Origin: an uncultured Clostridia bacterium
Lineage (GTDB): Bacteria > Bacillota > Clostridia > Christensenellales > Borkfalkiaceae
Length of the DNA: 64,000 nt
NCBI GenBank assembly: GCA_947597925.1
Contig: CANQFA010000003.1
Location: 1-64,000, forward strand
Direction: 5' to 3'
A model generated the notes under the pieces. That model saw only the letters and a list, made by a program, of their open reading frames with translations, had not been told where the DNA came from and searched no databases. Every line of letters starts with the position of its first letter. Positions within the stretch are counted from its first letter, which is position 1. The translations under genes and the position numbers were made by a program. Positions 1-64,000 of this stretch are shown here, in pieces.

Positions 1-50
1 ACGACGATCAAGAGCTCGGCAAGGGTGAAGCCCTTTTTGTTGTTTTTCAT
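1..50 (-). CDS. Type IV prepilin-like protein, N-terminus only (cut by window edge)
   Basis: Only the first 16-17 codons are in the window. They read MKNNKKGFTLAELLIVV, a short basic leader followed by the G-F-T-L-x-E prepilin peptidase site and the start of the hydrophobic helix that packs into pilus fibres. A prepilin peptidase would cut after the glycine and methylate the phenylalanine. The ATG is preceded by a GGAG ribosome site. It lies downstream of pilB, pilT and pilC on the same strand, so it is most likely a structural pilin or pseudopilin of that system. The class of pilin cannot be told from this fragment. Confidence 0.85.
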   Translation of the reverse strand, partial: MKNNKKGFTLAELLIV

Positions 51-149
51 TGTTACATTTCTCCTTATAAGAATAATGATTTATTTCCTGCGCCGACGGG
101 ATGAATCGGCGATGGAAACCTATGTTGTGAAGACTGCGGCACTATAATC

Positions 150-305
150 ATGTCATGTTGAGCGTAGTCGAAACATCGCATTAGCCTTAAGACTGCAGCG
201 GCCCTTCGACAGGCTCAGGGTGACAATATGTCATGTTGAGCGCAGTCGAAACATCGCATTAGTCTTAAGACTGCGGCGGCCCTTCGACAAGCTCAGGGTG
301 ACATT
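150..305. repeat. Tandem 78-bp repeat, two copies, each an imperfect inverted repeat
   Basis: Copies at 150-227 and 228-305 differ at only a few positions. Each starts TGTCATGTTGAGCG and ends with CTTCGACA-GCTCAGGGTGACA; the two ends are imperfect reverse complements, so each unit could fold into a long hairpin. The type resembles the dispersed palindromic TGAGC/GTCGAA repeats found in many Bacillota intergenic regions. It fills the space between pilC and the prepilin gene (51-327), where I see no gene. Confidence 0.8.
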
Positions 306-327
306 ATTGGAATGCCCCGTTGCGATC

Positions 328-1548
328 TTAGTAGCTGCCGGCGACGCCGGAGGACATGGAGAAGATGGGCACATAGATGGCGATGACGATAAAGCCGACC
401 ACCACGCCCAAGATGATGGTGATGATGGGCTCGAGCAGGGACAGGGCCTTATCGGAGGCGGCGGTCGCCTCTTCGCCATAATAGAGGCCGATGGTGCGGA
501 GCGTATCCTCAAGCATACCCGAAGATTCGCCCACCGTGATCATCTCTATGAGCATGGAGGGAAGGTAGAGGGAATCTTTCAGGGCTTCGCCGAGGCTCAT
601 GCCGCCCTCGAGCTTGACGATGGCTTCATTGAGCTCCTTGCCCACGCAGCGGCTGTCCACTACGCGGCTGACTATTTCGAGGGCCCGTGTTACGGGAAGG
701 CCCGCAGCAAGCAGCGTGGAGAGGGTATTTGCCGTCTGCGCTGCAGCATTGAAGCGGGTGATCTTGCCGATGACGGGGATCTTGAAGCGGAGTTTGGAGT
801 AGAGCATGCGTCCCCTCTCTGTCCTGCCGAAGAGGTAGATGGCGAGCGCGAGGGCGCCGATGATGAGCAGGACGAGCCACCAGAAATCCACGAAGAAGTC
901 CGAGATGGCGATGAGGATGCGGGTGATGAGGGGCAGGTCGGTCCCGAAGGACTGCAGGGTCTCCGTCATGCGCGGCACGAGCACGACCATGACGATGCCG
1001 ATGACGACGACGGCGATGAGGAGGACCAGAATGGGATAGGTCAGCGCGGAGCGGACCTTTTTCTGCATCTTGTCGGCGCGGGAATAGTAGACCTCGAGGC
1101 TCTGGAAGGACTGCTCCAGAGTACCCGATTCCTCGCCCGCGCGCACCGTCTCGATGAAGACGGCGGGGATCTTCTTGCCGTTTTTCTCGAGGCTGTTTGA
1201 GAGGGAGTAGCCCGCGGCGACATCTTGTGCGGAGGCGCGCAGGTAGCGGCGCATGAGCTTATCGTCGCACTGGTCGGCGATGAGCTCTATGGTGCGGGAC
1301 ATGGAGAGGCCCGCCTTGAGCATGATGAAAAACTGGTTCGCGGTGAGCGACAGGGTCTTATTGCTGACCCAGAGCGGCTCATTGATGTCGATATTGATGC
1401 GCCGCTTCTTGTCGAGCGGCGTGATGGACTCGACCACCGCGTAGCTCTTGCGGATCTCATTGACCGCCTCGAACTCGTCGTACGCTTCGATCACGCCGTT
1501 TATGGTGGTGCCATCTTGCGCGATCGCGCGATACTTATAAGTCTGCAT
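328..1548 (-). CDS. pilC: Type IV pilus / type II secretion inner-membrane platform protein (PilC/GspF)
   Basis: 406 residues, usual length for PilC. Two T2SSF domains can be seen (about 65-190 and 270-395), each followed by hydrophobic segments: one pair near 165-240 and one at the C-terminus. PilC is the polytopic membrane platform on which the PilB and PilT motors act to add or remove pilins. The start at MQTYKYRAIAQDG is supported by AAGGAGG seven bases upstream. It follows pilB and pilT in the same direction, but a repeat element separates it from pilT. Confidence 0.93.
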   Translation of the reverse strand: MQTYKYRAIAQDGTTINGVIEAYDEFEAVNEIRKSYAVVESITPLDKKRRINIDINEPLWVSNKTLSLTANQFFIMLKAGLSMSRTIELIADQCDDKLMRRYLRASAQDVAAGYSLSNSLEKNGKKIPAVFIETVRAGEESGTLEQSFQSLEVYYSRADKMQKKVRSALTYPILVLLIAVVVIGIVMVVLVPRMTETLQSFGTDLPLITRILIAISDFFVDFWWLVLLIIGALALAIYLFGRTERGRMLYSKLRFKIPVIGKITRFNAAAQTANTLSTLLAAGLPVTRALEIVSRVVDSRCVGKELNEAIVKLEGGMSLGEALKDSLYLPSMLIEMITVGESSGMLEDTLRTIGLYYGEEATAASDKALSLLEPIITIILGVVVGFIVIAIYVPIFSMSSGVAGSY

Positions 1549-1577
1549 ACGCCCTCCTTTTCAGGGTTTTATATGGT

Positions 1578-1654
1578 TGGTTCGTCATTCCGACGACCGT
1601 AGGGAGGAGGAATCTCAAGGGACGAGATTTCTCGCTTCGCTCGAAATGACGTGG
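1578..1654. repeat. Imperfect palindromic intergenic repeat between pilT and pilC
   Basis: The left half contains GTCATTCCGA and GGAATCTC, the right half GAGATTTCTCGCTTCGCTCGAAATGACG; the halves are imperfect reverse complements. This is the pattern of the widespread GTCATTC...GAATGAC palindromic repeats. A third GAATGACGTC stretch follows at about 1664-1676. It occupies the pilT-pilC spacer inside the operon. Confidence 0.6.
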
Positions 1655-1679
1655 GGTGCCTTTCGGAATGACGTCGGGA

Positions 1680-2729
1680 TCAGAATACGTTTTTGCGGAT
1701 GTACTCGGCGTCGTGGGCGGCCGCCTTTGCGACCTCTCCCGAGATGACGTGCTGACGATAGAGCGCGATGAGGGAATTGTCCATCGTCACCGAGCCCTCT
1801 GCCGCCGAAGTCGCCATGGCGCTTGCGATCTGCGGAGTCTTGCCCTCGCGGATGAGGTTGCGGATCGCGGGCGTGACCATCATGAGCTCACATGCCGCGA
1901 CACGGCCTCCTCCCTTGCGGGGAAGGAGCTGCTGCGACAGGACCGCCATGAGGGTGGTAGAGAGTTGCATGCGGATCTGCTTCTGGCGCATTTCGGGGAA
2001 GACTGCCACGATACGGTCTATGGAGTCGGGCGCGGAATTGGTGTGTAGGGTCGCAAAGACGAGGTGGCCCGTCTCCGCTGCCGTGAGCGCCGTCTCGATG
2101 GTGTCGAGGTCGCGCATTTCTCCTATGAGGATGACATCGGGATCTTCACGCAGGATGGCGCGCAGGCCGCTTGCATAGCTCTCGGTGTCTGCCCCGATCT
2201 CGCGCTGGTTGATGACGCACTTGTCGGGTTCGTAGATATATTCGATGGGGTCCTCAAGGGTGATGATGTGACCATTGAGGGAATGGTTGATGCGGTTGAG
2301 CATGGCGGCAAGCGTCGTCGACTTACCGGAACCGGTCTCACCGGTGACGAGCACGATGCCGCGAGGAAGCTCGGGAAGGGTCTGCACCATGGGCGGAAGG
2401 CCGAGTGCATCGAGATCGGGGATCTTGTCGGAAAGGATACGGATGGCCGCAGATACCGACCCCTGCTGGCGGAAGAGATTGATACGGCAGCGGATGCTCC
2501 CCGGGAAGGTGAGCGCAAGGTCGAGCTCGCCCATCTTCTCGATGGTGGCATAGGCCTCCCCTGCCATCTGGCGCGCATAATATTCGCAGTCCGCCGCCGT
2601 GAGCGGCACGCCGAAATTCTGCAGTTCCCCATCGATACGGATGCGGGGCGGAAGGTTTCGGACGAGGTGGATATCGGAAGCGCGCCGTTCTCTTGCCTGT
2701 GCGACAAGGCGATTGAGGTCCATGGGCAT
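1680..2729 (-). CDS. pilT: Type IV pilus twitching ATPase PilT
   Basis: 349 residues, typical PilT length. Visible motifs are Walker A GETGSGKSTT, the Asp box around LEDPIEY, Walker B DVILIGEMRDLDT and the His-box region HLVFATLHTN. PilT is the hexameric cytoplasmic motor that retracts pili by disassembling pilins into the membrane. AAGGAG lies about nine bases before the first ATG (MPMDLN); the second ATG two codons on is also possible. Its presence next to pilB suggests a dynamic, retracting pilus rather than only a secretion system. Confidence 0.94.
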   Translation of the reverse strand: MPMDLNRLVAQARERRASDIHLVRNLPPRIRIDGELQNFGVPLTAADCEYYARQMAGEAYATIEKMGELDLALTFPGSIRCRINLFRQQGSVSAAIRILSDKIPDLDALGLPPMVQTLPELPRGIVLVTGETGSGKSTTLAAMLNRINHSLNGHIITLEDPIEYIYEPDKCVINQREIGADTESYASGLRAILREDPDVILIGEMRDLDTIETALTAAETGHLVFATLHTNSAPDSIDRIVAVFPEMRQKQIRMQLSTTLMAVLSQQLLPRKGGGRVAACELMMVTPAIRNLIREGKTPQIASAMATSAAEGSVTMDNSLIALYRQHVISGEVAKAAAHDAEYIRKNVF

Positions 2730-2766
2730 GGAAATGATCTCCTTTTCTGTTTTTCCTTTTCGGTCG

Positions 2767-4467
2767 TTACTTCAGAGAAGAATTGAGCACGCCGAGCGCC
2801 TCTTCCGCGGAGGTGACGCCGGCGAGGACGAGCTTCTTGCAATCTTCCGCGAGAGGAGAGAAGGTCCCCCTCTTCACGCAGTCGGAGAGCTGGGCGGTGT
2901 GGTGCCCCTCTGCGACGGCGCGCTTGAAATCCTGATCGAGAAGGAGGATCTCGAAGACGCCCGTGCGGTTGACATAGCCCGTGTGATAGCAATGCGGGCA
3001 GCCCTTGCCGCGGTAGAAGCGGATGTTCTTGTCCGTGGGGTCACAGCCGAGCGCGGAGAGAACTTCGGGCGAGGGGGTATATGCCTCCTTGCAATGGGGG
3101 CAGATCCGCCTGACGAGGCGCTGCGAGATGATGCCGTTGAGGGCATCGGCGATGAGATAGGGCGCGACGCCGATATCCACGAGACGATCGATCGCCGAGA
3201 GGGCATCGTTGGTGTGGACGGTGGAGAGTACGAGGTGGCCCGTGATGGCCGAACGGATGGCAATTTCCGCCGTCTCTCCGTCGCGGATCTCACCGATGGC
3301 GATGATATCGGGGTCCTGACGCAGGATGGCGCGGAGGCCCTCCGCAAACGTCATATTGACCTTTTCATTGATCTGCACCTGATTGACGCCGTCGATATCG
3401 TACTCGACGGGGTCCTCGAGCGTGACGAGGTTGACTTCGTCGGTATTGAGGGAGCGGATCATGGTATACATGGTGGAAGATTTACCAGAGCCGGTCGGAC
3501 CCACGATGAGCACCATGCCGTGCGCCGCGGAGAGCAGACGATTGTATTTTTCGAGGTTCTCCCCTTCGAGGCCGATGGCGTGGGCACTTAAGAGCTGGCT
3601 CGACTTGTCGAGGAGACGGATGACCACTTTCTCGCCGTACATGGCGGGCAGAGTGGACATACGGAGGTCGATATTGTGTCCCTTGACGAGGACATTGGCA
3701 CGGCCGTCCTGCGGGATACGCGATTCGGCGATATCCATGCCGCCCATGATCTTGAGGCGGGAGACGACGTTGCGCTTGAGCTCATCGGGCACGGTCAGCA
3801 CGGTGCGGAGCTTGCCGTCGATACGCATGCGGACGACCACTTCATCGGCGCGGGGCTCGATGTGGATATCGCTCGCGCGCTCCGAAGATGCCCGCTCGAG
3901 GATGGAGTTGACGAGGCGGACGGTGGGTGCCGATTGCTGGGCATCTTCCGTGACTTCCTCGGTATGCGGACGAGGCGCGGCTGCGGTGTCGCGGACGGCG
4001 GCAGAGTCGCGCATCTCCTCGATGGCGCGGGCGACGCCCTCATTTCCGTAGAGGGTGGCAATGGCCTTATTGACCGCTGCCGTCGTGGCGATCTTGGGCA
4101 GGATGCGCTTGCGGGTCGCGGTGCGCACCTCTTCGAGGGCGACGAAGTTGAGCGGGTCCGCCATGGCGAGCGTGAGTTCGTCTTTATTGAGCCTTACGGG
4201 GACGACGCCGTGCCGCTTGGCGATATTTTTGGGCACCAAGGAGGCGAGCTCGATGGGGATACGGACCTTGGTGAGGTCGATGAAATCGATCCCGAGCTGC
4301 AGCTCAAGCGTCTCGATGAGGAGCTGCTCATTGATGATGCCCTCTTCGATGAGAATGGTGCCGAGCCGCTCATGCTTGGTCTTCTGCAATTCGAGCGCCT
4401 TGTTCAGTTGCTCCTGCGTGATCACTCCGTTGTTGACGAGAATGTCACCGAGACGAAAATACTTCAT
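2767..4467 (-). CDS. pilB: Type IV pilus assembly ATPase PilB with N-terminal MshEN domain
   Basis: 566 residues. The N-terminal ~150 residues are a GspE_N/MshEN domain with two consecutive copies of the motif RLGxxLxxxGxxxxxxLxxxLxxQ (about residues 5-28 and 35-58), the pattern known to bind cyclic di-GMP in MshE and clostridial PilB. The motor domain has Walker A GPTGSGKSSTM, Walker B DIIAIGEIRD, the His box STVHTN and a zinc-binding pair of CPHC motifs near the C-terminus. PilB powers pilus extension. A GGGGAG site precedes the ATG. The upstream operon encodes a GGDEF/HD-GYP protein, which would supply or remove the ligand. Confidence 0.94.
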   Translation of the reverse strand: MKYFRLGDILVNNGVITQEQLNKALELQKTKHERLGTILIEEGIINEQLLIETLELQLGIDFIDLTKVRIPIELASLVPKNIAKRHGVVPVRLNKDELTLAMADPLNFVALEEVRTATRKRILPKIATTAAVNKAIATLYGNEGVARAIEEMRDSAAVRDTAAAPRPHTEEVTEDAQQSAPTVRLVNSILERASSERASDIHIEPRADEVVVRMRIDGKLRTVLTVPDELKRNVVSRLKIMGGMDIAESRIPQDGRANVLVKGHNIDLRMSTLPAMYGEKVVIRLLDKSSQLLSAHAIGLEGENLEKYNRLLSAAHGMVLIVGPTGSGKSSTMYTMIRSLNTDEVNLVTLEDPVEYDIDGVNQVQINEKVNMTFAEGLRAILRQDPDIIAIGEIRDGETAEIAIRSAITGHLVLSTVHTNDALSAIDRLVDIGVAPYLIADALNGIISQRLVRRICPHCKEAYTPSPEVLSALGCDPTDKNIRFYRGKGCPHCYHTGYVNRTGVFEILLLDQDFKRAVAEGHHTAQLSDCVKRGTFSPLAEDCKKLVLAGVTSAEEALGVLNSSLK

Positions 4468-4539
4468 GCGCTATCTCCCCTTTGCGGACACGCGTTCCGC
4501 GATCTTACTTTGTGGTTTTTTCGACCCCATTCCCCTCTT

Positions 4540-7308
4540 TTAGTCGGACGAAGGGTCTTCGTCTTCCCCGAGGAGGATCTTCCTCAATACCTGCTTTAGC
4601 TGCGGGATATCGATGGGTTTGGCGACGTGGGCATTCATGCCGCACTCCGCCGCAAGTCTCCTGTCTTCATCGAAGGCATTTGCCGTCATGGCCACGATGG
4701 GCACATCGGCGCGCGCGTCCCCGAGGGCACGGATGCGCTTCGTCGCCTCATAGCCGTCCATGATGGGCATCTGGATATCCATGAGCACGAGGTCGTAGGT
4801 CCCCGGCTCGGCAGCGGCGATTTTTTCGACGGCGATGGAGCCGTCTTCCGCGCAATCCACCGAGAATCCCTCTTCCGTGAGGAGCTCCATGGCGATCTCG
4901 CGGTTGAGCTCATTGTCCTCGGTGAGGAGGATCTTTTTCCCGCGGAAGCCCTCTTCCTTCTGCGGCTCCGTCTCGGGAGCCGACGTATCCTTTTCGGCGT
5001 CGATGACCGAGATGAGGGTATCGCGCAGTTCGGAGAGGAAGATGGGTTTATTGCAGTATGCCGAGACGCCGATATCTTTTGCCTCGTCGAGGATGGCGGA
5101 GACGTCGTAGGCGGTGATGATGATGATGGGAACATCTTCTCCCACGATCTTGCGGATCTGGCGGACGATCTCGAAGCCGCTGAGGTCGGGCATGACCCAA
5201 TCGATGATGAAGACCGAGAAGGCATCGCCCACTTCCATGGCCTGCTGAGCGCGAAGCACGGCCTCTCTTCCGTGCATGGTCCACTCCGAATGCATGCCGA
5301 TGCGCATGAGCATCTTCGAGACGCTGTCGCAGGTGTCGAAGTTGTCGTCCACGACGAGGGCGCGCAGGCCCGCAAGCTCGCGGATCGTGTCGTGATGGGT
5401 ATGGTCGGTCTGGAGGCGGAACTGGAGGTTGATGATGAACTCCGTCCCCTTCCCCTTTTCGGTGATGAGCTCTATGGTGCCGCCCATGGCGTCGACGATG
5501 CTCTTGGCGATGGGCATTCCGAGCCCCGTTCCCTGAATGCCGCTCACCGTGGAGGTGCGCTCGCGCTCGAAGGGCTCGAAGATGTGCTTTGCAAACTCCT
5601 GACTCATGCCGATGCCCGTATCCTTCACGCGGATCTCGTAGGCGCCGTATCCCGTCGGGGCACCCGCCTTCTGGCGGATGGTGAGGGAGACAGACTGTCC
5701 CGCGGGGGTGAACTTGATGGCATTGGACAGGAGATTGAGGATGACCTGATTGACGTGCAGCTTGTCGCAGTAGATATCCTCATCCACGACATCGAGGGTA
5801 TCCATGTAGAAGTCGAGCTGCTTGCTCCGCATCTGCGTCTGGATGATGTTGCGCATGTCGCGGAAGATATCGGAGATGCGGCAGGGCTTCTCCTCGATAT
5901 TGAGCTTGCCGCTCTCGATGCGCGACATGTCGAGGATATCGTTGATGAGGGAGAGCAGGTGATTGCCCGAGGAGAGGATCTTCTTCAGGTAGTCCTGCAC
6001 CCGTTCCCTGTTGTCGAGGTTGGTCTCCGCGAGGGCCGCAAAGCCGAGGATGGCGTTCATCGGGGTGCGGATATCGTGAGACATATTGGAGAGGAAAGCC
6101 GTCTTGGCGCGCTCTGCCGCCTCCGCCTTGTGGAGTTTCTCCTCGAGCACGGCATGCTCGACCGACCGCGCGATGGCGTCCTTCGAATTTTTACGGATGA
6201 AGAGGAAATATGCGAGGAGGATGACCGCCAGGACCGACCCTATCACGATGAAGATGATCTGCACCGTGCGCACATTGCTGAAGGCGACACTGCTTGAGAC
6301 GGAGACCATGACGCTCCACCGCTCCGCGCTTGCTCCCACGGGGGCATAGCGGACATAGAGCCATTCGCCGACACGGTCGGACCAGATCTGTGCGTCGCCC
6401 GTATGGCCCGATACCACGTCCTCGCGGAAGGCATCGGCATCTTTCCAGCCGCGGATCCGCGGGAAGACATACTCGTTGAAATTTCCGAGCTCGTAGTCGT
6501 CCGTGGGATTGCCCGCGGCATCCTTCGTGAGCGCGGTATCCATGATCATCTCGTATCCGTCGGCCGCCGACGCGATATCGATGATCGCCACGTCTGCCTG
6601 ACTATTATAGATATTGGAGACGCGAAGGATGGACGGGAGGTCCTTCAGGACGGTCACACTGCAGATGATGGCCACGATTCGGTCATTTCTTACAACGGGC
6701 ACATATTGCCCGGTGATGGGCGTCCCCTCCATGCCCTTGCGCTGGCTCTCGACGCGCGAGGAGACGAAGGAGCCGTATTCGCTGTCCTCCTTCGTGCGGT
6801 CGCGGTCAAGCGCCTGCACTGTCAGGTCGTATTCCATCTGCGAGATCTTGAAGCTCTGCATCTCGCCGTCGGCCGAAGCGGGCAGGAACACGTCGCAGCT
6901 CGGGAGATAGATCCTGAGGTTCATGAAGTCCTGTATGGGCGAGATGGTCTCGAGATCTTCTTTGGCAAGCCTCAGAAACTCATCGACAGCCGCATCTCTG
7001 TCTTCTGCCGACTCGGGGGTGAGGTCCACCTCGAAGGCATCGGACTTGGCAAGGATCGCGGCCGTCGCCGTGAGGATCTCGCGGTCGCGGCGGAAGCGGG
7101 AGCGGATCTGGTCGACGACGGTATTGACCGCGTCGTCGAGCTGGTCATGGGCCCGCTTGTAGACGACGTCATTGCACCCTATATAAGCGAAGACAAGGCT
7201 GATGACGACGACCAGAATGACCACGATAGTCACGGGCAAACTATTTTCGCCCAAGATCCAGCGCTTGCGCTTGCTGTCCTTGCGATTTGTTTCTTCCTTT
7301 TCGGACAT
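4540..7308 (-). CDS. Membrane-bound hybrid sensor histidine kinase with two receiver domains
   Basis: 922 residues. Order of parts: basic N-terminus, TM helix at about 24-44, extracellular Cache-like sensor to about 348, second TM at about 349-371, dimerization/phosphoacceptor domain with the H-box [11 protein letters not shown] (His about 411), HATPase domain with the GTGLGMPIAK box near 600, then receiver 1 (about 655-775; IIDWVMPD holds the Asp) and receiver 2 (about 800-915; LMDIQMPIMDGYE). It has no HPt domain of its own, but the adjacent gene upstream encodes one, so a His-Asp-His-Asp relay is likely. The ATG follows GGAGGGTGCG. Position just ahead of pilB suggests control of pili; the stimulus is unknown. 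Confidence 0.9.
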   Translation of the reverse strand: MSEKEETNRKDSKRKRWILGENSLPVTIVVILVVVISLVFAYIGCNDVVYKRAHDQLDDAVNTVVDQIRSRFRRDREILTATAAILAKSDAFEVDLTPESAEDRDAAVDEFLRLAKEDLETISPIQDFMNLRIYLPSCDVFLPASADGEMQSFKISQMEYDLTVQALDRDRTKEDSEYGSFVSSRVESQRKGMEGTPITGQYVPVVRNDRIVAIICSVTVLKDLPSILRVSNIYNSQADVAIIDIASAADGYEMIMDTALTKDAAGNPTDDYELGNFNEYVFPRIRGWKDADAFREDVVSGHTGDAQIWSDRVGEWLYVRYAPVGASAERWSVMVSVSSSVAFSNVRTVQIIFIVIGSVLAVILLAYFLFIRKNSKDAIARSVEHAVLEEKLHKAEAAERAKTAFLSNMSHDIRTPMNAILGFAALAETNLDNRERVQDYLKKILSSGNHLLSLINDILDMSRIESGKLNIEEKPCRISDIFRDMRNIIQTQMRSKQLDFYMDTLDVVDEDIYCDKLHVNQVILNLLSNAIKFTPAGQSVSLTIRQKAGAPTGYGAYEIRVKDTGIGMSQEFAKHIFEPFERERTSTVSGIQGTGLGMPIAKSIVDAMGGTIELITEKGKGTEFIINLQFRLQTDHTHHDTIRELAGLRALVVDDNFDTCDSVSKMLMRIGMHSEWTMHGREAVLRAQQAMEVGDAFSVFIIDWVMPDLSGFEIVRQIRKIVGEDVPIIIITAYDVSAILDEAKDIGVSAYCNKPIFLSELRDTLISVIDAEKDTSAPETEPQKEEGFRGKKILLTEDNELNREIAMELLTEEGFSVDCAEDGSIAVEKIAAAEPGTYDLVLMDIQMPIMDGYEATKRIRALGDARADVPIVAMTANAFDEDRRLAAECGMNAHVAKPIDIPQLKQVLRKILLGEDEDPSSD

Positions 7309-7340
7309 CGCACCCTCCTGTCTAAACGTGCGGCCAAAAG

Positions 7341-7703
7341 TTACAGGCTGAGACTTGCCTCAAATGCCGCGATGGCCTCGACCGTCTTCTCGTAATCCGC
7401 CCGCACGGGAGGAAGAAGGGTGACGGCCGCCGCGAGGTCGCCCCCGCGGAGCGCTTCGGTGAGCGCAGACGACGACTTCGCGAGAGGGGTAAAGCTCAGA
7501 TTCTGACACATGCCCTTGATGGTATGCGCCGCGCGGAAGGCCTCCTGCGTGTTGCCCTCTTCGAGAGAGCTCAGGAGGAGCGCATAGCTTCCGTCGGCGG
7601 GAAATTTGAGGACGAACTTCTGCACGAGCCGCTCACTTCTGAGCCGCCCTATCACATCGTCGTAATCTCCGCCAAGCGCCTCGTAGCATTCCTTGATGGT
7701 CAT
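7341..7703 (-). CDS. Histidine phosphotransfer (HPt) protein
   Basis: 120 residues, helical, with the HPt signature AAHTIKGMCQNLSF whose His is the phosphoryl carrier. It is a stand-alone phosphotransfer module with no membrane segment or output domain. It sits 32 bases ahead of the hybrid kinase and 24 bases after the REC/HD-GYP/GGDEF gene, so it most likely shuttles phosphate between these two. GGGGAGGAAGAT precedes the ATG. Confidence 0.88.
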   Translation of the reverse strand: MTIKECYEALGGDYDDVIGRLRSERLVQKFVLKFPADGSYALLLSSLEEGNTQEAFRAAHTIKGMCQNLSFTPLAKSSSALTEALRGGDLAAAVTLLPPVRADYEKTVEAIAAFEASLSL

Positions 7704-7727
7704 ATCTTCCTCCCCTCCTTCGGTGGC

Positions 7728-9788
7728 TTAATGAGCGACGTCGTCGCCCATGGACCGGTCATAAAAGTGATATCTCGCCTTGCCCGCATATTTGGATACA
7801 TAGAGCGCGATATCCGCCTTGTGGGAAAGTTCTTCGTAGGTCTGCCCCTTCTCCGTCATCTCGACGATCCCCATGCTCACAGTGAGATCGAAGTCCTCGA
7901 CTTTGCCGCAGAGTGCCTTAAAGACACGGGCGATGATGGGATGGATGTCGCCGTCGTACTCGAAGACGATGAGAAATTCGTCGCCTCCCACCCGCGCGCA
8001 GAGGTCGTGGACCCGCGTGCTGTGGACGAGCCGCTCGGCGACTTCGCAGAGCACCTTGTCGCCGAACTGGTGCCCATAGACGTCGTTTGCGCTCTTGAAG
8101 TAGTCGATGTCAAAGATGGTGACGGCATATTTGTGGGCGGGGAAGGCGGCAAGCCGCTGCGGGAGCTCCTCCCATACGCCCTCACGGTTCAGAAGGCCCG
8201 TGAGCGGATCGCGGATGGACTTTTCCTTCAGCTCGCTCATGGCGACGTGAGTATCATTGATGTCCACGAGTTTGCCGATGATGCTCTCGAGCTCGGGAGT
8301 GACTTCGTCCGACCAGATCCCGCGCATGATGAAGCTGTACCACCTCATCTCGCCCCCGATCGGGAGTTCGCATTCGCAGCGGTACTCGGGCGAAGTGGGC
8401 GACGTACGGGTCAGGATCTTCCGGAATTTCTCGTACCAATGCTCGCCGAGCTGCTCCTTGAGGCGGAGGTTGCCTGCGGGATCGGAGAGGGCCTGCTCCA
8501 CGCCGAACTGCCTTGCGCCGCGCGCCGAGAGCTTGAGGATGTCTTCGGAAAAGCTGTATTCGAACTGGATCTCCTCGGTGAGCTCGGCATAGAAATTATA
8601 TTTCATGCGCTCGTAGTCGAGAAGTTTCAGGGTGCGGTCGGAGGCCTTGCTCTTTCCCCGCAGGCTGTCGCCCTTGGAGAGGAGGACGGCCTCTGCGAAC
8701 TTGCGGATCTCGATGCCCGAGAAGCCCTCCGCACTGCTCTTGGCAAGTTCGTCGCGGATGAGGTCGAACTCATCGGAAAGGCACTCGAGGAGGACGGGGT
8801 TAAAGGCGCCGCATTCGCCCGCGAGGATCATCTCCTTCGCCTTTTCGTGCGTGAAGGGCGGCTTGTAGACGCGCTCGCTCGTGAGGGCATCATAGACATC
8901 TGCCATCGCAACTATCTGGGCTGGAATGGGGATCTCGTCCCCCTTCAGGCCGTCGGGATATCCTCTGCCGTCCCAGCGCTCATGGTGCCAGCGGCAGATC
9001 TGGTAGGCGTAGCGGACGAGCGGGTCCTCCTGATAGGCGGTGAGCCCGCCGAGCATGTCGGCCCCGACCATGCTGTGGGTCTTCATGATGGCGTACTCTT
9101 CCGCTGTGAGTTTTCCGGGCTTATTTAAGATCTTGTCGTCGATGCAGATCTTGCCGATATCGTGCAGGGCGGAGGCCATGCCGATGATCGAGATCTCGCG
9201 CTCGGTCAGGGGATAGTGTGCCTTGTGTGCGAATTTGCGCAGGAGCATCTCCGTGATGATGCGGACATGGCGGATATGCAATCCGCTCTCTCCGTTGCGG
9301 AATTCGACGATATGGCTCAGGATATCCACCATCAGGTTGCTGTCCTTCTCCTTCTCGTTGATCTGCTCTTCGATGATGGAGATGAGCTGCCTCTGCTTGG
9401 CGTAGAGGAAGATGGTGTTGAGCACGCGGTGGTGGACGATGAAGGCATCGAAGGGGCGCATGATGAAGTCGGTCGCGCCCAGTCCGTATGCCCGCTCGAT
9501 CTGCGCCGAGGCAGTCTCGGCGGAGACCATGATCACGGGGAGGTCTTCGATGAGGCGGGTCCGCTTCATCTCCTCGAGGACTTCGAAGCCGTCCTTTCGG
9601 GGCATGACGATGTCGAGAAGGACGAGAGAGAAGGAATCGGCATCCTTGGCGAGGATATCAAGGGCGACTTCGCCGTCCTCTGCCTCGACGATGTCAAATT
9701 CGCCCATCAGCATATCCGCAAGGATAGAGCGGTTCATCTCGGAATCGTCTACGATGAGGATCTTCTCTCTGGTCTGTCCTTTTTGCAT
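7728..9788 (-). CDS. Response regulator with REC, HD-GYP and GGDEF domains
   Basis: 686 residues. The receiver covers about 1-125 with the acceptor Asp in LLDIVMPRKDG (about residue 59). A HD-GYP phosphodiesterase follows (about 165-335) with HDIGK and HHERWDGRGYPDGL intact. After a PAS-like stretch (about 390-520) comes a diguanylate cyclase domain with DIDYFKSAND and RVGGDEF intact. Both the making and breaking sites for cyclic di-GMP therefore look functional, with phosphorylation probably setting the balance. It lies between the Ig-domain protein and the HPt/kinase pair, upstream of pilB with its MshEN motifs. Confidence 0.9.
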   Translation of the reverse strand: MQKGQTREKILIVDDSEMNRSILADMLMGEFDIVEAEDGEVALDILAKDADSFSLVLLDIVMPRKDGFEVLEEMKRTRLIEDLPVIMVSAETASAQIERAYGLGATDFIMRPFDAFIVHHRVLNTIFLYAKQRQLISIIEEQINEKEKDSNLMVDILSHIVEFRNGESGLHIRHVRIITEMLLRKFAHKAHYPLTEREISIIGMASALHDIGKICIDDKILNKPGKLTAEEYAIMKTHSMVGADMLGGLTAYQEDPLVRYAYQICRWHHERWDGRGYPDGLKGDEIPIPAQIVAMADVYDALTSERVYKPPFTHEKAKEMILAGECGAFNPVLLECLSDEFDLIRDELAKSSAEGFSGIEIRKFAEAVLLSKGDSLRGKSKASDRTLKLLDYERMKYNFYAELTEEIQFEYSFSEDILKLSARGARQFGVEQALSDPAGNLRLKEQLGEHWYEKFRKILTRTSPTSPEYRCECELPIGGEMRWYSFIMRGIWSDEVTPELESIIGKLVDINDTHVAMSELKEKSIRDPLTGLLNREGVWEELPQRLAAFPAHKYAVTIFDIDYFKSANDVYGHQFGDKVLCEVAERLVHSTRVHDLCARVGGDEFLIVFEYDGDIHPIIARVFKALCGKVEDFDLTVSMGIVEMTEKGQTYEELSHKADIALYVSKYAGKARYHFYDRSMGDDVAH

Positions 9789-9815
9789 GGTCTTGCCTCG
9801 CGTGAATGATGGAAA

Positions 9816-12596
9816 TCAGTCTTCTTTCTTAAATACGCTGTCCTCTTCCGCCTTGGACTTGATCTCGCGGCGAACGAGGCCCTGCTCGATGAGCTGCACG
9901 ATATCCTGATAGGGTTCCGCGTAGTTCACTTCGGTGTGCTGTTTCATTTCGGGGATCCCGCGGTCCTCCATGACCCGCTCGATGAGGTCGAATGCAAGGC
10001 GCATGCGCTTCTCATTCTTGATGCGGAACATGCAGGGCGTCTCCGCGCTCGACTTATTGGCAGAGGCATCCTCCACCTTGTAGCGAGACTCGGCATATTC
10101 GGCGGGATTGAGGGGAAGGAAGAGGCAGAGCGTGTTGCCGCGATAGCTGATCTTCGCGACGACGACCCCCGCTACCTTATAGGTCTCCCGCTTCCAGCTC
10201 AGACGGTCGTGGACCTTCTTGTAGGAAAGGAGCTTATTCTTGATGGCGGAATAGTACCGCTTCGTGTCTTCATCGGACTGGATGACCTTCGCGCGGAAGC
10301 TCTTGTCATAGCGGAGGTTGCCGCCCTCGGCAGATTCCTCCCCCGCAAGGCTGACCCCGAGAGCCACCTCTTCCGCCGTCCGCGTCTCCTCTGCGGGCGC
10401 TTCGGCGGGTGTCTCCTCTGCGGGCGCCTCCTCGGCCGCGACGACCTCTTCGGCGGGAGCTTCCTCGGCGGGAGTTTCGGTCGCGACGACCTCTTCGGCG
10501 GGAGCCTCTTCCTGCTGTGCATCGGCGGCTGCGGCCTCCTCTGCGGGCTTCGTGCGGTAGGAGATCTCCTCGAGGGAATCGCCGCTCACCGTATAGCGCT
10601 TGGCAAGGCCGCGGTTGACGAGCTCGCGGATGCCCTCGTAGGGAAGATAGTAGTCCTCTGCGGCGCGGTCGGTGCGCACGGCGCCGAACTGCTCCATGGA
10701 GAGCGCGATGAGCTCGAGAGCGCGCTTGACGCGGGTATCGTTTTTGATGCGGTACATGCAGGGCGTATCCGCGAAGGAGCGGTTCGCCGAGACATCTTCC
10801 ACCTTATACTTCGTGTCGCCGAACTCGAAGGGATCGAGCGGGAGGAAGAGGCAGAGCACCTTTCCGCGGAAGCCGAACTTCGCGACCGTATCTCTGCCGC
10901 GGCGGAAGGTCTCCCTCTTCCAGCTCATGCGGTCCTTTACCTTTTTATAAGAGAGGAGGGCATTCTTGAGCACGGTATACCACTGCTTGAGCTCGTCATT
11001 GGACTGGATGAGGCGGGCGGTAAAGCTGCGGTCATAGCGAAGGACGCTGGTCTCGCCGTCTTCGTCGTCCTCGAAGGGGAAGGGAAGCACGACGGGCGCC
11101 TCTTCCTCCGCAAGCGCCTCGACGACGGGCTCTGCGGGGGCCTCTTCCACGACATGCTCTGCGGGTGCCTCTTCGACGACGGGTGCCGCGACGGTGATCG
11201 TGTAAGATGCCGTCTTTCCGCGGTAATTCACCCGCACTTCGCGCTCTCCCGCCTCGTTCATGTCGGGGATCTCGAGCTCATAGTCCTCGAGCTCCTCGCT
11301 GAAGGGCTCGGCGTCGTAGTCGGCGGTGACGAGAAGCCCCATGCAGTTGAAGGTCTCGCCCACGGCGAACTCGCGGCGCACGGCACTCGTGTCGAGCGTG
11401 ATGCCGACGAGGGCACGCGCCTCGGCGACGAACACGGGATAGGTCTGCGTATAGTCGCCGTAGCGGATGACGGCGATCTCCATCCCCTTCTTGGTGAGGA
11501 GGGGGGCATCGACGATAAAGTCGGTCACCTGCTCCTCGAAGGGCTCTGCATCGTAACGGGCGTAGACCACGAGGCCGCTGCTGTCGAAGACATCGCCGAT
11601 ATAGAAGTCCGTCTTGACGAGGGAGAGGTCGAGGTCGATGCCGAGGAGCTTGCGCTGCGGCTCGGCGGGGAGCACGTTCACGGTATAGGTCTCGAAGAAG
11701 TCGCCGTAGCGCACGGTGACTTGCTTCTCGCCCTCTTCATCGAAGGCGGGCTCCTCGACGGTGAAGTCGGTCACCTGCTCCTCGAAGGGTGCGGTATCGT
11801 AACGGGCAAAGACGGTGAGACCGCTATCGTCGAAAGCTTCCCCGAGGAAGAACTCGGTCTTCACGAGGGAGAGGTCGAGCTCGATGCCGAGGAGCATGCG
11901 CTCCTGCTCGGCGGGAAGGACGGTGACGGCATAGGTCTCGATGAAGTCGCCGTAGCGCACGGTGACCTGCTTCTCGCCCTCCGTATCCATGTCGGGCTCG
12001 TCGACGGAATAGCCGTATACCTCTTCGGAATAGGGCGGCACGTCGAAGATGGCGCGCACGGAGAGACCGCCGCATTCGAAGGGATCGCCCACGTGGAATT
12101 CCTTATGTACCGCGGAGGTATCGAGCGCGAGGCCGACGAGCGTCCTCTCTGCATCGGACGCCGCGATCTCGATGGAATAGACTGCGGTAAACCCGCCGTA
12201 GGAGACCGTGACGGTGGCGATGCCCTCCTGCGTCATGAGGGGCGCATCGACCAAGAAATCATTGACGACTTCGGACGCCGGCTCGCCGCTGTAATCTGCG
12301 GTCACGAGGAGCCCTTCGCTGTCGAAGTCCTCCCCCACCGTAAATCTGCGCTTTACGCTCGTCGTGTCGATCGATATGCCGAGGAGAGTCCTGTCTTTCT
12401 TCTCCTTCGCGGCATGCGTAACGAGGATGTTCTGTCTGCTTCTCGTCAAGGCATACTTGCGCACCATGAGAAGCACGAACACGATGAGTGCAAGTGCCAC
12501 CAATACGAGCTGCGCGAGCATCAGGACGAGGACCACCGTGGACACGGTCCAGTCGAGCTCCTGCCCGAAGATGACCGCCGCACATAAATCCAGCAT
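9816..12596 (-). CDS. Membrane-anchored protein with five Ig-like (Big_3-type) domains and a duplicated C-terminal domain
   Basis: 926 residues. One TM helix (about 18-45) is followed by a basic stretch, then five Ig-like repeats of about 75-80 residues starting at motifs such as RTLLGISIDT, RTLVGLALDT and RMLLGIELDL. Two copies of an unknown ~160-residue domain follow (each with RYDxSF, LLSYKKV, SWKRET and LCLFLPL), separated by Ala-Glu-Pro-rich linkers. The basic residues after the TM suggest, by the positive-inside rule, that the bulk is cytoplasmic, odd for Ig-like repeats. Function unknown; it heads the signalling/pilus gene run. AGGAGT precedes the ATG. Confidence 0.8.
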   Translation of the reverse strand: MLDLCAAVIFGQELDWTVSTVVLVLMLAQLVLVALALIVFVLLMVRKYALTRSRQNILVTHAAKEKKDRTLLGISIDTTSVKRRFTVGEDFDSEGLLVTADYSGEPASEVVNDFLVDAPLMTQEGIATVTVSYGGFTAVYSIEIAASDAERTLVGLALDTSAVHKEFHVGDPFECGGLSVRAIFDVPPYSEEVYGYSVDEPDMDTEGEKQVTVRYGDFIETYAVTVLPAEQERMLLGIELDLSLVKTEFFLGEAFDDSGLTVFARYDTAPFEEQVTDFTVEEPAFDEEGEKQVTVRYGDFFETYTVNVLPAEPQRKLLGIDLDLSLVKTDFYIGDVFDSSGLVVYARYDAEPFEEQVTDFIVDAPLLTKKGMEIAVIRYGDYTQTYPVFVAEARALVGITLDTSAVRREFAVGETFNCMGLLVTADYDAEPFSEELEDYELEIPDMNEAGEREVRVNYRGKTASYTITVAAPVVEEAPAEHVVEEAPAEPVVEALAEEEAPVVLPFPFEDDEDGETSVLRYDRSFTARLIQSNDELKQWYTVLKNALLSYKKVKDRMSWKRETFRRGRDTVAKFGFRGKVLCLFLPLDPFEFGDTKYKVEDVSANRSFADTPCMYRIKNDTRVKRALELIALSMEQFGAVRTDRAAEDYYLPYEGIRELVNRGLAKRYTVSGDSLEEISYRTKPAEEAAAADAQQEEAPAEEVVATETPAEEAPAEEVVAAEEAPAEETPAEAPAEETRTAEEVALGVSLAGEESAEGGNLRYDKSFRAKVIQSDEDTKRYYSAIKNKLLSYKKVHDRLSWKRETYKVAGVVVAKISYRGNTLCLFLPLNPAEYAESRYKVEDASANKSSAETPCMFRIKNEKRMRLAFDLIERVMEDRGIPEMKQHTEVNYAEPYQDIVQLIEQGLVRREIKSKAEEDSVFKKED

Positions 12597-12719
12597 AGTG
12601 TTACTCCTTTTTCTCCGACGTCTTTTTTACGGTTCCATTGGAAACGGGTGAAATGGGGTCTGCATCCACAAACGCGCGCATCGCGCGCGAGGCGGGCAAG
12701 AAAAACCCAATTTGTATAT

Positions 12720-12748
12720 AGTCTAACACAATTTCCGACAAAATACAA
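12720..12748 (-). promoter_or_regulatory. Candidate promoter for the Ig-domain/signalling/pilus gene run
   Basis: On the minus strand a TTGTAT-like -35 (12743-12748) and TAGACT-like -10 (12720-12725) are 17 bases apart; a TATATA overlaps the same place. The match is only moderate. The remaining leader down to 12597 holds no other gene; with the terminator below it accounts for the gap 12597-12910. Confidence 0.35.
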
Positions 12749-12858
12749 GCGTTTGAGCAAAGTTTTTTATAAAATACAGATAAAATTTTTCCCAATCGAA
12801 GCCACCGCCCGAAAAGTGTGTCATTTTTCGCAAATTGAGCCCCATTTCCCCATTTCGC

Positions 12859-12890
12859 AAAAAAATGAGGCTCCCGCATGGGGAGCCCCG
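12859..12890 (-). terminator. Rho-independent terminator after the solute-binding protein gene
   Basis: On the minus strand GGCTCCC and GGGAGCC form a 7-bp stem with a five-base loop, followed by a T run (12859-12865), about 20 bases after the stop codon of the gene ending at 12911. Confidence 0.8.
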
Positions 12891-12910
12891 CAAAGGTCCT
12901 TTTCGGACTT

Positions 12911-14218
12911 TTAACCTGCGTCTTCCGCCGACTTCCGCACGATCGGGAACCCGCGGACCGCCTCGGCGATATCCGCACCCTCGCCCACCTTTTGGAGAAG
13001 CTGCCACCATGCCGTGCGCGCATCCGCCCAATTCGGGGTGACCTGATAGTAGTCGCCGAGATAGCGGCTGAAGATGCCGTATTCCTGCATGAGTTCGTCG
13101 TTTTCATAGGGGTCGTGCTCCATTTCGCGCACGGGAAGATAGGAGGAGAGGGTCACCGCGCCCGCATACTTTTCCGTGACGATGTAGCGGATGAACTCCT
13201 TCGCCGCCTCGATGCGCGCCTCGTCGCCGTTGTCGAAGACGCCGAATCCCCAGATGCCGCCCGCAAGCGAGGGTTCGCTGTCTCCGTCCGTGGGGAAGGC
13301 CATGGGGAAGATGTCGAACTCCGATTCGAGGTCGGGCATCGCGTGGTTGATCTCGGCGACAACATTCCAGCAAAATGCCATGGCGAGGTCGCCGCTGCAA
13401 AACGCTTCGATCTCTTCGGAGCCTACCATGTCCGCGTCGAAGCGGATGCCGTCGAGCTCTCTGAGGAGTTCGAGCGCGCGGATATTCTGCTCACTGTCCA
13501 CGGTATACGCCGTGTGTTCTTCATTTGTGAAGGTCCCGCCGTAGAGGTTGGTGACGAGTGCACGTGTCCCCTGATCGCCGCCCTGATCCTTGCAATAGAC
13601 GGCCGCGACGTCCTTTTCGATCCCCTCGCGGTCATAATATTCCTTGATCTTGCCCACTGCGGCGATGAAGTCCTGCGTCGACCACGTGTGCGTCGCTTCA
13701 TCGATATATTGCCACGCGTCCGCCGCCTCGAAGAGGTCACGGTTGATGGCCATGCAGTGTGTCGTCATGCAGATGGGGTAGATATAGTAGCTGTCCCCGC
13801 TGCGGCAGGCCTTTTCGACGCTCGGGTTGATGGCGGAGGCTTCCTCTTCCTCCCAGAGGTCGCCGAGGTCGGCCATGAGGTCGCGGGCGCCCCAGTTTGC
13901 GGAGAGCCGCTCGGGGCCCTCGAGGATGAGGTCGGGCGCCTTGCCCGCGGCGATCGCCTCCTCCACTGCCGCATCCCCCGTCGTGTAGTCCACGGTCGAG
14001 ACATTGACGAGGATATCGGGATGGGCATTGTGGAAGGCCGTCACAAAGGAGGCAATGCGGTTTTCCTTGCCCCATCCCCCCACGGGATAGGTCCAGAGGG
14101 TGATCTCCGTCTTCTCCTTGTCTTTGTCCTTGTCCTTCTCCTTGTCGCCCTCCGTGGGCGTGCATGCCGCAAAGGTCAGAAGGATGAGGGATGCGATGAT
14201 ACAGAAAAACTTTTTCAT
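12911..14218 (-). CDS. Extracellular solute-binding lipoprotein (orphan, ABC family 1-like)
   Basis: 435 residues with a lipoprotein signal: MKKFF, hydrophobic core, and a lipobox ending FAAC (Cys 19). A charged DKEKDKDKDKEK linker follows, then a periplasmic-binding-protein fold typical of sugar/oligosaccharide binders (TEITLWTYPVGGWG start, APDLILEG, GGIWGFGVF). No permease or ATPase gene is next to it. The upstream neighbour, 19 bases away, is a hybrid kinase with an extracellular sensor, so a role as ligand presenter to that kinase is plausible. AAGGAGGTCCTT precedes the ATG. Confidence 0.85.
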   Translation of the reverse strand: MKKFFCIIASLILLTFAACTPTEGDKEKDKDKDKEKTEITLWTYPVGGWGKENRIASFVTAFHNAHPDILVNVSTVDYTTGDAAVEEAIAAGKAPDLILEGPERLSANWGARDLMADLGDLWEEEEASAINPSVEKACRSGDSYYIYPICMTTHCMAINRDLFEAADAWQYIDEATHTWSTQDFIAAVGKIKEYYDREGIEKDVAAVYCKDQGGDQGTRALVTNLYGGTFTNEEHTAYTVDSEQNIRALELLRELDGIRFDADMVGSEEIEAFCSGDLAMAFCWNVVAEINHAMPDLESEFDIFPMAFPTDGDSEPSLAGGIWGFGVFDNGDEARIEAAKEFIRYIVTEKYAGAVTLSSYLPVREMEHDPYENDELMQEYGIFSRYLGDYYQVTPNWADARTAWWQLLQKVGEGADIAEAVRGFPIVRKSAEDAG

Positions 14219-14237
14219 AAGGACCTCCTTCCCCGCG

Positions 14238-16463
14238 CTATTTCCGAGGGGAACCGAGATATTCGTTCAGAAGTTTACAGACGAGGTCCATGTCGATGGG
14301 CTTCGCGGTGTGGGCATCCATGCCGCAGGCGAGACAGCGCGACACGTCCTCCGAGAAGGCATCTGCACTCATGGCGATGATGGGCACGGTCTTGGCATCG
14401 GGACGGTCCATGGCGCGGATCGCCACGGTGGACTCATAGCCCGACATGACGGGCATGCGGATGTCCATGAAGATGGCGTCGTAATATCCCACGGGCGAGG
14501 CGGCGAAGCGGTCTGCACAGATCTTGCCGTCTTCCGCGCTCTCGACGGTGAGGCCGATCTCCGAGAAGAGCTCCTCGGCGATTTCGCGGTTGAGCGCATT
14601 GTCCTCCGCGAGAAGGATGCGCTTTCCCGTGAAGTCGACGGTCTCGGGCGCTTCCTCGTGCTTGCTCTCCTTGGGCGCCTCCGCCCGCATGAGGTCGAGG
14701 GTGATGAAGAACTCCGTCCCCTTATTGGGCTCGCTCTGGAGCTCGATGGTGCCGTGCATGGCGTCGATGATGAACTTCGTGATGGCCATGCCGAGGCCCG
14801 AGCCCTCTATCTGCTGCACTCTGCCGTCGTCTTCGCGGGAGAATGCCTCGAAGACCTTTTCGCGGAATTCCTTGGTCATGCCGATGCCCGTATCGCGGAC
14901 GCGGAGGAGGACGCGCACATGGTCATCGCCCTGCGGCGAGGCCTCCTCGAGGCAGGAGACGAAGATGCTCCCCTCCTCGGGCGTGAACTTCACGGCATTT
15001 CCGAGGAGATTCAGAAGGACCTGATTGAGCCGCACGCCGTCGCAGAGCACGTATTCGCTCGGGAGGTCCCCTATCTCCGTGGTGAGCGTCTGCCGCTTGA
15101 CCTCTACCTGCGACTGCACGATATTGACGGCATTTTCCACCGTCTCACGGATGGAGAGCGCCTCCTCGCGCAGGTCGAACTTTCCGCTCTCGATCTTGGA
15201 CATGTCGAGGATATTATTGATGAGCCCGAGGAGCTGACGGCTCGAGACGGCGATCTTTTCGAGACAATTTTCCACCTGCTCGCGATTTCCGAGGTTGGAG
15301 GATGCGATGGCAATCATGCCGATGATGCCGTTCATCGGGGTGCGGATATCGTGGCTCATATTGGACAAAAAGGCGCTCTTTGCGCGGTTTGCGCGCTCTG
15401 CGGAGCGGCGCGCCTCCTCCAGCTCGCGCATGTGGCGCTGCGCGAGGCGGAAATAGCAGAGGAAGACCACGGACAGGGCGAGAAGGATGACGACACAGCT
15501 CATCACGGACGCCCATCCCCAGGCGGAGCTCAGGGCATTGACCGTCTCGTCGATGGGGCCGTAGGGAAGGACAAAGATGAGATACCAGTCCGAATTGGGC
15601 AGGCGTTCCTCATAGAGGAAGCGGCGCTCCCCCTCGAGATTGAACTCCGCGGAAAAGGTCTCCCCGTCCCCCATCGCCTCCTGAAGTTCGGCAAGGCAGG
15701 CCTCCTTTTCGATGGGCTTGCCGTTCGTCTTCATGGGGCCGTATACATTGCGCACGCGCTCGAAGTAGTTGGTCTCCGTGACGCTCACCGAATAGCCGCC
15801 GCCCCGTATGACGATGGAACCCTCGGAATCGATGACGAAATAGTAGTAGTACGTGGAGTAGTCGGACTCCACCGAGAGGACATTTTCCCTGATGTAGGCG
15901 CGGCTGAGTGCGGCGACGAGGGCGACGCTCCTTCCTCCCTCCTCGAGGGGATAGGCGGCGGGAACGCTCAGGAGGATGACCTCCGTATCCTCGTGCGGCT
16001 TGGCATCGGTAGAGCCCTCCTCTATGATCGTCGCACTCGCCACGGTCTCCTGCTTGGCGAGGACGGCGCTGCGGAACTCCTCCTCACGGTCCACATCGAT
16101 CCCCTTCCCGAACCCGTCGATCAGTTCGAAGGTCCCGTCTTCGGAGTAGAGTGCGAGATGCGAAAATTCGCACGAACGGGCGAGAGAGCGGAGGCTGGTG
16201 CGCATATTGGGGACGCTCTGCACCTTATCGGGCTGCACGGCGTCGATGATGACATTGAGCTGATTGCGGCGGAGCTCCAATTCGGTGCTGAAGCGCGTCG
16301 CCGACTGGTCGCTGATGCTTGCCATGTACTGGGAGCCGAGTTCTCCGATCGCATCGGAACTCTGCCCGTTCATGACGACCGCCATAAGGGTAAAGACCGT
16401 AACGCAGAGAAGCGATACGCAGACAATGCTGATGAGAAGAAATCTTGCGGTCTTATTTTTCAT
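14238..16463 (-). CDS. Membrane-bound hybrid sensor histidine kinase with one receiver domain
   Basis: 741 residues. TM1 about 7-30, an extracellular dCache-like sensor to about 305, TM2 about 308-330, H-box [12 protein letters not shown] (His about 370), HATPase with [10 protein letters not shown], and a C-terminal receiver (about 610-735) with [12 protein letters not shown]. It is similar in layout to the hybrid kinase at 4540-7308, but has one receiver fewer. GAGGT precedes the ATG and a TATAAT -10 lies 24 bases upstream, so it starts its own transcript with the solute-binding protein gene. Confidence 0.9.
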
Positions 16464-16486
16464 CGGGTGACCTCATTCGGCTTTTA

Positions 16487-16515
16487 TTATATCACGCCTC
16501 ACTTGAAAAATAAAG
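16487..16515 (-). promoter_or_regulatory. Promoter of the kinase/solute-binding protein transcript
   Basis: A perfect TATAAT (minus strand, 16487-16492) lies 24 bases before the kinase start. The -35 region is weak (CTTTAT or TTTATT, 16-17 bases upstream). Confidence 0.6.
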
Positions 16516-16629
16516 TGTTTTGCGGAAATTTCTCGGGAAAAAGTTGACGCGCGCGATGCGCGTGGCGAGAAAGCGGGACTTCTGCATGGGAAACAGAGAG
16601 CATGTTTTCATGGAAAATACGGGAACTTG

Positions 16630-16673
16630 ACAAAAAATGCGGCACCCATGTCCGTAACAGAGCGCCGCGTTTT
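16630..16673. terminator. Bidirectional terminator after plsY
   Basis: GCGGCAC (16639-16645) and GCGCCGC (16662-16668) pair, with T runs on both outer sides (TTTTTT on the minus strand, GTTTTT on the plus strand). It lies just past the plsY stop and ends the lgt-to-plsY operon. Confidence 0.7.
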
Positions 16674-16679
16674 TGCGAT

Positions 16680-17465
16680 CTACATATTTTTCATGCCGCG
16701 CTTGCCCCGCGAGAGCTTGCGGACGGACGTGCGGTGCTCCTCCCCCGCGAAGAGGCGGACGAGGTTCTTCCTGTGCGCGGACCACGTGAGGACATTGAGG
16801 GCGAGGAGCATCATGAAGCAGGCGATCGTCCAGGGCTCGCCGAGGCAGCCCTGATAGCGCAGATAGAAGAGGATGCCCTGCCAGATCGAGAAGCCCGTGA
16901 CGCCGAGCAGCGACCCCATGGAGCCGTATTCGGTCAGGGCAATGAACCCCACGATGCCGAAGAGGAGGACGACGAGAGAGACGAGGATATACCACGGGTC
17001 TTCGCACGAGATGCAGAACCAGAAGAGCCCGAGCGTGGACGCAATGCCCTTCCCGCCCTTGAAGCGCATGGTAACGGGCCAGATGTGTCCGATGATGACG
17101 AAGACGCCGCAGAAGTAGCGTGTGAAGTCCGAAATGGCGACCTCGGTGCCCGAAAATACATATCCGCGGAAGATAAAGAAGCTGATGACGGCGGGGACGC
17201 CCCCCTTGCAGGCATCGAGCAGGAAGTTCAGAAGTCCCACCTTCAGCCCGAACTCGCGGCTCATATTCATGGTGCCGGGGTTGCCGCTCCCGATCTTGCG
17301 CACGTCCTTATGCTTGATCTTTGCAATGAGCACGGCGAAGTTGAAACAGCCGATAAAGTAGCAGAGGACGGCCATGAGGAGGAACCAGTACCACAGCTCG
17401 GAAAAGGAGAGAGATCTCTCGACTGCGGCTGCGCCTTCGCTCGAGATGACGGAAAGGAAGTTCAT
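16680..17465 (-). CDS. plsY: Glycerol-3-phosphate acyltransferase PlsY
   Basis: 261 residues with about six membrane segments. The family motifs GSGNPGTMNMSR and GHIWPVTMRFKGGKG are clear. PlsY moves the acyl group from acyl-phosphate to glycerol-3-phosphate, making lysophosphatidic acid for phospholipid synthesis at the membrane. It is longer than most PlsY proteins (about 200 residues) because of a basic C-terminal tail and a 25-residue N-terminal extension. Its ATG overlaps the der stop codon (ATGA), so it is translationally coupled; der-plsY is a common order in Bacillota. Confidence 0.92.
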   Translation of the reverse strand: MNFLSVISSEGAAAVERSLSFSELWYWFLLMAVLCYFIGCFNFAVLIAKIKHKDVRKIGSGNPGTMNMSREFGLKVGLLNFLLDACKGGVPAVISFFIFRGYVFSGTEVAISDFTRYFCGVFVIIGHIWPVTMRFKGGKGIASTLGLFWFCISCEDPWYILVSLVVLLFGIVGFIALTEYGSMGSLLGVTGFSIWQGILFYLRYQGCLGEPWTIACFMMLLALNVLTWSAHRKNLVRLFAGEEHRTSVRKLSRGKRGMKNM

Positions 17466-18772
17466 TCGTTCTCCTTCTTTGCGCGCACCGTGATCTTGAT
17501 GGGCGTGCCGGTAAAGTCATATGCCTCGCGGATGACGTTCTCGAGATAGCGCTCGTAGGAGAAGTGCAGGAGGGTGTCGTCATTGACCATGAGGACGAAG
17601 TTGGGCGGGCAGACGGAGGGCTGGGAGGCATAATAGAGCTTCATGCGCCTTCCGTTGTAGCTCGGCGGCTCGGAGACGCGCACGGCATCGATGAGGAGGT
17701 CATTGAGCGCGCCCGTGGGGACGCGGAAGTTGGCATGGGCATAGACCTCTTCGGCGAGCTGCAGCACCTTATCGACGCGCTGTCCCGTCTTGGCGGAGAT
17801 ATAGACCGACTTAAAATAGCTCATGAACTTGAGGTCTTCTTTCAGCTTCTTCTCGAAGGTGAGGAAGGTGTTTGTATCCTTCTCCACGGTGTCCCACTTG
17901 TTCATGACGATGACGGAGGGCTTGCCCTGCTCGTGGACATAGCCGATGATGCGCACGTCCTGCTCGGTGAGCCCCTCGGCACAGTCGACGACGAGGAGGC
18001 ACACATCGGCGCGGCGCACGGCGTCGAAGGCGCGGAGCACGGAGTAGTACTCCACGTCGTCCTCTACGGAGCGCTTCCTGCGGATGCCCGCGGTGTCGAT
18101 GAGGGTATAGGCCTTGCCGCCCACCTCGAATCGGGTATCCACGGCGTCGCGCGTGGTGCCCGCAATGGGCGTGACAATGGTGCGCTCCTCCCCCAAAAGT
18201 TTATTGACGAGGGAGCTCTTTCCGGCATTGGGCTTTCCCACGACGGCGATCTTCAGGCTACCCATGTCCTCGGTCTCCCCCTTCGGAAAGCGGGAGACGG
18301 CTTCGTCGAGCACGTCGCCGATCCCGCGCGAATGCTCTGCGGAGATGCCCATGGGTTCGCCGAGTCCGAGCGAGTAGAACTCGAAGAGCTTGTCGGCGGA
18401 ATAGTCATCGATCTTGTTGACGACGAGGATGACGGGCTTTTTCGAGCGGCGGAGGAGGTCGGAGACATCGTAGTCGGAAGAGGTGAGCCCCTCTCTCCCG
18501 TCGGTGAAGAAGAGGATGACATCTGCCGTATCGATGGCGAGCGACGCCTGTATGGCGATGTGCCGCCACATGACGTCTTCGCTGTTCGGCTCCAGCCCGC
18601 CCGTATCGACGAGCGTAAAGGCCCTCCCGCGCCATTCACAATCCGCGGTGATGCGGTCGCGCGTGACGCCCGGCCTGTTTTCGGTGATGGAGATCTTGCG
18701 GCCGGCGACCTTATTGAAAAAGGTGCTCTTGCCGACATTGGGTCTGCCCACGATGGCGATCACGGGTAACAT
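17462..18772 (-). CDS. der: Ribosome assembly GTPase Der (EngA)
   Basis: 436 residues, standard length. Two tandem G domains are seen: the first with GRPNVGKSTFF, DTGG and NKID, the second with GKPNAGKSSL, DTAG and NKWD, followed by a KH-like C-terminal domain. Der binds the 50S subunit late in its assembly and is usually essential. It lies between pyrR and plsY in one operon. Confidence 0.97.
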   Translation of the reverse strand: MLPVIAIVGRPNVGKSTFFNKVAGRKISITENRPGVTRDRITADCEWRGRAFTLVDTGGLEPNSEDVMWRHIAIQASLAIDTADVILFFTDGREGLTSSDYDVSDLLRRSKKPVILVVNKIDDYSADKLFEFYSLGLGEPMGISAEHSRGIGDVLDEAVSRFPKGETEDMGSLKIAVVGKPNAGKSSLVNKLLGEERTIVTPIAGTTRDAVDTRFEVGGKAYTLIDTAGIRRKRSVEDDVEYYSVLRAFDAVRRADVCLLVVDCAEGLTEQDVRIIGYVHEQGKPSVIVMNKWDTVEKDTNTFLTFEKKLKEDLKFMSYFKSVYISAKTGQRVDKVLQLAEEVYAHANFRVPTGALNDLLIDAVRVSEPPSYNGRRMKLYYASQPSVCPPNFVLMVNDDTLLHFSYERYLENVIREAYDFTGTPIKITVRAKKENE

Positions 18773-18791
18773 ATCTTTCTTTCCTTAACTC

Positions 18792-19319
18792 TTATTCTTC
18801 TTTTTGGAGATAGACGGCGTCCTCTCCATCTGTCTCGCGAAAGTGCACGACGACGCGCTCCTTTCTCGAGGTGGGGAGGTTTTTTCCTACCCCTTCTGCC
18901 CAAAACGGCAATTCGCGGTGGCCACGGTCGATGAGGCAATAGAGGCGCACGGAGGCCGCTCTGCCCATCTGTGCGAGGGCGGCGAGGGCGGCGCGCACGG
19001 TGCGGCCCGTAAAGAGCACATCGTCGCAGAGGATGACCTTTTTGCCGTCCAATCCGAAGTCCACCTCGCTGCCGCGGTAGACGGCGTCGCAGCTCCCCGA
19101 GAGGAGATCGTCGCGATAGAGCGAGATATCGAGGATACCCACGGGAAGGCGGACCCCCTCCGCGCGGAAGATCTCCTCCTGCATCCTGCGGGCGAGGATG
19201 ACGCCGCGCGTGCGGATGCCGATGAGTACACAGTTTTCCGTCCCCTCGCTCCTCTCCACCGCCTGCATGGCGAGCCTGCGGACGGCACGGGAAATGTCTT
19301 CTGCCGTGTAGATTACCAT
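18792..19319 (-). CDS. pyrR: PyrR: pyrimidine operon attenuator / uracil phosphoribosyltransferase
   Basis: 175 residues, PyrR length. The PRPP-binding loop VILCDDVLFTGRT and the family stretch GIRTRGVILARRM are present. PyrR binds UMP/UTP and pyr mRNA to promote attenuation and has weak uracil phosphoribosyltransferase activity. No pyr biosynthesis genes or attenuator are in the window; the lspA-rluD-pyrR order is the usual Bacillota arrangement. It starts 11 bases after the rluD-like gene. Confidence 0.93.
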   Translation of the reverse strand: MVIYTAEDISRAVRRLAMQAVERSEGTENCVLIGIRTRGVILARRMQEEIFRAEGVRLPVGILDISLYRDDLLSGSCDAVYRGSEVDFGLDGKKVILCDDVLFTGRTVRAALAALAQMGRAASVRLYCLIDRGHRELPFWAEGVGKNLPTSRKERVVVHFRETDGEDAVYLQKEE

Positions 19320-19330
19320 ACGTCCTCCTC

Positions 19331-20239
19331 TCAGTGTTCGCTCCGTAAAATCGTCAAAACGCGCGTGAATGCCTCGGGCATGGGTGCCTCAAATGTCATC
19401 ACTTCACCCGTCGAGGGGTGCGTGAAGGTGAGGCGGAAGGCGTGCAGGAGCTGTCCTTTCAGGGCAAAGCGCTGCGCCTTATATCCGTAGAGCGGGTCGC
19501 CCACAACGGGGTGGCCCATGTACTTCGCGTGCACGCGGATCTGGTGAGTGCGGCCCGTCTTCAGCGAGAAGCGCACAAGGGTATTTGCCCGAAAACGCTC
19601 CACGACGAAGAAGTCCGTCTCGGCGCGCCGCCCTTCTCCTGCGGGCAGGACGGCCTGCTTCTTTCTGTCCTTCTTGTCCCTCCCCAGTTGCGTGACGATG
19701 TGCCCCGCATCCTCCTTTACGACCCCCTCGAGGAGAGCGTAATATTCCCGCCTTGCCGTCTTCTCGGCGATCTGGCGGGAGAGGGAGAGATGGGCGCGGT
19801 CATTTTTTGCGACGACGAGGAGGCCTGTCGTGTCCTTATCGATGCGGTGCACGATGCCCGGGCGAAGCTCCCCGTTGATGCCGCTCAGGCTGTCGAGGCG
19901 GTAGAGGAGGGCATTGACGAGGGTGCCCGAAGTGTTGCCCGCGCCCGCATGCACGGTCATGCCCTGCGGCTTATTGATGACGGCGAGGTCGCCGTCTTCA
20001 TAGACGATGTCAAGCGGAAGGTCCTCGGGCTCGGCCTCCGTGGGCACGGGGTCGGGAATACAGATCTCCACCTCGTCGCCCGCGCGGAGGGTGTCCCCCG
20101 CCTTTGCATTGGCACCGTTTACCCATACCATGCCGCGATCGGCGAGCTTTTTGACGGCCGAACGGGTGAGGCCGCACCGCTCGCTTAGAAAGACGTCGGC
20201 ACGCACCTTCCCCTCTGCGGAAAAGGTCTCCCGCTTCAT
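19331..20239 (-). CDS. RluD-family 23S rRNA pseudouridine synthase
   Basis: 302 residues. An S4 RNA-binding domain (about 10-60, RSAVKKLADRGMVWVNG) precedes the pseudouridine synthase domain with the catalytic HRIDKDTTGLLVVAKN (Asp in RxD). It would isomerise uridines in large-subunit rRNA. It overlaps lspA by four bases and is followed closely by pyrR, matching the YlyB position in Bacillus. Which uridines it modifies cannot be told. Confidence 0.92.
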   Translation of the reverse strand: MKRETFSAEGKVRADVFLSERCGLTRSAVKKLADRGMVWVNGANAKAGDTLRAGDEVEICIPDPVPTEAEPEDLPLDIVYEDGDLAVINKPQGMTVHAGAGNTSGTLVNALLYRLDSLSGINGELRPGIVHRIDKDTTGLLVVAKNDRAHLSLSRQIAEKTARREYYALLEGVVKEDAGHIVTQLGRDKKDRKKQAVLPAGEGRRAETDFFVVERFRANTLVRFSLKTGRTHQIRVHAKYMGHPVVGDPLYGYKAQRFALKGQLLHAFRLTFTHPSTGEVMTFEAPMPEAFTRVLTILRSEH

Positions 20240-20808
20240 GCCTTGTCCCTCTCTTCCCGCCAGGACTTCTTTAAGGGGAGTACGGCGGAGGGGCCGATGA
20301 AGAGCATGCAGAAGATGAGGGCGACGGCGCCCAACGTGATGAAATAGTCAGCGACATTGCAGACGCCGAAGTTGAAATTCCACCCCATCCAGCCAAAGGG
20401 ACGGAAGGGAGACATGTCGAGAAAGTCGCGCACATAGCCGAGCGCGAGGCGGTCGATGAGATTGCCGAGCGCGCCCGCCTCGATGAAGGCGAGGCAGATG
20501 CGCTCCGCTCTCATCTCGCGGAAGACGGTAAAGGAGAGGACGGCGATGCCGACCGAGAGCCCCATGGTGAGGAGGGTCACGAGCCACATGAAGAGGGGGT
20601 TGTCGCTCCCGATCCCGAAGGCGATGCCCTCATTGTGCACAAAGCGGAAGTCGAGAAAGCCCGTGAGGAAGGGCGCGTATCCTCCCTCCCCGAGGCAGGC
20701 CTCTGCGATCCCCTTTGTCACGAGGTCGACGGCGAGCAAGATGAGCACGACGAGGGCCCACGCGAGGATGCGGATGGCAAGGCGATAGCGCTTCAGCCGC
20801 TCCCTCAT
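20236..20808 (-). CDS. lspA: Lipoprotein signal peptidase II
   Basis: 190 residues, four membrane segments, with the catalytic motifs GNLIDR and FNFGVCNVADYF (the two aspartates) and the NEGIAFG box. It cuts the signal peptide from lipid-modified prolipoproteins. It is a little longer than most LspA proteins because of a charged C-terminal tail. It overlaps both pncB and the rluD-like gene; lgt, which makes its substrate, lies in the same operon. Confidence 0.95.
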   Translation of the reverse strand: MRERLKRYRLAIRILAWALVVLILLAVDLVTKGIAEACLGEGGYAPFLTGFLDFRFVHNEGIAFGIGSDNPLFMWLVTLLTMGLSVGIAVLSFTVFREMRAERICLAFIEAGALGNLIDRLALGYVRDFLDMSPFRPFGWMGWNFNFGVCNVADYFITLGAVALIFCMLFIGPSAVLPLKKSWREERDKA

Positions 20809-22232
20809 AGCGTCCCCTTCTTTTTGACCATCTCGGTCTTGAGCGCGTGGAGCGCGGGAGATAAGTCGACCTTATAGATGTGCGGCAGATCCCGCCGCGT
20901 GTACTCTTCCCAAAACCTCCCCTTCTCCTCGCGGAAGTAGGCCGCGATCTCCGAGAGAGGTACCATGTCCGAGGTACGCTTGCCGTTTTCCATAATTACG
21001 GAGCGCAATCTGCGGGCGCGGAAGTTCGTGACCGTCATGCGCTTCCACGTGTCGACGGGGTGGAAGATCTCGAGCGGGCCCCCTTCGTCCACGACTTCGT
21101 CCGCCCGCACGATATAGTCGGCGATGGCCTTGTCCGTGGCGCGGTCATAGAGGCGGTAGACCTCCTTCATGCCGGGATTGGTAATTTTTTCGGTGGTGTC
21201 GGAGAGTTTGATCTTGGGGATCTCCTTTCCGTTTTCGAAGACGGCGGCGAGCTTATAGACCCCGCCGAGTGCGGGAAGGTCCGCGCTCGTGATGAGCTTG
21301 GTGCCGATGCCCCAGCTGTCGATCTTCGCCCCCTGTTCCTTCAGCGAGGCGACGGAATATTCGTCGAGATCGCCCGAGGCACAGATGACGGCATTGGGGA
21401 ATCCCGCCGCGTCGAGCATCTTTCTCGCCTCCTTCGAGAGGTAGGCGAGGTCGCCCGAGTCGAGGCGGATGCCCTTGGGCTCGTGCCCCGCCGCGCGGAG
21501 CTCTTTGAAGACTTCGATGGCATGCGGCACGCCGCTTCTCAACGTATCGTAGGTATCCACCAAGAGAAGGCATCCGTCAGGGAAGCTCCGTGCATAGGCG
21601 CGGAAGGCCTCGAGCTCGGTGGGAAAATTCATGACCCAGCTGTGCGCCATGGTGCCCGAGACGGGGACATTGAAGAGCTTGCCCGCATAGACATTGGAGG
21701 TGCCCACGCATCCCCCTATCATGGCGGCACGCGCGCCGTAGATGCCCGCATCGGCGCCCTGTGCGCGGCGAAGACCGAACTCCATCACGCCGCCGCCCGC
21801 CGCATCGACGATCTTTGCCGCCTTTGTGGCGATGAGCGTCTGGTGGTTGACGAAGGTCAGAATGGCGGTCTCCACGAGCTGCGCCTGTATCATGGGCGCC
21901 GTGACGGTGAGGATGGGCTCATACGGGAAGACGATCTCCCCCTCCCGCACTGCCGTCACGCGGCCCGTGAAGCGGAGATCTGCGAGATAGGCGAGGAATT
22001 CCTCCGAAAAGATCCCGAGGGAGCGGAGATAGGCGAGGTCCTCCTCCGAGAAGTGAAGGTTTTCGAGGTAGTCGAGCACCTGCTCCATGCCCGCCGCGAC
22101 CGAATAGGTGATGAGCTTATTTGGGCGGAAGAAGACATCGAAGGCGGCGAGCTGTTCGTGCCGTCCCTCGTTGAAGTACCCCTGCCCCATGGTGAGCTGG
22201 TAGAGGTCGGTAAGTAGCGTCAGGTTTCTCAT
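20805..22232 (-). CDS. pncB: Nicotinate phosphoribosyltransferase
   Basis: 475 residues. Motifs include TDLYQLTMGQGYF at the start, GTMAHSWVM and the phosphate-binding stretch IRLDSGDLAYLS. It joins nicotinic acid and PRPP to form nicotinate mononucleotide in NAD salvage. It overlaps lgt upstream and lspA downstream by four bases each, so it is coupled to lipoprotein processing genes only by expression, not pathway. Confidence 0.94.
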   Translation of the reverse strand: MRNLTLLTDLYQLTMGQGYFNEGRHEQLAAFDVFFRPNKLITYSVAAGMEQVLDYLENLHFSEEDLAYLRSLGIFSEEFLAYLADLRFTGRVTAVREGEIVFPYEPILTVTAPMIQAQLVETAILTFVNHQTLIATKAAKIVDAAGGGVMEFGLRRAQGADAGIYGARAAMIGGCVGTSNVYAGKLFNVPVSGTMAHSWVMNFPTELEAFRAYARSFPDGCLLLVDTYDTLRSGVPHAIEVFKELRAAGHEPKGIRLDSGDLAYLSKEARKMLDAAGFPNAVICASGDLDEYSVASLKEQGAKIDSWGIGTKLITSADLPALGGVYKLAAVFENGKEIPKIKLSDTTEKITNPGMKEVYRLYDRATDKAIADYIVRADEVVDEGGPLEIFHPVDTWKRMTVTNFRARRLRSVIMENGKRTSDMVPLSEIAAYFREEKGRFWEEYTRRDLPHIYKVDLSPALHALKTEMVKKKGTL

Positions 22233-23209
22233 GAGTCCTCCTTCCCGTCCTCCGCGGGCTCTTCGGAAGACTCTTGCTCTTCGGAAGGCTCGGGCTCTTC
22301 GGGCGCCTCAGCGGCAGGCGGGATCATATTGAATTTGGCCGTGGGGACGGCCTTTTTATCGGTGGATAGAAATTTTGTGACGGCGCACGGGTCGCCCCAT
22401 TTGCTCCCGATGACCGCGCCCTCCTTCCTGTAATTGAGAAAGAGGAGGACGGCGATGCCGACGAGCCCGCCCACCGCCATGAGGACGGCAAAGACTTCGC
22501 TCCACCAGATGCCGCCGCCGTCAAGGATAAAGGCGGGATCGCGGAAGGGCTCCATGATGGAGCGCACGGTGCCGTACCACAGGAAATAGGCGCAGACGAA
22601 GAGCCCATTCGGCTTTTTCGCGAACTTCCACGCGAGGGTATAGAGGAGCGCCCAGCCGATGGTATTTGCCACGCCCTCGTAGAAGAAGAAGGCATAGTGC
22701 CATTCGCCGTGTACCTCGACGGCGAAGGGAAACCACTGCATGGCGGGATTTGTCACGAGCCCGCCGTAGACCTCGCCGTTGAAGAAATTGCCCCACCTGC
22801 CGATGGCCTGTGCGAGCAGGATATTGATGACGATGCAGTCGGCGACGCGGAGGAAGTTTACCCTGTACACGAGGCAGACGACAAGTCCCGCCGTCACGCC
22901 GCCGATGAGCCCGCCCGTGATGGAGAGCCCCTGCCACGGGAAGACGAAGAGTGCACCGATGCCGAGCGAGGGATCGGTGAGGCAGGAAAAGAGGCGCGCC
23001 CCCACGATGGCGGTGGGAATGCAGAAGACAAAGAGCGTCAGCACGAAGTTGGGGTCCGCATTTCTCCGCTTCATGAGGAGCGCGGAGAGGCAGGCGGCAA
23101 CGACCATGCCCGTCACGATGACCATGGCATAGTAGGCAATGGGGATGCCGAAGACATAGATCCCCGTATCATAGGCGCCGAAGAGCGGATTCAGAAGGTT
23201 GGAAACCAT
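22229..23209 (-). CDS. lgt: Prolipoprotein diacylglyceryl transferase
   Basis: 326 residues from ATG at 23209. Seven membrane segments and the Lgt signature GRWGNFFNGEVYG are visible. It transfers diacylglycerol from phosphatidylglycerol to the lipobox cysteine. The C-terminus has an unusual acidic Pro/Glu/Ser tail (about 30 residues). I prefer 23209 to the GTG at 23221 because GGGAGGG lies just before it, although the spacing to the ATG is short. First gene of the operon, with its own promoter. Confidence 0.94.
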   Translation of the reverse strand: MVSNLLNPLFGAYDTGIYVFGIPIAYYAMVIVTGMVVAACLSALLMKRRNADPNFVLTLFVFCIPTAIVGARLFSCLTDPSLGIGALFVFPWQGLSITGGLIGGVTAGLVVCLVYRVNFLRVADCIVINILLAQAIGRWGNFFNGEVYGGLVTNPAMQWFPFAVEVHGEWHYAFFFYEGVANTIGWALLYTLAWKFAKKPNGLFVCAYFLWYGTVRSIMEPFRDPAFILDGGGIWWSEVFAVLMAVGGLVGIAVLLFLNYRKEGAVIGSKWGDPCAVTKFLSTDKKAVPTAKFNMIPPAAEAPEEPEPSEEQESSEEPAEDGKEDS

Positions 23210-23235
23210 AAGCCCTCCCACGATAAGATATCCCT

Positions 23236-23265
23236 ATTATACCACGCCCGCAAAAGAAAAGTCAA
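23236..23265 (-). promoter_or_regulatory. Promoter of the lgt operon
   Basis: Minus strand TTGACT (23260-23265), 18-base spacer, TATAAT (23236-23241), 27 bases before the lgt start. The -35 box lies in the 3' arm of the upstream gene's terminator hairpin. Confidence 0.8.
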
Positions 23266-23280
23266 CCGCAAGCGGTTGAC
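23252..23280 (-). terminator. Terminator of the folT-like gene
   Basis: GTCAACCGC and GCGGTTGAC form a near-perfect stem (23261-23280) followed on the minus strand by TTTTCTTTT, 14 bases after the stop codon at 23295. Confidence 0.8.
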
Positions 23281-23294
23281 ATGTAAAACTTTTC

Positions 23295-23981
23295 TCAGTC
23301 GAAATGCACTTTGAGGGGGCGGATGGCGTTGAGTGCGGGCACGGCGGCGAAGAGCAGGGCGTAATTTACGGCGCTGTTTACGATCTGCCCGAGAAAGAGA
23401 TAGCGGATGACGAGGTAGATGCCGAAGTTGAACTCGCCGCCGAAGCGCGTGGCGACCATCTCGCTCACATTGGCGGGGAAAAAGAGGTCGAGCCCGATAT
23501 AGTACATGCCCGTCGTATTGATGCCCACCGAGCAGATGAGAAAGGTGAGGACGGAGATGAGGGCGAGCTTGAGAAAGATACTGCCGCGGCACTTGATGGG
23601 AATGCGCATGACGAGCCCCGCGATCGCCGCCGTCATGGCGACGGAGAGCGCCACCCACCAGTAGTAGAAATATCCCATGTTGTTGACGAGATATCCTACC
23701 CCATCCCCCAAAAATACGGCGCAGAACCCCGGAAGCGGGCCGAGCACGATCCCCACAAGGACGGACATGAAGACGGTAAAGGAGAACTGGACGGTCAAAA
23801 ACTTGATCTCGAAGATATTGGTGGCGATGCAGAGCGCCGTCATGACGCCGACCCACGCGACGATCTTCGCCCCCGAACCTTCGAGAAGAAGGTCCGAAAA
23901 GAGGAGTTTTTTCCAGAGCGGGATCTTCTTTTTGAGCGACCCGACTTCGGACATGGTGCCTTCGTTTTGTGTTTCTTGCAT
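23295..23981 (-). CDS. folT: ECF transporter substrate-binding (S) subunit, folate type (FolT-like)
   Basis: 228 residues from ATG at 23981, chosen because GGGAGG lies upstream and the earlier in-frame region is the riboswitch leader. About six membrane segments; the pattern MTALCIATNIFEIKF early and FGIYLVIRYLFLGQIVN late is typical of folate-family S components. The THF riboswitch in front argues strongly for folate as substrate. No ATPase or T subunit is adjacent; the shared EcfA1-EcfA2-EcfT module at 58.7-61.2 kb could energise it. Confidence 0.85.
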   Translation of the reverse strand: MQETQNEGTMSEVGSLKKKIPLWKKLLFSDLLLEGSGAKIVAWVGVMTALCIATNIFEIKFLTVQFSFTVFMSVLVGIVLGPLPGFCAVFLGDGVGYLVNNMGYFYYWWVALSVAMTAAIAGLVMRIPIKCRGSIFLKLALISVLTFLICSVGINTTGMYYIGLDLFFPANVSEMVATRFGGEFNFGIYLVIRYLFLGQIVNSAVNYALLFAAVPALNAIRPLKVHFD

Positions 23982-23988
23982 AAATAAA

Positions 23989-24046
23989 ACCTCCCTTGAG
24001 GAGGTCCGCAATGATCGCAAAACTTTCCTTCGGAAAATTTTGCGAT
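23989..24046 (-). promoter_or_regulatory. Expression platform hairpins of the THF riboswitch, one masking the ribosome site
   Basis: On the minus strand ACCTCC (24000-24005) and GGAGGT (23989-23994) form a perfect 6-bp hairpin that would hide the Shine-Dalgarno sequence of the folT-like gene. Just upstream, a 15-bp stem (24014-24028 with 24032-24046, one G-U pair) has a 3-base loop and no T run, so it is not a usual terminator. Together they suggest control of translation. Confidence 0.55.
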
Positions 24047-24098
24047 GTGGAGGCATAACCTTTTCGCTTGTACGAAGCAGAAGGCGGGTCATGCCGAC

Positions 24099-24211
24099 GA
24101 GCGGACGCGCCGCAGCACCGCAGAACGCAGGAGAAAGATTTCCCCGTCCTTTCGTTTGCGAACAACGTCCCGTTTCGCAACACTTGACGCGCTTTGGCTA
24201 CTCTTCGCTCT
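24099..24211 (-). promoter_or_regulatory. Tetrahydrofolate (THF) riboswitch aptamer
   Basis: Reading the minus strand from 24210, the conserved pieces of the THF aptamer appear in order: GAGCG then AGAGTAG, GCGCGTCAAGTG, GGGACGTTG, GCGGTG, and GCGTCCGCTC, where the last CGCTC pairs with the first GAGCG (P1). The element sits between a promoter and a folate-type ECF S subunit gene, the usual context of THF riboswitches in Clostridia. Confidence 0.82.
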
Positions 24212-24212
24212 A

Positions 24213-24241
24213 ATCATACCATGGTGCGCGCGAAAACACAA
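24213..24241 (-). promoter_or_regulatory. Promoter of the riboswitch-controlled folT-like gene
   Basis: Minus strand TTGTGT (24236-24241), 17-base spacer, TATGAT (24213-24218). The predicted start falls at the 5' edge of the riboswitch. Confidence 0.7.
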
Positions 24242-24287
24242 GCGTTTGACCGCATATTTTTCGCAAAACACAAAAAAATATCGTTAT

Positions 24288-24977
24288 ATGGTCCTCGTCG
24301 TCATCCGTACCGCCATCATCTTTTTTTCCCTCCTCGTCATCATGCGGCTCATGGGCAAGCGGCAGATCGGGGAGATGCAGCCCTTTGAGCTCGTCATCAC
24401 CCTGCTCATCGCCGAGCTCGCCTGCATCCCCATGGCGGACACCTCCATTCCCCTCCTCTACGGCATCATTGCGGTGGTCACCATCTATGTCCTCCACGAG
24501 GTGATGACCCTCCTCGACCTCAAACTGAAGCCTGTGAAGGCCTTTATCAGCGGCAAGCCCGCCCTCGTCATGAACAAGGACGGCATCGACGATTCCCAGC
24601 TCAAGCGCAACAATCTCGACGTCTCCGACCTCATAGAGTCCCTGAGGACGGCGGGATATTTTTCCCTCGACTGCGTGGACTACGCCCTCTACGAGTCAAA
24701 CGGGCAGTTTTCCGCCCTGCCGAAGGAAAACTATGAGAGCCTGCAGACCTCCCTGCCCGTCGTCATCGCGGCGAACGGCGAATTCGACAGGAAAAATCTC
24801 GAAGTCACGGGCATTCCGCAGACCTTCTTCGAAGAGGTCCTCGCGCGGGAGGGCATCAGGAAACTCAAGCGGGTCCTCGTGCTCACCGCCGACGGCACGG
24901 GCAAACTTTATCTGCAGGCGAAGGGAAAGAAGTGCCGCGTCCTGCATGTGGCGTATCCGAACGGAACATCGTGGTAA
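24288..24977 (+). CDS. DUF421 (YetF-like) membrane protein
   Basis: 229 residues from ATG at 24288. Three hydrophobic N-terminal segments, with the family motifs RLMGKRQIGEMQPFELVITL and ELACIPM, then a soluble DUF421 domain with ISGKPALVMNKDGID. Related YetF proteins sit in the membrane of spores or cells; their reaction is unknown. The frame is open 80 codons further upstream, but that part is antisense to the riboswitch and does not look coding. No good ribosome site is visible before 24288, so the start is uncertain. It is followed by a DUF4363 gene, a usual partner in Clostridia. Confidence 0.85.
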   Translation: MVLVVIRTAIIFFSLLVIMRLMGKRQIGEMQPFELVITLLIAELACIPMADTSIPLLYGIIAVVTIYVLHEVMTLLDLKLKPVKAFISGKPALVMNKDGIDDSQLKRNNLDVSDLIESLRTAGYFSLDCVDYALYESNGQFSALPKENYESLQTSLPVVIAANGEFDRKNLEVTGIPQTFFEEVLAREGIRKLKRVLVLTADGTGKLYLQAKGKKCRVLHVAYPNGTSW

Positions 24978-24985
24978 AATAGGCA

Positions 24986-25012
24986 AATGGGGTGAGAATT
25001 TCCCACCCCATT
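24986..25012 (+). other. Hairpin between the DUF421 and DUF4363 genes
   Basis: AATGGGGTG (24986-24994) and CACCCCATT (25004-25012) pair perfectly over nine bases. No T run follows, so it may be a processing or attenuation hairpin rather than a terminator. It occupies the place where the next gene's ribosome site would be expected. Confidence 0.5.
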
Positions 25013-25020
25013 ACATAATT

Positions 25021-25398
25021 ATGGTGAAATCGCTCACGGCGATCCTCCTCGCGGCGGCCCTCCTTTTCGGGCTCGGCCTCTTCGAATGGGGATACGTCGA
25101 AAGACAATTTTGCGGCTTCCGCGAAGAGCTCATGACGCTCTATGACAAAGAGGAGGCGGAGACAGCGACCCTCGAGGATGCCAAGGCGGTCAGGGCGGCC
25201 TGGGAGCACCGCAAGGAGGACCTGCACGTCTGGATCCCGCACAATGACATCGCGCGTATCGACGACTATCTCTCCGAGACAGTGCGCTATGTCGCCGAGG
25301 GGGAGCATGAGCTCGCGCTTGCCAAGCTCGAAGTCCTCCTCCATCTCACCGAGTGCCTCCCGGGGACCTATCGTCCCACGCCCGAGAATATCTTCTGA
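25021..25398 (+). CDS. DUF4363-type small membrane-anchored protein
   Basis: 125 residues: an N-terminal hydrophobic segment (about 4-24) followed by a helical, charged extracytoplasmic part ending ECLPGTYRPTPENIF. Size, layout and position after DUF421 fit DUF4363. The function of the family is not known. No Shine-Dalgarno is visible before the ATG, which follows a strong hairpin closely; the frame stays open upstream without a better start. It ends three bases from the convergent dehydratase gene. Confidence 0.75.
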   Translation: MVKSLTAILLAAALLFGLGLFEWGYVERQFCGFREELMTLYDKEEAETATLEDAKAVRAAWEHRKEDLHVWIPHNDIARIDDYLSETVRYVAEGEHELALAKLEVLLHLTECLPGTYRPTPENIF

Positions 25399-25400
25399 AG

Positions 25401-26663
25401 TCATCTCTCCCGCGCGGTGGCGAGCATCAGCTTGATGCGGTTCTCTTGATTCACCTTGGTGGCCGAGGGGTCGTAGTCCACGGGGACGATATTGGCGCGC
25501 GGAAAGATCTCCTTGATGACGCGCACCGCACCCTTGCCCGCGATGTGGTTGGGCAGGCACCCGAAGGGCTGAGCGCAGACGATATTTTCGGTACCCGACG
25601 CTGCGAGCGCCGCCATCTCGGCGGGGATGAGCCACCCCTCCCCCATCTTGACGCCCTGATTGATGACGCGGTCGGCATATGCCCTGAGCTCCTCGAAGTC
25701 GTGCTGGGGCTCGAAGCGGCCCTGCTCCTTCGTCCACTTCAGCACCTTTTTCTGCTTGCCGTAGAGGTAGCGGTAGACGATGCGGAAGAGGAGGGTCTTG
25801 AGGCTATGCCGCCCGTAGAGTCTGGCGTCGTTGAGCGTATTGACGACGCAGTAGAGCACGAAGTCCATGAGGGCGGGCACGACGGGCTCGCATCCCTCCG
25901 AGAGCAGGAAGTCCTCGAGGTGAGAGTTGCCGAGCGGGGAATATTTTACATAGATCTCCCCCACGATGCCCACCTTGATGCGTTCCTCCTTGCGGACGGG
26001 AACGGCGGCGAACTCCTCGAGAATGCGCCTGCAGCAGCGCTTGAAGTGGGCATATTCATGGGTATCGAGGGCCGCCTTGAGCATCGTCATGCACCGCTCG
26101 CGCGCGGCGGCGCTGTCCCCCTCGTGCGCCTCGTAGGGCTTGGTCTGGTTGAAACAGCTCATCACGAGGTCGCCATAGAAGATGGAATATCCGAGCTTCA
26201 TGACACAGGAGAGACTCCCGAACTCCAGCCCGCTATCCTTCTCGAGCCCCGAAAAGTTGAGGGAGATGACGGGCACCTCGGGAAATTCCGCCCTGAGTGC
26301 CTTGCGGATGAGGGGAAGATAGTTGGAGGCACGACATCCGCCGCCCGTCTGCGTGATGAGGACCGCGGTATGCGCGAGGTCGTATTTCCCGCTCTTCAGG
26401 GCGTCGAGATATTGCCCGATGACGCACAGGGCGGGATAGCAGGTATCGTTATGCACGTGCTTGAGCCCCTCGTCGAGGACCTTCCTTCCCTCGTTGTGCA
26501 GGATCTCCACATGGTACCCCTCCTGCTTCATGACGTGCGTGAGGAGGTCGAAGTGCCAGGGGAGCATGTCGGGGGCGAGGATGACGTGCGTCTTTTTCAT
26601 GTCGCGCGTAAAGCGGGGATAGTCCTCCCTGAAGTCCGCGACGGGTTCCGAAGTCTTCTTCAT
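25401..26663 (-). CDS. 2-hydroxyacyl-CoA dehydratase-like protein (HgdB/D component family)
   Basis: 420 residues. The 2-hydroxyglutaryl-CoA dehydratase D-component fold is suggested by HNDTCYPALCVIGQYLDALKSG, TQTGGGCRASNY and CAQPFGCLPNHIAGKG, with conserved cysteines that would hold an Fe-S cluster. Such proteins remove water from 2-hydroxyacyl-CoA by a radical path after one-electron activation. The gene overlaps the activator gene by four bases. In many Clostridia the two are fused into one ~1400-residue protein; here they are split. The true substrate of this uncharacterised subgroup is unknown. Confidence 0.82.
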   Translation of the reverse strand: MKKTSEPVADFREDYPRFTRDMKKTHVILAPDMLPWHFDLLTHVMKQEGYHVEILHNEGRKVLDEGLKHVHNDTCYPALCVIGQYLDALKSGKYDLAHTAVLITQTGGGCRASNYLPLIRKALRAEFPEVPVISLNFSGLEKDSGLEFGSLSCVMKLGYSIFYGDLVMSCFNQTKPYEAHEGDSAAARERCMTMLKAALDTHEYAHFKRCCRRILEEFAAVPVRKEERIKVGIVGEIYVKYSPLGNSHLEDFLLSEGCEPVVPALMDFVLYCVVNTLNDARLYGRHSLKTLLFRIVYRYLYGKQKKVLKWTKEQGRFEPQHDFEELRAYADRVINQGVKMGEGWLIPAEMAALAASGTENIVCAQPFGCLPNHIAGKGAVRVIKEIFPRANIVPVDYDPSATKVNQENRIKLMLATARER

Positions 26664-29599
26664 AAGCCCTCCTTTGCGCGCTTCTGCTCCTCGATGGCGG
26701 CGAGCAGGGAGCGGATGCGGATCTTCACGACGCCGAGATTATTGATCTCGTCGATCTTGATCTGAGTATAGAGACTGCCGCGGCGTTCGAGGATGGCGCG
26801 CACCTCGTCCGTCGTGATGGCATCGATGCCGCATCCGAAGGAGACGAGCTGCACGAGATGGCACTCGGGATGGCGGGTACAGTATTCCGCCGCACGGTAG
26901 AGGCGGGCATGGTAGGTCCATTGGTTGAGCACATTGACCTTTACCTGTCTGCCCGACTCGAAGACGACGTCTTCGGAGAGCACCGCCACGCCGAGGGAGG
27001 TGAGAAGTTTGGGGATGCCGTGATTGATCTCGGGGTCGGCATGGTAGGGCCTGCCCGCGAGCACGATGACCTCCTTCCCCTGCCGTCTTGCCTCGGCGAG
27101 GATCTTATATCCCTCCTCCACGACATCGCAGTGGAAGAGCTGCATGCGGGCGATCCCCGCGCGGTATGCCCTGCGGACCCGTGATTCGGGGAGCTTGTAC
27201 CGCTTGAGGGCGCGGGTGAGCGTCCTTGCGGTCGCCTTTTCGCTGTTGGGGTCGAGATAGGGCATGATGAGATTCTCCGAGCTGAGGCGCTCGTTATTTG
27301 CCTTCAGAAGTTCGGGATAGTAGGCGACCACGGGGCAATTATAGTGGTTCACGGAGTCCTCTTCGTCGAAATTATAGCTCTCACAGGGATAGAAGATGAA
27401 ATCTACCCCCTTGTCGAGAAGGGACTCGATATGCCCGTGCAGGAGCTTGGCAGGATAGCATGCCGTGTCGCTCGCGACGGTGTGCTGCCCCCTGAAATAG
27501 AGGTCGCGCGAGCTCCTGTCCGAGAGAACGACTTCGAAGCCGAGCTGCTCGAAAAATTCCGTCCAGAGCGGGAGCTGTTCGTACATGAGGAGCTGGAGCG
27601 GAAGGCCCACCCTGCCGAGTTTGCCCTTCTCTCCGCGCGGAAGGGCGAGGAGCATGTCGTATTTTCGCGAATAGATGTCGAGGGGATCGCGCACTCTCTT
27701 CAGCCCCGCACCCCGCTCGCACTTGTTGCCCGAGATGAATTTTCTGCCGTCCGAGAAGGTGAGGACATTGACATTGCAGTGCGATGTGCACCCCTTGCAG
27801 TTCACCGAGCGGGAGGTGTAGGCGAAGTTTCTGAGTTCCGCCTCGGTAAGGAGGGTGCTGAGCAGGGTATCGGCGGAAGTGTTTTCCTTGGCATAGAGCG
27901 CCGCGCCGAAGGCACCCATGAGTCCCGCAATGGCGGGGCGCACGACCTCTCTCCCCGTCTCGAGTTCAAAGGAGCGCAGCACGGCATCATTCAGAAAGGT
28001 CCCGCCCTGCACCACGATGTGCCGTCCGAGCTCTTCGGGCGTGCGGGCGCGGATGACCTTGTAGATGGCATTCTTGACGATGGAGGAGGAGAGCCCCGCG
28101 GAGATATCTTCCACGCTCGCGCCCTCCTTCTGCGCCTGCTTCACCGAGCTGTTCATGAACACCGTGCAGCGGGAGCCGAGCTCCACGGGGTGCTTCGCAA
28201 AGAGTCCGAGACGGGCGAACTCCTCGATATCCTTCCCCATCGCCTTCGCAAAGGTCTGGATGAAGGAACCGCAGCCCGAAGAACAGGCTTCATTGAGCAT
28301 GATGGAGTCGATGGCGCGATTTTTGACCTTGAAACACTTGATGTCCTGTCCGCCGATATCGATGATGAAATCGACTTCGGGATTGAAATAGAGCGCCGCC
28401 TTGAAGTGCGCCATCGTCTCCACGATGCCGAAATCGAACTTCAGGGCCGCCTTCATCATGTCTTCGCCGTATCCCGTGACACAGGCCCCGCGGATGGCGA
28501 TCTTTCCGCCCGTGAGCGAATAGATCTCGCGGAGGCGCGCCGCCACGATCTCGAGCGGCTGGCCGTTGTTGGTCTGGTAGTGTGAATATAAGATCTTGTT
28601 GTCGGGGGTGATGAGCATGAGCTTGGTCGTGGTAGACCCCGCGTCCACGCCGAGATAGGCATCGCCCTCGTAGCGGTAGATATTTTCGAATTGGAGATCG
28701 CTCCGCTTGTGGCGGGCAACGAAGGCATTGTACTCTTCCTGCGAGGAAAAGAGCGGTTTCCCGACCGTGACATTGCCCCCGTCGGAGACCTTTTCGAGAC
28801 GCCCGATGATCTCATCTAACGTCTCTTCGCGCACGGTGATCGCGGACATGGCTGCCCCGATCGCCATGAAGACGGGTGCCTCTTCGGGGAAGATCGCATG
28901 CTCGTCATCGAGTCCGAGGGTCTCCTTGAAGGCCTTTCTGAGCCCCTTGAGGAAATAGAGCGGGCCGCCCAAAAAGAGCACCTTGCCCTTGATCCTCCTC
29001 CCCTGCGCGAGGCCCGACACCGTCTGGTCCACGACGGCGCGGAAGATGGATGCGGCGACATCCGACTTCTTCGCCCCTTGGTTGAGGAGGGGCTGGATGT
29101 CGGACTTCGCAAAGACGCCGCACCGCGAGGCGATGGGGTAGACCCGCTCCGCCTCGAGGGAGAGCCTGTCCATCTCCTCCACGGAGAGATCGAGAAGGGT
29201 CGCCATCTGATCGATGAAGGCGCCCGTGCCGCCCGCACAGCTTCCGTTCATGCGCTGCTCCGTGCCGCCCGTGATGAAGATGATCTTGGCATCTTCCCCT
29301 CCGAGCTCGATCGCCGCATCGGCATCGGGATAGCGCTTCTTGACCGCGGTAAAGGCGGCCTGCACTTCCTGCACGAAATTGAGACCTCCCCTCTGCGCAA
29401 GCCCGAGCCCCGCAGAGCCCGTGACGGAAGCGCGGAAGAGAGGTCCGAACGGGCGGATCTTTTCCAATTCCCCGAGGACACATTCCCTCACACGAGAAAA
29501 ATGGCGCACGTAGGAGGAGGAAAGGATCTCTCCCCCCTCGCTCAGAACGCACACCTTGACAGTCGTAGAACCGACATCGATACCGAGATAATTTGCCAT
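26660..29599 (-). CDS. Acyl-CoA dehydratase activator with two ASKHA ATPase domains and DUF2229
   Basis: 979 residues from ATG at 29599 (GGGAGAC upstream). Two BadF/BcrA-type ATPase domains: the first begins YLGIDVGSTTVKV and has the Cys site NGSCAGGTGAFID, the second begins YLGVDAGSTTTKL (about residue 310) and has NEACSSGCGSFIQ. These cysteines would bridge a [4Fe-4S] cluster between subunits. A cysteine group NCKGCTSHCN and a DUF2229-type domain follow. Such activators use ATP to push one electron into the dehydratase component encoded next to it. Confidence 0.88.
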   Translation of the reverse strand: MANYLGIDVGSTTVKVCVLSEGGEILSSSYVRHFSRVRECVLGELEKIRPFGPLFRASVTGSAGLGLAQRGGLNFVQEVQAAFTAVKKRYPDADAAIELGGEDAKIIFITGGTEQRMNGSCAGGTGAFIDQMATLLDLSVEEMDRLSLEAERVYPIASRCGVFAKSDIQPLLNQGAKKSDVAASIFRAVVDQTVSGLAQGRRIKGKVLFLGGPLYFLKGLRKAFKETLGLDDEHAIFPEEAPVFMAIGAAMSAITVREETLDEIIGRLEKVSDGGNVTVGKPLFSSQEEYNAFVARHKRSDLQFENIYRYEGDAYLGVDAGSTTTKLMLITPDNKILYSHYQTNNGQPLEIVAARLREIYSLTGGKIAIRGACVTGYGEDMMKAALKFDFGIVETMAHFKAALYFNPEVDFIIDIGGQDIKCFKVKNRAIDSIMLNEACSSGCGSFIQTFAKAMGKDIEEFARLGLFAKHPVELGSRCTVFMNSSVKQAQKEGASVEDISAGLSSSIVKNAIYKVIRARTPEELGRHIVVQGGTFLNDAVLRSFELETGREVVRPAIAGLMGAFGAALYAKENTSADTLLSTLLTEAELRNFAYTSRSVNCKGCTSHCNVNVLTFSDGRKFISGNKCERGAGLKRVRDPLDIYSRKYDMLLALPRGEKGKLGRVGLPLQLLMYEQLPLWTEFFEQLGFEVVLSDRSSRDLYFRGQHTVASDTACYPAKLLHGHIESLLDKGVDFIFYPCESYNFDEEDSVNHYNCPVVAYYPELLKANNERLSSENLIMPYLDPNSEKATARTLTRALKRYKLPESRVRRAYRAGIARMQLFHCDVVEEGYKILAEARRQGKEVIVLAGRPYHADPEINHGIPKLLTSLGVAVLSEDVVFESGRQVKVNVLNQWTYHARLYRAAEYCTRHPECHLVQLVSFGCGIDAITTDEVRAILERRGSLYTQIKIDEINNLGVVKIRIRSLLAAIEEQKRAKEGL

Positions 29600-29627
29600 A
29601 AGTCTCCCGTAAGTCTCACTTGTCCCC

Positions 29628-29656
29628 ATTATATCATAAAACGGGGAAAATGACAA
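29628..29656 (-). promoter_or_regulatory. Promoter of the dehydratase/activator operon
   Basis: Minus strand TTGTCA (29651-29656), 17-base spacer, TATAAT (29628-29633), 28 bases before the activator start. Confidence 0.85.
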
Positions 29657-29694
29657 GATACGGAAAACCGAAAAGACAAATTTTTACAAAAATC

Positions 29695-29955
29695 TCACTT
29701 GCCCTCGCCGCGCTTTGCCGCGTACATCCTCTTGGTGGACTCGCCGCCGCGGATATGCCGCTCGCTCAGATTCTTCTCGAGAATCTTGCGGACCTGCTCC
29801 GCGAGCGCGGGATCGATGAACGGAAGCCGCTCCGTCACGTCTTTATGCACGGTGGATTTGCTCGTGCCGAGGGCCTTTGCGCATGCCCGCACCGTACAAT
29901 TTTTCTCCGCAATATATTTTCCGCAACGCCTGACCCGCTCCTCGAACTCCCACAT
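29695..29955 (-). CDS. spoIIID: Sporulation stage III transcriptional regulator SpoIIID
   Basis: 86 residues, the normal size. The helix-turn-helix region TVRACAKALGTSKSTVHKDV, then TERLPFIDPALA and RHIRGGESTKRMY, follow the SpoIIID pattern closely. In Bacillus it acts in the mother cell, switching genes on and off between sigma-E and sigma-K. It is good evidence that this organism forms, or recently formed, endospores. GGCGGAG precedes the ATG. No sporulation operon neighbours are seen here. Confidence 0.95.
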   Translation of the reverse strand: MWEFEERVRRCGKYIAEKNCTVRACAKALGTSKSTVHKDVTERLPFIDPALAEQVRKILEKNLSERHIRGGESTKRMYAAKRGEGK

Positions 29956-29970
29956 ATCTCCGCCCTCACA

Positions 29971-30001
29971 TTCGACAAAAGATACTTTAATCTATGTCGA
30001 A
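29971..30001. promoter_or_regulatory. Inverted repeat upstream of spoIIID
   Basis: TTCGACA (29971-29977) and TGTCGAA (29995-30001) are perfect 7-base inverted repeats 17 bases apart, placed about 20-45 bases before the spoIIID start. It could be an operator. I see no gene between 29956 and 30126. Confidence 0.4.
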
Positions 30002-30126
30002 AAAGGGAGAAATAGAACGAAGAGAATGATTGGGCTTCCTCTCGAATGCCCCAAAAAGACAAGGGCCTTTAAACTTTTGCCGCCTTGCGACAATCGATCC
30101 TTGCCTCTGCAATATTCTATCGAGCC

Positions 30127-30567
30127 TTATATTTCCTTACCGACCTCCAAATCTTTTAGAGTCTTTCCGTTTTTTGTTTTCCACTCGATCCTGCCGTTCG
30201 CATTTCTGCCCATGACCATCGCCGCCGCAAGTGAAGGGCTCGTAAAAATATGATCTTTTGTAAACACATGGGAATCATCAATGACATTTTGTGCAATCAA
30301 TTTATTGCGTAGCTTTACTATACTCGGAGATATACTTGCAGAGACGGGATCCGCCACAACAGAGCCCTTCAGAACAGCAAGCCCATCTGAGACACTCACC
30401 CCAGTCCCAGAAGCCCCTCTCGCGGCATGGATGTAGAAACGCTCATCCGGATGTTTAGCATTCAAATGCTCTTCGACGCCGTCAAATACTTTATATCCGA
30501 GCGAATTCACCAAAAGCTTGGAATTATCGATGAACTCCTCTACAAAAGAATTCTGTTCGCCTTTGTG
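30127..30567 (-). pseudogene. DUF4357-domain fragment, in frame after the stop of the upstream gene
   Basis: 146 codons that look coding right from the TAA at 30568-30570. The part from LLVNSLGYKVF to AAAMVMGRNANGRIEWK, then GKTLKDLEVG, is a DUF4357 domain, normally the C-terminal part of GIY-YIG or related proteins of 250-300 residues. No GIY-YIG part is present. The only starts are weak (TTG at 30513, GTG at 30510), with GGAG poorly placed. It is either the tail of a larger protein broken by a nonsense change or a fragment expressed by reinitiation. Confidence 0.65.
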
Positions 30568-31317
30568 TTATGCATAATCGTTATTTTTTCGGAAGGTCAT
30601 GCAGAGAAGGACGTCAAGATAGGCGCCCTCTTCGTCCTTGCGGGCACGCCACTTCTCTATCTCTACATACGGGATCTGGTAGCTCACCCCTGTGTAAAAG
30701 ATGTAAGATTCTCCGCCGCATTCAAACTCCACGCCTTGGGAGTATTTCCCCTCGACGATTCTGAAATCTATCGGCCCGGTGGGCATTCCGCCACTTAAAC
30801 GGAGCCGAAGGGGGAAGGTCGCCGACTTGCCCTCCTTCCTCGGGAGTTCATCTTCCGGCGGCTCAAAGTGGCCGACCGTGTGCGGCGTGAGTTCGATCTC
30901 GAACATGCCGTCCTCATTGATATCCATCGTGCGGAAGATCTCCCGTTTGACGGGTATGAGTTTATAACAGTTGGCATAAATCTCGGGAGGATCTGCTTTT
31001 TCCCCGTTCATGTGCTTCCAAATCTCCCTTTCATCGGCATAACAACTAAACCAAACTCCCGCGAGATATTCGTTCCACACGCGCTTGAGATGGCATGCTC
31101 CGAGCTTTTTCGCGCATTCGGGGGAAATTTCGTCATGAAACCCGATCAGCGCATACTGGGTCTCTTTATCGTTACAGAAAAATTTAGCGCCGTCGCAGAT
31201 CTGAATGGTCTTCCACGGGTCGAGGCTGTAATCCGCGGGTCGAAGATCGAGTTTTGCGCGCAAATTCGTGCAATACTCCGAAATAGCGTTTTGCATTGCC
31301 TTTGTGATTTTTGCCAT
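30568..31317 (-). CDS. Unknown protein, 249 residues
   Basis: I do not recognise this family. It is soluble, with no signal peptide, and begins MAKITKAMQNAISEYC; the middle holds PPEIYANCYKLIPVKREIF and the C-terminal part is rich in beta-strand-like residues (SYIFYTGVSYQIPYVEIEKW). AAGGAGAAATATCAC precedes the ATG. It lies 21 bases after the 474-residue LRR gene as part of the leftward unit starting near 37.5 kb. The reading frame runs straight on after its TAA into a DUF4357 domain, so the intact ancestor may have been about 396 residues. Confidence 0.65.
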   Translation of the reverse strand: MAKITKAMQNAISEYCTNLRAKLDLRPADYSLDPWKTIQICDGAKFFCNDKETQYALIGFHDEISPECAKKLGACHLKRVWNEYLAGVWFSCYADEREIWKHMNGEKADPPEIYANCYKLIPVKREIFRTMDINEDGMFEIELTPHTVGHFEPPEDELPRKEGKSATFPLRLRLSGGMPTGPIDFRIVEGKYSQGVEFECGGESYIFYTGVSYQIPYVEIEKWRARKDEEGAYLDVLLCMTFRKNNDYA

Positions 31318-31338
31318 GTGATATTTCTCCTTTGTTTT

Positions 31339-32766
31339 TTATTTGATTTCTACATGCACGGCGAAGGGATTTTTGGAACTGCCGAGGAACTGCTTGCCCT
31401 CTCTTTTGTTGCAACGGAGTTTATTGTCTCCCCAAAAGACATCTTCGCCCAAATCGGGATCGCCTTCGATACAGACATTCTCGAGATTTATGCAAGATCG
31501 GAATGTCCCGGCACCGATCTCCACAATGCTTTCCGGAAGGACAACGTTTTTGAGAGACGCGCAACCATCAAACGCCCTCGGCGGAAGCCAATTGTCATCG
31601 CCCTCTTCCACGACGAGATCGGTAACAAGGGAGCAAGCGAATTGTTCTTCCGTCCCCTCTTCAAATCGAACATTTGCGGGAATGAACAACTCCGTAAGAT
31701 ACGTCCCGTAAAATGCTCCGGACAGGATCCAAAACTTGCCCTTGGGGAAGACTACCCGCTGAAGTCCGGAGTCTCTGAACGCATCTTCTCCGATGGCATC
31801 AAGGTTGTCCGAAAAGACGATCTCATCCAGCCATTTTGCACGTTCGAACGCACCCGCGCCAATGAGCACGACGCGTTTCCCCGCCACCATGTCCGGAATG
31901 ACAATCTTATTTTTGTGTTTTGTCACACCGACTACACTTAGCTCCTCCGCCTTTTCGACAGAGACAGAGGGCTTCCCCTCCTTAATCGCCGGTCCATACA
32001 GGATACCATTCTCCTCGATATAATTTGCGCTATCATAAATGACGCAACCGGCGAGAGAAAAACAATTTATATCCCAGTCTGAGCGCCGTCTCTTCTCTTT
32101 GACGAGTACCATAGTACCCCGTAAAAAGGCAAATTTTCCAATCGTCTTGATGCCCTGCGGGAGACGGATCACACACAAATCATCACTGCCGAAAGCCTCT
32201 TTCGCGATCTCTTCCGGAACGCCCTCAAAAATCACTTCCTCTAACTTGGAGGAATAGAACGCTCTCTCGCCGATCCGATAGACGCTCTTCGGTATGGCCA
32301 CAGAGCGGACCGGATGATCCCATGTCCCCCACGTCACATTCTTGCCGATCTCCCCTACGCCATCGGGAATACGGATGCGCTCGTCCATCCCTTTGTACTT
32401 CATAAGTACGCCGCCGCGGATGACAAAATCATCGGGGTTGCATACGAATTCCTTCTGTGGGGCCTCGAGCTCTTCTTCGACGGGAAGATCCCGCTCGGCG
32501 AGCACGCTATCGACCGTCTGTCGTACGAAGTCGTAATCGACAATATGTTCCCCAAGATCGACCGTCTCTTCGGGGCACGACTTTTTTGGCAGCGTCGTCT
32601 TGCATTCCACGACGGGAAAATCCTGAATATCGAGCCAATCGATCGCTTTTGAAACAACGCCGAGCTTTCCGCCCGCGATGACGGCGTTGCCCACCGCAAG
32701 CGGAATTTCAGAATTGAAGTACGCCTGCGTATTGTCATCAAATTTTACAAGTACCGCACATTTCAT
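31339..32766 (-). CDS. Leucine-rich-repeat protein (BspA type) with N-terminal small barrel domain
   Basis: 475 residues from ATG at 32766. The first ~60 residues (CAVLVKFDDNTQAYFNSEIP, then VGNAVIAGGKLGVVS) look like a small beta-barrel that also occurs at the C-terminus of the 908-residue protein of this unit. BspA-type LRR_5 repeats follow, with units such as IRIPDGVGEIGKNV, IRLPQGIKTIGKFAF and VVLPESIVEIGAGTF. There is no signal peptide or anchor, so it is probably cytoplasmic, unlike most BspA proteins. A TTG at 32778 is an alternative start but overlaps the previous gene. Confidence 0.75.
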   Translation of the reverse strand: MKCAVLVKFDDNTQAYFNSEIPLAVGNAVIAGGKLGVVSKAIDWLDIQDFPVVECKTTLPKKSCPEETVDLGEHIVDYDFVRQTVDSVLAERDLPVEEELEAPQKEFVCNPDDFVIRGGVLMKYKGMDERIRIPDGVGEIGKNVTWGTWDHPVRSVAIPKSVYRIGERAFYSSKLEEVIFEGVPEEIAKEAFGSDDLCVIRLPQGIKTIGKFAFLRGTMVLVKEKRRRSDWDINCFSLAGCVIYDSANYIEENGILYGPAIKEGKPSVSVEKAEELSVVGVTKHKNKIVIPDMVAGKRVVLIGAGAFERAKWLDEIVFSDNLDAIGEDAFRDSGLQRVVFPKGKFWILSGAFYGTYLTELFIPANVRFEEGTEEQFACSLVTDLVVEEGDDNWLPPRAFDGCASLKNVVLPESIVEIGAGTFRSCINLENVCIEGDPDLGEDVFWGDNKLRCNKREGKQFLGSSKNPFAVHVEIK

Positions 32767-32774
32767 CTCTTGCC

Positions 32775-34712
32775 TCAACCGAGTAATTTTTTCGAGACGA
32801 TCTCGCGGAGTTCGTCATCCGGGATGTGTCTGAGATGTTCGCGCTTTTCGTATTCGGACAAAGATTGTCCGAACGAATTGCGTTTTGAATTGATCTCTCT
32901 GACATACTCGTCTTCGAGCGCTTCAGCAAGGTCGGGGAACTTCTTCCACACCTCTGCAAAGAGCTCTCCTTCGCAACTCACGCCCGCTCCGATCGCGAGG
33001 AGATGTTCGGCAAACGCTCTCGACTTTTTGGTGATCAGCGAGAGATCGCTCCAGATGACCTCAATGCGCTCCTTTGTCCCCCACTCCTTCCACACGCGCT
33101 CGACTTTGCGCAAGGGTTTATCAATGCGGCGGAAGAATTCCTTCGGCTCGATCTCATAAGCCGCCGCCCCGACGACAAATTCTTCATCCGCAAAGAGGGC
33201 GACGTCGAGCTCGTCGAAGCTGCGGCGGACATCATATGAGTTTTGGCGCGTGTTGTGCTCCAGAATGCGATAAATATTTTCACGGGGCTTCAGCGCTTCC
33301 GGAACGGCGGGAAGCAAGATCCGTACTTTCTCCTGCATCAACGCAAATTCCAGATCGTCTGCGGTTTCATAGTGGAAGAATTTTTCAAAGTCCGAGATAT
33401 GCTTGACAGGTTCGCACATTTTGAGGAAATCCTGACTCTTTTTGAGCGCCGTGGGGAGGACGTCGGAGTGAGAATAGCAAGTGATATGTGCGTAGATATC
33501 TGTCCAGAATGCAAAATCGTCCCTGATTTTTTTGGAGCATGCCCCATGGAATCCGCCCAAAAGTGCACAGGTGGGGTGTGCTTTCAGAAATGCTCGCTTT
33601 TCTTCATCCGTCGGATAAAGGCGCTTAAAGGCATTCAGCCTGACGTCCTTCTGCTCCTTTTTGTTGCTGCTCGCAAGATCGGTCGAATACCAACTTCCCC
33701 CCTTCTCCCGAACGTAAATCTGCTCAACACTATCGAATGCGATCTCATAGAGTTCCCGATCGCTGCTCCATTCGCCCGATAGGAGAATGACCGGCGCATG
33801 GACGAGCGCACGCTTCACGAGCTTACGTTCCGTGCGGAAGATCTCGAAAGACCCGGAGACGATTTGACAGATTTTGCCTTCGATTTTCCATAATGCATCT
33901 TCGATGCTCTTATAATCGATACTGCTTTTCAGGCGCTTTTCGCGGGTCAGCTGTAGATATGCGTTCTTTTTCTCGGCGAGACGATCGGCTTCCGAAAGAA
34001 GATTTTCGACCATGGGGACCTCGGGAGCTTTTTCTTGCCCTTCGTACCATACCGAACGAAAGAATTCGCGCGTCCCCTCTACCGACGAGCTTATGATCTC
34101 CATGACTTTCTCTTCGGACAGGGCACTGAGCTCTTTCATACATTCGAGAATATCCCGCCGCTTCGTATGGATCGCATCATAGACCAAAGACTCCGATTTT
34201 TTGGGAAAGAGACGAAGGTAATCGCACCAAGGCATATTCGGATGCTTTTCGATTGCATTCGTGGGGTACGAATACCAATTGAAAGAGTATCCGTTGTCCT
34301 TCATCGCCTTAATTTTTTTGTAGTCATAAGACAGCTTCCAGGCGTCCATCCGATCACTCACGAACCTGACGAACGAGCTTGTAGTGCACCCGTAGTAATC
34401 GGTATACGTGAGCGGAAACCGATGCTCTTTTTGAAAGAAGCCCCCGTCGTAAATCTTACGGATGCGCTCCATGATGGCGGGGACGCCGACGTCGTCCTTT
34501 TGAAATACTTCAAGCGGAAGGCTGTCGAGGTATTTCATGAGCGCCACAGCGGCATAACCCGCCTTCTCATAGTCGCAGCCTTCTCCCTCGAGTCCCGTCA
34601 TGATGTCCATGCACTCTGAGAGCGCAACGACACCCTCCACCGTTTTGAGTTCGGGAATGTCGAGTTTCTTATTTCTGCACGCTTCGCGCACAAGTCTCAT
34701 CAAATCTGCCAT
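32775..34712 (-). CDS. Large unknown protein, 645 residues
   Basis: From ATG at 34712 (AAGGAGAGAATATA upstream) the protein has 645 residues and no signal peptide or membrane segment. It is mostly helical and charged. I recognise no catalytic motif; features are repeated Trp/Tyr-rich stretches (GYSFNWYSYPTNAI, VWYEGQEKAPE, GGSWYSTDLASS) and a C-terminal part ending with LRHIPDDELREIVSKKLLG. It lies between the two LRR genes (16 bases after the first) and probably works with them. Base composition is lower in GC than the housekeeping flanks, suggesting transfer. Confidence 0.7.
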   Translation of the reverse strand: MADLMRLVREACRNKKLDIPELKTVEGVVALSECMDIMTGLEGEGCDYEKAGYAAVALMKYLDSLPLEVFQKDDVGVPAIMERIRKIYDGGFFQKEHRFPLTYTDYYGCTTSSFVRFVSDRMDAWKLSYDYKKIKAMKDNGYSFNWYSYPTNAIEKHPNMPWCDYLRLFPKKSESLVYDAIHTKRRDILECMKELSALSEEKVMEIISSSVEGTREFFRSVWYEGQEKAPEVPMVENLLSEADRLAEKKNAYLQLTREKRLKSSIDYKSIEDALWKIEGKICQIVSGSFEIFRTERKLVKRALVHAPVILLSGEWSSDRELYEIAFDSVEQIYVREKGGSWYSTDLASSNKKEQKDVRLNAFKRLYPTDEEKRAFLKAHPTCALLGGFHGACSKKIRDDFAFWTDIYAHITCYSHSDVLPTALKKSQDFLKMCEPVKHISDFEKFFHYETADDLEFALMQEKVRILLPAVPEALKPRENIYRILEHNTRQNSYDVRRSFDELDVALFADEEFVVGAAAYEIEPKEFFRRIDKPLRKVERVWKEWGTKERIEVIWSDLSLITKKSRAFAEHLLAIGAGVSCEGELFAEVWKKFPDLAEALEDEYVREINSKRNSFGQSLSEYEKREHLRHIPDDELREIVSKKLLG

Positions 34713-34728
34713 TATATTCTCTCCTTTT

Positions 34729-37455
34729 TTAACGAATAACTTCCGTGACTTTGTTTGTGTTACTGCGGTTTGTCCAGCAGCCTTCATCGACCTGCACGAC
34801 GGTACCGACTTGCCCTGCGTAAGGCCCGGTTACCCGCACTTGGTCTCCGATTTGCACTGCAAAATCACAGTTAAAACGATTTTTCCTGTTATTGGGAAGC
34901 TTTACCGTAAGCGCGTGGAATTTCACCTTGGCGAGAAAAGAATCGGGTTCCGCTTCGCAGAACACCTCTTTCAAGATCGATTTTTCGGGCATGATGGACT
35001 TCCACTGCGCACGGGTGCCGCGGTAGCGGATGGGCGAAACGAGTTTTTCGGCATCGTAGAAAGAATTATGCGCTACTTGTTTTAGGGTCGACGGGAAGTT
35101 GATCGATGTAATATCGGTATTGCCGAAGGCATATTTCCCGATCGTTTCCACGCCCTCGGGAAGTTGGATATCTCCCAACTTTCGCGCGCCCATAAACGCA
35201 CACCGCCCGATCGTAACGACCCCTTCGGGGACGGGAGCGGCAGCGCCGAAGAGCAAGGTTTTCCCGTCTGCAGTGAGGATATTCTTCCCGACTTGCTTCA
35301 AATAGGGATTGTTGGGCGAAAGCGTGATCCTGACCGTTCTGTTCAATTCCGAAAGGTCATCCTCGGACATGGGTAGCCCCGATCCGATCTCCAGCTTCTT
35401 CATCTTACTGTAAAATACCAATGCGCCTTTGTCGACACGGGTCACGTTGTCGGAAATGACGACCCGCTTTGCCTCTTTCGCATTGTCGAATGCTCCTCCC
35501 GAAATGCTCCTGCATTCGGGATGAAGGAGTATTTCCTCAAGCGTCGGGTCGCTGACGCCCATCAAAGACAAATAGGGATGCTCCGAACAGCCGAGATAGA
35601 TGCAGCCGTCCTTTTCGTTGAAGTCGGGAAGTTTGGCCGCGGAAAATGCCCCCTTCTCGAATACGGTATCCCCGTGTATGACGATGGATTTAACATGAGC
35701 CTTCCCCCCAAAGGCATTTCTGCTCACCCTCTCTACGCTTTCGGGGAGATCGATCTCGTCGAAGTCACCCTCAAAAGCCCACTCGCCGATGGATTTGACG
35801 TCGGATGAAACTTGCACGCGTTTCTCCGTTCCGTTGTAGCGCACAAGGACGCCGTCCGAAATTTCAAACGGGTCCTTCCGTTCCTCGATGAGTTCAACCT
35901 CTATGCCCTGTTGCCGCATTTTCCACAGCGAAATTCCGAAAATGAAGTAAAACTCCTCACACAGAGCCGACGGGAAAACGATACGCTTCAATGCCGTGCA
36001 ACCGCAAAAGGCATCCGAGCCGATTCCCCATCTGTTCTTGCGTCCTATCTCCGCGGGAAGCACGAGTTCCTTCAAAGAGCTGCATCCCTCGAATGCGCGG
36101 TCGCCGATGCTGTACAATTCTGCGGAGAAAGTGATCTCTTTCAAATCCGCGCAGCCCTGAAAGGCAACGGCGCCGACCGCCGTTACGCTCTTGGGAATAT
36201 CTATCTTTGTAAGCCCTTCGCACCCATCGAATGCCCGCATGCCGATTTTTATCACGCTGCCGTCCGATGGAATGACACTGTTGCGGCAACCGCGGATAAG
36301 TTCCCGCGTTTGCGTTTTGATGAGACAATTTTGGGAGGCGTGATATACGGGGTTGCCCTCTTCCACCGTGATTTCTTCCAGCCCACCGCACCCCGCAAAT
36401 GCGTCCGTGCCTATCTCGGTGACGGACTTTGAAAGGTGCAACCGCTTTAAGCTTTTGCAGCTGTTGAATGCATACGCATCCATGCTCATCAGCGAAGAAG
36501 GAAGATCAATCTCCGCGAGATCTTCGCATTCGCTGAACGCACTGTTACCTATCTTTGTGATGCCGTGCGGCAAAACGACGCGCCTCAAACTTTTGCAGGA
36601 ATGAAAAACCGACTGCGCAATTTCCGTTACGCCCTCGGGGAGCACAATCTCTTCCAGCGCCTCGCACGAATGGAATGCGCCATTCTCGACGGAAACGACG
36701 CCCTCGGGGAGCGTGACGCTCTTCAGACTTTTGCACATATTGAACAAATCTTTCGCAATGACTTTCAGTCCTTTCGGAAGAGAGATTGTTTCAAGCGCAG
36801 CGCACAAGTAGAACGCATTCTCTCCGATAGATACAAGCCCCTCGGGAAGGATAACCTCTTTGACTGCGGTATTCATCGCATATCTCCCTATCGCGGTTAC
36901 GCCCTCGGGAATGGTAATACGTTCGGTATCGGGACCGGAACGCAGCGCAAAGTCTCCTATCTCGGTTACGCTTCCATCCAACGGAATCCTGAAATTCTTT
37001 GCGACGGCGAGCAATTTTTTCGTGCCTGTCTCGATAAGGCAATTATCTACGGAGCGATAGTTCTTGTTTCGGGGGCCCACCGAAATTTCTTCAAGCGACC
37101 AGGCTCTTCCGAACACTCCCATCCCAATCTTCGTCACGCCCTCGGAAATGGTTACGCGGGTAAGCGCATAGCAATTGAAAAATGCATGGTCCGCAATGGT
37201 TTTCACGCTGTCCGGAATCGTAATCTTTGTCAACGCAGGGCAAGACCAAAAAGCATGCCGCAAAATTTTTTTCACGCTGCCCGGAATCACAACTTCCTTC
37301 GCGAAGCGATTAAATTCGAACGCCCCTTCGCCTATCTCGGTCACGCCCTCTGGAATTATGACAGTCTCGCTTTCACTGTTGCACTTTACAAGCGTAATGC
37401 CTTTTGCCGTGCTTTGAATCTCGAACTCTTTCGAGTCGTATTGTATCGCCATCAT
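34729..37455 (-). CDS. Giant BspA-type leucine-rich-repeat protein with C-terminal KOW-like barrel
   Basis: 908 residues. Nearly the whole protein is LRR_5 repeats of about 23 residues with the unit I-x-I-P-x-x-V-x-x-I-G-x-x-A-F (for example VVIPGSVKKILRHAF, ITIPEGVTAIGRYAM). The last ~65 residues (VKFHALTVKLP, FNCDFAVQIGDQVRV, GQVGTVVQV) form a KOW/SH3-like small barrel. No signal peptide, so it is probably an intracellular binding scaffold. GGAGAAG lies just before the ATG pair at 37455/37452. First gene of the leftward unit controlled from 37511-37567. Confidence 0.82.
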   Translation of the reverse strand: MMAIQYDSKEFEIQSTAKGITLVKCNSESETVIIPEGVTEIGEGAFEFNRFAKEVVIPGSVKKILRHAFWSCPALTKITIPDSVKTIADHAFFNCYALTRVTISEGVTKIGMGVFGRAWSLEEISVGPRNKNYRSVDNCLIETGTKKLLAVAKNFRIPLDGSVTEIGDFALRSGPDTERITIPEGVTAIGRYAMNTAVKEVILPEGLVSIGENAFYLCAALETISLPKGLKVIAKDLFNMCKSLKSVTLPEGVVSVENGAFHSCEALEEIVLPEGVTEIAQSVFHSCKSLRRVVLPHGITKIGNSAFSECEDLAEIDLPSSLMSMDAYAFNSCKSLKRLHLSKSVTEIGTDAFAGCGGLEEITVEEGNPVYHASQNCLIKTQTRELIRGCRNSVIPSDGSVIKIGMRAFDGCEGLTKIDIPKSVTAVGAVAFQGCADLKEITFSAELYSIGDRAFEGCSSLKELVLPAEIGRKNRWGIGSDAFCGCTALKRIVFPSALCEEFYFIFGISLWKMRQQGIEVELIEERKDPFEISDGVLVRYNGTEKRVQVSSDVKSIGEWAFEGDFDEIDLPESVERVSRNAFGGKAHVKSIVIHGDTVFEKGAFSAAKLPDFNEKDGCIYLGCSEHPYLSLMGVSDPTLEEILLHPECRSISGGAFDNAKEAKRVVISDNVTRVDKGALVFYSKMKKLEIGSGLPMSEDDLSELNRTVRITLSPNNPYLKQVGKNILTADGKTLLFGAAAPVPEGVVTIGRCAFMGARKLGDIQLPEGVETIGKYAFGNTDITSINFPSTLKQVAHNSFYDAEKLVSPIRYRGTRAQWKSIMPEKSILKEVFCEAEPDSFLAKVKFHALTVKLPNNRKNRFNCDFAVQIGDQVRVTGPYAGQVGTVVQVDEGCWTNRSNTNKVTEVIR

Positions 37456-37510
37456 CTTCTCCGTCTTAAAATTATGTAAATCAAATTGCGCCTTTCAGCG
37501 TATTTTTTTC

Positions 37511-37567
37511 ATCATACCATATCTCACGGACCTGCGGTGTGTCAAAAAGGGGTGCGCAAGAAAAATT
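37511..37567 (-). promoter_or_regulatory. Promoter region of the leftward LRR unit with a 28-bp shared element
   Basis: Minus strand: the 28-bp element at 37540-37567 (core CTTGCGCACCCCTTTTTGAC) ends in TTGACA; TATGAT (37511-37516) lies 23 bases further. The identical 28 bases occur at 38368-38395 in front of the rightward unit. The -35/-10 spacing is too long for a plain sigma-A promoter, which suggests a bound activator. Confidence 0.65.
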
Positions 37568-37624
37568 ATATGTTCAGATTATATCACAATCCGACGGGCG
37601 ATTCAACCCCTATCCGAAAAATTC

Positions 37625-37653
37625 TTGCTTTTCGCGCGCGTGTGTGATATACT
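37625..37653 (+). promoter_or_regulatory. Promoter of the WYL-type regulator gene
   Basis: TTGCTT (37625-37630), 17-base spacer, TATACT (37648-37653), 31 bases before the start at 37685. With the divergent LRR promoter it explains the gap 37456-37684. Confidence 0.75.
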
Positions 37654-37684
37654 TCAATATAGAATTTACACGCGAGGCAAAGCA

Positions 37685-38356
37685 ATGACGGAGCAAAAGA
37701 AGCGCGGAAGGTCAAAAGAGATCGCCTTAGAACTTCTGAAGGTCCTTGAAGAAAATACGGACAAAAATCATCTTTTGAGCAAAGAGCAAATCATTCAAAA
37801 GCACCTCAATCAATACCGTACAGATAATGAAGAAAAAGGGATCCAAGAGAAGACCTTCTATGTCAAAATAGACGAGATCGAAGCTGCAGGCTTCCCCATC
37901 AAGCGCACCAAGGGAAAAACGACGCGGTACTACCTCGACGAAGACCGCCTTACGGAGGAAGAACTTCTCTTCCTCGCCTGCATGATCAAGAGCAGTCCCG
38001 ACCTCGGCGAAGAGGAGGCCGAAGTGCTCTCGAAAAAACTTCTTTCAATTCGCGCCCATAAAAAGGCGAAGGAGTATGTCAAACAGCACAGTTTCATCGT
38101 AAAGGAGCGGCATAACCCCGTATCCAAACAGATCCACTATCTTGCCGTGCTTCTCGAAGCCAAGAGAAGAGCGGGAAAGGTTTCCTGTAAAATCGTTCTC
38201 TCCCGCGAAGGCGGATACAAATTTTCGGAAAGGCTCACTATCTATCCGCGCCAGATCGATTTTACGCGAAAGGGCATTCTTGTATCCTTCGACCACAACG
38301 GCGTCACGAAATACGATGTTCCCCTCCGCGACCTCATCGACATTGAACCCGAATAA
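37685..38356 (+). CDS. WYL-type helix-turn-helix transcriptional regulator
   Basis: 223 residues from ATG at 37685 (GAGG upstream). The N-terminal ~75 residues are a winged helix (RSKEIALELLKVLEEN..., then KTFYVKIDEIEAAGFPIKRT and TRYYLDEDRLTEEEL), the rest resembles a compact WYL domain (KERHNPVSKQIHYLAVLLEA, RLTIYPRQIDFTRKGILVSF, ending YDVPLRDLIDIEP). WYL regulators often control defence islands, DNA-damage or stress genes by sensing ligands or nucleic acid. It sits between two divergent units that carry the same 28-bp promoter element, so it is the likely regulator of both. The assignment rests on overall pattern, not on a sharp motif. Confidence 0.75.
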   Translation: MTEQKKRGRSKEIALELLKVLEENTDKNHLLSKEQIIQKHLNQYRTDNEEKGIQEKTFYVKIDEIEAAGFPIKRTKGKTTRYYLDEDRLTEEELLFLACMIKSSPDLGEEEAEVLSKKLLSIRAHKKAKEYVKQHSFIVKERHNPVSKQIHYLAVLLEAKRRAGKVSCKIVLSREGGYKFSERLTIYPRQIDFTRKGILVSFDHNGVTKYDVPLRDLIDIEPE

Positions 38357-38367
38357 AAATTTTCAGG

Positions 38368-38423
38368 AATTTTTCTTGCGCACCCCTTTTTGACAGTGAA
38401 GGGGTGTTTTTTTGTGGTATGAT
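38368..38423 (+). promoter_or_regulatory. Promoter region of the rightward unit with the same 28-bp element
   Basis: The 28 bases at 38368-38395 are identical to 37540-37567 (opposite strand). TTGACA ends the element (38390-38395) and TATGAT lies 22 bases on (38418-38423), 34 bases before the next gene. Confidence 0.65.
38381..38413 (+). terminator. Terminator of the regulator gene, overlapping the next promoter
   Basis: CACCCCTT (38381-38388) and AAGGGGTG (38399-38406) form an 8-bp stem followed by seven T. The TTGACA of the downstream promoter lies in the loop region. The other copy of the 28-bp element lacks the 3' arm, so termination cannot be the only reason the element is conserved. 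Confidence 0.65.
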
Positions 38424-38456
38424 AGAGGCACAACAAAGCCAAAGGAGATTTGAAAC

Positions 38457-39200
38457 ATGAAAAACATCACAAGCGCAAAAGAACTCGGAAACCGCATTGC
38501 AGAAAAGCTCGGCCTTTCCTTCGAGGCAAAGACTTATAGCGACCTCGCAAAGTTCATCGAAGAAATCGTCCCCGCCATCGATGAGGAATTTGTAGGCGGA
38601 AGGTCCTCCTTCGATGACTTCCGGATCCCCTTCAACGACGACAGCCCCGTCCCTTTCTGGCAGATCATCGCCGATAAGAAGACGATTCGCTGCATCATGG
38701 AGAAGTTCGGCCACAAGGATGCGTTCGGCGACATCACCTACTTTGCCGATGATTACAACACGGAGAGCGGGGACCTCGACGATATGCCCGAGGAGGGCAA
38801 GGTCATCGCGGACATCGAGCCCTACGGCAGCGCCGCGGATGTCCTCGAGTGGCTCCAAGACTTTTCCGAAGAACACAGCCTGTCGTTCTCCTTCATGCTA
38901 TACAATCTGTATCCGCTTTACGAATACTTCACGAAGCGCTTCGGCAATGACGCCAACGAGATCGTCTGGCGCATCGACGGCGGAAAGATCTCTACAGACG
39001 GACAGGAAGTCGTCGTGACCGACGATGCAGAAGGGGATCTGCTCCTCGTCCAGTGCTGGTGGCTGAGCAGCCTCGAGCCCGAGAAAATGGAAAAGTACGG
39101 ACTTCGCGTCGCACTTGAAATTGCGGACGATGCCCCGAAATCGTGGAAGATGCTCGACTGCGGTATCAGCACCGGCCTTCGCATCAAATACGGCAAATAA
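38457..39200 (+). CDS. Unknown acidic protein, 247 residues
   Basis: Not recognised. A soluble, acidic protein beginning MKNITSAKELGNRIAEKLG, with stretches PFWQIIADKKTIRCIMEKFG and LLLVQCWWLSSLEPEKMEKYG. No signal peptide, membrane segment or catalytic motif is evident. AAGGAGATTTGAAAC precedes the ATG. First gene of the rightward unit, directly behind the shared 28-bp promoter element, with a DUF4116-like gene 10 bases downstream. Confidence 0.7.
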   Translation: MKNITSAKELGNRIAEKLGLSFEAKTYSDLAKFIEEIVPAIDEEFVGGRSSFDDFRIPFNDDSPVPFWQIIADKKTIRCIMEKFGHKDAFGDITYFADDYNTESGDLDDMPEEGKVIADIEPYGSAADVLEWLQDFSEEHSLSFSFMLYNLYPLYEYFTKRFGNDANEIVWRIDGGKISTDGQEVVVTDDAEGDLLLVQCWWLSSLEPEKMEKYGLRVALEIADDAPKSWKMLDCGISTGLRIKYGK

Positions 39201-39210
39201 GAGGGATTTT

Positions 39211-40152
39211 ATGAAAGCCATCGAAAAGAAAGAGGCAATCGGCCTCATCAAAAAGGCCCCCATCGTCTACCGCTATCTTCCCGAAGGGCTGCAAAAGGAC
39301 CGAGACGTCGCCATTGCCTTCATCAAGAGCAATACCCCGTATGTCGACGCCTATTACGAGGCGGTGATGGAAGGAAAGCGGACATCATCAGAGACGCGTG
39401 AATGCAAAACATCCTCCGTAATGCGCACCGACAATGCCGACCTCTTCCGTAACGGGATCCCCACGCACTATCCGAAAATTCTCGGCGATTTCACAAAGGA
39501 CGCGGAAATCATGGCCCTTCTCGGCGCCACAAGAATGCACGAGGTCATAGACTTCACCGATGAAAACTATGACGAGAGAGTTGTCTCCAAGGCAATCGGG
39601 AAGGGCCCCTTCCTCGTCGGTCCCCTCTTCGAATATTGGTACGATCGCCTCGCCCGAGACAAAAAGACGGGCGATTACATTCGCACGAAATATGAACTGA
39701 CGACGGACGATTCCCTCTTTATCGTGACGGCATTCAAGTGTCTCGAAGTCATTGACACGGGCACGGGAAGTCACGACGACGCCTACGCCGCCCTCTTCAT
39801 GAAGTGCAACTCCTTCCGCTCTGAGGCATTCTACGGCAATGAGAACGACAACGTTTCGGCGGGCTACGTCTCCTTCTTTCTCGATTACCGCAAGGAAGCG
39901 GCGCGCATCTTCCGTGTGTTCCCCGTCGAAAAACAAAACGAGTTGGCGGGCCGGTATCACTTCCTTGCCGGACTGATGAAGCCCGACGGCCTCAATCCTG
40001 AACTTGCGGAGATCATCGCCAAAAATTGCCCGATCGCGCGGCAGATCCTGCCCGACGAATATATCCTGCGCTACGACCTGAAACGCGACCCCGAGCACAG
40101 TGATTGCACCAAATGCGAAAAATGCTCTTTCCGCCACATTCTGATCGTGTGA
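39211..40152 (+). CDS. DUF4116-like protein with C-terminal cysteine cluster
   Basis: 313 residues from ATG at 39211 (GAGGGATTTT upstream). The N-terminal part (AIGLIKKAPIVYRYLPEGLQ, then KDRDVAIAFIKSNTP) follows the pattern of DUF4116 repeats. The middle is unknown. The C-terminus carries CTKCEKCSFRH, a C-x2-C-x2-C group that could bind metal. Soluble, no signal. It belongs to the rightward unit after the 28-bp element. I cannot assign a reaction. Confidence 0.7.
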   Translation: MKAIEKKEAIGLIKKAPIVYRYLPEGLQKDRDVAIAFIKSNTPYVDAYYEAVMEGKRTSSETRECKTSSVMRTDNADLFRNGIPTHYPKILGDFTKDAEIMALLGATRMHEVIDFTDENYDERVVSKAIGKGPFLVGPLFEYWYDRLARDKKTGDYIRTKYELTTDDSLFIVTAFKCLEVIDTGTGSHDDAYAALFMKCNSFRSEAFYGNENDNVSAGYVSFFLDYRKEAARIFRVFPVEKQNELAGRYHFLAGLMKPDGLNPELAEIIAKNCPIARQILPDEYILRYDLKRDPEHSDCTKCEKCSFRHILIV

Positions 40153-40211
40153 TCTCGGACATGGTACCCACAAATTCTATCAAAGTATAAAAATTAAAGG
40201 AGAAAATAATT

Positions 40212-40907
40212 ATGGCTATTACACATCACGGAATCGAGCTCGACCTCGAAAACAACATCTATTGGCTCCAGGAAGACAAATTGGAAAAACTTCCGAAAGA
40301 AGAACTTTCCCAATTCAGCGTAGGGCAAAAGCTCGATGTCCGCGAACTTCTACAGCGCGGTTACGCCTCAAATCTCTCAGATATCTATTTCGGATTCGCA
40401 ATGGAAGTGTTCGACTGCGAAGATGATGAACTGGAAGACGTTTTGAACGGCGTACTGGAAACGACCGTCACCGGCATAGCGAGAACAACCGTTCAAATTG
40501 AATATTTCCGCTATGAAAAATGTTCAAAACGACTCATTAGCGTCGAGGGAAGCGGGCAGACGAATGGATATATGGCCGCGATGCCTTCCGGCGTCCTATG
40601 GGATGTCAATTGCTTCTTCCGCGATACCTTCGTCTTGAAAGGAGCAGCGCGCGAACTTGTCAAGGAAAAGGACTTCTGTGTTCGATATAAACCGAATATC
40701 GATGCCGAGAGCCTTACCATTTGGATCGGCTCCATGGACTTGCATTTTGATTATGACAATGATATGGCCGATCATTATTGGAACGTCGATGTGTTGGGCT
40801 TGGAAATCGAAGAAAAAGACGACTGCACGATCGTAAAAGTCGACCTCAGAGCATTCGTCTGCGCTGCGGGGCTCAACAAATCGGACGGATACAACCCGTA
40901 CGATTAA
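40212..40907 (+). CDS. Unknown protein, 231 residues
   Basis: Not recognised. An acidic soluble protein beginning MAITHHGIELDLENNIYWLQ; the C-terminal half (SLTIWIGSMDLHFDYDNDMA) is rich in predicted strands. AAAGGAGAAAATAATT precedes the ATG, a strong site. Third and last gene of the rightward unit, 59 bases after the DUF4116-like gene. Lower in GC than the genome average of the window. Confidence 0.68.
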   Translation: MAITHHGIELDLENNIYWLQEDKLEKLPKEELSQFSVGQKLDVRELLQRGYASNLSDIYFGFAMEVFDCEDDELEDVLNGVLETTVTGIARTTVQIEYFRYEKCSKRLISVEGSGQTNGYMAAMPSGVLWDVNCFFRDTFVLKGAARELVKEKDFCVRYKPNIDAESLTIWIGSMDLHFDYDNDMADHYWNVDVLGLEIEEKDDCTIVKVDLRAFVCAAGLNKSDGYNPYD

Positions 40908-41060
40908 AATGAAACCTTGCCCTCGGACATGAGTGGCACATAGTTCGTCTATAACCGTTTTATAACTGCTCGGAGATAACCCCGAAAAAAGCAAAATTCT
41001 CATGAAGGAGGCACCCGTCGGGAAGCGCTGACCATTTGATAATGTTTTTGCAGTTTTCAT
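40596..41060 (-). CDS. Doubtful small ORF starting opposite the end of the rightward unit
   Basis: On the minus strand a strong ribosome site TTTAGGAGGTGTATGT precedes ATG at 41060, opening MKTAKTLSNGQRFPTGASFM. The first ~50 codons look protein-like, but after about 40907 the frame is antisense to the 231-residue gene and looks like chance. Possibly the head of a truncated gene left at an island boundary. It is preceded by a perfect 38-base palindrome. Reported because the start signal is better than chance. Confidence 0.3.
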   Translation of the reverse strand: MKTAKTLSNGQRFPTGASFMRILLFSGLSPSSYKTVIDELCATHVRGQGFILIVRVVSVRFVEPRSADECSEVDFYDRAVVFFFDFQAQHIDVPIMIGHIIVIIKMQVHGADPNGKALGIDIRFISNTEVLFLDKFARCSFQDEGIAEEAIDIP

Positions 41061-41081
41061 ACATACACCTCCTAAAGATTG

Positions 41082-41119
41082 ACGATCGGCCCGATGGCGA
41101 ATGCCATCGGGCCGATCGT
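41082..41119. repeat. Perfect 17-bp inverted repeat with 4-base loop
   Basis: 41082-41098 and 41103-41119 are perfect reverse complements (ACGATCGGCCCGATGGC and its complement) with loop GAAT. No T run flanks either side. It separates the rightward unit from the convergent ASCH gene and may be a bidirectional terminator or a mobile-element relic. A second weaker stem (41142-41149 with 41166-41173) lies next to it. These account for 40908-41195. Confidence 0.75.
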
Positions 41120-41195
41120 ATTCGGAAGTGATTTTATTACGCAAAAGAGTCATCTCATCAATCGTCTCTTTTGAATTGCATGCAGAGGAGGGAGC

Positions 41196-42737
41196 TCATT
41201 CGTCGAACTTGCGCAGTTCGATCCCGAGGACGCCGAGGGAGGTTTCCTGCTCGGGTGTGTAGTATTGGTGCATCCATATGACCGCGTCCGTGAGGGGCAT
41301 GTCCGCAAACCCCGCCTTCTCCAGCATGTCGGGCATGGCAAAGAGCTGTGCAAATGTGGGCGCCCTGTGCAGTGCCGTTACCTGTGCGCGGATCCATTCG
41401 ATGCCGTCTTCATTATAAAACAGGATGTCATCCCCCACCTCGATCGCGCTCCGCTTTTCGTCGCACAGGCGCACCTCCACAGTCTTTTTCCCGCTCCGTA
41501 TCTGCTCAAACGGAAGCTCGGCGAGGTGCATCTCCACGGCATCTTTCACACGGACATTGTTTTCATCGATGAATTTGTAGTACTCGTCCGTTATTTGTTG
41601 ATAATAGAGCTTTGCGACGATATCCTTGCCCTCTTCTGCCTGCGTTTCCTCGTCCTCCTCTTCGTGTCCGATCCCCGCAAGGGCGATCCCGTCTCTCGAA
41701 TGGAAGGAGCAAGCATTCTCCTCCGCCTTCGCCGCGGCCGTCTTCAAGACATGGTAGCGGTAGGCGTTCAGAAGGAGGTCCTCCCCGATCTCTCCCTTCA
41801 GAAATGCCGAGAGCGGCAGGAGGGCCCGCTTGTCTTTGGGGACTTTGCGGCACAGCTCAAAATCGAGATAGGGCGCATGCGTATCCCAGATGATGCCCCC
41901 GCTTTGCGTCAGTTCGAAGCCCTCGAGGATCATGTCGCTCACATCGCCGCTGTACCGACGCATTTCCATGATCGATTCCCATCTCTCAAAATCCAGCTCA
42001 CCCCTCTTCCGCTCCGCGCCCGTCTTCTCGCCGCAGTCACGAAATCCGTTTTCGATGAGTTTTTCCAGACCCCATGTGGACATAAACTCCAAAACGAGGA
42101 CCTCTTCTTCGCGCGTATCGGAGGTCCTTTCGCGGATGGGCCGCAGGATATCGCCGCGGCGGAAGGGGGTGGGCAGCGCGATCCAGAACCAGTCAAAGGC
42201 CTCGATATAGACGTCTCCCTTCCCCCATGCGGTGACGGCGAGGATCGTCCCGTCGGGCAGGAGCTCGACCTCTACCCCCTCACATCTGCCGATATATTGC
42301 TTCGAGATGCGGATCTTTACCGCGCACTCTACTTCATTTACCACGCTGAGGCACATTTCGTAAGAGGGATAGAGCATCCCTCGCCCGCCGCCCTCGAACC
42401 AAAATGGCTGCCCGCTCGACCCTACGGTATAGACGTCGTAGGCGTAGGCCGCATCGTGTGAAGGGGTCTTGCACTCCGCGACATACTCCTCCTCCCGCCG
42501 AATGAGCTCCTCTAAAAAATGCGCGAGAGGCTGCGTCGCGAAGTCGCCGTTTCGCTCCTCGAGGATGAACTCGGGATAGCGCGCAATGAGCTCTCGGTAC
42601 GCCGCATGTTTTTCGGAGAGCGAGATATTCCGCGCCTCGTGAATGACATAGGCGGCCTCCTCGGGCGAGAACTCGTAATGGACCTCGCGGAGATACTCCG
42701 CAATGTCCTTGGAATTGAGAAATTTTGTAAAATCCAT
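41196..42737 (-). CDS. ASCH-domain protein with large N-terminal region of unknown function
   Basis: 513 residues from ATG at 42737, supported by AGGAGGTAAT; an in-frame extension to 42902 overlaps the preceding gene and looks non-coding. The last ~110 residues (EMHLAELPFEQIRSGKKTVE, then VGDDILFYN and the end LGVLGIELRKFDE) are an ASCH domain, a PUA-like fold that binds RNA or modified nucleosides. The N-terminal ~380 residues are soluble and I do not recognise them (EFSPEEAAYVIHEARNISLS near the start). Last gene of the four-gene run with two nucleases and a phosphatase; the 98-base gap before it holds no clear promoter. Confidence 0.8.
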   Translation of the reverse strand: MDFTKFLNSKDIAEYLREVHYEFSPEEAAYVIHEARNISLSEKHAAYRELIARYPEFILEERNGDFATQPLAHFLEELIRREEEYVAECKTPSHDAAYAYDVYTVGSSGQPFWFEGGGRGMLYPSYEMCLSVVNEVECAVKIRISKQYIGRCEGVEVELLPDGTILAVTAWGKGDVYIEAFDWFWIALPTPFRRGDILRPIRERTSDTREEEVLVLEFMSTWGLEKLIENGFRDCGEKTGAERKRGELDFERWESIMEMRRYSGDVSDMILEGFELTQSGGIIWDTHAPYLDFELCRKVPKDKRALLPLSAFLKGEIGEDLLLNAYRYHVLKTAAAKAEENACSFHSRDGIALAGIGHEEEDEETQAEEGKDIVAKLYYQQITDEYYKFIDENNVRVKDAVEMHLAELPFEQIRSGKKTVEVRLCDEKRSAIEVGDDILFYNEDGIEWIRAQVTALHRAPTFAQLFAMPDMLEKAGFADMPLTDAVIWMHQYYTPEQETSLGVLGIELRKFDE

Positions 42738-42835
42738 ATTACCTCCTGAATTCGGGTAGTCCCCGTCATTTGATATTTTACGGTCAAAGGCGGTCTCTCT
42801 GCGCATAACGGCGCGCATCAGCTCGGGGGAGACGC

Positions 42836-43516
42836 CTATTTCCCGACATAAAATGTTCTGCAGTCCTCCACGCGAAAACAGCCCAAAACGCCGCTCATCC
42901 ATGCGCCCGTATCGAGGTGAATTTTATGATAGTCGCGGACATGGTCCCCTCGTTTTCCCTCTCGAAGGAAGCGCGTGATCTGCGTGCCGCCGCCCAAGCT
43001 CATGGAAGTCGTGTGTCCGAAAAAGACGCATTTCCCGCCGCGGGGAAGAACGTCGGGATCCTTGAAGACGCGGTCATAGACGAGCTGCTCGGGGGAGGCG
43101 TCCTTGAGCGGTAACATGCACCCCTCCCCGTCAAGCGGAAGACCCGCATGCACACAGATGTAGTCCTCCGCCTCGTAAAAATACGGGAGCGCCTCCATGC
43201 GGTCGACCGTCTCCCAGTCGAGAAGTCCGCCGTCGTCGGGAAAATATCTCCGCAGCTTGTCCAAAACGGAGTCATAGTCGCGCGCATCCCGCATGAGCGT
43301 CCAGTAGTACTTGAGAAAGTCGTACTCATGATTGCCCGCGAGGAGCACGGCATGCTTCATGGAGAAGAGAAGTTTTGTAAGGCGCACGGAATGCTTCCCC
43401 TTCTCGATCATATCCCCGCAGGAGATGAGGATGTCGCCGTCCGAAAAGTTCACCTTCTCCAAAAGTCTGCAAAACAGCTCGTATTCGCCGTGAATGTCGG
43501 AAAGAATGTAGGTCAT
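42836..43516 (-). CDS. PPP-family metallophosphatase
   Basis: 226 residues. The PPP signature motifs are all present: SDIHGE near residue 6, GDMIEKG, GNHE, CVHAGLP and FFGHT, ligands for the two metal ions. Such proteins act on phosphoproteins, dinucleoside tetraphosphates or RNA ends; the substrate is not evident here. Its ATG lies one base after the TAA of the upstream nuclease-like gene, so the two are translationally coupled. Confidence 0.88.
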   Translation of the reverse strand: MTYILSDIHGEYELFCRLLEKVNFSDGDILISCGDMIEKGKHSVRLTKLLFSMKHAVLLAGNHEYDFLKYYWTLMRDARDYDSVLDKLRRYFPDDGGLLDWETVDRMEALPYFYEAEDYICVHAGLPLDGEGCMLPLKDASPEQLVYDRVFKDPDVLPRGGKCVFFGHTTSMSLGGGTQITRFLREGKRGDHVRDYHKIHLDTGAWMSGVLGCFRVEDCRTFYVGK

Positions 43517-43517
43517 G

Positions 43518-44105
43518 TTATGGTTGAATTTCGAGTAAATAATATCTTCTCTTGTCGGAGGGATCGGCCGTTATCCGATGCCAAACGATATCGTAGCTTC
43601 CTGCTATCGTCACTTCTTCGGGCTTCCTCTTGGCGGGATTTTTGATGCATCCGTGGATCCGCTCTGCTGCGCCGCCGTTCGGCCTGAAATATCTGTAGAT
43701 GCTGCCATCTTCGCGTTTGGGGAGATAGAAGCCCTCCTGCTCCACGACCGTCAGAACGAAGGTCCTGTCGAACCCGTTTTCTTTCAGCTCTTCCATGAAC
43801 CTGATGTCCTGAATGAATTTGAACATCTCATTGGGGAATTCTCCGTTGCGCGGATACTTGAGCTCGATCGCGTACTTCTCTCTCATATTTCCCTCTCTGC
43901 TGTACAGTACGATATCGATCTCGCGCTTTACGGTCGACCCTTTGATCCCGAAAAAAGAGGTGTTGCGCTCGAATTGAACTCTGTAGTTCAACGCCCGCTC
44001 CCTCAAAAATATGCCCAATTCGTGCTGTAGGGAAAATTCATTGTAAATTTCCAAGTCCGCATGGCTTGCAATATAGGGCATGAACCCCTCTAAAAGCTGT
44101 CTCAC
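43518..44105 (-). CDS. PD-(D/E)XK nuclease-fold protein
   Basis: 195 residues from GTG at 44105, backed by GAGGAGGCGGCG. The stretch HELGIFLRERALNYRVQFER, then KREIDIVLYS and YAIELKYPRNGE gives the E...D...E-x-K pattern of a restriction-endonuclease-like fold. It ends YYLLEIQP. No DNA-binding or helicase domain is attached. It is followed by the coupled phosphatase gene and preceded by the DUF2779 nuclease gene, 60 bases away. Whether it cuts DNA is inferred from the fold pattern only. Confidence 0.72.
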   Translation of the reverse strand: MRQLLEGFMPYIASHADLEIYNEFSLQHELGIFLRERALNYRVQFERNTSFFGIKGSTVKREIDIVLYSREGNMREKYAIELKYPRNGEFPNEMFKFIQDIRFMEELKENGFDRTFVLTVVEQEGFYLPKREDGSIYRYFRPNGGAAERIHGCIKNPAKRKPEEVTIAGSYDIVWHRITADPSDKRRYYLLEIQP

Positions 44106-44165
44106 CGCCGCCTCCTCTACAGTCTTTCCCGCCGCCTTGAATTTGCGATCTGTTTTAAGAATTCT

Positions 44166-45662
44166 TTACGAGACGACCCGCTTGAGTTCCTCGTACACCT
44201 TTACCATGGCGTAGGTGTCGAGCGCACAATATTTCAAAAGATTATGCTCTGCCTTTGCGCGTTCCTCCTCGGGCATACCTTTAAGCCGCGGGAAAAGTTC
44301 CATCGCTTCACCGCCGTTATGCACGCCCTCCAAGTTGTGATAGTTGAGCTCGGGATCGTCGGGGAAGAGGGCGGGGAGGACGCTCTTGATGGAAAACGAC
44401 CCACCCATGTCGCGGGTGTAATAGTATCCCTTTTGGAAGGGGACGAGGAGATCTTTCACATTGTCCATGATCCTGAGGAGGTGCTCGGAGAGGTCGGGGA
44501 AGGCCGCCGCGAGCTCTTTGAGACGATTGCATTCAAAAGTCTTATTGAAGACAATGACACGACCGTCCGCGGGGATGTCCGCCACGAGCCCCTCGGCAAG
44601 CGCCCTCCTCGGGTCCTCTTCGGGGCGGCCGAGAAATTCTCTGTGCGCGAGGGTGCCGTCTGTCTGCAGGATATGCAGCGAATATTGCACGGGGATCTGT
44701 TGGTACGGCCTCGTGCCGACATATTGCGGAATGATGGGCTGCACCGACTCGAAATCGAGAAAACAGAGCGGGAAGGAGAGCGTCTTTAAGAATTCTCCGA
44801 TGCCCGCACGGTCGACATAGGCCCCCTTGTCCGCGAGGGCATAGTCCACTTGCATGCGGCGGATGCCGGTCAACTTGACCCCCGCCTTCAGAATGTCCTC
44901 ATAGCTATGGACCCCCCTGTGATACAGCTCGAGCTTCTTCTTGAAAAAACAGCCGTAGAGGTCAAAGACGGACGGCGAGGGCAAATTTCGCGTGCAATAA
45001 CCGAAGAAGGCGCAGGGATAGGGATCTCTGCACGCTTCGGAGAGGTCTACGGCGGGCTCTGTGGGCGCACTCATGACTTTCTCCGCCTCTTTGAGACTTG
45101 TCTCCACCATTTTGAGTTCCTCCTCGACGAGGGGCGTGACTTCGGTGATGCGGAAGAATTTGGAGATGTCGAGCGTGCCGCCGAAGACATAGCTCGTATC
45201 GACGGTGACGAGGAAGATCCTCCTGACCCTGACACCGCATCTTTCGAGGACATATTTCTGATAGGCGGTATCGACGATGTAGACATAGTGGTCGGGCGAG
45301 GTGCTGCTCTTGACCTCGTAGATGTCGTAGCCGTCGCCATTTTTTCGGAGGATATCCACGGCGCAATACAGCCCTTGGTAGTCGAAAGACGCCTCGCAGA
45401 TATTGTCTCTCCCCTCGGCGAGATATTGCTTTGTGAGCTCCTTCATCTTGTCGAGATCGAGCCCGCCGCCCGCCTTATGCGAGGTGACCTCGACAAAGTC
45501 GCCGAAGAGGCCCATCGCGAGGTCGCCCACCTCATTGCCTGCGTCGAAACGCGCCTGCGTCTCGGCATCGATATGATACTCCTCGGGCTTATACTTTTTG
45601 AGCCACGAAATTTTCGGACACTGCCTGAAGTCACAATATTTCGATTTGCTGAAGTAGAACAT
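44166..45662 (-). CDS. DUF2779 protein: Cas4-like nuclease fused to DEDD exonuclease domain
   Basis: 498 residues from ATG at 45662 (GGGGGGAAATT upstream). N-terminal part is Cas4/RecB-like: FSKSKYCDFRQCPKISWL, the active-site pattern AVDILRKNG...YEVKSST (D...E-x-K) and the cluster CRDPYPCAFFGYC, giving Cys ligands for an Fe-S cluster. The C-terminal part is DUF2779, an RNase H-like DEDD domain with FLDFES, VFNKTFECNRLKEL and YCALDTYAMVKVYEEL. It may act as a DNA/RNA exonuclease. First gene of the four-gene run, with its own promoter. Confidence 0.85.
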   Translation of the reverse strand: MFYFSKSKYCDFRQCPKISWLKKYKPEEYHIDAETQARFDAGNEVGDLAMGLFGDFVEVTSHKAGGGLDLDKMKELTKQYLAEGRDNICEASFDYQGLYCAVDILRKNGDGYDIYEVKSSTSPDHYVYIVDTAYQKYVLERCGVRVRRIFLVTVDTSYVFGGTLDISKFFRITEVTPLVEEELKMVETSLKEAEKVMSAPTEPAVDLSEACRDPYPCAFFGYCTRNLPSPSVFDLYGCFFKKKLELYHRGVHSYEDILKAGVKLTGIRRMQVDYALADKGAYVDRAGIGEFLKTLSFPLCFLDFESVQPIIPQYVGTRPYQQIPVQYSLHILQTDGTLAHREFLGRPEEDPRRALAEGLVADIPADGRVIVFNKTFECNRLKELAAAFPDLSEHLLRIMDNVKDLLVPFQKGYYYTRDMGGSFSIKSVLPALFPDDPELNYHNLEGVHNGGEAMELFPRLKGMPEEERAKAEHNLLKYCALDTYAMVKVYEELKRVVS

Positions 45663-45727
45663 AATTTCCCCCCATGTACTTTGAATCTTCCTCGGACGAG
45701 GCATCACGTGTAGGCCTATCTATAAAA

Positions 45728-45756
45728 ACTATATCACAACCGTGCGGTTTCGTCAA
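45728..45756 (-). promoter_or_regulatory. Promoter of the DUF2779 operon
   Basis: Minus strand TTGACG (45751-45756), 17-base spacer, TATAGT (45728-45733), 65 bases before the ATG. The rest of 45663-45874 shows nothing further. Confidence 0.8.
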
Positions 45757-45874
45757 CGGGTCAGCGAAGATTCGTGCAAATTCCCCCATGCGCGCGGGTG
45801 AAACTCCGAGCGGAAATTCCTTTGCGGCGAAGGAAAATTTTCTCGGCGTTTTGCAAAACGATGACGGAAATGCC

Positions 45875-45904
45875 TTGACAGCCCTGCCCTCCTTGTTGTA
45901 TAAT
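45875..45904 (+). promoter_or_regulatory. Promoter of tRNA-Ala
   Basis: Perfect TTGACA (45875-45880), 18-base spacer, perfect TATAAT (45899-45904), 11 bases before the mature tRNA end. Confidence 0.9.
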
Positions 45905-45915
45905 GAAAGAGCTAT

Positions 45916-45991
45916 GGGGGTATAGCTCAGTTGGTAGAGCGCTTGAATGGCATTCAAGAGGTCACGTGTTCGACTCACGCTATCTCCACCA
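45916..45991 (+). tRNA. tRNA-Ala(GGC)
   Basis: 76 bases including encoded CCA. The acceptor arms GGGGGTA and TATCTCC pair, the D arm GCTCAGTTGGTAGAGC and T arm GTTCGACTC are normal, and the anticodon loop is ATGGCAT, giving anticodon GGC, which reads GCC. Confidence 0.96.
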
Positions 45992-46009
45992 ATCGCCGCA
46001 AGGCGCAGT

Positions 46010-46043
46010 AAAAAGGGAGGTGTCTATACGGCACCTCCTTTTT
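46010..46043 (+). terminator. Terminator after tRNA-Ala
   Basis: GGAGGTG and CACCTCC pair, extended by the A and T runs on either side, with TTTTT after the stem. Confidence 0.88.
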
Positions 46044-46137
46044 CGTTCGCTTTATCTTTCCTCGGCGTTGCGGAGCCATCTCTTTTCGAGGGAGGAGGGG
46101 CTTCGCAGATTTCCCCTATCTTTCACAAAAAATCGCA

Positions 46138-46165
46138 TTGCTTTTCCGCGCGAATATGATATAAT
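46138..46165 (+). promoter_or_regulatory. Promoter of the ABC exporter operon
   Basis: TTGCTT (46138-46143), 16-base spacer, TATAAT (46160-46165), 17 bases before the ATG. Confidence 0.75.
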
Positions 46166-46182
46166 GTCCGTGAGGAAATATC

Positions 46183-46884
46183 ATGAGCTATCTTGAACTC
46201 GAACATGTCTCAAAGGTCTACCAAAGCGGCTCGGTGGCCGTGCAGGCGATGCGCGACGTCTCCTTCTCTCTGGAGAGCGGCGAATTTGCCGTCGTGCTCG
46301 GCTCGAGCGGGGCGGGCAAGACCACCCTTCTGAACCTCCTCGGGGGGATGGATACCGCCACGGAGGGGAAGATCGTGCTGGACGGCAAGGACATCACCGC
46401 CCTCACGCGGAAGGGGCTCACCGAGTACCGCAGAAACGACGTGGGCTTCATCTTCCAATTTTATAATCTCATGCCCAACCTCACCGCGCTCGAAAATGTG
46501 GAGATCGCGGTGGAGATCTGTAAAAATGCTCTCGACCCCGCGACCGTCCTCACCGATGTGGGCCTCGGCGACCGCCTTGCCAATTTCCCCGCGCAGCTCT
46601 CGGGCGGGGAACAGCAGCGCGTTTCCATTGCCCGCGCCATGGCGAAGAACCCCAAGCTCCTCCTCTGTGATGAGCCGACGGGCGCCCTCGACGACAAGAC
46701 GGGCAAAAAGGTGCTGCGCCTCCTCCATGACGTCTCGCGGCGGAGCGGAAAGCTCGTCGTCGTGGTCACGCACAATGCCGCCCTCCGCGAGATGGCCGAT
46801 CGGGTCATCCGCATCCGCGACGGAAAGATCGAGAGCGTCGTACAAAACGACCATCCCCGCCCCATTGAGGAGATCGAGTGGTGA
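46183..46884 (+). CDS. ABC transporter ATP-binding protein (MacB/LolD family)
   Basis: 233 residues. Walker A GSSGAGKTTLLN, signature LSGGEQQRVSIARAMA, Walker B LLLCDEPTGALD and the H-loop VVVVTHN. It belongs to the type VII (MacB/LolD/FtsE) group that works with FtsX-like permeases to move peptides or lipids or to transmit force across the membrane. GAGGAAATATC precedes the ATG. It overlaps the permease gene, so the two form one transporter. Confidence 0.94.
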   Translation: MSYLELEHVSKVYQSGSVAVQAMRDVSFSLESGEFAVVLGSSGAGKTTLLNLLGGMDTATEGKIVLDGKDITALTRKGLTEYRRNDVGFIFQFYNLMPNLTALENVEIAVEICKNALDPATVLTDVGLGDRLANFPAQLSGGEQQRVSIARAMAKNPKLLLCDEPTGALDDKTGKKVLRLLHDVSRRSGKLVVVVTHNAALREMADRVIRIRDGKIESVVQNDHPRPIEEIEW

Positions 46885-48818
46885 AGACTGCATTCAAGAC
46901 ATTTACCCGCATGTTCCTGCGGCATAAGGCACGCCTTGTTTCCGTCATTCTCATGGTACTTGTGAGCGTCGGCTTCTGCGCCGGGATCGCCATGGGGACG
47001 GACAAGATGAATGCCGCCCTCGACGATGTATACCGCGAGAAAAATGTGGCCGACCTCATTGTGAAGAGCACGCGGGAGGAGGGATTTACCGAGGAGGAGC
47101 TCGCCCTCTTTTCGGAGCGCTACGGCGAGGAAAATCTCCTCCGCAGTGCCTCGCTCGAATTTGAGGGAAATGCCATGCAGGCGGAGACCGACTATCTCGG
47201 CATGTCCGTCTCGGTAGACATCGCCTTCCGCGGGACGGGTATGGGCGTTACGCGCGTCTACTTCTACGACATGCCCCCCTCGGACGTGGTCATCGGCAAG
47301 CTGAGCATCCTCAAAGAACAGCACAAAACCGAGGACGGCGTATACGAGATCTATGCGGAGCGCGCCACCCCGCAGCTTCGGGAATATGCGCTCGGGACCT
47401 CTCTCGGCGCCGACCTCACCTTCACGGTGCAGACCCCCTTCGGAGAGGTCACGCAGGAGGAGCACTACGACTTTTCGGTGTGCGGCATCATAGAAGATCC
47501 CATGCACATGGCGACCCGCAAGGACCCCTCTCTCCTCTTCCGCGACGAAGAGGACGAGCCCAAGGAGCTGGAGTCCGTCCTCTACATCTTCGATTCCCGC
47601 TTCTTCGACGAGGGGCACGCCCCCAACGTGGGAGATGTCGCCGTCCGCCTCCCCGCGCATCACGGCGAAGTGCTCTCTTCCGCCTATAAAAATTATGTGG
47701 AAGAGGAGAAAGCCGCCCTCGAGGAGCTTCTCGGCGTAGACCGCAAGGCGGAGATACTCACCCTCTCGGAAAACTACAGCTTCGCCTCCTTCCATGAGTA
47801 TGCCGCCAAGATCGGGGGCATCGGCTATGTGATGATGGCGGTCTTTCTGGCGGTGACCCTCCTCGTGGTGCTCTCCACGATGATCCGCCTCCTCGACGAA
47901 GAGCGCGGGCAGATCGCATGTCTCACGACGCTCGGCTATTCGCCCTTCTCCATCCTCGCAAAATATCTCCTCTTCGCCGCCATCGGCACGATCGTCGGCG
48001 CCCTGCTCGGGTATTTTGCGGGGCTGGGGCTCTCCTATATCATCTATCGGAATTTCGACTGGAACTACTCGCTCCCGCCCTACCCCGCGGGGATGAACCC
48101 CGTCTTCTCGCTCGTCATTGCGGCGATCATCGTGCTCTCCACCCTGCTCGCGACTCTGCTTGCGGGGCGGCTCAAACTGCGGGAGCGCCCTGCCGACCTC
48201 CTCCGTCCCCGCCCTCCCCGCTCGGGAAGGAAGGTCCTCCTCGAGAAGATCCCCCTGCTCTGGAACCGATTTTCCTTCCGCTATAAGTCCTCCCTTCGGA
48301 ATGTCTTCCGCTATAAAATTCGCTTTTTTATGACGGTCATCGCGGGCATGGCTGCCACTGCGCTTGTCCTCGCGGGGCTCGCCGTCCTCGATTGCTGCCT
48401 CTTTCAGGATGTGGGCACGGCCGCCATGATCGGGGTGGGCATCGTCGTCGTCATCTTCGCCGCCCTCCTCGACTTCGTCGTCATCTACACGCTCACCAAT
48501 ATCAATGTCTCCGAACGGGAGCGTGAACTCGCGACCCTCATGGTGCTCGGATATCATGACAGGGAGGTCACGGGGTATATCTTCCGCGAGATCTATATGA
48601 CGGGCGGGATCGGGATCGCACTCGGCCTTCCCCTCGGCTGTCTGCTCTGCTACTGCATCTTCGAAGTCATGGGCTTCGGCTCCATCCCCGGCATCAGTTG
48701 GTTCGTGTGGCTCCTCGCGCCCCTCCTCTCCGCGCTCTTTACCTTCCTCGTCACGCGCATGCTTGCCCACAAGATCAAGAAGATAAACATGAACGAATCG
48801 CTCAAGGCCATCGAGTAA
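46881..48818 (+). CDS. FtsX-like ABC transporter permease
   Basis: 645 residues from the GTG at 46881, which overlaps the ATPase stop (GTGA); the GTG at 46878 is an alternative. An N-terminal TM (about 18-38), a large extracytoplasmic domain (about 40-310), then two FtsX domains with the core LDEERGQIACLTTLGYSPFS and SERERELATLMVLGYHDREV, each followed by paired membrane segments. The second ends MLAHKIKKINMNESLKAIE. The duplicate FtsX layout is typical of antimicrobial peptide exporters and sensors; no two-component system is adjacent to confirm that. Confidence 0.92.
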   Translation: MKTAFKTFTRMFLRHKARLVSVILMVLVSVGFCAGIAMGTDKMNAALDDVYREKNVADLIVKSTREEGFTEEELALFSERYGEENLLRSASLEFEGNAMQAETDYLGMSVSVDIAFRGTGMGVTRVYFYDMPPSDVVIGKLSILKEQHKTEDGVYEIYAERATPQLREYALGTSLGADLTFTVQTPFGEVTQEEHYDFSVCGIIEDPMHMATRKDPSLLFRDEEDEPKELESVLYIFDSRFFDEGHAPNVGDVAVRLPAHHGEVLSSAYKNYVEEEKAALEELLGVDRKAEILTLSENYSFASFHEYAAKIGGIGYVMMAVFLAVTLLVVLSTMIRLLDEERGQIACLTTLGYSPFSILAKYLLFAAIGTIVGALLGYFAGLGLSYIIYRNFDWNYSLPPYPAGMNPVFSLVIAAIIVLSTLLATLLAGRLKLRERPADLLRPRPPRSGRKVLLEKIPLLWNRFSFRYKSSLRNVFRYKIRFFMTVIAGMAATALVLAGLAVLDCCLFQDVGTAAMIGVGIVVVIFAALLDFVVIYTLTNINVSERERELATLMVLGYHDREVTGYIFREIYMTGGIGIALGLPLGCLLCYCIFEVMGFGSIPGISWFVWLLAPLLSALFTFLVTRMLAHKIKKINMNESLKAIE

Positions 48819-48825
48819 AAAGAAA

Positions 48826-48856
48826 GGACAGCGTCTCTCGCTGTCCATGATTTTTT
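48826..48856 (+). terminator. Terminator of the ABC exporter operon
   Basis: GGACAGCG (48826-48833) and CGCTGTCC (48839-48846) form a perfect 8-bp stem, followed after four bases by TTTTTT. Confidence 0.8.
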
Positions 48857-48891
48857 CGAAAAACCGCCCCCATGTGCGCTTTTTCCTTCTC

Positions 48892-49242
48892 TCAGATCAC
48901 TCCGCCGCCGCTCGGCAACATCCCCCCGTACATGAACAGGAGCATCAAACAATAGGCGATGAAGAGGATCTCAAGCACAATCGAGATCGAGCTCAGGATG
49001 ATGCCCGCAAGTGCCAATCCCTTACCGCTTCCGCCGTAGCGCGGCGCGTTGCGATAGCCGATGATGGAGCAGACCAGTCCCACGATCGTAAAGACGAAGG
49101 AAAAGACAAACCCGATGATCGCAAGGGTATTGACCTCCTTTCTTTCGGGCTCCGTCGCCACAAGCGGCCTCACGGGCACGCCGCACCTTGGACAGATGAC
49201 GGCTCTGTCATCGATTTGACTTCCGCAATTTGAACAAAACAT
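48892..49242 (-). CDS. Zinc-ribbon membrane protein, DUF4190-like (copy 1)
   Basis: 116 residues: an N-terminal zinc ribbon (MFCSNCGSQIDD...CPRCG, C-x2-C twice), a short linker, then two hydrophobic regions with a DUF4190-type pattern (GLVCSIIGYRNAPRYGGSGK). Probably a small inner-membrane protein with the metal-binding head in the cytoplasm. GGAGGTAAAAG precedes the ATG. Its neighbour at 49262 is a paralog of the same layout. Function unknown. Confidence 0.8.
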   Translation of the reverse strand: MFCSNCGSQIDDRAVICPRCGVPVRPLVATEPERKEVNTLAIIGFVFSFVFTIVGLVCSIIGYRNAPRYGGSGKGLALAGIILSSISIVLEILFIAYCLMLLFMYGGMLPSGGGVI

Positions 49243-49261
49243 CTTTTACCTCCACGTAATG

Positions 49262-49585
49262 TCATGCAAGCGCATTCTCCATGGCCGCCAGCACGAAAGG
49301 ATACATCGCAATCGCGATGACGACCCAAATGACGGAGATAATGAGTCCCGCGATCGCGAGCCCCTTTCCTTTTCCGCCGAATTTAGGCGCCTGCACGAGT
49401 CCGATGATGGAGAAGACGATCCCCAACCATCCGCCGAGAATGGAGAAGATGAGCCCGAGGACCGCAAAGATATTGGTCTTCTGCTCGGTCGTCGCCGTCG
49501 TGGAATACGGTTTCACGGGCACGCCGCACTTCGGACAAATGGTGGCGTTGTCATCGATCTCGCTTCCGCAAGTTGGACAAAACAT
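49262..49585 (-). CDS. Zinc-ribbon membrane protein, DUF4190-like (copy 2)
   Basis: 107 residues, a paralog of the next gene: MFCPTCGSEIDDNATICPKC gives the zinc ribbon, followed by a TATTEQK linker and hydrophobic segments with SIIGLVQAPKFGGKGKGLA. AAGGAGG lies before the ATG. The 19-base spacing to copy 1 shows they are co-transcribed and probably arose by tandem duplication. Function unknown. The tract up to the tmRNA promoter at 49750 holds nothing else I can support. Confidence 0.8.
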   Translation of the reverse strand: MFCPTCGSEIDDNATICPKCGVPVKPYSTTATTEQKTNIFAVLGLIFSILGGWLGIVFSIIGLVQAPKFGGKGKGLAIAGLIISVIWVVIAIAMYPFVLAAMENALA

Positions 49586-49749
49586 ACCAAGATACCTCCT
49601 TATTAAGATTCCTATACCATTTTACCATACTCCGCACTTCCCGTGATATCGTTTTCAATATCTTCTGTACATCTTTCGGGACAAGTCCTGTCTTTTGCGG
49701 ATCGCGGGGGCGGAATTTCGGAAAAATTTTCGAAATGCCCCAAAAGCGT

Positions 49750-49778
49750 TTGACAAACGGGCGCGCGGGGTATATGAT
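49750..49778 (+). promoter_or_regulatory. Promoter of ssrA
   Basis: Perfect TTGACA (49750-49755), 17-base spacer, TATGAT (49773-49778), 18 bases before the mature 5' end. Confidence 0.9.
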
Positions 49779-49796
49779 ATACACACAAAAATTTAT

Positions 49797-50183
49797 GGGC
49801 CTGTTACGGATTCGATTGCAAGCGGATCTCGACGGACGCACGCCGGAGGCTCGGCTCCGTAAAAACGGGAAAATTTTAATTGCTGATAATAAAAGCAGAA
49901 GAACCGCTACCCGTCGCGCTTCGGCTCGCCGCGTAGCACTTGCGGCGTAAACTCATACGCTCCGTCCTCCCCGCATTGCCTACGGTGCGGGTGCAGGGCG
50001 TCAATCAAGTAGGGAACGTTGTGCCTCGGCGGACCTCCCCCGATGCATGATGAATTCCGGAGGTGTGCCCCCGAAAGAGTTTGTCTATGGACTCTTCGGG
50101 AGCGAGACTGACCACAGACTAAGCGTGTAGTGTCCGCGAATGAACCTTGTAAGACCGGAGTTCGACTCTCCGCAGGTCCACCA
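49797..50183 (+). ncRNA. ssrA: tmRNA (ssrA) with a long arginine-rich tag
   Basis: 387 bases including encoded CCA. The 5' end GGGCCTGTTACGGATTCGA and 3' end GGAGTTCGACTCTCCGCAGGT pair as a tRNA-like domain (GGGCCTG with CAGGTCC). The resume frame opens at GCT (49882) and closes at TAA (49948-49950): 22 codons, beginning ADNKSRR and ending RRVALAA. The VALAA end is the usual proteolysis signal, but the tag is twice the common length and holds six Arg and one Lys. The rest is the pseudoknot region. tmRNA with SmpB frees stalled ribosomes. Confidence 0.95.
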
Positions 50184-50241
50184 TAACAAGCAAATACGCA
50201 CCCTACATTATTGACGGGATCGTGTTTGCTATCGACACAAA

Positions 50242-50275
50242 ACACCGCTTCAAAGAATGAGGCGGTGTCTTTTTG
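50242..50275 (+). terminator. Terminator of ssrA
   Basis: ACACCGC (50242-50248) and GCGGTGT (50262-50268) pair, followed by CTTTTTG. It lies 58 bases past the tmRNA and also between it and the convergent holin-like gene. Confidence 0.8.
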
Positions 50276-50279
50276 TTAT

Positions 50280-50675
50280 TTACTTTTTGTCGGTTTCGTC
50301 CGACTCACTCGGCTTGTCCGTTTCGGCTGTTTGCTTCGTGAAAAGCCGTTTGAGGAAGTCAAAAATCTTTGCGAACAGATTGCCAACCGAGGTTGCTTTA
50401 ATAAGGTTGTAGCAAGTCTGATTTAGCAAGAGAATTGCTGCCGCAAGAGCCAAGAAGTAGTTGACCTCGAACTGTTTCAGTACAAGCAAATAGATAGCGG
50501 AGCCGATGAGCGAGAACGCCACCGAGATGCCTATGTACAGGTAATGGCGATACTTTTCCTCAACTTTGGAGAAGCAGTTATAATGCTTCAAGATGCCGAG
50601 AATACCGATCCCCGTAAGCGCGATGAGCGTGAGAACGAGTCCGTAGTTTTTCAAAAATATGAGCATTTCTTCCAT
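50280..50675 (-). CDS. Small membrane protein, holin-like, possible phage remnant
   Basis: 131 residues with about three or four membrane segments (LVLTLIALTGIGILGIL, YLYIGISVAFSLIGSAIYLL, YFLALAAAILLLNQT) and a charged C-terminal tail (TAETDKPSESDETDKK). Size and layout resemble small phage holin-like proteins but no family motif is certain. It lies next to the tmRNA, a frequent integration site, and beside a degraded phage-like fragment. A ribosome site GGAGGTAAAATATC precedes the ATG. Confidence 0.55.
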   Translation of the reverse strand: MEEMLIFLKNYGLVLTLIALTGIGILGILKHYNCFSKVEEKYRHYLYIGISVAFSLIGSAIYLLVLKQFEVNYFLALAAAILLLNQTCYNLIKATSVGNLFAKIFDFLKRLFTKQTAETDKPSESDETDKK

Positions 50676-50691
50676 GATATTTTACCTCCAA

Positions 50692-50829
50692 TTATTTTGT
50701 TTCGATGGGTGGTTCTTCGGGGAGAGCCATAATGTCATCGTATAGTTTTGTAATGACACCGTTTCCCCCGAGTTCGTGGTAGGCTTCATACGCCCGCCTT
50801 GCGCTTTCTTTGGCGTATATCGGGCAAAA
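50692..50829 (-). pseudogene. Fragment of a phage-type protein
   Basis: The C-terminal ~45 codons read as protein (CPIYAKESARRAYEAYHELG, then GNGVITKLYDDIMALPEEPP), a pattern I associate with small phage proteins next to holins. Upstream the frame stays open but enters AT-rich sequence antisense to the gene at 50885 and loses coding character, and there is no start with a ribosome site. I read it as a truncated remnant. Confidence 0.45.
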
Positions 50830-50884
50830 CTTCTTCTCGGTGTATGATGATTGTACGAAAAACAGTAATTTAGCGGAGGAAGTA

Positions 50885-51190
50885 ATGCCAAAAATAACTT
50901 TTGAAGAAATTAAGTCTTTGTTATTAAAAAGTATAAATGAGTGTGATTGTGAAGCTGAATTGAGTTTAACATTTGCAGACAAAGACAATGAGTATATGAT
51001 TATAATTTATCACGACCATTGCTCATTTCAAAGGTGTGGAACGTCCGAACAACAGAGCGGTGAATATAATTACTCAACATTAGATGAATTATATAAGGCA
51101 CAACAAATAGACAACATTGTTTTAGAAAGAGATTGGGACAAAATTAAAGATATTCAAAGTATAGATTTGGAAATATTAGGTCTTTGGTAA
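50885..51190 (+). CDS. Unknown AT-rich small protein, 101 residues
   Basis: From ATG at 50885 with GGAGGAAGTA upstream. An acidic, soluble protein beginning MPKITFEEIKSLLLKSINEC and ending SIDLEILGLW. It is not recognised. Base composition is strikingly AT-rich compared with everything around it, pointing to recent transfer. It lies between the phage-like fragment and a clear terminator, so it may be a small cargo gene. Confidence 0.6.
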   Translation: MPKITFEEIKSLLLKSINECDCEAELSLTFADKDNEYMIIIYHDHCSFQRCGTSEQQSGEYNYSTLDELYKAQQIDNIVLERDWDKIKDIQSIDLEILGLW

Positions 51191-51254
51191 AGTTTTGAAT
51201 TATTGGAACAATGGAATGCAAGATAAATTTCAATTTACGGAGACTACAAAGAAA

Positions 51255-51280
51255 GCGAGGACGTTTGTCCTCGCCTTTTG
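51255..51280 (+). terminator. Terminator after the AT-rich gene
   Basis: GCGAGGAC and GTCCTCGC form a perfect 8-bp stem with loop GTTT, followed by CTTTT. Confidence 0.85.
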
Positions 51281-51322
51281 CATAGAAAAATGGGACACAA
51301 GTCTGTTCAACTTACGTCCCAT

Positions 51323-51412
51323 TGGCGCAGAGAAAGGGATTTGAACCCTTGTATACATTCCTGCATAACACGATTTCGAATCGTGCGCGTTCAGCCGCTC
51401 CGCCATCTCTGC
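51323..51412 (-). tRNA. tRNA-Ser(CGA)
   Basis: 90 bases with encoded CCA on the minus strand, starting GCAGAGATGGCGGAGCGG. The anticodon stem CACGA/TCGTG encloses TTCGAAA, giving anticodon CGA (reads UCG). The long variable arm and the T arm GGGTTCAAATCCC are typical of class II serine tRNAs. Confidence 0.95.
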
Positions 51413-51421
51413 ATCATTGCT

Positions 51422-51450
51422 ATTTTACACAATCCGTGCCAAAAAAGCAA
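51422..51450 (-). promoter_or_regulatory. Promoter of tRNA-Ser
   Basis: Minus strand TTGCTT (51445-51450), 17-base spacer, TAAAAT (51422-51427), 9 bases before the tRNA. Confidence 0.8.
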
Positions 51451-51483
51451 CCGTTTTTGCCCGCTTTTACGAAAAAACTTCCC

Positions 51484-52422
51484 TCAGAAGAGATCGCTCG
51501 ATCTTCCGCTCCCGAAAAGGTCGATAAAGGCGCGCAGCGCGAACTGCATGTTGCTGTTCTGCGGGACCGCCATGCCGATGGAGCGGAGGGGCATGGTGGG
51601 CTGGACATTGAGCTCATAGAGGAGCCCCTCGGAGAGACGGCGCTGTGCGTATTCGCGCGGAATACACCCGATCCCCATGCCGTCGGTGACGAGCCGCTTC
51701 ATGAAATCCCAGCTGTCGACCTCCACCGAGGGCGCGATCTTCACGCCGAAAGAGCGGCAGAAGGTATCGAACGAGGCGCGGGCCACGGTGTGCTCCTTCA
51801 TGAGGAGCAAGGGATATTGCTGGATATCGCCGAGGGAAAGTTCGCGGTCGCGGAGCTCGGAAAAGGCCTTGCCCGCGATGAAGACATCGTGCAGGATCTG
51901 GATGGGTTTGCCGAGTAAAATTTCGTCGTCGTCATCGATGGGAAGATTGAGAAATCCCACGTCGCAGCGGTCCGTCTTGAGGCACTCGATGATCTTGGGC
52001 GAGACATCGGAGATGAGCTCGATCTTGATCTGGGGATAGCAATTGCGGAATTCCACGATCTTGCTCGAGAGGACATATTGAAAGATAGACGCGGAGGCGC
52101 CGATGCGGAGGGTACCCGAGGCGGTCTCGCGGATCTCGGCGAGCTTTTCCTCCACGCCGCTGAGGAGCTTCATGGCCTTCTCGACATCTTTATATACGAT
52201 CTCCCCGCCCTGTGCGGTGAGCTTCATCCCCTTGCGGACGCGGTTAAAGAGCGGAGTCCCGAGCTGCGCCTCGAGCTGGCGGATCGCCTGTGAGACGGCG
52301 GGTTGGGAGATAAAGAGCTCGTCGGCCGCCTTCGTCAGGCTTCCGCAGCGCGCGACGATATAAAATACCCGATACAGGTCGAGGTTTATGACCGCAGGTC
52401 CGTTTTTCTGCTCGATCTTCAT
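51484..52422 (-). CDS. LysR-family transcriptional regulator
   Basis: 312 residues from ATG at 52422, preferred over 52428 because GGAGG directly abuts the latter. The winged helix-turn-helix (LYRVFYIVARCGSLTKAADE, then LFISQPAVSQAIRQLEAQLG) is a classic LysR N-terminus; the rest is a periplasmic-binding-like effector domain. It follows mnmE by 11 bases on the same strand, with no metabolic operon nearby to suggest an effector. Confidence 0.92.
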   Translation of the reverse strand: MKIEQKNGPAVINLDLYRVFYIVARCGSLTKAADELFISQPAVSQAIRQLEAQLGTPLFNRVRKGMKLTAQGGEIVYKDVEKAMKLLSGVEEKLAEIRETASGTLRIGASASIFQYVLSSKIVEFRNCYPQIKIELISDVSPKIIECLKTDRCDVGFLNLPIDDDDEILLGKPIQILHDVFIAGKAFSELRDRELSLGDIQQYPLLLMKEHTVARASFDTFCRSFGVKIAPSVEVDSWDFMKRLVTDGMGIGCIPREYAQRRLSEGLLYELNVQPTMPLRSIGMAVPQNSNMQFALRAFIDLFGSGRSSDLF

Positions 52423-52433
52423 ATCCATCCTCC

Positions 52434-53714
52434 TTATTTCCCCACGCAGAAGCGCGAAAAGATCTCATCTACAATGTTTTCGGAAGCCGTCTCGCCCGTG
52501 ATCTCGCCGAGTGCGGTATATGCCCTTCGGAGCTCCTCGGCGTAGATCTCCGCGGGAAGTCCCCTACCCATGGCGTCGAGGGCGGCCTTTGCGGCGGAAT
52601 GGGCGCGCTCCACGGCGTGGAAGTGCCGCTCTACGATGAGGGTCCCCTCCGTCTCTCTGCCATAGCCGCGCTCGTAGATGAGATCTAAGAGTGCGTCGAG
52701 CCTCTCCCCCGTCTTTGCGGAGACGGAGATGTCGCACCCCTCTCTCCTTCCGAGGTCGCACTTTGCTCCCACCGTGATGACGGGCGTCCCCACGGGCAGG
52801 GTCACGCCGTCCCCCTCCTCCTTCAGATAGACGATGAGATCGGCGGCGCGCACGGCATTTTCCGCACGGCGCACCCCCTCCGATTCGAGCGCATCGCATC
52901 CTTCGCGAAGTCCCGCCGTGTCGATGAGGCGGAAGAGAACGCCGCGATAGACCACCTCGCCCTCGAGGGTGTCGCGGGTGGTGCCCGCGATGTCCGAAAC
53001 GATGGCGCGGTCGTAGCCGAGCAGCGCATTGAAGAGGGAACTCTTGCCCGCATTGGGCCTGCCCATGAGCACGACCGAGACGCCCTGCCGCGTCTTCCTG
53101 CCGAGTTCATGCGTCGCGAGAAGTTTGGAAAGCGAGGCCTCTATCTCGGACATGGCATGGGCAGAGACGGTCAAAGCGTCCGAAGCGAGGTCCTCCTCCG
53201 GGAAGTCGAGGTCGGCCTCGGCGCTCGCGAGCGCGGTGCGGATGAGGGACTGCAGGCGCCTTCCCTCCTCCGAAAATTTTTCGCGGTAGAGTTGATAGCC
53301 CGCACGAACCTGCGCCTCGGAAGTTGCCGAGATCATCTCCGCCATCCCCTCTGCCGCGGACAAGGTGAGCTTACCGTTTAAGAAGGCGCGGCGGGTGAAT
53401 TCGCCCCGCTCCGCAAGGCGTGCCCCAAGCGCTACCGTGCGGCGCAGGATCCCGCGTGCGATCTCCCTGCCGCCGTGGCAGTGAAACTCCGCCACATCTT
53501 CCCCCGTGAAGGAAACGGGCGCGCGGAACCAGACGAGAAAGCCGAAGTCGCGGAAATCTCCGCCGTCGATCTCCCCGGCATACATGCGGTTGGGCTCGAG
53601 CTCGCCCTTCCGCGAAAACATCTGTCTTGCGATGCCGAGCGCCCCCTCTCCGCTCATGCGGATGATGGCGACGCCGCCCTGTCCTTCGGGCGTGGCAATT
53701 GCCGAAATGACCAT
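52434..53714 (-). CDS. mnmE: tRNA modification GTPase MnmE
   Basis: 426 residues. N-terminal tetrahydrofolate-binding domain (MVISAIATPEGQGGVAIIRM), helical domain, inserted G domain with GRPNAGKSSLFNALL, DIAGTTRDT and DTAGL, and the conserved C-terminal FCVGK with the catalytic Cys. The NKxD box reads AKCDL, a variation. With MnmG it makes the cmnm5 group at U34 of several tRNAs. mnmG is not in the window. Somewhat shorter than the 450-460 residues of Bacillus MnmE. Confidence 0.95.
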   Translation of the reverse strand: MVISAIATPEGQGGVAIIRMSGEGALGIARQMFSRKGELEPNRMYAGEIDGGDFRDFGFLVWFRAPVSFTGEDVAEFHCHGGREIARGILRRTVALGARLAERGEFTRRAFLNGKLTLSAAEGMAEMISATSEAQVRAGYQLYREKFSEEGRRLQSLIRTALASAEADLDFPEEDLASDALTVSAHAMSEIEASLSKLLATHELGRKTRQGVSVVLMGRPNAGKSSLFNALLGYDRAIVSDIAGTTRDTLEGEVVYRGVLFRLIDTAGLREGCDALESEGVRRAENAVRAADLIVYLKEEGDGVTLPVGTPVITVGAKCDLGRREGCDISVSAKTGERLDALLDLIYERGYGRETEGTLIVERHFHAVERAHSAAKAALDAMGRGLPAEIYAEELRRAYTALGEITGETASENIVDEIFSRFCVGK

Positions 53715-53781
53715 TTTCCTATAAGCCCTGCTTGTATTGCTGCACGATTTTCCGCGTTGGCTATAACTACAGCTTATACTT

Positions 53782-53810
53782 ATTATAACAGACGGCGGCG
53801 CGTTTGTAAA
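53782..53810 (-). promoter_or_regulatory. Promoter of mnmE
   Basis: Minus strand TTTACA (53805-53810), 17-base spacer, TATAAT (53782-53787). Confidence 0.8.
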
Positions 53811-53821
53811 CTGATTTCACG

Positions 53822-53862
53822 AAAAAAAGTCCCTCCCGAGGGGAAAACGGGAGGGACTTTTT
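53822..53862 (-). terminator. Strong terminator after the YhaN-like gene
   Basis: AAAGTCCCTCCCG and CGGGAGGGACTTT pair perfectly over 13 bases; the minus strand ends in a T run. It follows the stop at 53869 directly. It can also act on the plus strand. Confidence 0.92.
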
Positions 53863-53868
53863 GCGATT

Positions 53869-55908
53869 TCAGAGGACGGTGCGGGCGGGATGACAGCAGA
53901 AATAGACGATCTGATAGCGCTTCGCAAGCTCGGCGAGGAGGGCCCTTACGCGCGCCATGTGCGCTTCGTCCAGCCCCGTGAAGGGGTCGTCCATCACGAG
54001 GAAGGGCGACTCGTCGGGATACATCCCCTCGAGGAGGGCGAGACGGATGCAGAGCGCCGCGAGGGCACGCTGCCCCGCGCTCAGGTGCTCCGCGCTCCGA
54101 AGCTCCCCCGCCCGCTCGAAGGAGAGGTGCATCTCCCTGTCAATGACGACCTTTTCGCCGAGGGCGCACTCCAGAAGGAGGGCAAATTTTTCATACCGCT
54201 GCTGCACGGGTCCCAGATAGCGGGCCTTCATGGACTTCTCCGCCTCGGCGAGGTAGGTGCGCGTCCTGACGAGGAGGTCATAGCGTGCCCTGTACCCCTT
54301 GAGCCGCTCCTCCGCCTCGCGGTACGCCCGCTCCCTGGCGGGAAGGGCCTCGACGAGCGCCTCGGCCTCGGCAATGCGTCCGTCGAGGGCCGCGAGCTCG
54401 CGCTGTGCCCGCATGCCGTCGTCCTCACGGGCGCGGCTCTCCCTCGCGGGGCGGACGGTGAGGCCGTATTCTCTGCGGAAATTCTCTGCCCGCCGCCTCA
54501 GCTCCTCCGCGCGGGCGAGGAGGGTATCGCGCTCCCCGATCGCCGAAGAGATGCCCCTCAGCTGACCCGAAAGATCGGAAAAATCGGGGGCGATGCCGTA
54601 GCGCGAGAGGATGTCCGTGCAGGTCGCTCTCAAGGCGGAAATGCGGCGGGAAATTTCATTTTGACGCGCCTCATCGCGGACATGGTCGGTACGCAGACGG
54701 TCATATTCCGAAATGAGGGCACGAAGCGCTGCCGCCGCCCGCGCGGGTTCCCCCTCCAGACCATAGCGGGAGAAGAGGTCGCTCCTCCCCTCCTTTCTGA
54801 AAAGCGCAAGAACTGCGGCGAGCACGCCGAGCGCCATGACAGAGGCCCCCGCAATGGTCTGCACAAAGAGCAGGGCCGCCCCGCCCGCAAGGAGAAGGGC
54901 CGCGAGGAGGAAGAGGACCGTCCTGAGGCCGCCCCTTTTGCCGTGCTCCGCCTCCGCGATCTCCCGCTCGGAGGGCACGCCGCGGGCAAAGAGCTTCTCG
55001 AGCTCCTTTCGTCTTCCGTCCTCCCCTTCGGTATGCATGCCGAGCGCCGCAAGCTCCTTTGCCGCCTCGCTCACTTTCGCGCATTCCTCCGCGGTCGGAA
55101 GTCCGTGCGGGTACCTTCGTTCTGCCTCTTCGCGCGTCCGCCTCTCGTCCTCTGCGATGCTGTCGTAGGTCTCCCAGCGCTGATCGGCGAGGGTCGCCGC
55201 AAGGCGGGCCGCCTCCGCTTCCTTCCCCCGCCCTATCTCGCGGACGAGCTCCTCTCTGCGGGCATATTGCTCGCCGAGTCTCTCCTCCAAGGCGCGGATT
55301 CGCTCGCATTCTCCGCCCAGCCGCACTGCCTCCTCCGCCGTGCGGGAGATGAGGTCATTGGACCCGCGCGCGGCCTTATACCGCTTCGCCGCTCGGTCCA
55401 GAAGGGCATATGCCCGCTCGATGCCCGCGCCGTCCGCCGCCATCACAAAGCGGTTGAGGCGTGCGTCGATGTCCGCCGTGGGCGAGAGCTCTATCTCGTC
55501 CGAGGTGAGAAAGGCGGTGCGCTCGAAGGAGGCCTCGTCCATGCCGAAGAGGAACTTCCCGGGTTCCTCCATGCGCACGGGAGTCCCCTCTTCATAGACG
55601 CGGAGGAGGTCGCGCGCCTCGCTCGTGCGGTCAAAGGTACGCTCGATGCGATAGGTCTTCCCGCCCGCCGAGAAGACGAGACTGCCGCCGAAGCGGGCTC
55701 CCGAGAAGGGCGCATACCGCACGCGCGCATTGAATGCGCCGTTTTTCCGCACCGAGGGGAGGCCGTAAAACATGGCCTTCAGAAAGTCGGCAAGGGTGGT
55801 CTTTCCGCTGCCGTTTTCATAGTGAAATTGGGTAATGCCCCCACGAAATCCGATGTCCGCGCCGACAAGCGCACCGAAGCCCTCGATGTGGCAGGAGAGA
55901 AGTTTCAT
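53869..55908 (-). CDS. SbcC/YhaN-like ATPase with central membrane segments
   Basis: 679 residues. Walker A ENGSGKTTLADFLKAMFYG near the start, long coiled coils, two hydrophobic segments in the middle (about 328-375, LFLLAALLLAGGAALLFV), and the C-terminal half with LSAGQRALAALCIRLALLEG and Walker B FLVMDDPFTGLDE. That membrane pair inside the coiled coil is characteristic of the YhaN type rather than SbcC/Rad50. Its partner nuclease gene is directly upstream with a four-base overlap. A DNA end-processing or repair complex at the membrane is inferred. Confidence 0.88.
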   Translation of the reverse strand: MKLLSCHIEGFGALVGADIGFRGGITQFHYENGSGKTTLADFLKAMFYGLPSVRKNGAFNARVRYAPFSGARFGGSLVFSAGGKTYRIERTFDRTSEARDLLRVYEEGTPVRMEEPGKFLFGMDEASFERTAFLTSDEIELSPTADIDARLNRFVMAADGAGIERAYALLDRAAKRYKAARGSNDLISRTAEEAVRLGGECERIRALEERLGEQYARREELVREIGRGKEAEAARLAATLADQRWETYDSIAEDERRTREEAERRYPHGLPTAEECAKVSEAAKELAALGMHTEGEDGRRKELEKLFARGVPSEREIAEAEHGKRGGLRTVLFLLAALLLAGGAALLFVQTIAGASVMALGVLAAVLALFRKEGRSDLFSRYGLEGEPARAAAALRALISEYDRLRTDHVRDEARQNEISRRISALRATCTDILSRYGIAPDFSDLSGQLRGISSAIGERDTLLARAEELRRRAENFRREYGLTVRPARESRAREDDGMRAQRELAALDGRIAEAEALVEALPARERAYREAEERLKGYRARYDLLVRTRTYLAEAEKSMKARYLGPVQQRYEKFALLLECALGEKVVIDREMHLSFERAGELRSAEHLSAGQRALAALCIRLALLEGMYPDESPFLVMDDPFTGLDEAHMARVRALLAELAKRYQIVYFCCHPARTVL

Positions 55909-56945
55909 TCGATGTCCTCCCCCGCAAGCGCGCCGAGGCCGAGGGCGAGGATCTCTCGCCGCTCCTCCTCTTTCAGGTCTTTGTCGGCGAGTACACGGCG
56001 GACGAATTCTCCGCGCAGGGAGACCTCTTCCGCGAGTCTTCCGAGGTCGGTCTTTCGCGCCGTCCTGTCCCTGACCGTGACAAAGAAGTAGTCCCGCCCT
56101 ATGAGTCGGGTCAGCTCCTCGCCCTGTCCGCCGAAGGAGGCCTCGCCCGTGAGCGTGATGCGAAGGAGATCGTCGCGTCTCGCCGCGGAGCGTGCCACGA
56201 CAGCGCGATAGACCTCGTAGGCCCCATCCATGTCCGAGACGTCGATGGATATTTCCTCAAACCGACGGCGTGAACAGGGGATAAACTGCGCCTTTACGGG
56301 GCGCGCTGTGTCGAGGAGGAGGAAGCCCTTTTCGCCCGTCTCGTCGAAGCCGCGCCCCTCGAGACAGCCGCTGTATGCATAGATGCCCCGCTCGTCGAGC
56401 CGCTCCGCACGGCAGGTGTGGAGATGGCCGAGGGCGAGGTAGTCGATGCCCCGCCCGCGCAGCTCTTTGAGGTCCACTTCGCCGCCCTCGCCCGCCTGCC
56501 CGTGCAGGAGCACGAGGTTGCACTTCTCCCGCGGAAGACGGAGCCCCGCATAGAGGGAGCGCGCATTTTTCGGCGTGCGCTCGATGCCCGTAATGAGGAC
56601 ATCGCCCACTTCATAGGACTTCCATTCGTCCGAAAAGGTGTAGAGGTTGGGAAGTTCCTCGCTGTAGGACTGCGCGCCGTCGTGGTTGCCGCGCAGGTAG
56701 AAAAAGGCTATCGCGGGGTGCGCCCGCACGACGCTGTAGAAGAACTGCTTGTCCTTTTTGAGCGGACGGTCGGAGTCGAAGAGGTCCCCCGCGATCAGGA
56801 TGACGCCCACGCCCGTCTTTTCCGCATAGTCCACCATCCCCGCAAACGAGGCGCGCACAGCGCCCTTCCTCTCCTCCGCGACCTCCGCGGGCAGCGAGGA
56901 AAGGGGGGACCCGAGATGGATATCCGCACAATGAATGATCTTCAC
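55905..56945 (-). CDS. YhaO/SbcD-like metallophosphoesterase (DNA repair nuclease)
   Basis: 346 residues. Calcineurin-like motifs: HCADIHLGS at the start, AGDLFDS, RGNHDG and LGHLHT hold the metal ligands. It starts at GTG (56945) with GAGGAGGAAGCG in front. SbcD/Mre11-type enzymes have exo- and endonuclease activity with an SbcC-like ATPase partner, encoded next here. It begins a two-gene operon ended by the terminator at 53.8 kb. Confidence 0.9.
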   Translation of the reverse strand: MKIIHCADIHLGSPLSSLPAEVAEERKGAVRASFAGMVDYAEKTGVGVILIAGDLFDSDRPLKKDKQFFYSVVRAHPAIAFFYLRGNHDGAQSYSEELPNLYTFSDEWKSYEVGDVLITGIERTPKNARSLYAGLRLPREKCNLVLLHGQAGEGGEVDLKELRGRGIDYLALGHLHTCRAERLDERGIYAYSGCLEGRGFDETGEKGFLLLDTARPVKAQFIPCSRRRFEEISIDVSDMDGAYEVYRAVVARSAARRDDLLRITLTGEASFGGQGEELTRLIGRDYFFVTVRDRTARKTDLGRLAEEVSLRGEFVRRVLADKDLKEEERREILALGLGALAGEDIE

Positions 56946-56967
56946 CGCTTCCTCCTCTTTTTATGAA

Positions 56968-56989
56968 GACGGCCCCGCATGGAGCCGTC
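56968..56989 (-). terminator. Hairpin after the GPYGQN-repeat membrane protein gene
   Basis: Minus strand GACGGCTCC and GGGGCCGTC form a 9-bp stem with one G-U pair and loop ATGC, nine bases past the stop. The T run is poor, so termination is likely but weak. Confidence 0.5.
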
Positions 56990-56997
56990 TGTCGTCA

Positions 56998-57891
56998 TCA
57001 GAAATCATCGAACGGATCTTCGTCCTTCGTCTCCGAAGTTCCTCCGCCGAAGTCGGAGAAGGGCTCCTCGGGCTGCCCGCCGCCCTGTCCATAGGGACCG
57101 TTTTGTCCATAGGGACCGTTTTGTCCGTAAGGGCCGTTCTGTCCATAGGGGCCATTCTGTCCGTAAGGGCCACCCTGTGCCCTTCTGCGCGCCTCCTCCT
57201 GCTCGCGGCGATAGGCGTCGATGCCGTCGGGAGCGGGGGCATTGTTGCGGACGGCGAAGAGCACGGGGCCGCGCAGCGAGATGACGGCGAGGAAGGTCAT
57301 GAGGACGGGACCGCGGAGATAGTACTTGCGGAAGATGGCATAGAAGACGACCGCGATCAGCACGATAAACACGAGGTCGACGGCAAACTGTGCCACCGTG
57401 AGATAGGTCTCCCCCTCGAAGAGCCAGCGGAAGGCCGCGGGGACGCGCGCGACGTCGGCGGCGAGATAGTAGGTCTCCTCCCCGAAGAGCGTGACGACCT
57501 CTTCGGTGGGATAGAGGCAGGTCACAATGTTGGCGATGACGGAAAAGACATTGAAGATCACGTTTGCGAGCTCCGCCAGCATGGCATAGAGTCCGCCCCG
57601 CTTCAGTTTGCAGCCGAAGAGTTTGGTCTCCCCCGCGATCTTGCCCGCATAGTAGGTATTCAGCAGGGGGACAAAGCCCATCCAGCGGTTTGCGAGTCCC
57701 TTCCGCTTCGCCATGGCGCTGAGTCCGAGGCCGCCCAAAATGAGGAAGACGGCATAGGCGGCGAGCGCCACGGGGATGCACCAGACGAGCACATTGAGAT
57801 ACCCGTTTGCAAATACGAGGATGTCCTCCGTCTCGGGCAAAAAGGCCTCCGCGATGGCGGTGACGAATGCATAGAGCGCAAAAAATTCCAT
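56998..57891 (-). CDS. Polytopic membrane protein with GPYGQN repeat tail
   Basis: 297 residues from ATG at 57891 (AGGAGGTCAAT upstream). About five membrane segments (VFANGYLNVLVWCIPVALAA, ANVIFNVFSVIANIVTCLYP, TVAQFAVDLVFIVLIAVVFY, then LMTFLAVISLRGPVLF) are followed by a charged cytoplasmic tail with five copies of G/NGPYGQ and an acidic end (DEDPFDDF). I do not recognise the family. The next gene downstream is the nuclease pair and the one upstream is truA, neither of which explains its role. Confidence 0.75.
   Translation of the reverse strand: MEFFALYAFVTAIAEAFLPETEDILVFANGYLNVLVWCIPVALAAYAVFLILGGLGLSAMAKRKGLANRWMGFVPLLNTYYAGKIAGETKLFGCKLKRGGLYAMLAELANVIFNVFSVIANIVTCLYPTEEVVTLFGEETYYLAADVARVPAAFRWLFEGETYLTVAQFAVDLVFIVLIAVVFYAIFRKYYLRGPVLMTFLAVISLRGPVLFAVRNNAPAPDGIDAYRREQEEARRRAQGGPYGQNGPYGQNGPYGQNGPYGQNGPYGQGGGQPEEPFSDFGGGTSETKDEDPFDDF
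57086..57175 (-). repeat. Five tandem 18-bp units coding NGPYGQ
   Basis: Units start at 57086, 57104, 57122, 57140 and 57158; the first two are almost identical (TGTCCATAGGGACCGTTT on the plus strand). They encode the low-complexity tail of the membrane protein and can vary in number by slippage. Confidence 0.9.
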
Positions 57892-57901
57892 ATTGACCTC
57901 C

Positions 57902-58672
57902 TTATGGTTCCTCCCCGAAGGGATCGGGTGTGATGATGACCCGCTCGAGCGTGAGGCCCGCGGCGGGCATGGTCCTTGCAAGGAGCGAACGGCCGCCGCC
58001 CGCGAGCGCGCGGACGAGAAAGGCGGGATCCTTCCCAAGGCCTATCGCAAAGAGTTCGCCCGCGATGATGCGGACCATGTTATATAAAAATCCCTCTCCC
58101 GTGACCGAGATCTCGTACATGGTATGGTCCTTTTCGGTCTTCTCCTCGATCGTGACGGCGGAGACGGTGCGCACCGTCGTCTTTGCGGAGGAGCCCGTGG
58201 AGGAGAAGGCGGCGAAGTCGTGCCTGCCCGTAAGGAGCTCGGCCGCCGCCCGCATGCGGGAAAGGTCGGGCATCCGCTCGAGGCGCACCGCATAGCGCAT
58301 GAGGAGGGGAAGCTCGGCCTCCGCCGTGTAGGCACGGTAGCAGTAGGTCTTCTGCACGGAGGCCCTCGTCACGTCGAAGCCTTCGGGAGCCGCCGCCGAC
58401 CTCTTTACCCGAAGGTCGGGCGGGAGGATGCGATTGAAGCATTCGCGGAGCTTTTCCGCGGGCGCCGAGGTCTCTCCGTCGAGATGGACGAAGTGCTCGC
58501 GCGCATGGACGCCCGCATCCGTCCTGCCGCAGCCCACGACGCGCGTGGGCACGCCGAAGACCTTTTCCGCGGCGCCTTCGAGGACGCTCTGCACCGTCCT
58601 CTCCCCCTTCCCCTGTCTCTGAAAGCCCGAGAAGTGCGTGCCGTCATAGGTGATGCACAGGACGTATCTCAT
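57902..58672 (-). CDS. truA: tRNA pseudouridine synthase A
   Basis: 256 residues from ATG at 58672, which overlaps the ecfT stop (ATGA). Motifs YDGTHFSGFQRQ and CGRTDAGVHA (catalytic Asp) near the N-terminus, and GEGFLYNMVRII near the C-terminus. TruA makes pseudouridine at positions 38-40 of many tRNAs. The ecfA1-ecfA2-ecfT-truA order is the standard Bacillota arrangement, here without the ribosomal protein genes that usually flank it. Confidence 0.95.
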   Translation of the reverse strand: MRYVLCITYDGTHFSGFQRQGKGERTVQSVLEGAAEKVFGVPTRVVGCGRTDAGVHAREHFVHLDGETSAPAEKLRECFNRILPPDLRVKRSAAAPEGFDVTRASVQKTYCYRAYTAEAELPLLMRYAVRLERMPDLSRMRAAAELLTGRHDFAAFSSTGSSAKTTVRTVSAVTIEEKTEKDHTMYEISVTGEGFLYNMVRIIAGELFAIGLGKDPAFLVRALAGGGRSLLARTMPAAGLTLERVIITPDPFGEEP

Positions 58673-59463
58673 CAAAAAACGCTCCCCATATACACATTCA
58701 GCAGCACGACCCCCGTCACGAGCGCCGCGCCGACGAGAAATCCCACGAGGTCCCTCGGACCGAAGGCGAGCTTCTTGTACTTGATGCGCTTCTTGCCCGC
58801 CATGTAGCACCGCGCGTCCATCGCCTCGGCGAGATCGCCCGCAATGCGGAAGGAGGAGATGAGCAGCGGGATGAGGATGGGCACGAGGGCGCGGACACGC
58901 CTTATGAGTCCCCCCGACTCGAAATCGGCTCCCCTCGCCTTCTGCGCGTTCTTGATGCGCTCCACTTCCCCCGTGAGTTCGGGGATCATGCGGAGGGCGA
59001 TACTCATGACGAGCGCCACAACATGGACGCGGAAGATACTCTCGATCCCGTCGGTCAGGGCGACGGGGGTCGTGGTGTAGGTGAGCATGGAGGAGCATGT
59101 CACGAGGAGAAAGAGGCGGAGCACCAGAAAGAGCGCAAAGTAGATGCCCTCGCGATAGACGGCGAAAACTCCCCAGCTCCACAGCGGTTCGCCCTCTCCG
59201 TCGTAGAAGAAGATATAGATGACCGAAGTCACCGCGATGAGGATGACGACGCCGCGGACCGCCCTCAGGACCTTATGGATGGGCACGCGGGAAGAGAGGA
59301 TGACCGCGATCATGACGAGGGCGCACAGCCCGATGCCCCAGAAATTTCTCGCCAGAAAGACGGAGGTGATATAGGCCGCCAGAAAGAGGAGCTTGAGGCG
59401 GGGGTCCAGCTTGTGGACAAAGGAGTCGACGGGATAGTATTGGCCGAACGCGACGTCTTTCAT
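58672..59463 (-). CDS. ecfT: ECF transporter transmembrane (T) component
   Basis: 263 residues with about six membrane segments and two coupling-helix motifs near ALRMIPELTGEVERIKNAQK, then ARGADFESGG, containing the A-R-G that contacts the ATPases. EcfT links the ATPase pair to interchangeable vitamin-binding S subunits such as the FolT-like protein at 23.3 kb. Overlaps both ecfA2 and truA by a few bases. Confidence 0.95.
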   Translation of the reverse strand: MKDVAFGQYYPVDSFVHKLDPRLKLLFLAAYITSVFLARNFWGIGLCALVMIAVILSSRVPIHKVLRAVRGVVILIAVTSVIYIFFYDGEGEPLWSWGVFAVYREGIYFALFLVLRLFLLVTCSSMLTYTTTPVALTDGIESIFRVHVVALVMSIALRMIPELTGEVERIKNAQKARGADFESGGLIRRVRALVPILIPLLISSFRIAGDLAEAMDARCYMAGKKRIKYKKLAFGPRDLVGFLVGAALVTGVVLLNVYMGSVF

Positions 59464-60362
59464 GCCTTCTCCCCCTTGCGCGCGAGGATGCGCCGCACGA
59501 AATCGGCCGCGGTGAAGTCGCAGTCCACCTCGATGCCCCGCTTGCGCAGTTCGAGGCAGAGTTTTGCGACGAGGGGGATATCGAGCCCCATCTTTTCGAG
59601 CTCCTCGCCGCGGCGGAAGAGTTCGCGGGGAGGAAGGACGTGCGTGACCCTTCCCTCGGCAAAGACCGCGGACATGGTACAGTTCTCCGCGATCTCATCC
59701 ATGTCATGCGAGACGATGATGACCGTCTTGCAGAAGTCCCCGTGCAGGCGGTGGAGGAGCTCCATGATCTCCCGCTTTCCGCGCGGGTCGAGGCCCGCCG
59801 CAGGTTCATCGAGGATGAGCACTTCGGGCCGCGTGACGATGACCCCCGCGATGGCGGCGCGCCGCTTCTGCCCGCCCGAGAGTTCGAAGGGGGACTTTTC
59901 GGCCACCGAGGCATCGAGCCCGACGGCCTCGAGCGCCGCGTGTACGGCGGAGGAAATTTCCCCTTCGGTGGGGCGGTGTTTCCTGTCGGCGAAATTTTTG
60001 AGGCCGAAGGCGACATCGGCGGCGACCGTCTCCGCGAAGAGCTGGTACTCGGGGTATTGAAATACCATGCCCACCTTTTGCCGAAGGGCGGTATAGTCCG
60101 TCTTTTTGGAGGTGAGGTCATATTCCCCCACCGTGAGGACGGGCATGGGGTCCTCTCTCTTGGGATGCCGCCTGAGGGAACGGGGCAGGCGGATGAGCCC
60201 ATTGAGGTGCTGCACAAAGGTAGATTTTCCGCTCCCCGTGTGACCGAGGATGCCGAAAAACTCCCCCTCCTCGATGGTGAGCGTGACATCTTTCAGTGCC
60301 TGCACGGCAAAGGGCGAGCCCGCGTTATAGGTATAATTTAAGTGTTCGGCTACGATCCGCAT
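59460..60362 (-). CDS. ecfA2: ECF transporter ATP-binding protein EcfA2
   Basis: 300 residues. Walker A GHTGSGKSTF, signature LSGGQKRRAAIAG, Walker B VLILDEPAAGLDP and the H-loop IIVSHDMDE. The C-terminal extension matches the EcfA type. It forms a heterodimer with EcfA1. It overlaps the end of ecfA1 by 13 bases and ecfT by four. Confidence 0.95.
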   Translation of the reverse strand: MRIVAEHLNYTYNAGSPFAVQALKDVTLTIEEGEFFGILGHTGSGKSTFVQHLNGLIRLPRSLRRHPKREDPMPVLTVGEYDLTSKKTDYTALRQKVGMVFQYPEYQLFAETVAADVAFGLKNFADRKHRPTEGEISSAVHAALEAVGLDASVAEKSPFELSGGQKRRAAIAGVIVTRPEVLILDEPAAGLDPRGKREIMELLHRLHGDFCKTVIIVSHDMDEIAENCTMSAVFAEGRVTHVLPPRELFRRGEELEKMGLDIPLVAKLCLELRKRGIEVDCDFTAADFVRRILARKGEKA

Positions 60363-61180
60363 GTGAGCTCCTTTGCGATCTCGTCCGCCAAAATACGATA
60401 ATCGAGAGTGGAGGATACGGACATGCCCCCCTCGTTTAATGCCTGCTCGATGGATCCGATCCTCGGAAGGTCAAGATTGTAGGTGAGGAGATCCTCCCTG
60501 CGCGAGAAGATCTCCGCGGGAGTGCCCTGCATGACGAGCTCGCCGCGGTTCAGGACGAGCGCCCTGTCCGCGAGCGCCGCCTCTTCGGGAAAATGGGTGA
60601 TGACGAGGACTGTAATTTTCTTCTCCTCGCGGAGCCGTGCGATGACCTCCATGATCTCCCTCCTCCCGCGGGGGTCGAGCATGGCGGTGGATTCATCGAA
60701 GATCATGATGCGGGGAAGGAGGGCCAGCACGCCCGCAATGGCGATGCGCTGTTTCTGCCCGCCCGAGAGGCGCGCAATGGTCGCATGACGGTACTCCTCC
60801 ATGCCCACCGCATGAAGGGCAAAGTCGATGCGCCGCCCGATCTCCTCGCGGGAAGTGCCCACATTCTCGGCGCCGAACGCCACATCGTCCTCCACGATGG
60901 AGGCGACGGTCTGGTTGTCGGGATTCTGGAAGACGACCCCCACTTCCCGTCTCACATCATAGAGATGCTTCTCGTCGAGCGGGGTCCCGAAGACGGAGAT
61001 CTCGCCCCCGTCCCGCGTGAGGATGCCGTTGGCAAGGCGGGCGAGCGTCGATTTGCCGCTCCCGTTGTGCCCGAGAACGGCGACAAACTCCCCCTCTTCG
61101 ACCGTAAAGCTCAGATTGTCGATGCGGAACTCCCCCTCCCCGTAGGAATAGGAGACCTGCCTGAATTCCAAAGCGTGCAT
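60350..61180 (-). CDS. ecfA1: ECF transporter ATP-binding protein EcfA1
   Basis: 276 residues from ATG at 61180; the frame is open further up, but that part contains the promoter. Walker A GHNGSGKSTLARLANG, signature LSGGQKQRIAIAG, Walker B IMIFDESTAMLDP. Note DES in place of the usual DEP, as often in EcfA1. The ribosome site is weak. First gene of the ecfA1-ecfA2-ecfT-truA operon. Confidence 0.94.
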   Translation of the reverse strand: MHALEFRQVSYSYGEGEFRIDNLSFTVEEGEFVAVLGHNGSGKSTLARLANGILTRDGGEISVFGTPLDEKHLYDVRREVGVVFQNPDNQTVASIVEDDVAFGAENVGTSREEIGRRIDFALHAVGMEEYRHATIARLSGGQKQRIAIAGVLALLPRIMIFDESTAMLDPRGRREIMEVIARLREEKKITVLVITHFPEEAALADRALVLNRGELVMQGTPAEIFSRREDLLTYNLDLPRIGSIEQALNEGGMSVSSTLDYRILADEIAKELTCGS

Positions 61181-61207
61181 AGTCCACTCGCAAAACTTCT
61201 TTCGAAT

Positions 61208-61236
61208 ATTATACCAAACCGCGCCGCAAAAAACAA
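61208..61236 (-). promoter_or_regulatory. Promoter of the ecf-truA operon
   Basis: Minus strand TTGTTT (61231-61236), 17-base spacer, TATAAT (61208-61213), 27 bases before the start. Confidence 0.8.
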
Positions 61237-61270
61237 GGAGAATGAGGTGAAAATCCGAAAAACATGGGAT

Positions 61271-61294
61271 GAAAAAAGGGGCGCGCACGCCCCC
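61271..61294 (-). terminator. Terminator after the YSDGR-repeat gene
   Basis: Minus strand GGGGCG and CGCCCC with loop TGCG, then TTTTTT (61272-61277), 22 bases past the stop at 61315. Confidence 0.85.
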
Positions 61295-61314
61295 TCCCGC
61301 CCCTTCGGAGGCGC

Positions 61315-61980
61315 TCAGCCGATGTAGTAAATTCTTCCGTCGCTGTAATACCTGATCTCCTCGCTGCCGACGCGGTAGATCCTTCCGTCGCTGTAGCGGG
61401 AAAATTCGCAGCTGCCGATCTTGTAGATCCTTCCGTCGCTGTAACGCGAGATCTCACTGCTTCCGATCCTATAAATTCTCCCGTCGCTGTAACGGGAAAA
61501 CTCGCAGCTGCCGACCTTGTAGATCCTCCCATCGCTGTAACGGGAGATCTCACTGCTGCCGATCTTGTAAATTCTCCCGTCGCTGTAACGGGAGATCTCA
61601 CTGCTTCCGATCTTATACACTCTGCCGTCGCTGTAGCGCGAGATGTCGGCATTTGCGACACGGTAGACCCGCCCGTCGCTGTAACGGGAGATGTCGCTGC
61701 TGCCGATCCTATACACTCTCCCGTCGCTGTAGCGCGAGATATCGAGATCGCCTATTCTGTACACTCTTCCATCACTGTAGCGGGAGATGTCCCCCGAAAA
61801 GCGCGCGTAGAGGTTGAGGTCGGTGTCAAGGTAGAGGTTGCCTCCGACGTTGATGAGGAAGGGAAAAGTTTCGGGAAGCGCGAGCGCATTGCCGCCCATG
61901 TCCGCGATGGGGACATAGAGATCCCCGCACGTCATGCCGAAGTTGAGCAGATTTCCGCTGAAGTCGAGCTGTACAAACAT
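61315..61980 (-). CDS. Protein of ten 16-residue YSDGR repeats
   Basis: 221 residues from ATG at 61980 (GAGGAGGCATGAT upstream). The first ~60 residues are unique (MFVQLDFSGNLLNFGMTCGD, then PFLINVGGNLYLDTDLN). Ten tandem repeats follow with consensus YSDGRxYxIGSSxISR, nearly invariant in YSDGR. No signal peptide. The strict short period with aromatic and glycine positions suggests a beta-solenoid or propeller-like stack; it recalls, but does not match, YD or KWG repeats. It is co-transcribed with the small gene at 61995. Function unknown. Confidence 0.78.
   Translation of the reverse strand: MFVQLDFSGNLLNFGMTCGDLYVPIADMGGNALALPETFPFLINVGGNLYLDTDLNLYARFSGDISRYSDGRVYRIGDLDISRYSDGRVYRIGSSDISRYSDGRVYRVANADISRYSDGRVYKIGSSEISRYSDGRIYKIGSSEISRYSDGRIYKVGSCEFSRYSDGRIYRIGSSEISRYSDGRIYKIGSCEFSRYSDGRIYRVGSEEIRYYSDGRIYYIG
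61323..61792 (-). repeat. 48-bp tandem coding repeat, ten units
   Basis: The string CCGTCGCTGTA recurs every 48 bases (for example at 61337, 61385 and 61433) with synonymous drift between units. It encodes the YSDGR repeats. The high identity shows recent expansion or recombination-driven homogenisation. Confidence 0.9.
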
Positions 61981-61994
61981 ATCATGCCTCCTCG

Positions 61995-62264
61995 TTAATT
62001 TTTGTGGATGATCCGCCGGATGCTCCAATAGATGCTGCCGATCCAGAAACCGCTGCCGGGCTTTGCCCAGATCGTCACGATGGCTCCATTCGGGAGCTCC
62101 GTCTTGTAATAGCGCTCCGTGACTTCCGTCACGGTCTCCTCGTAGTACGTGCCGTCCGACTTCTCGGATATGATGACATCGCCCTTACAGACGGTGATCG
62201 TCTTGGGCTCTTCGCGGTAGTCCTCGATGGCGGGGTCGTAGTATCTCTCGATGGTGTAGGTCAT
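61995..62264 (-). CDS. Unknown small protein, 89 residues
   Basis: From ATG at 62264 with AAGGAGAATGT upstream. It begins MTYTIERYYDPAIEDYREEP, contains ISEKSDGTYYEETVTEVTER, and ends in a more hydrophobic stretch (GSGFWIGSIYWSIRRIIHKN) that could lie on the membrane. Not recognised. It precedes the YSDGR-repeat gene by 14 bases and shares its promoter, so the two probably act together. Confidence 0.7.
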   Translation of the reverse strand: MTYTIERYYDPAIEDYREEPKTITVCKGDVIISEKSDGTYYEETVTEVTERYYKTELPNGAIVTIWAKPGSGFWIGSIYWSIRRIIHKN

Positions 62265-62304
62265 GACATTCTCCTTCGGCGCCCGCAGGCGGTTTGATGG
62301 GTCT

Positions 62305-62333
62305 ATTATAGCAGACTCGCGGCGTTCTGTCAA
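62305..62333 (-). promoter_or_regulatory. Promoter of the small gene / YSDGR-repeat operon
   Basis: Minus strand TTGACA (62328-62333), 17-base spacer, TATAAT (62305-62310): a near-consensus sigma-A promoter 40 bases before the start. Confidence 0.88.
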
Positions 62334-62436
62334 GAAAATTTTTACATTGCATGCCAATGCGCCCATGCGGATGCGCGCACGCGAAAAATTTCGGCGAAAG
62401 CGGCAAATTTCCGTGTGAAAAAATCGGCGGGAACGA

Positions 62437-62465
62437 TTGACAGCGCGCCCAAAACGGGTTATAAT
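62437..62465 (+). promoter_or_regulatory. Promoter of nifJ
   Basis: Perfect TTGACA (62437-62442), 17-base spacer, perfect TATAAT (62460-62465), with a ~60-base leader. Consistent with high expression. With the divergent promoter it explains 62265-62533. Confidence 0.9.
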
Positions 62466-62470
62466 ATTGA

Positions 62471-64000
<1,530 letters not shown>

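Follow-up and report, generated by a model that had tools for sequence, protein, structure and literature searches.

The WYL activator DriD of Caulobacter acts at sites that lie at a constant distance from the -10 element and carry a conserved G-14, as described in the available text of PMC12340889. Two boxes are described for BrxR, one before its own gene and one before the next operon (PMC9122601, available text). For WYL-like regulators of class B that lack WCX, no worked-out regulon was found in the literature excerpts available. Here we describe a locus in the window (the whole 64,000-nt stretch of DNA analysed, from an uncultured Clostridia bacterium) in which a short WYL-like regulator lies between two divergent gene units, each headed by a copy of the same 28-bp element. 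This repeated sequence is very probably the switch by which the regulator controls both gene groups, because the pairing is conserved in four related bacteria: besides the window, the paired-element arrangement is repeated in the related loci L015, L028 and L044. The make-up of the two units agrees with that given in an earlier sequence-only reading of this DNA.

34729..37455, minus strand: 908-aa BspA-type LRR_5 protein, with a KOW-like C-terminus below the Pfam cut-off
32775..34712, minus strand: 645-aa protein, function not recognised; heads the unit in L015 and L028
31339..32778, minus strand: 479-aa LRR_5 protein, with a related 717-aa protein in L044
30568..31317, minus strand: 249-aa protein, function not recognised; homologue in 4/4 loci
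30127..30513, minus strand: DUF4357 piece, probable remnant, matching the C-terminal part of the PADLOC candidate PDC-S14
37685..38356, plus strand: regulator of 223 aa with an N-terminal HTH and a WYL-like domain that is short and degenerate, without WCX (coordinates from the first likely ATG)
38457..39200, plus strand: 247-aa protein, function not recognised; homologue in 4/4 loci
39211..40152, plus strand: 313-aa DUF4116-like protein, below the Pfam cut-off; homologue in 4/4 loci
40212..40907, plus strand: 231-aa protein, function not recognised; without counterpart in five related loci

The leftward genes are tightly packed, with gaps of 16, -4, 21 and 54 nt when the 645-aa start is taken as 34712 (the ORF list has a longer frame from 34787). 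Across the four loci, the conserved core consists of the regulator, 247-aa, DUF4116-like and 249-aa genes. The LRR genes are optional members; among the four loci, that for the 908-aa protein occurs in the window only, and the C-terminal 430 aa of its product are 68% identical to a protein in L029. The DUF4357 piece, like the 231-aa gene, had no counterpart in five related loci. Its match to a larger family covers just the C-terminal part, and it is a probable remnant.

The regulator had been called WYL-type. A relationship to WYL proteins was borne out with a caveat: the PADLOC WYL model matched 4/4 regulators (best E 1.9e-6) and Pfam WYL 0/4, the domain is degenerate and all four proteins end after the WYL-like part, without WCX. 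No NCBIfam WYL model matched the window regulator, which also matches PADLOC DUF3800_VII (E 1.3e-5). A profile built from the four regulators found five other proteins in the family, nearly full length (E 9e-11 to 1e-14). Pfam WYL scored above cut-off in the two of these five that were scanned (L052 and L053) and in the weaker relatives L006, L010 and L011; by homology to such proteins with a recognised WYL domain, the regulator subfamily can be placed as WYL-related. In an alignment with the full-length relatives, the YYL-like stretch and the YR segment are not kept in the regulators; the place of the sensing arginines is our own reading of that alignment. In other genera the regulators (L051-L053) belong to the WYL proteins, and two of these three have shortened frames. 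Their stretches contain no element motif, and no genes of the set were recognised by eye near them. No relatives of the regulator DNA were found in plasmids. Of five products compared between the window and L015, none is as well conserved as the regulator (84% against 65-69%). The predicted structure of the regulator, from a two-row alignment (window and L015), has a mean pLDDT of 47.3, with a best Foldseek E of 0.23, and its profile gave nothing below E 0.1 against PDB sequences.

37540..37567, minus strand: left copy of the 28-bp element (proposed operator), an exact inverted repeat of 38368-38395, ending in TTGACA
38368..38395, plus strand: right copy of the 28-bp element (proposed operator), whose 3' half also supplies the regulator's terminator with its 5' arm and its loop

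The two copies, with the core CGCACCCCTTTTTGACA, are the same at 28/28 bases, exactly as claimed from the sequence alone, and the regulator ORF (37685-38356) does sit between them. With up to three mismatches allowed, just these two copies were found in the window (0 in 100 shuffles), and the genome scan that the earlier reading had proposed returned the same two and no others in 1.62 Mb. Identity ends at the element border, 7-9 of the 20 nt upstream matching. The invariant run at the left sites of the four loci spans 18 columns, a length matched by 1 of 20000 column shuffles. An inverted-repeat scan found no palindrome arms of at least 8 inside the left elements in 4/4 loci; in L028, one arm inside the left element pairs with an arm outside it. 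No element copy was noticed on the regulator's own promoter in pattern scans of the window and the related loci. The element is very probably the regulator's operator.

37511..37516, minus strand: extended -10 TGG TATGAT, proposed regulator-dependent promoter P2 of the leftward unit, 23 nt past the left element
38418..38423, plus strand: extended -10 TGG TATGAT, proposed regulator-dependent promoter of the rightward unit, 22 nt past the right element
37578..37606, minus strand: ordinary sigma-A-like promoter P1, TTGAAT-17-TATAAT, upstream of the left element
37625..37653, plus strand: sigma-A-like promoter of the regulator gene, TTGCTT-17-TATACT

The reported succession of TTGACA and TATGAT is present, with 23 nt between them at the left copy and 22 nt at the right. 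It extends to 8/8 unit heads in the four loci, where an element ending in TGACA is followed after N22-23 by TA[TC][GC]AT, the gap being 22 nt at six of the eight. The spacers themselves differ between left and right sites, and the conservation common to both ends at TGACA. A TGN motif precedes the -10 at 7/8, making it an extended -10. At spacers of 16-18, no -35 match of more than 3 of 6 was found at 8/8 element promoters, the best at the window's left P2 being at most 2 of 6. A missing normal -35 is a usual mark of activated promoters, and extended -10 promoters can do without a -35. The TTGACA of the element may thus be operator sequence only and need not be a used -35, because 7/8 promoters have an extended -10. 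The long spacing had been taken as a sign of a WYL regulator reshaping -35 contact; the spacing of 22-23 nt is real, but such reshaping is not required with an extended -10 in 7/8. We also considered TTGACA-18-TATGGT, which at the window's left site scores 10 of 12 as an ordinary promoter. It was rejected as a general promoter: it is not kept at the other left sites, and a -10 of 4/6 at spacer 16-18 occurs only there and at the right site of L044 (genome G332).

Promoter P1 had been overlooked. A P1-like pair lies upstream of 4/4 left elements, its spacing to the element not kept in L044; the register from the element to the P2 -10 is kept in 8/8 sites and that to P1 is not. For the regulator gene, the best pairs of the form TTGCNN-17-TATNNT score 8 of 12 in the window, 10 in L015 and 9 in L028, and no convincing pair was found in L044. 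The earlier reading also missed that the right copy overlaps a terminator.

38380..38413, plus strand: hairpin followed by a T run, resembling an intrinsic terminator, downstream of the regulator gene; it overlaps both the right element and the right promoter spacer (dG -19.2, z -3.0)

A counterpart overlapping the right element is present in L015, L028 and L044, so that 4/4 loci have it. The left copies have no conserved hairpin (three folded, four scanned for inverted repeats), and an Rfam search gave no match.

We then examined how far gene order and element are conserved together, as the sequence-only reading had proposed. The element pairs are kept in all four loci, at the same two places in L015 and L028; the order is not, having changed in L044. 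In this most diverged locus the units are not divergent and their position relative to the regulator has changed, yet both are still headed by the element. The shared proteins of the related loci are 27-84% identical to those of the window. Among 103 genomes of the genus, a strict element plus -10 pattern matched 3, with two sites each; a looser one, which required a gap of exactly 22 nt and was drawn up with knowledge of the G332 sites, matched the 6 sites with that gap in 4 genomes and nothing in the other 99. Reversed control patterns gave 0 matches. These 4 genomes are also those in which the regulator profile scores strongly (E 8e-49 or better); two of them are incomplete (71% and 76%). 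The claim of a shared control element tied to the regulator therefore held: the two co-occur in the same 4/103 genomes, with the element at the heads of both units and 22-23 nt before the -10. Loci without the element, which would have spoken against that claim, exist for single genes (genomes G029 and G030), but these also lack the regulator; the pattern TGACA N22-23 TA[TC][GC]AT occurs 0 times in L027 and L029, which carry related genes without the regulator, and once off-target in the window. Relatives of the 247-aa protein turned up in one genome out of 391 for the class and in one out of 248 for the order, each time the window's own, and those of the 645-aa protein in 2 of the 248 order genomes (the window and G029). 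These samples are even draws; G025, G308 and G332 gave no match there, so they were probably not drawn. Viral contigs held no relatives of four profiles and one stretch with the strict element pattern. No 645-aa relatives were found in plasmids and no 247-aa relatives in phages.

What the sequence itself shows is the pairing of the elements, their constant spacing from the -10, the lack of a normal -35 and the co-occurrence with the regulator in the genus; binding, activation as opposed to repression, the signal and the function of the targets we infer. The proposed operator most likely serves activation. We give a probability of roughly 0.6 to a model in which the regulator binds the element and activates both extended -10 promoters, co-inducing both gene sets. 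The 223-aa protein would be made from its own ordinary sigma-A promoter and would bind just upstream of two extended -10 promoters without a normally spaced -35. Sitting at about -62 to -35, it would help RNA polymerase to start, and a signal sensed through its C-terminal domain would turn both gene sets on together. In regulators of the DriD and PafBC type, the activating signal is single-stranded DNA that binds the WYL domain. P1 on the left could give some regulator-independent or roadblocked transcription.

Several observations sit uneasily with activation. The left elements have no palindrome, the regulator has neither WCX nor a recognisable Pfam WYL domain, the 10/12 score of TTGACA-18-TATGGT at the window's left allows an ordinary promoter there, and G332 shows no clear regulator promoter. 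Extended -10 promoters can work without an activator, and with P1-like promoters upstream of all four left elements, a repressor bound at the element could serve as a roadblock. The regulator could then block the extended -10 promoters and P1 transcription until released by a signal such as phage or DNA damage. The WYL repressor BrxR of a defence island, with its two boxes, can act from a single site (PMC9122601, available text). We regard repression as possible but doubtful. A repressor site needs no register, whereas the distance to the P2 -10 is 22-23 nt in 8/8 and that to P1 is free; no element copy was noticed on the regulator's own promoter; and all eight P2 promoters lack a normal -35, a usual sign of activation.

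Both copies lie in the sense of transcription, and the right one forms a hairpin with a T run in 4/4 loci, which would suit an element acting in RNA, on the right as terminator of the regulator message and on the left in the P1 leader. It could be bound by another factor or by the WYL domain, a domain that shares the Sm fold of RNA-binding proteins (PMC6789036, available text). The left copies, however, have no conserved hairpin and no Rfam match, the P1 transcript would start near or inside the element, and a fixed distance to a -10 is meaningless for RNA, which makes this improbable. TTGACA at a fixed distance from the -10 could also define a promoter class read by some other factor that acts genome-wide, such as an alternative sigma factor; since the window's genome has two copies and every genus genome with the element also has this regulator, that is very unlikely. 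Least credible is that the copies arose by a recent inverted duplication or by gene conversion and have no regulatory meaning, the right copy being just a terminator. The 28/28 identity in the window and the right copy's part in the terminator would fit. Against it, the pairs persist in four loci whose shared proteins have only 27-84% identity with the window's, sequence agreement breaks off at the element border, the 18-column run at the left sites is rarely matched by shuffling, and the G332 units still carry the element elsewhere relative to the regulator.

As for the targets, stress or defence had been suggested, and this is a guess, no target protein having a convincing PADLOC match; at best, an accessory stress or defence function can be proposed. 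Of ten proteins run through PADLOC, the DUF4357 remnant alone gave a strong match. The 479-aa LRR protein matched PDC-S70 weakly (E 0.0014), and the 645-, 249-, 247-aa, DUF4116-like and 908-aa LRR proteins had no match, nor had seven relatives. Profiles of the 645-aa, DUF4116-like and 249-aa proteins gave nothing below E 0.1 against PDB sequences; that of the 247-aa protein matched one designed protein (E 0.008). The predicted structure of the 247-aa protein (two-row alignment, window and L015) has a mean pLDDT of 49.1 and a best Foldseek E of 0.23. Its middle, the best-predicted part (residues ~68-145), shows a ferredoxin-like order; the hits there, at E 0.2-1, were to papillomavirus E2 and PII-like proteins and were not used as evidence.

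Tentatively, the locus may represent an undescribed accessory gene system with a short WYL-like activator, in which one sequence would be the operator for both extended -10 promoters and also, at one of the two, the stem of the activator's own terminator. Operator, terminator and promoter spacer would occupy one common stretch of ~50 bp, and bound activator could exert feedback on the termination of its own message. The locus offers a small regulon of two promoters, open to experimental test, for a WYL-like regulator that lacks WCX, with four predicted natural operator pairs at different divergence, and it ties the 247, 249, DUF4116-like and usually 645 families into one putatively co-regulated set whose function becomes approachable.

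Compared with known systems, the locus resembles that of DriD in a site at a constant distance from the -10 (here 22-23 nt in 8/8), at the -35 position and with the conserved G-14, and in a regulator gene beside a divergent target operon. DriD binds both sides of a -35 whose hexamers are poor, 1-2 of 6 (PMC12340889, available text), whereas conservation here stops at TGACA (~-35), placing the site upstream of rather than around the -35, and the regulator is a short degenerate WYL protein without WCX. The mycobacterial activators PafBC and SiwR, which work by sigma adaptation, likewise act in the -35/-10 region, but their site lies at ~-26 in the spacer (PMC10693628, available text); no such site is seen here, the spacer not being conserved between left and right, and the class A layout of PafBC (HTH-WYL-WCX) is absent, WCX missing in 4/4. 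BrxR is similar in that R-BOX1 and R-BOX2 control genes around the regulator gene; it differs in that its boxes are 11-bp inverted repeats that repress (PMC9122601, available text), while the promoters here look activator-dependent. Unlike SiwR or BrxR sites, the left copies of the element are without palindrome arms of at least 8. In domain layout the regulator matches the HTH-WYL class B proteins, also without WCX (PMC6789036, available text), and differs from them in a WYL domain so degenerate that Pfam WYL fails (0/4).

The two 28-base copies of the element proved identical, at the positions and on the strands claimed for them, and the gene list of the sequence-only reading agrees with the ORFs found in the window. 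The features considered are the following:

30127-30513, minus strand: DUF4357 piece
37540-37567, minus strand: left copy of the element
37685-38356, plus strand: regulator gene (223 aa, WYL-like)
38368-38395, plus strand: right copy of the element
38457-39200, plus strand: gene for the 247-aa protein
41196-42902, minus strand: gene for a 568-aa protein
44166-45662, minus strand: DUF2779 gene

The distance from the element to TATGAT is 23 nt for the left copy and 22 nt for the right one, also as claimed. A search for further copies with up to three mismatches returned only these two in the window and the whole genome, and 100 shuffled sequences gave no match. Over the four loci compared below, the sequences show paired, regulator-linked promoter elements in fixed register to a mostly extended -10.

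Among 61 related genomes searched with the regulator, one strong relative (84% identity) was found, in the uncultured Clostridia MAG Lapin-014 (G025, locus L015). Two element copies lie there at positions equivalent to those of the window; the 20.7 kb examined has neither of the LRR genes, no 231-aa gene and no DUF4357 piece. A profile of the 645-aa protein matched five of 103 genus genomes, counting the window's own. One of them, G308 (L028), holds a third full locus with both elements, in which 645-type and 249-type genes lie on one side of the regulator and the 247 and DUF4116-like genes on the other. Across the same 103 genomes the regulator profile gave four strong matches (E 8e-49 or better: G025, G308, G332 and the window's genome). 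Eight further matches were weak, with E between 1e-7 and 3e-6, and the two of them scanned with Pfam have WYL. The G332 regulator (L044, 42-43% identical) is followed by the 247 and DUF4116-like genes, while an LRR gene and a 249-type gene lie apart as a unit of their own, some 5 kb off and facing them. The unit heads read CGCTCCCATTTTTGACA-22-TATCAT and CGCTCCCGATTCTGACA-22-TATGAT. Since both units keep the element in this changed layout, it is tied to the unit and is not a by-product of divergent arrangement.

The strict pattern CCCCTTTTTGACA-N20-25-TAYGAT occurred in 3 of the 103 genomes, with two sites each, every one a unit head. A looser pattern with the gap fixed at 22 nt, composed once G332 was known, occurred in exactly the four genomes with strong regulator matches, only at the six sites having that gap; reversed-pattern controls gave no hit in the 103 genomes. 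TGACA-N22-23-TA[TC][GC]AT, scanned over six loci, recovered all eight unit heads and nothing in L027 (G029) or L029 (G030), with one off-target site in the window (59706, minus; 0.125 per window in shuffles). The core genes and the element occur together in L015, L028 and L044. Related loci without the element do exist, in G029 and G030 (strict pattern; with three mismatches allowed, one chance-level match in L027 and none in L029), but the regulator is absent there too at the profile threshold used on the 103 genomes. The 645-type gene of G030 is a short remnant with one stop; in front of it (L029 4191-5757) is the gene for an LRR protein that shares 68% identity with the C-terminal half of the 908-aa LRR protein. 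The orphan 645-type gene of G029 (L027 5873-8391, minus), lacking regulator and element, overlaps a methyladenine glycosylase gene and stands behind a likely toxin-antitoxin pair, recognised by eye.

At spacers of 16-18 nt, the best TTGACA match is at most 3/6 at all eight sites, and TGN precedes the -10 in seven. The altered -35 contact proposed earlier is possible but unnecessary. In three of four loci the promoter of the regulator gene itself shows the normal spacing of 17 nt. In G332 no clear promoter precedes the regulator gene, which begins (L044 9600-9660, minus) just past a terminator-like hairpin belonging to an upstream operon that looked pilin-like by eye. All four left sites also carry an ordinary sigma-A-like pair, P1 (TTG..., 17 nt, TATNAT), about 65 nt before the element end (78 in G332). 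It was equalled in 20, 387, 2 and 23 of 2000 mononucleotide shuffles (window, L015, L028, L044), and so exceeds background in all but L015. The element was assigned to the extended -10 promoter, P2, because G332 shifts the P1 distance yet keeps the distance to the P2 -10. One result speaks against this assignment: at the left site of the window, and only there, TTGACA-18-TATGGT scores 10/12 as a normal promoter. Among the three closer loci, the element contains an 18-column invariant run in the left alignment (reached in 1 of 20000 column shuffles); its 13-column run on the right is unexceptional, because the entire surrounding region is conserved.

Directly 3' of the regulator gene, all four loci have a terminator-like hairpin followed by a T run, and the right element supplies its 5' arm and loop. 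The 3' arm occupies the promoter spacer and varies in sequence among loci with pairing maintained. Folding z values were -3.0 (window), -0.9 (L015), -1.2 (L028) and -2.2 (L044), so the terminator is clear by folding alone in two loci. No comparable hairpin was found in the three left copies folded, nor any inverted repeat in a scan of the fourth; element conservation is therefore not merely terminator conservation.

The core present at all four loci comprises the regulator, 247, DUF4116-like and 249 genes (the G308 249-type gene is truncated by the contig end, leaving 205 residues at 50% identity). The 645 gene is found at three loci, the 479-type LRR gene at two and the 908-aa LRR gene at one. 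Ten proteins were scanned with Pfam, and cut-offs were passed only by the LRR repeats of the 908- and 479-aa proteins, DUF4357 in the 128-aa piece and ASCH in the 568-aa protein; KOW in the 908-aa and DUF4116 in the 313-aa protein fell just under. A low-confidence model suggests a ferredoxin-like strand/helix order for residues 68-145 of the 247-aa protein. The gene set fits an accessory island, given its patchy occurrence (4/103), differing neighbours and the toxin-antitoxin-like pair in G029. Past the rightward unit, the 568-aa protein (ASCH C-terminal, counterpart absent from the five related loci tested) lies between the gene set and a DUF2779 protein, part of which resembles the Cas4 nuclease; in L015 a DUF2779 gene (12702-14282) immediately adjoins that unit. 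The match of the DUF4357 piece to PDC-S14 covers just the C-terminal half of PDC-S14, and the piece is probably the remnant of a former defence gene. Of the stress or defence role suggested earlier, defence remains a guess with the odds somewhat against it; a defence-model scan of the targets gave no convincing match.

The designation of the regulator as WYL-type holds in part. All four regulators match the PADLOC WYL model (best E 1.9e-6) but none matches Pfam WYL; the window's also matches PADLOC DUF3800_VII (1.3e-5). The family profile finds longer regulators, some from another genus (E down to 1e-14), and those scanned have Pfam WYL, with a WCX match just below cut-off in the full-length L053. 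By our reading of an alignment with them, the window protein has an HTH region and a short WYL-like one, ends before WCX, and lacks the WYL motif and the YR segment. HTH-WYL proteins without WCX made up 15% of the hits in the survey reported in PMC6789036.

Most likely, the regulator would bind the elements and activate both units. Repression is rather unlikely, although BrxR, likewise a WYL protein with two boxes, is described as a repressor in PMC9122601. For activation, DriD offers a precedent: its sites, as described in PMC12340889, lie at equal distance from the -10 and have a conserved G-14.
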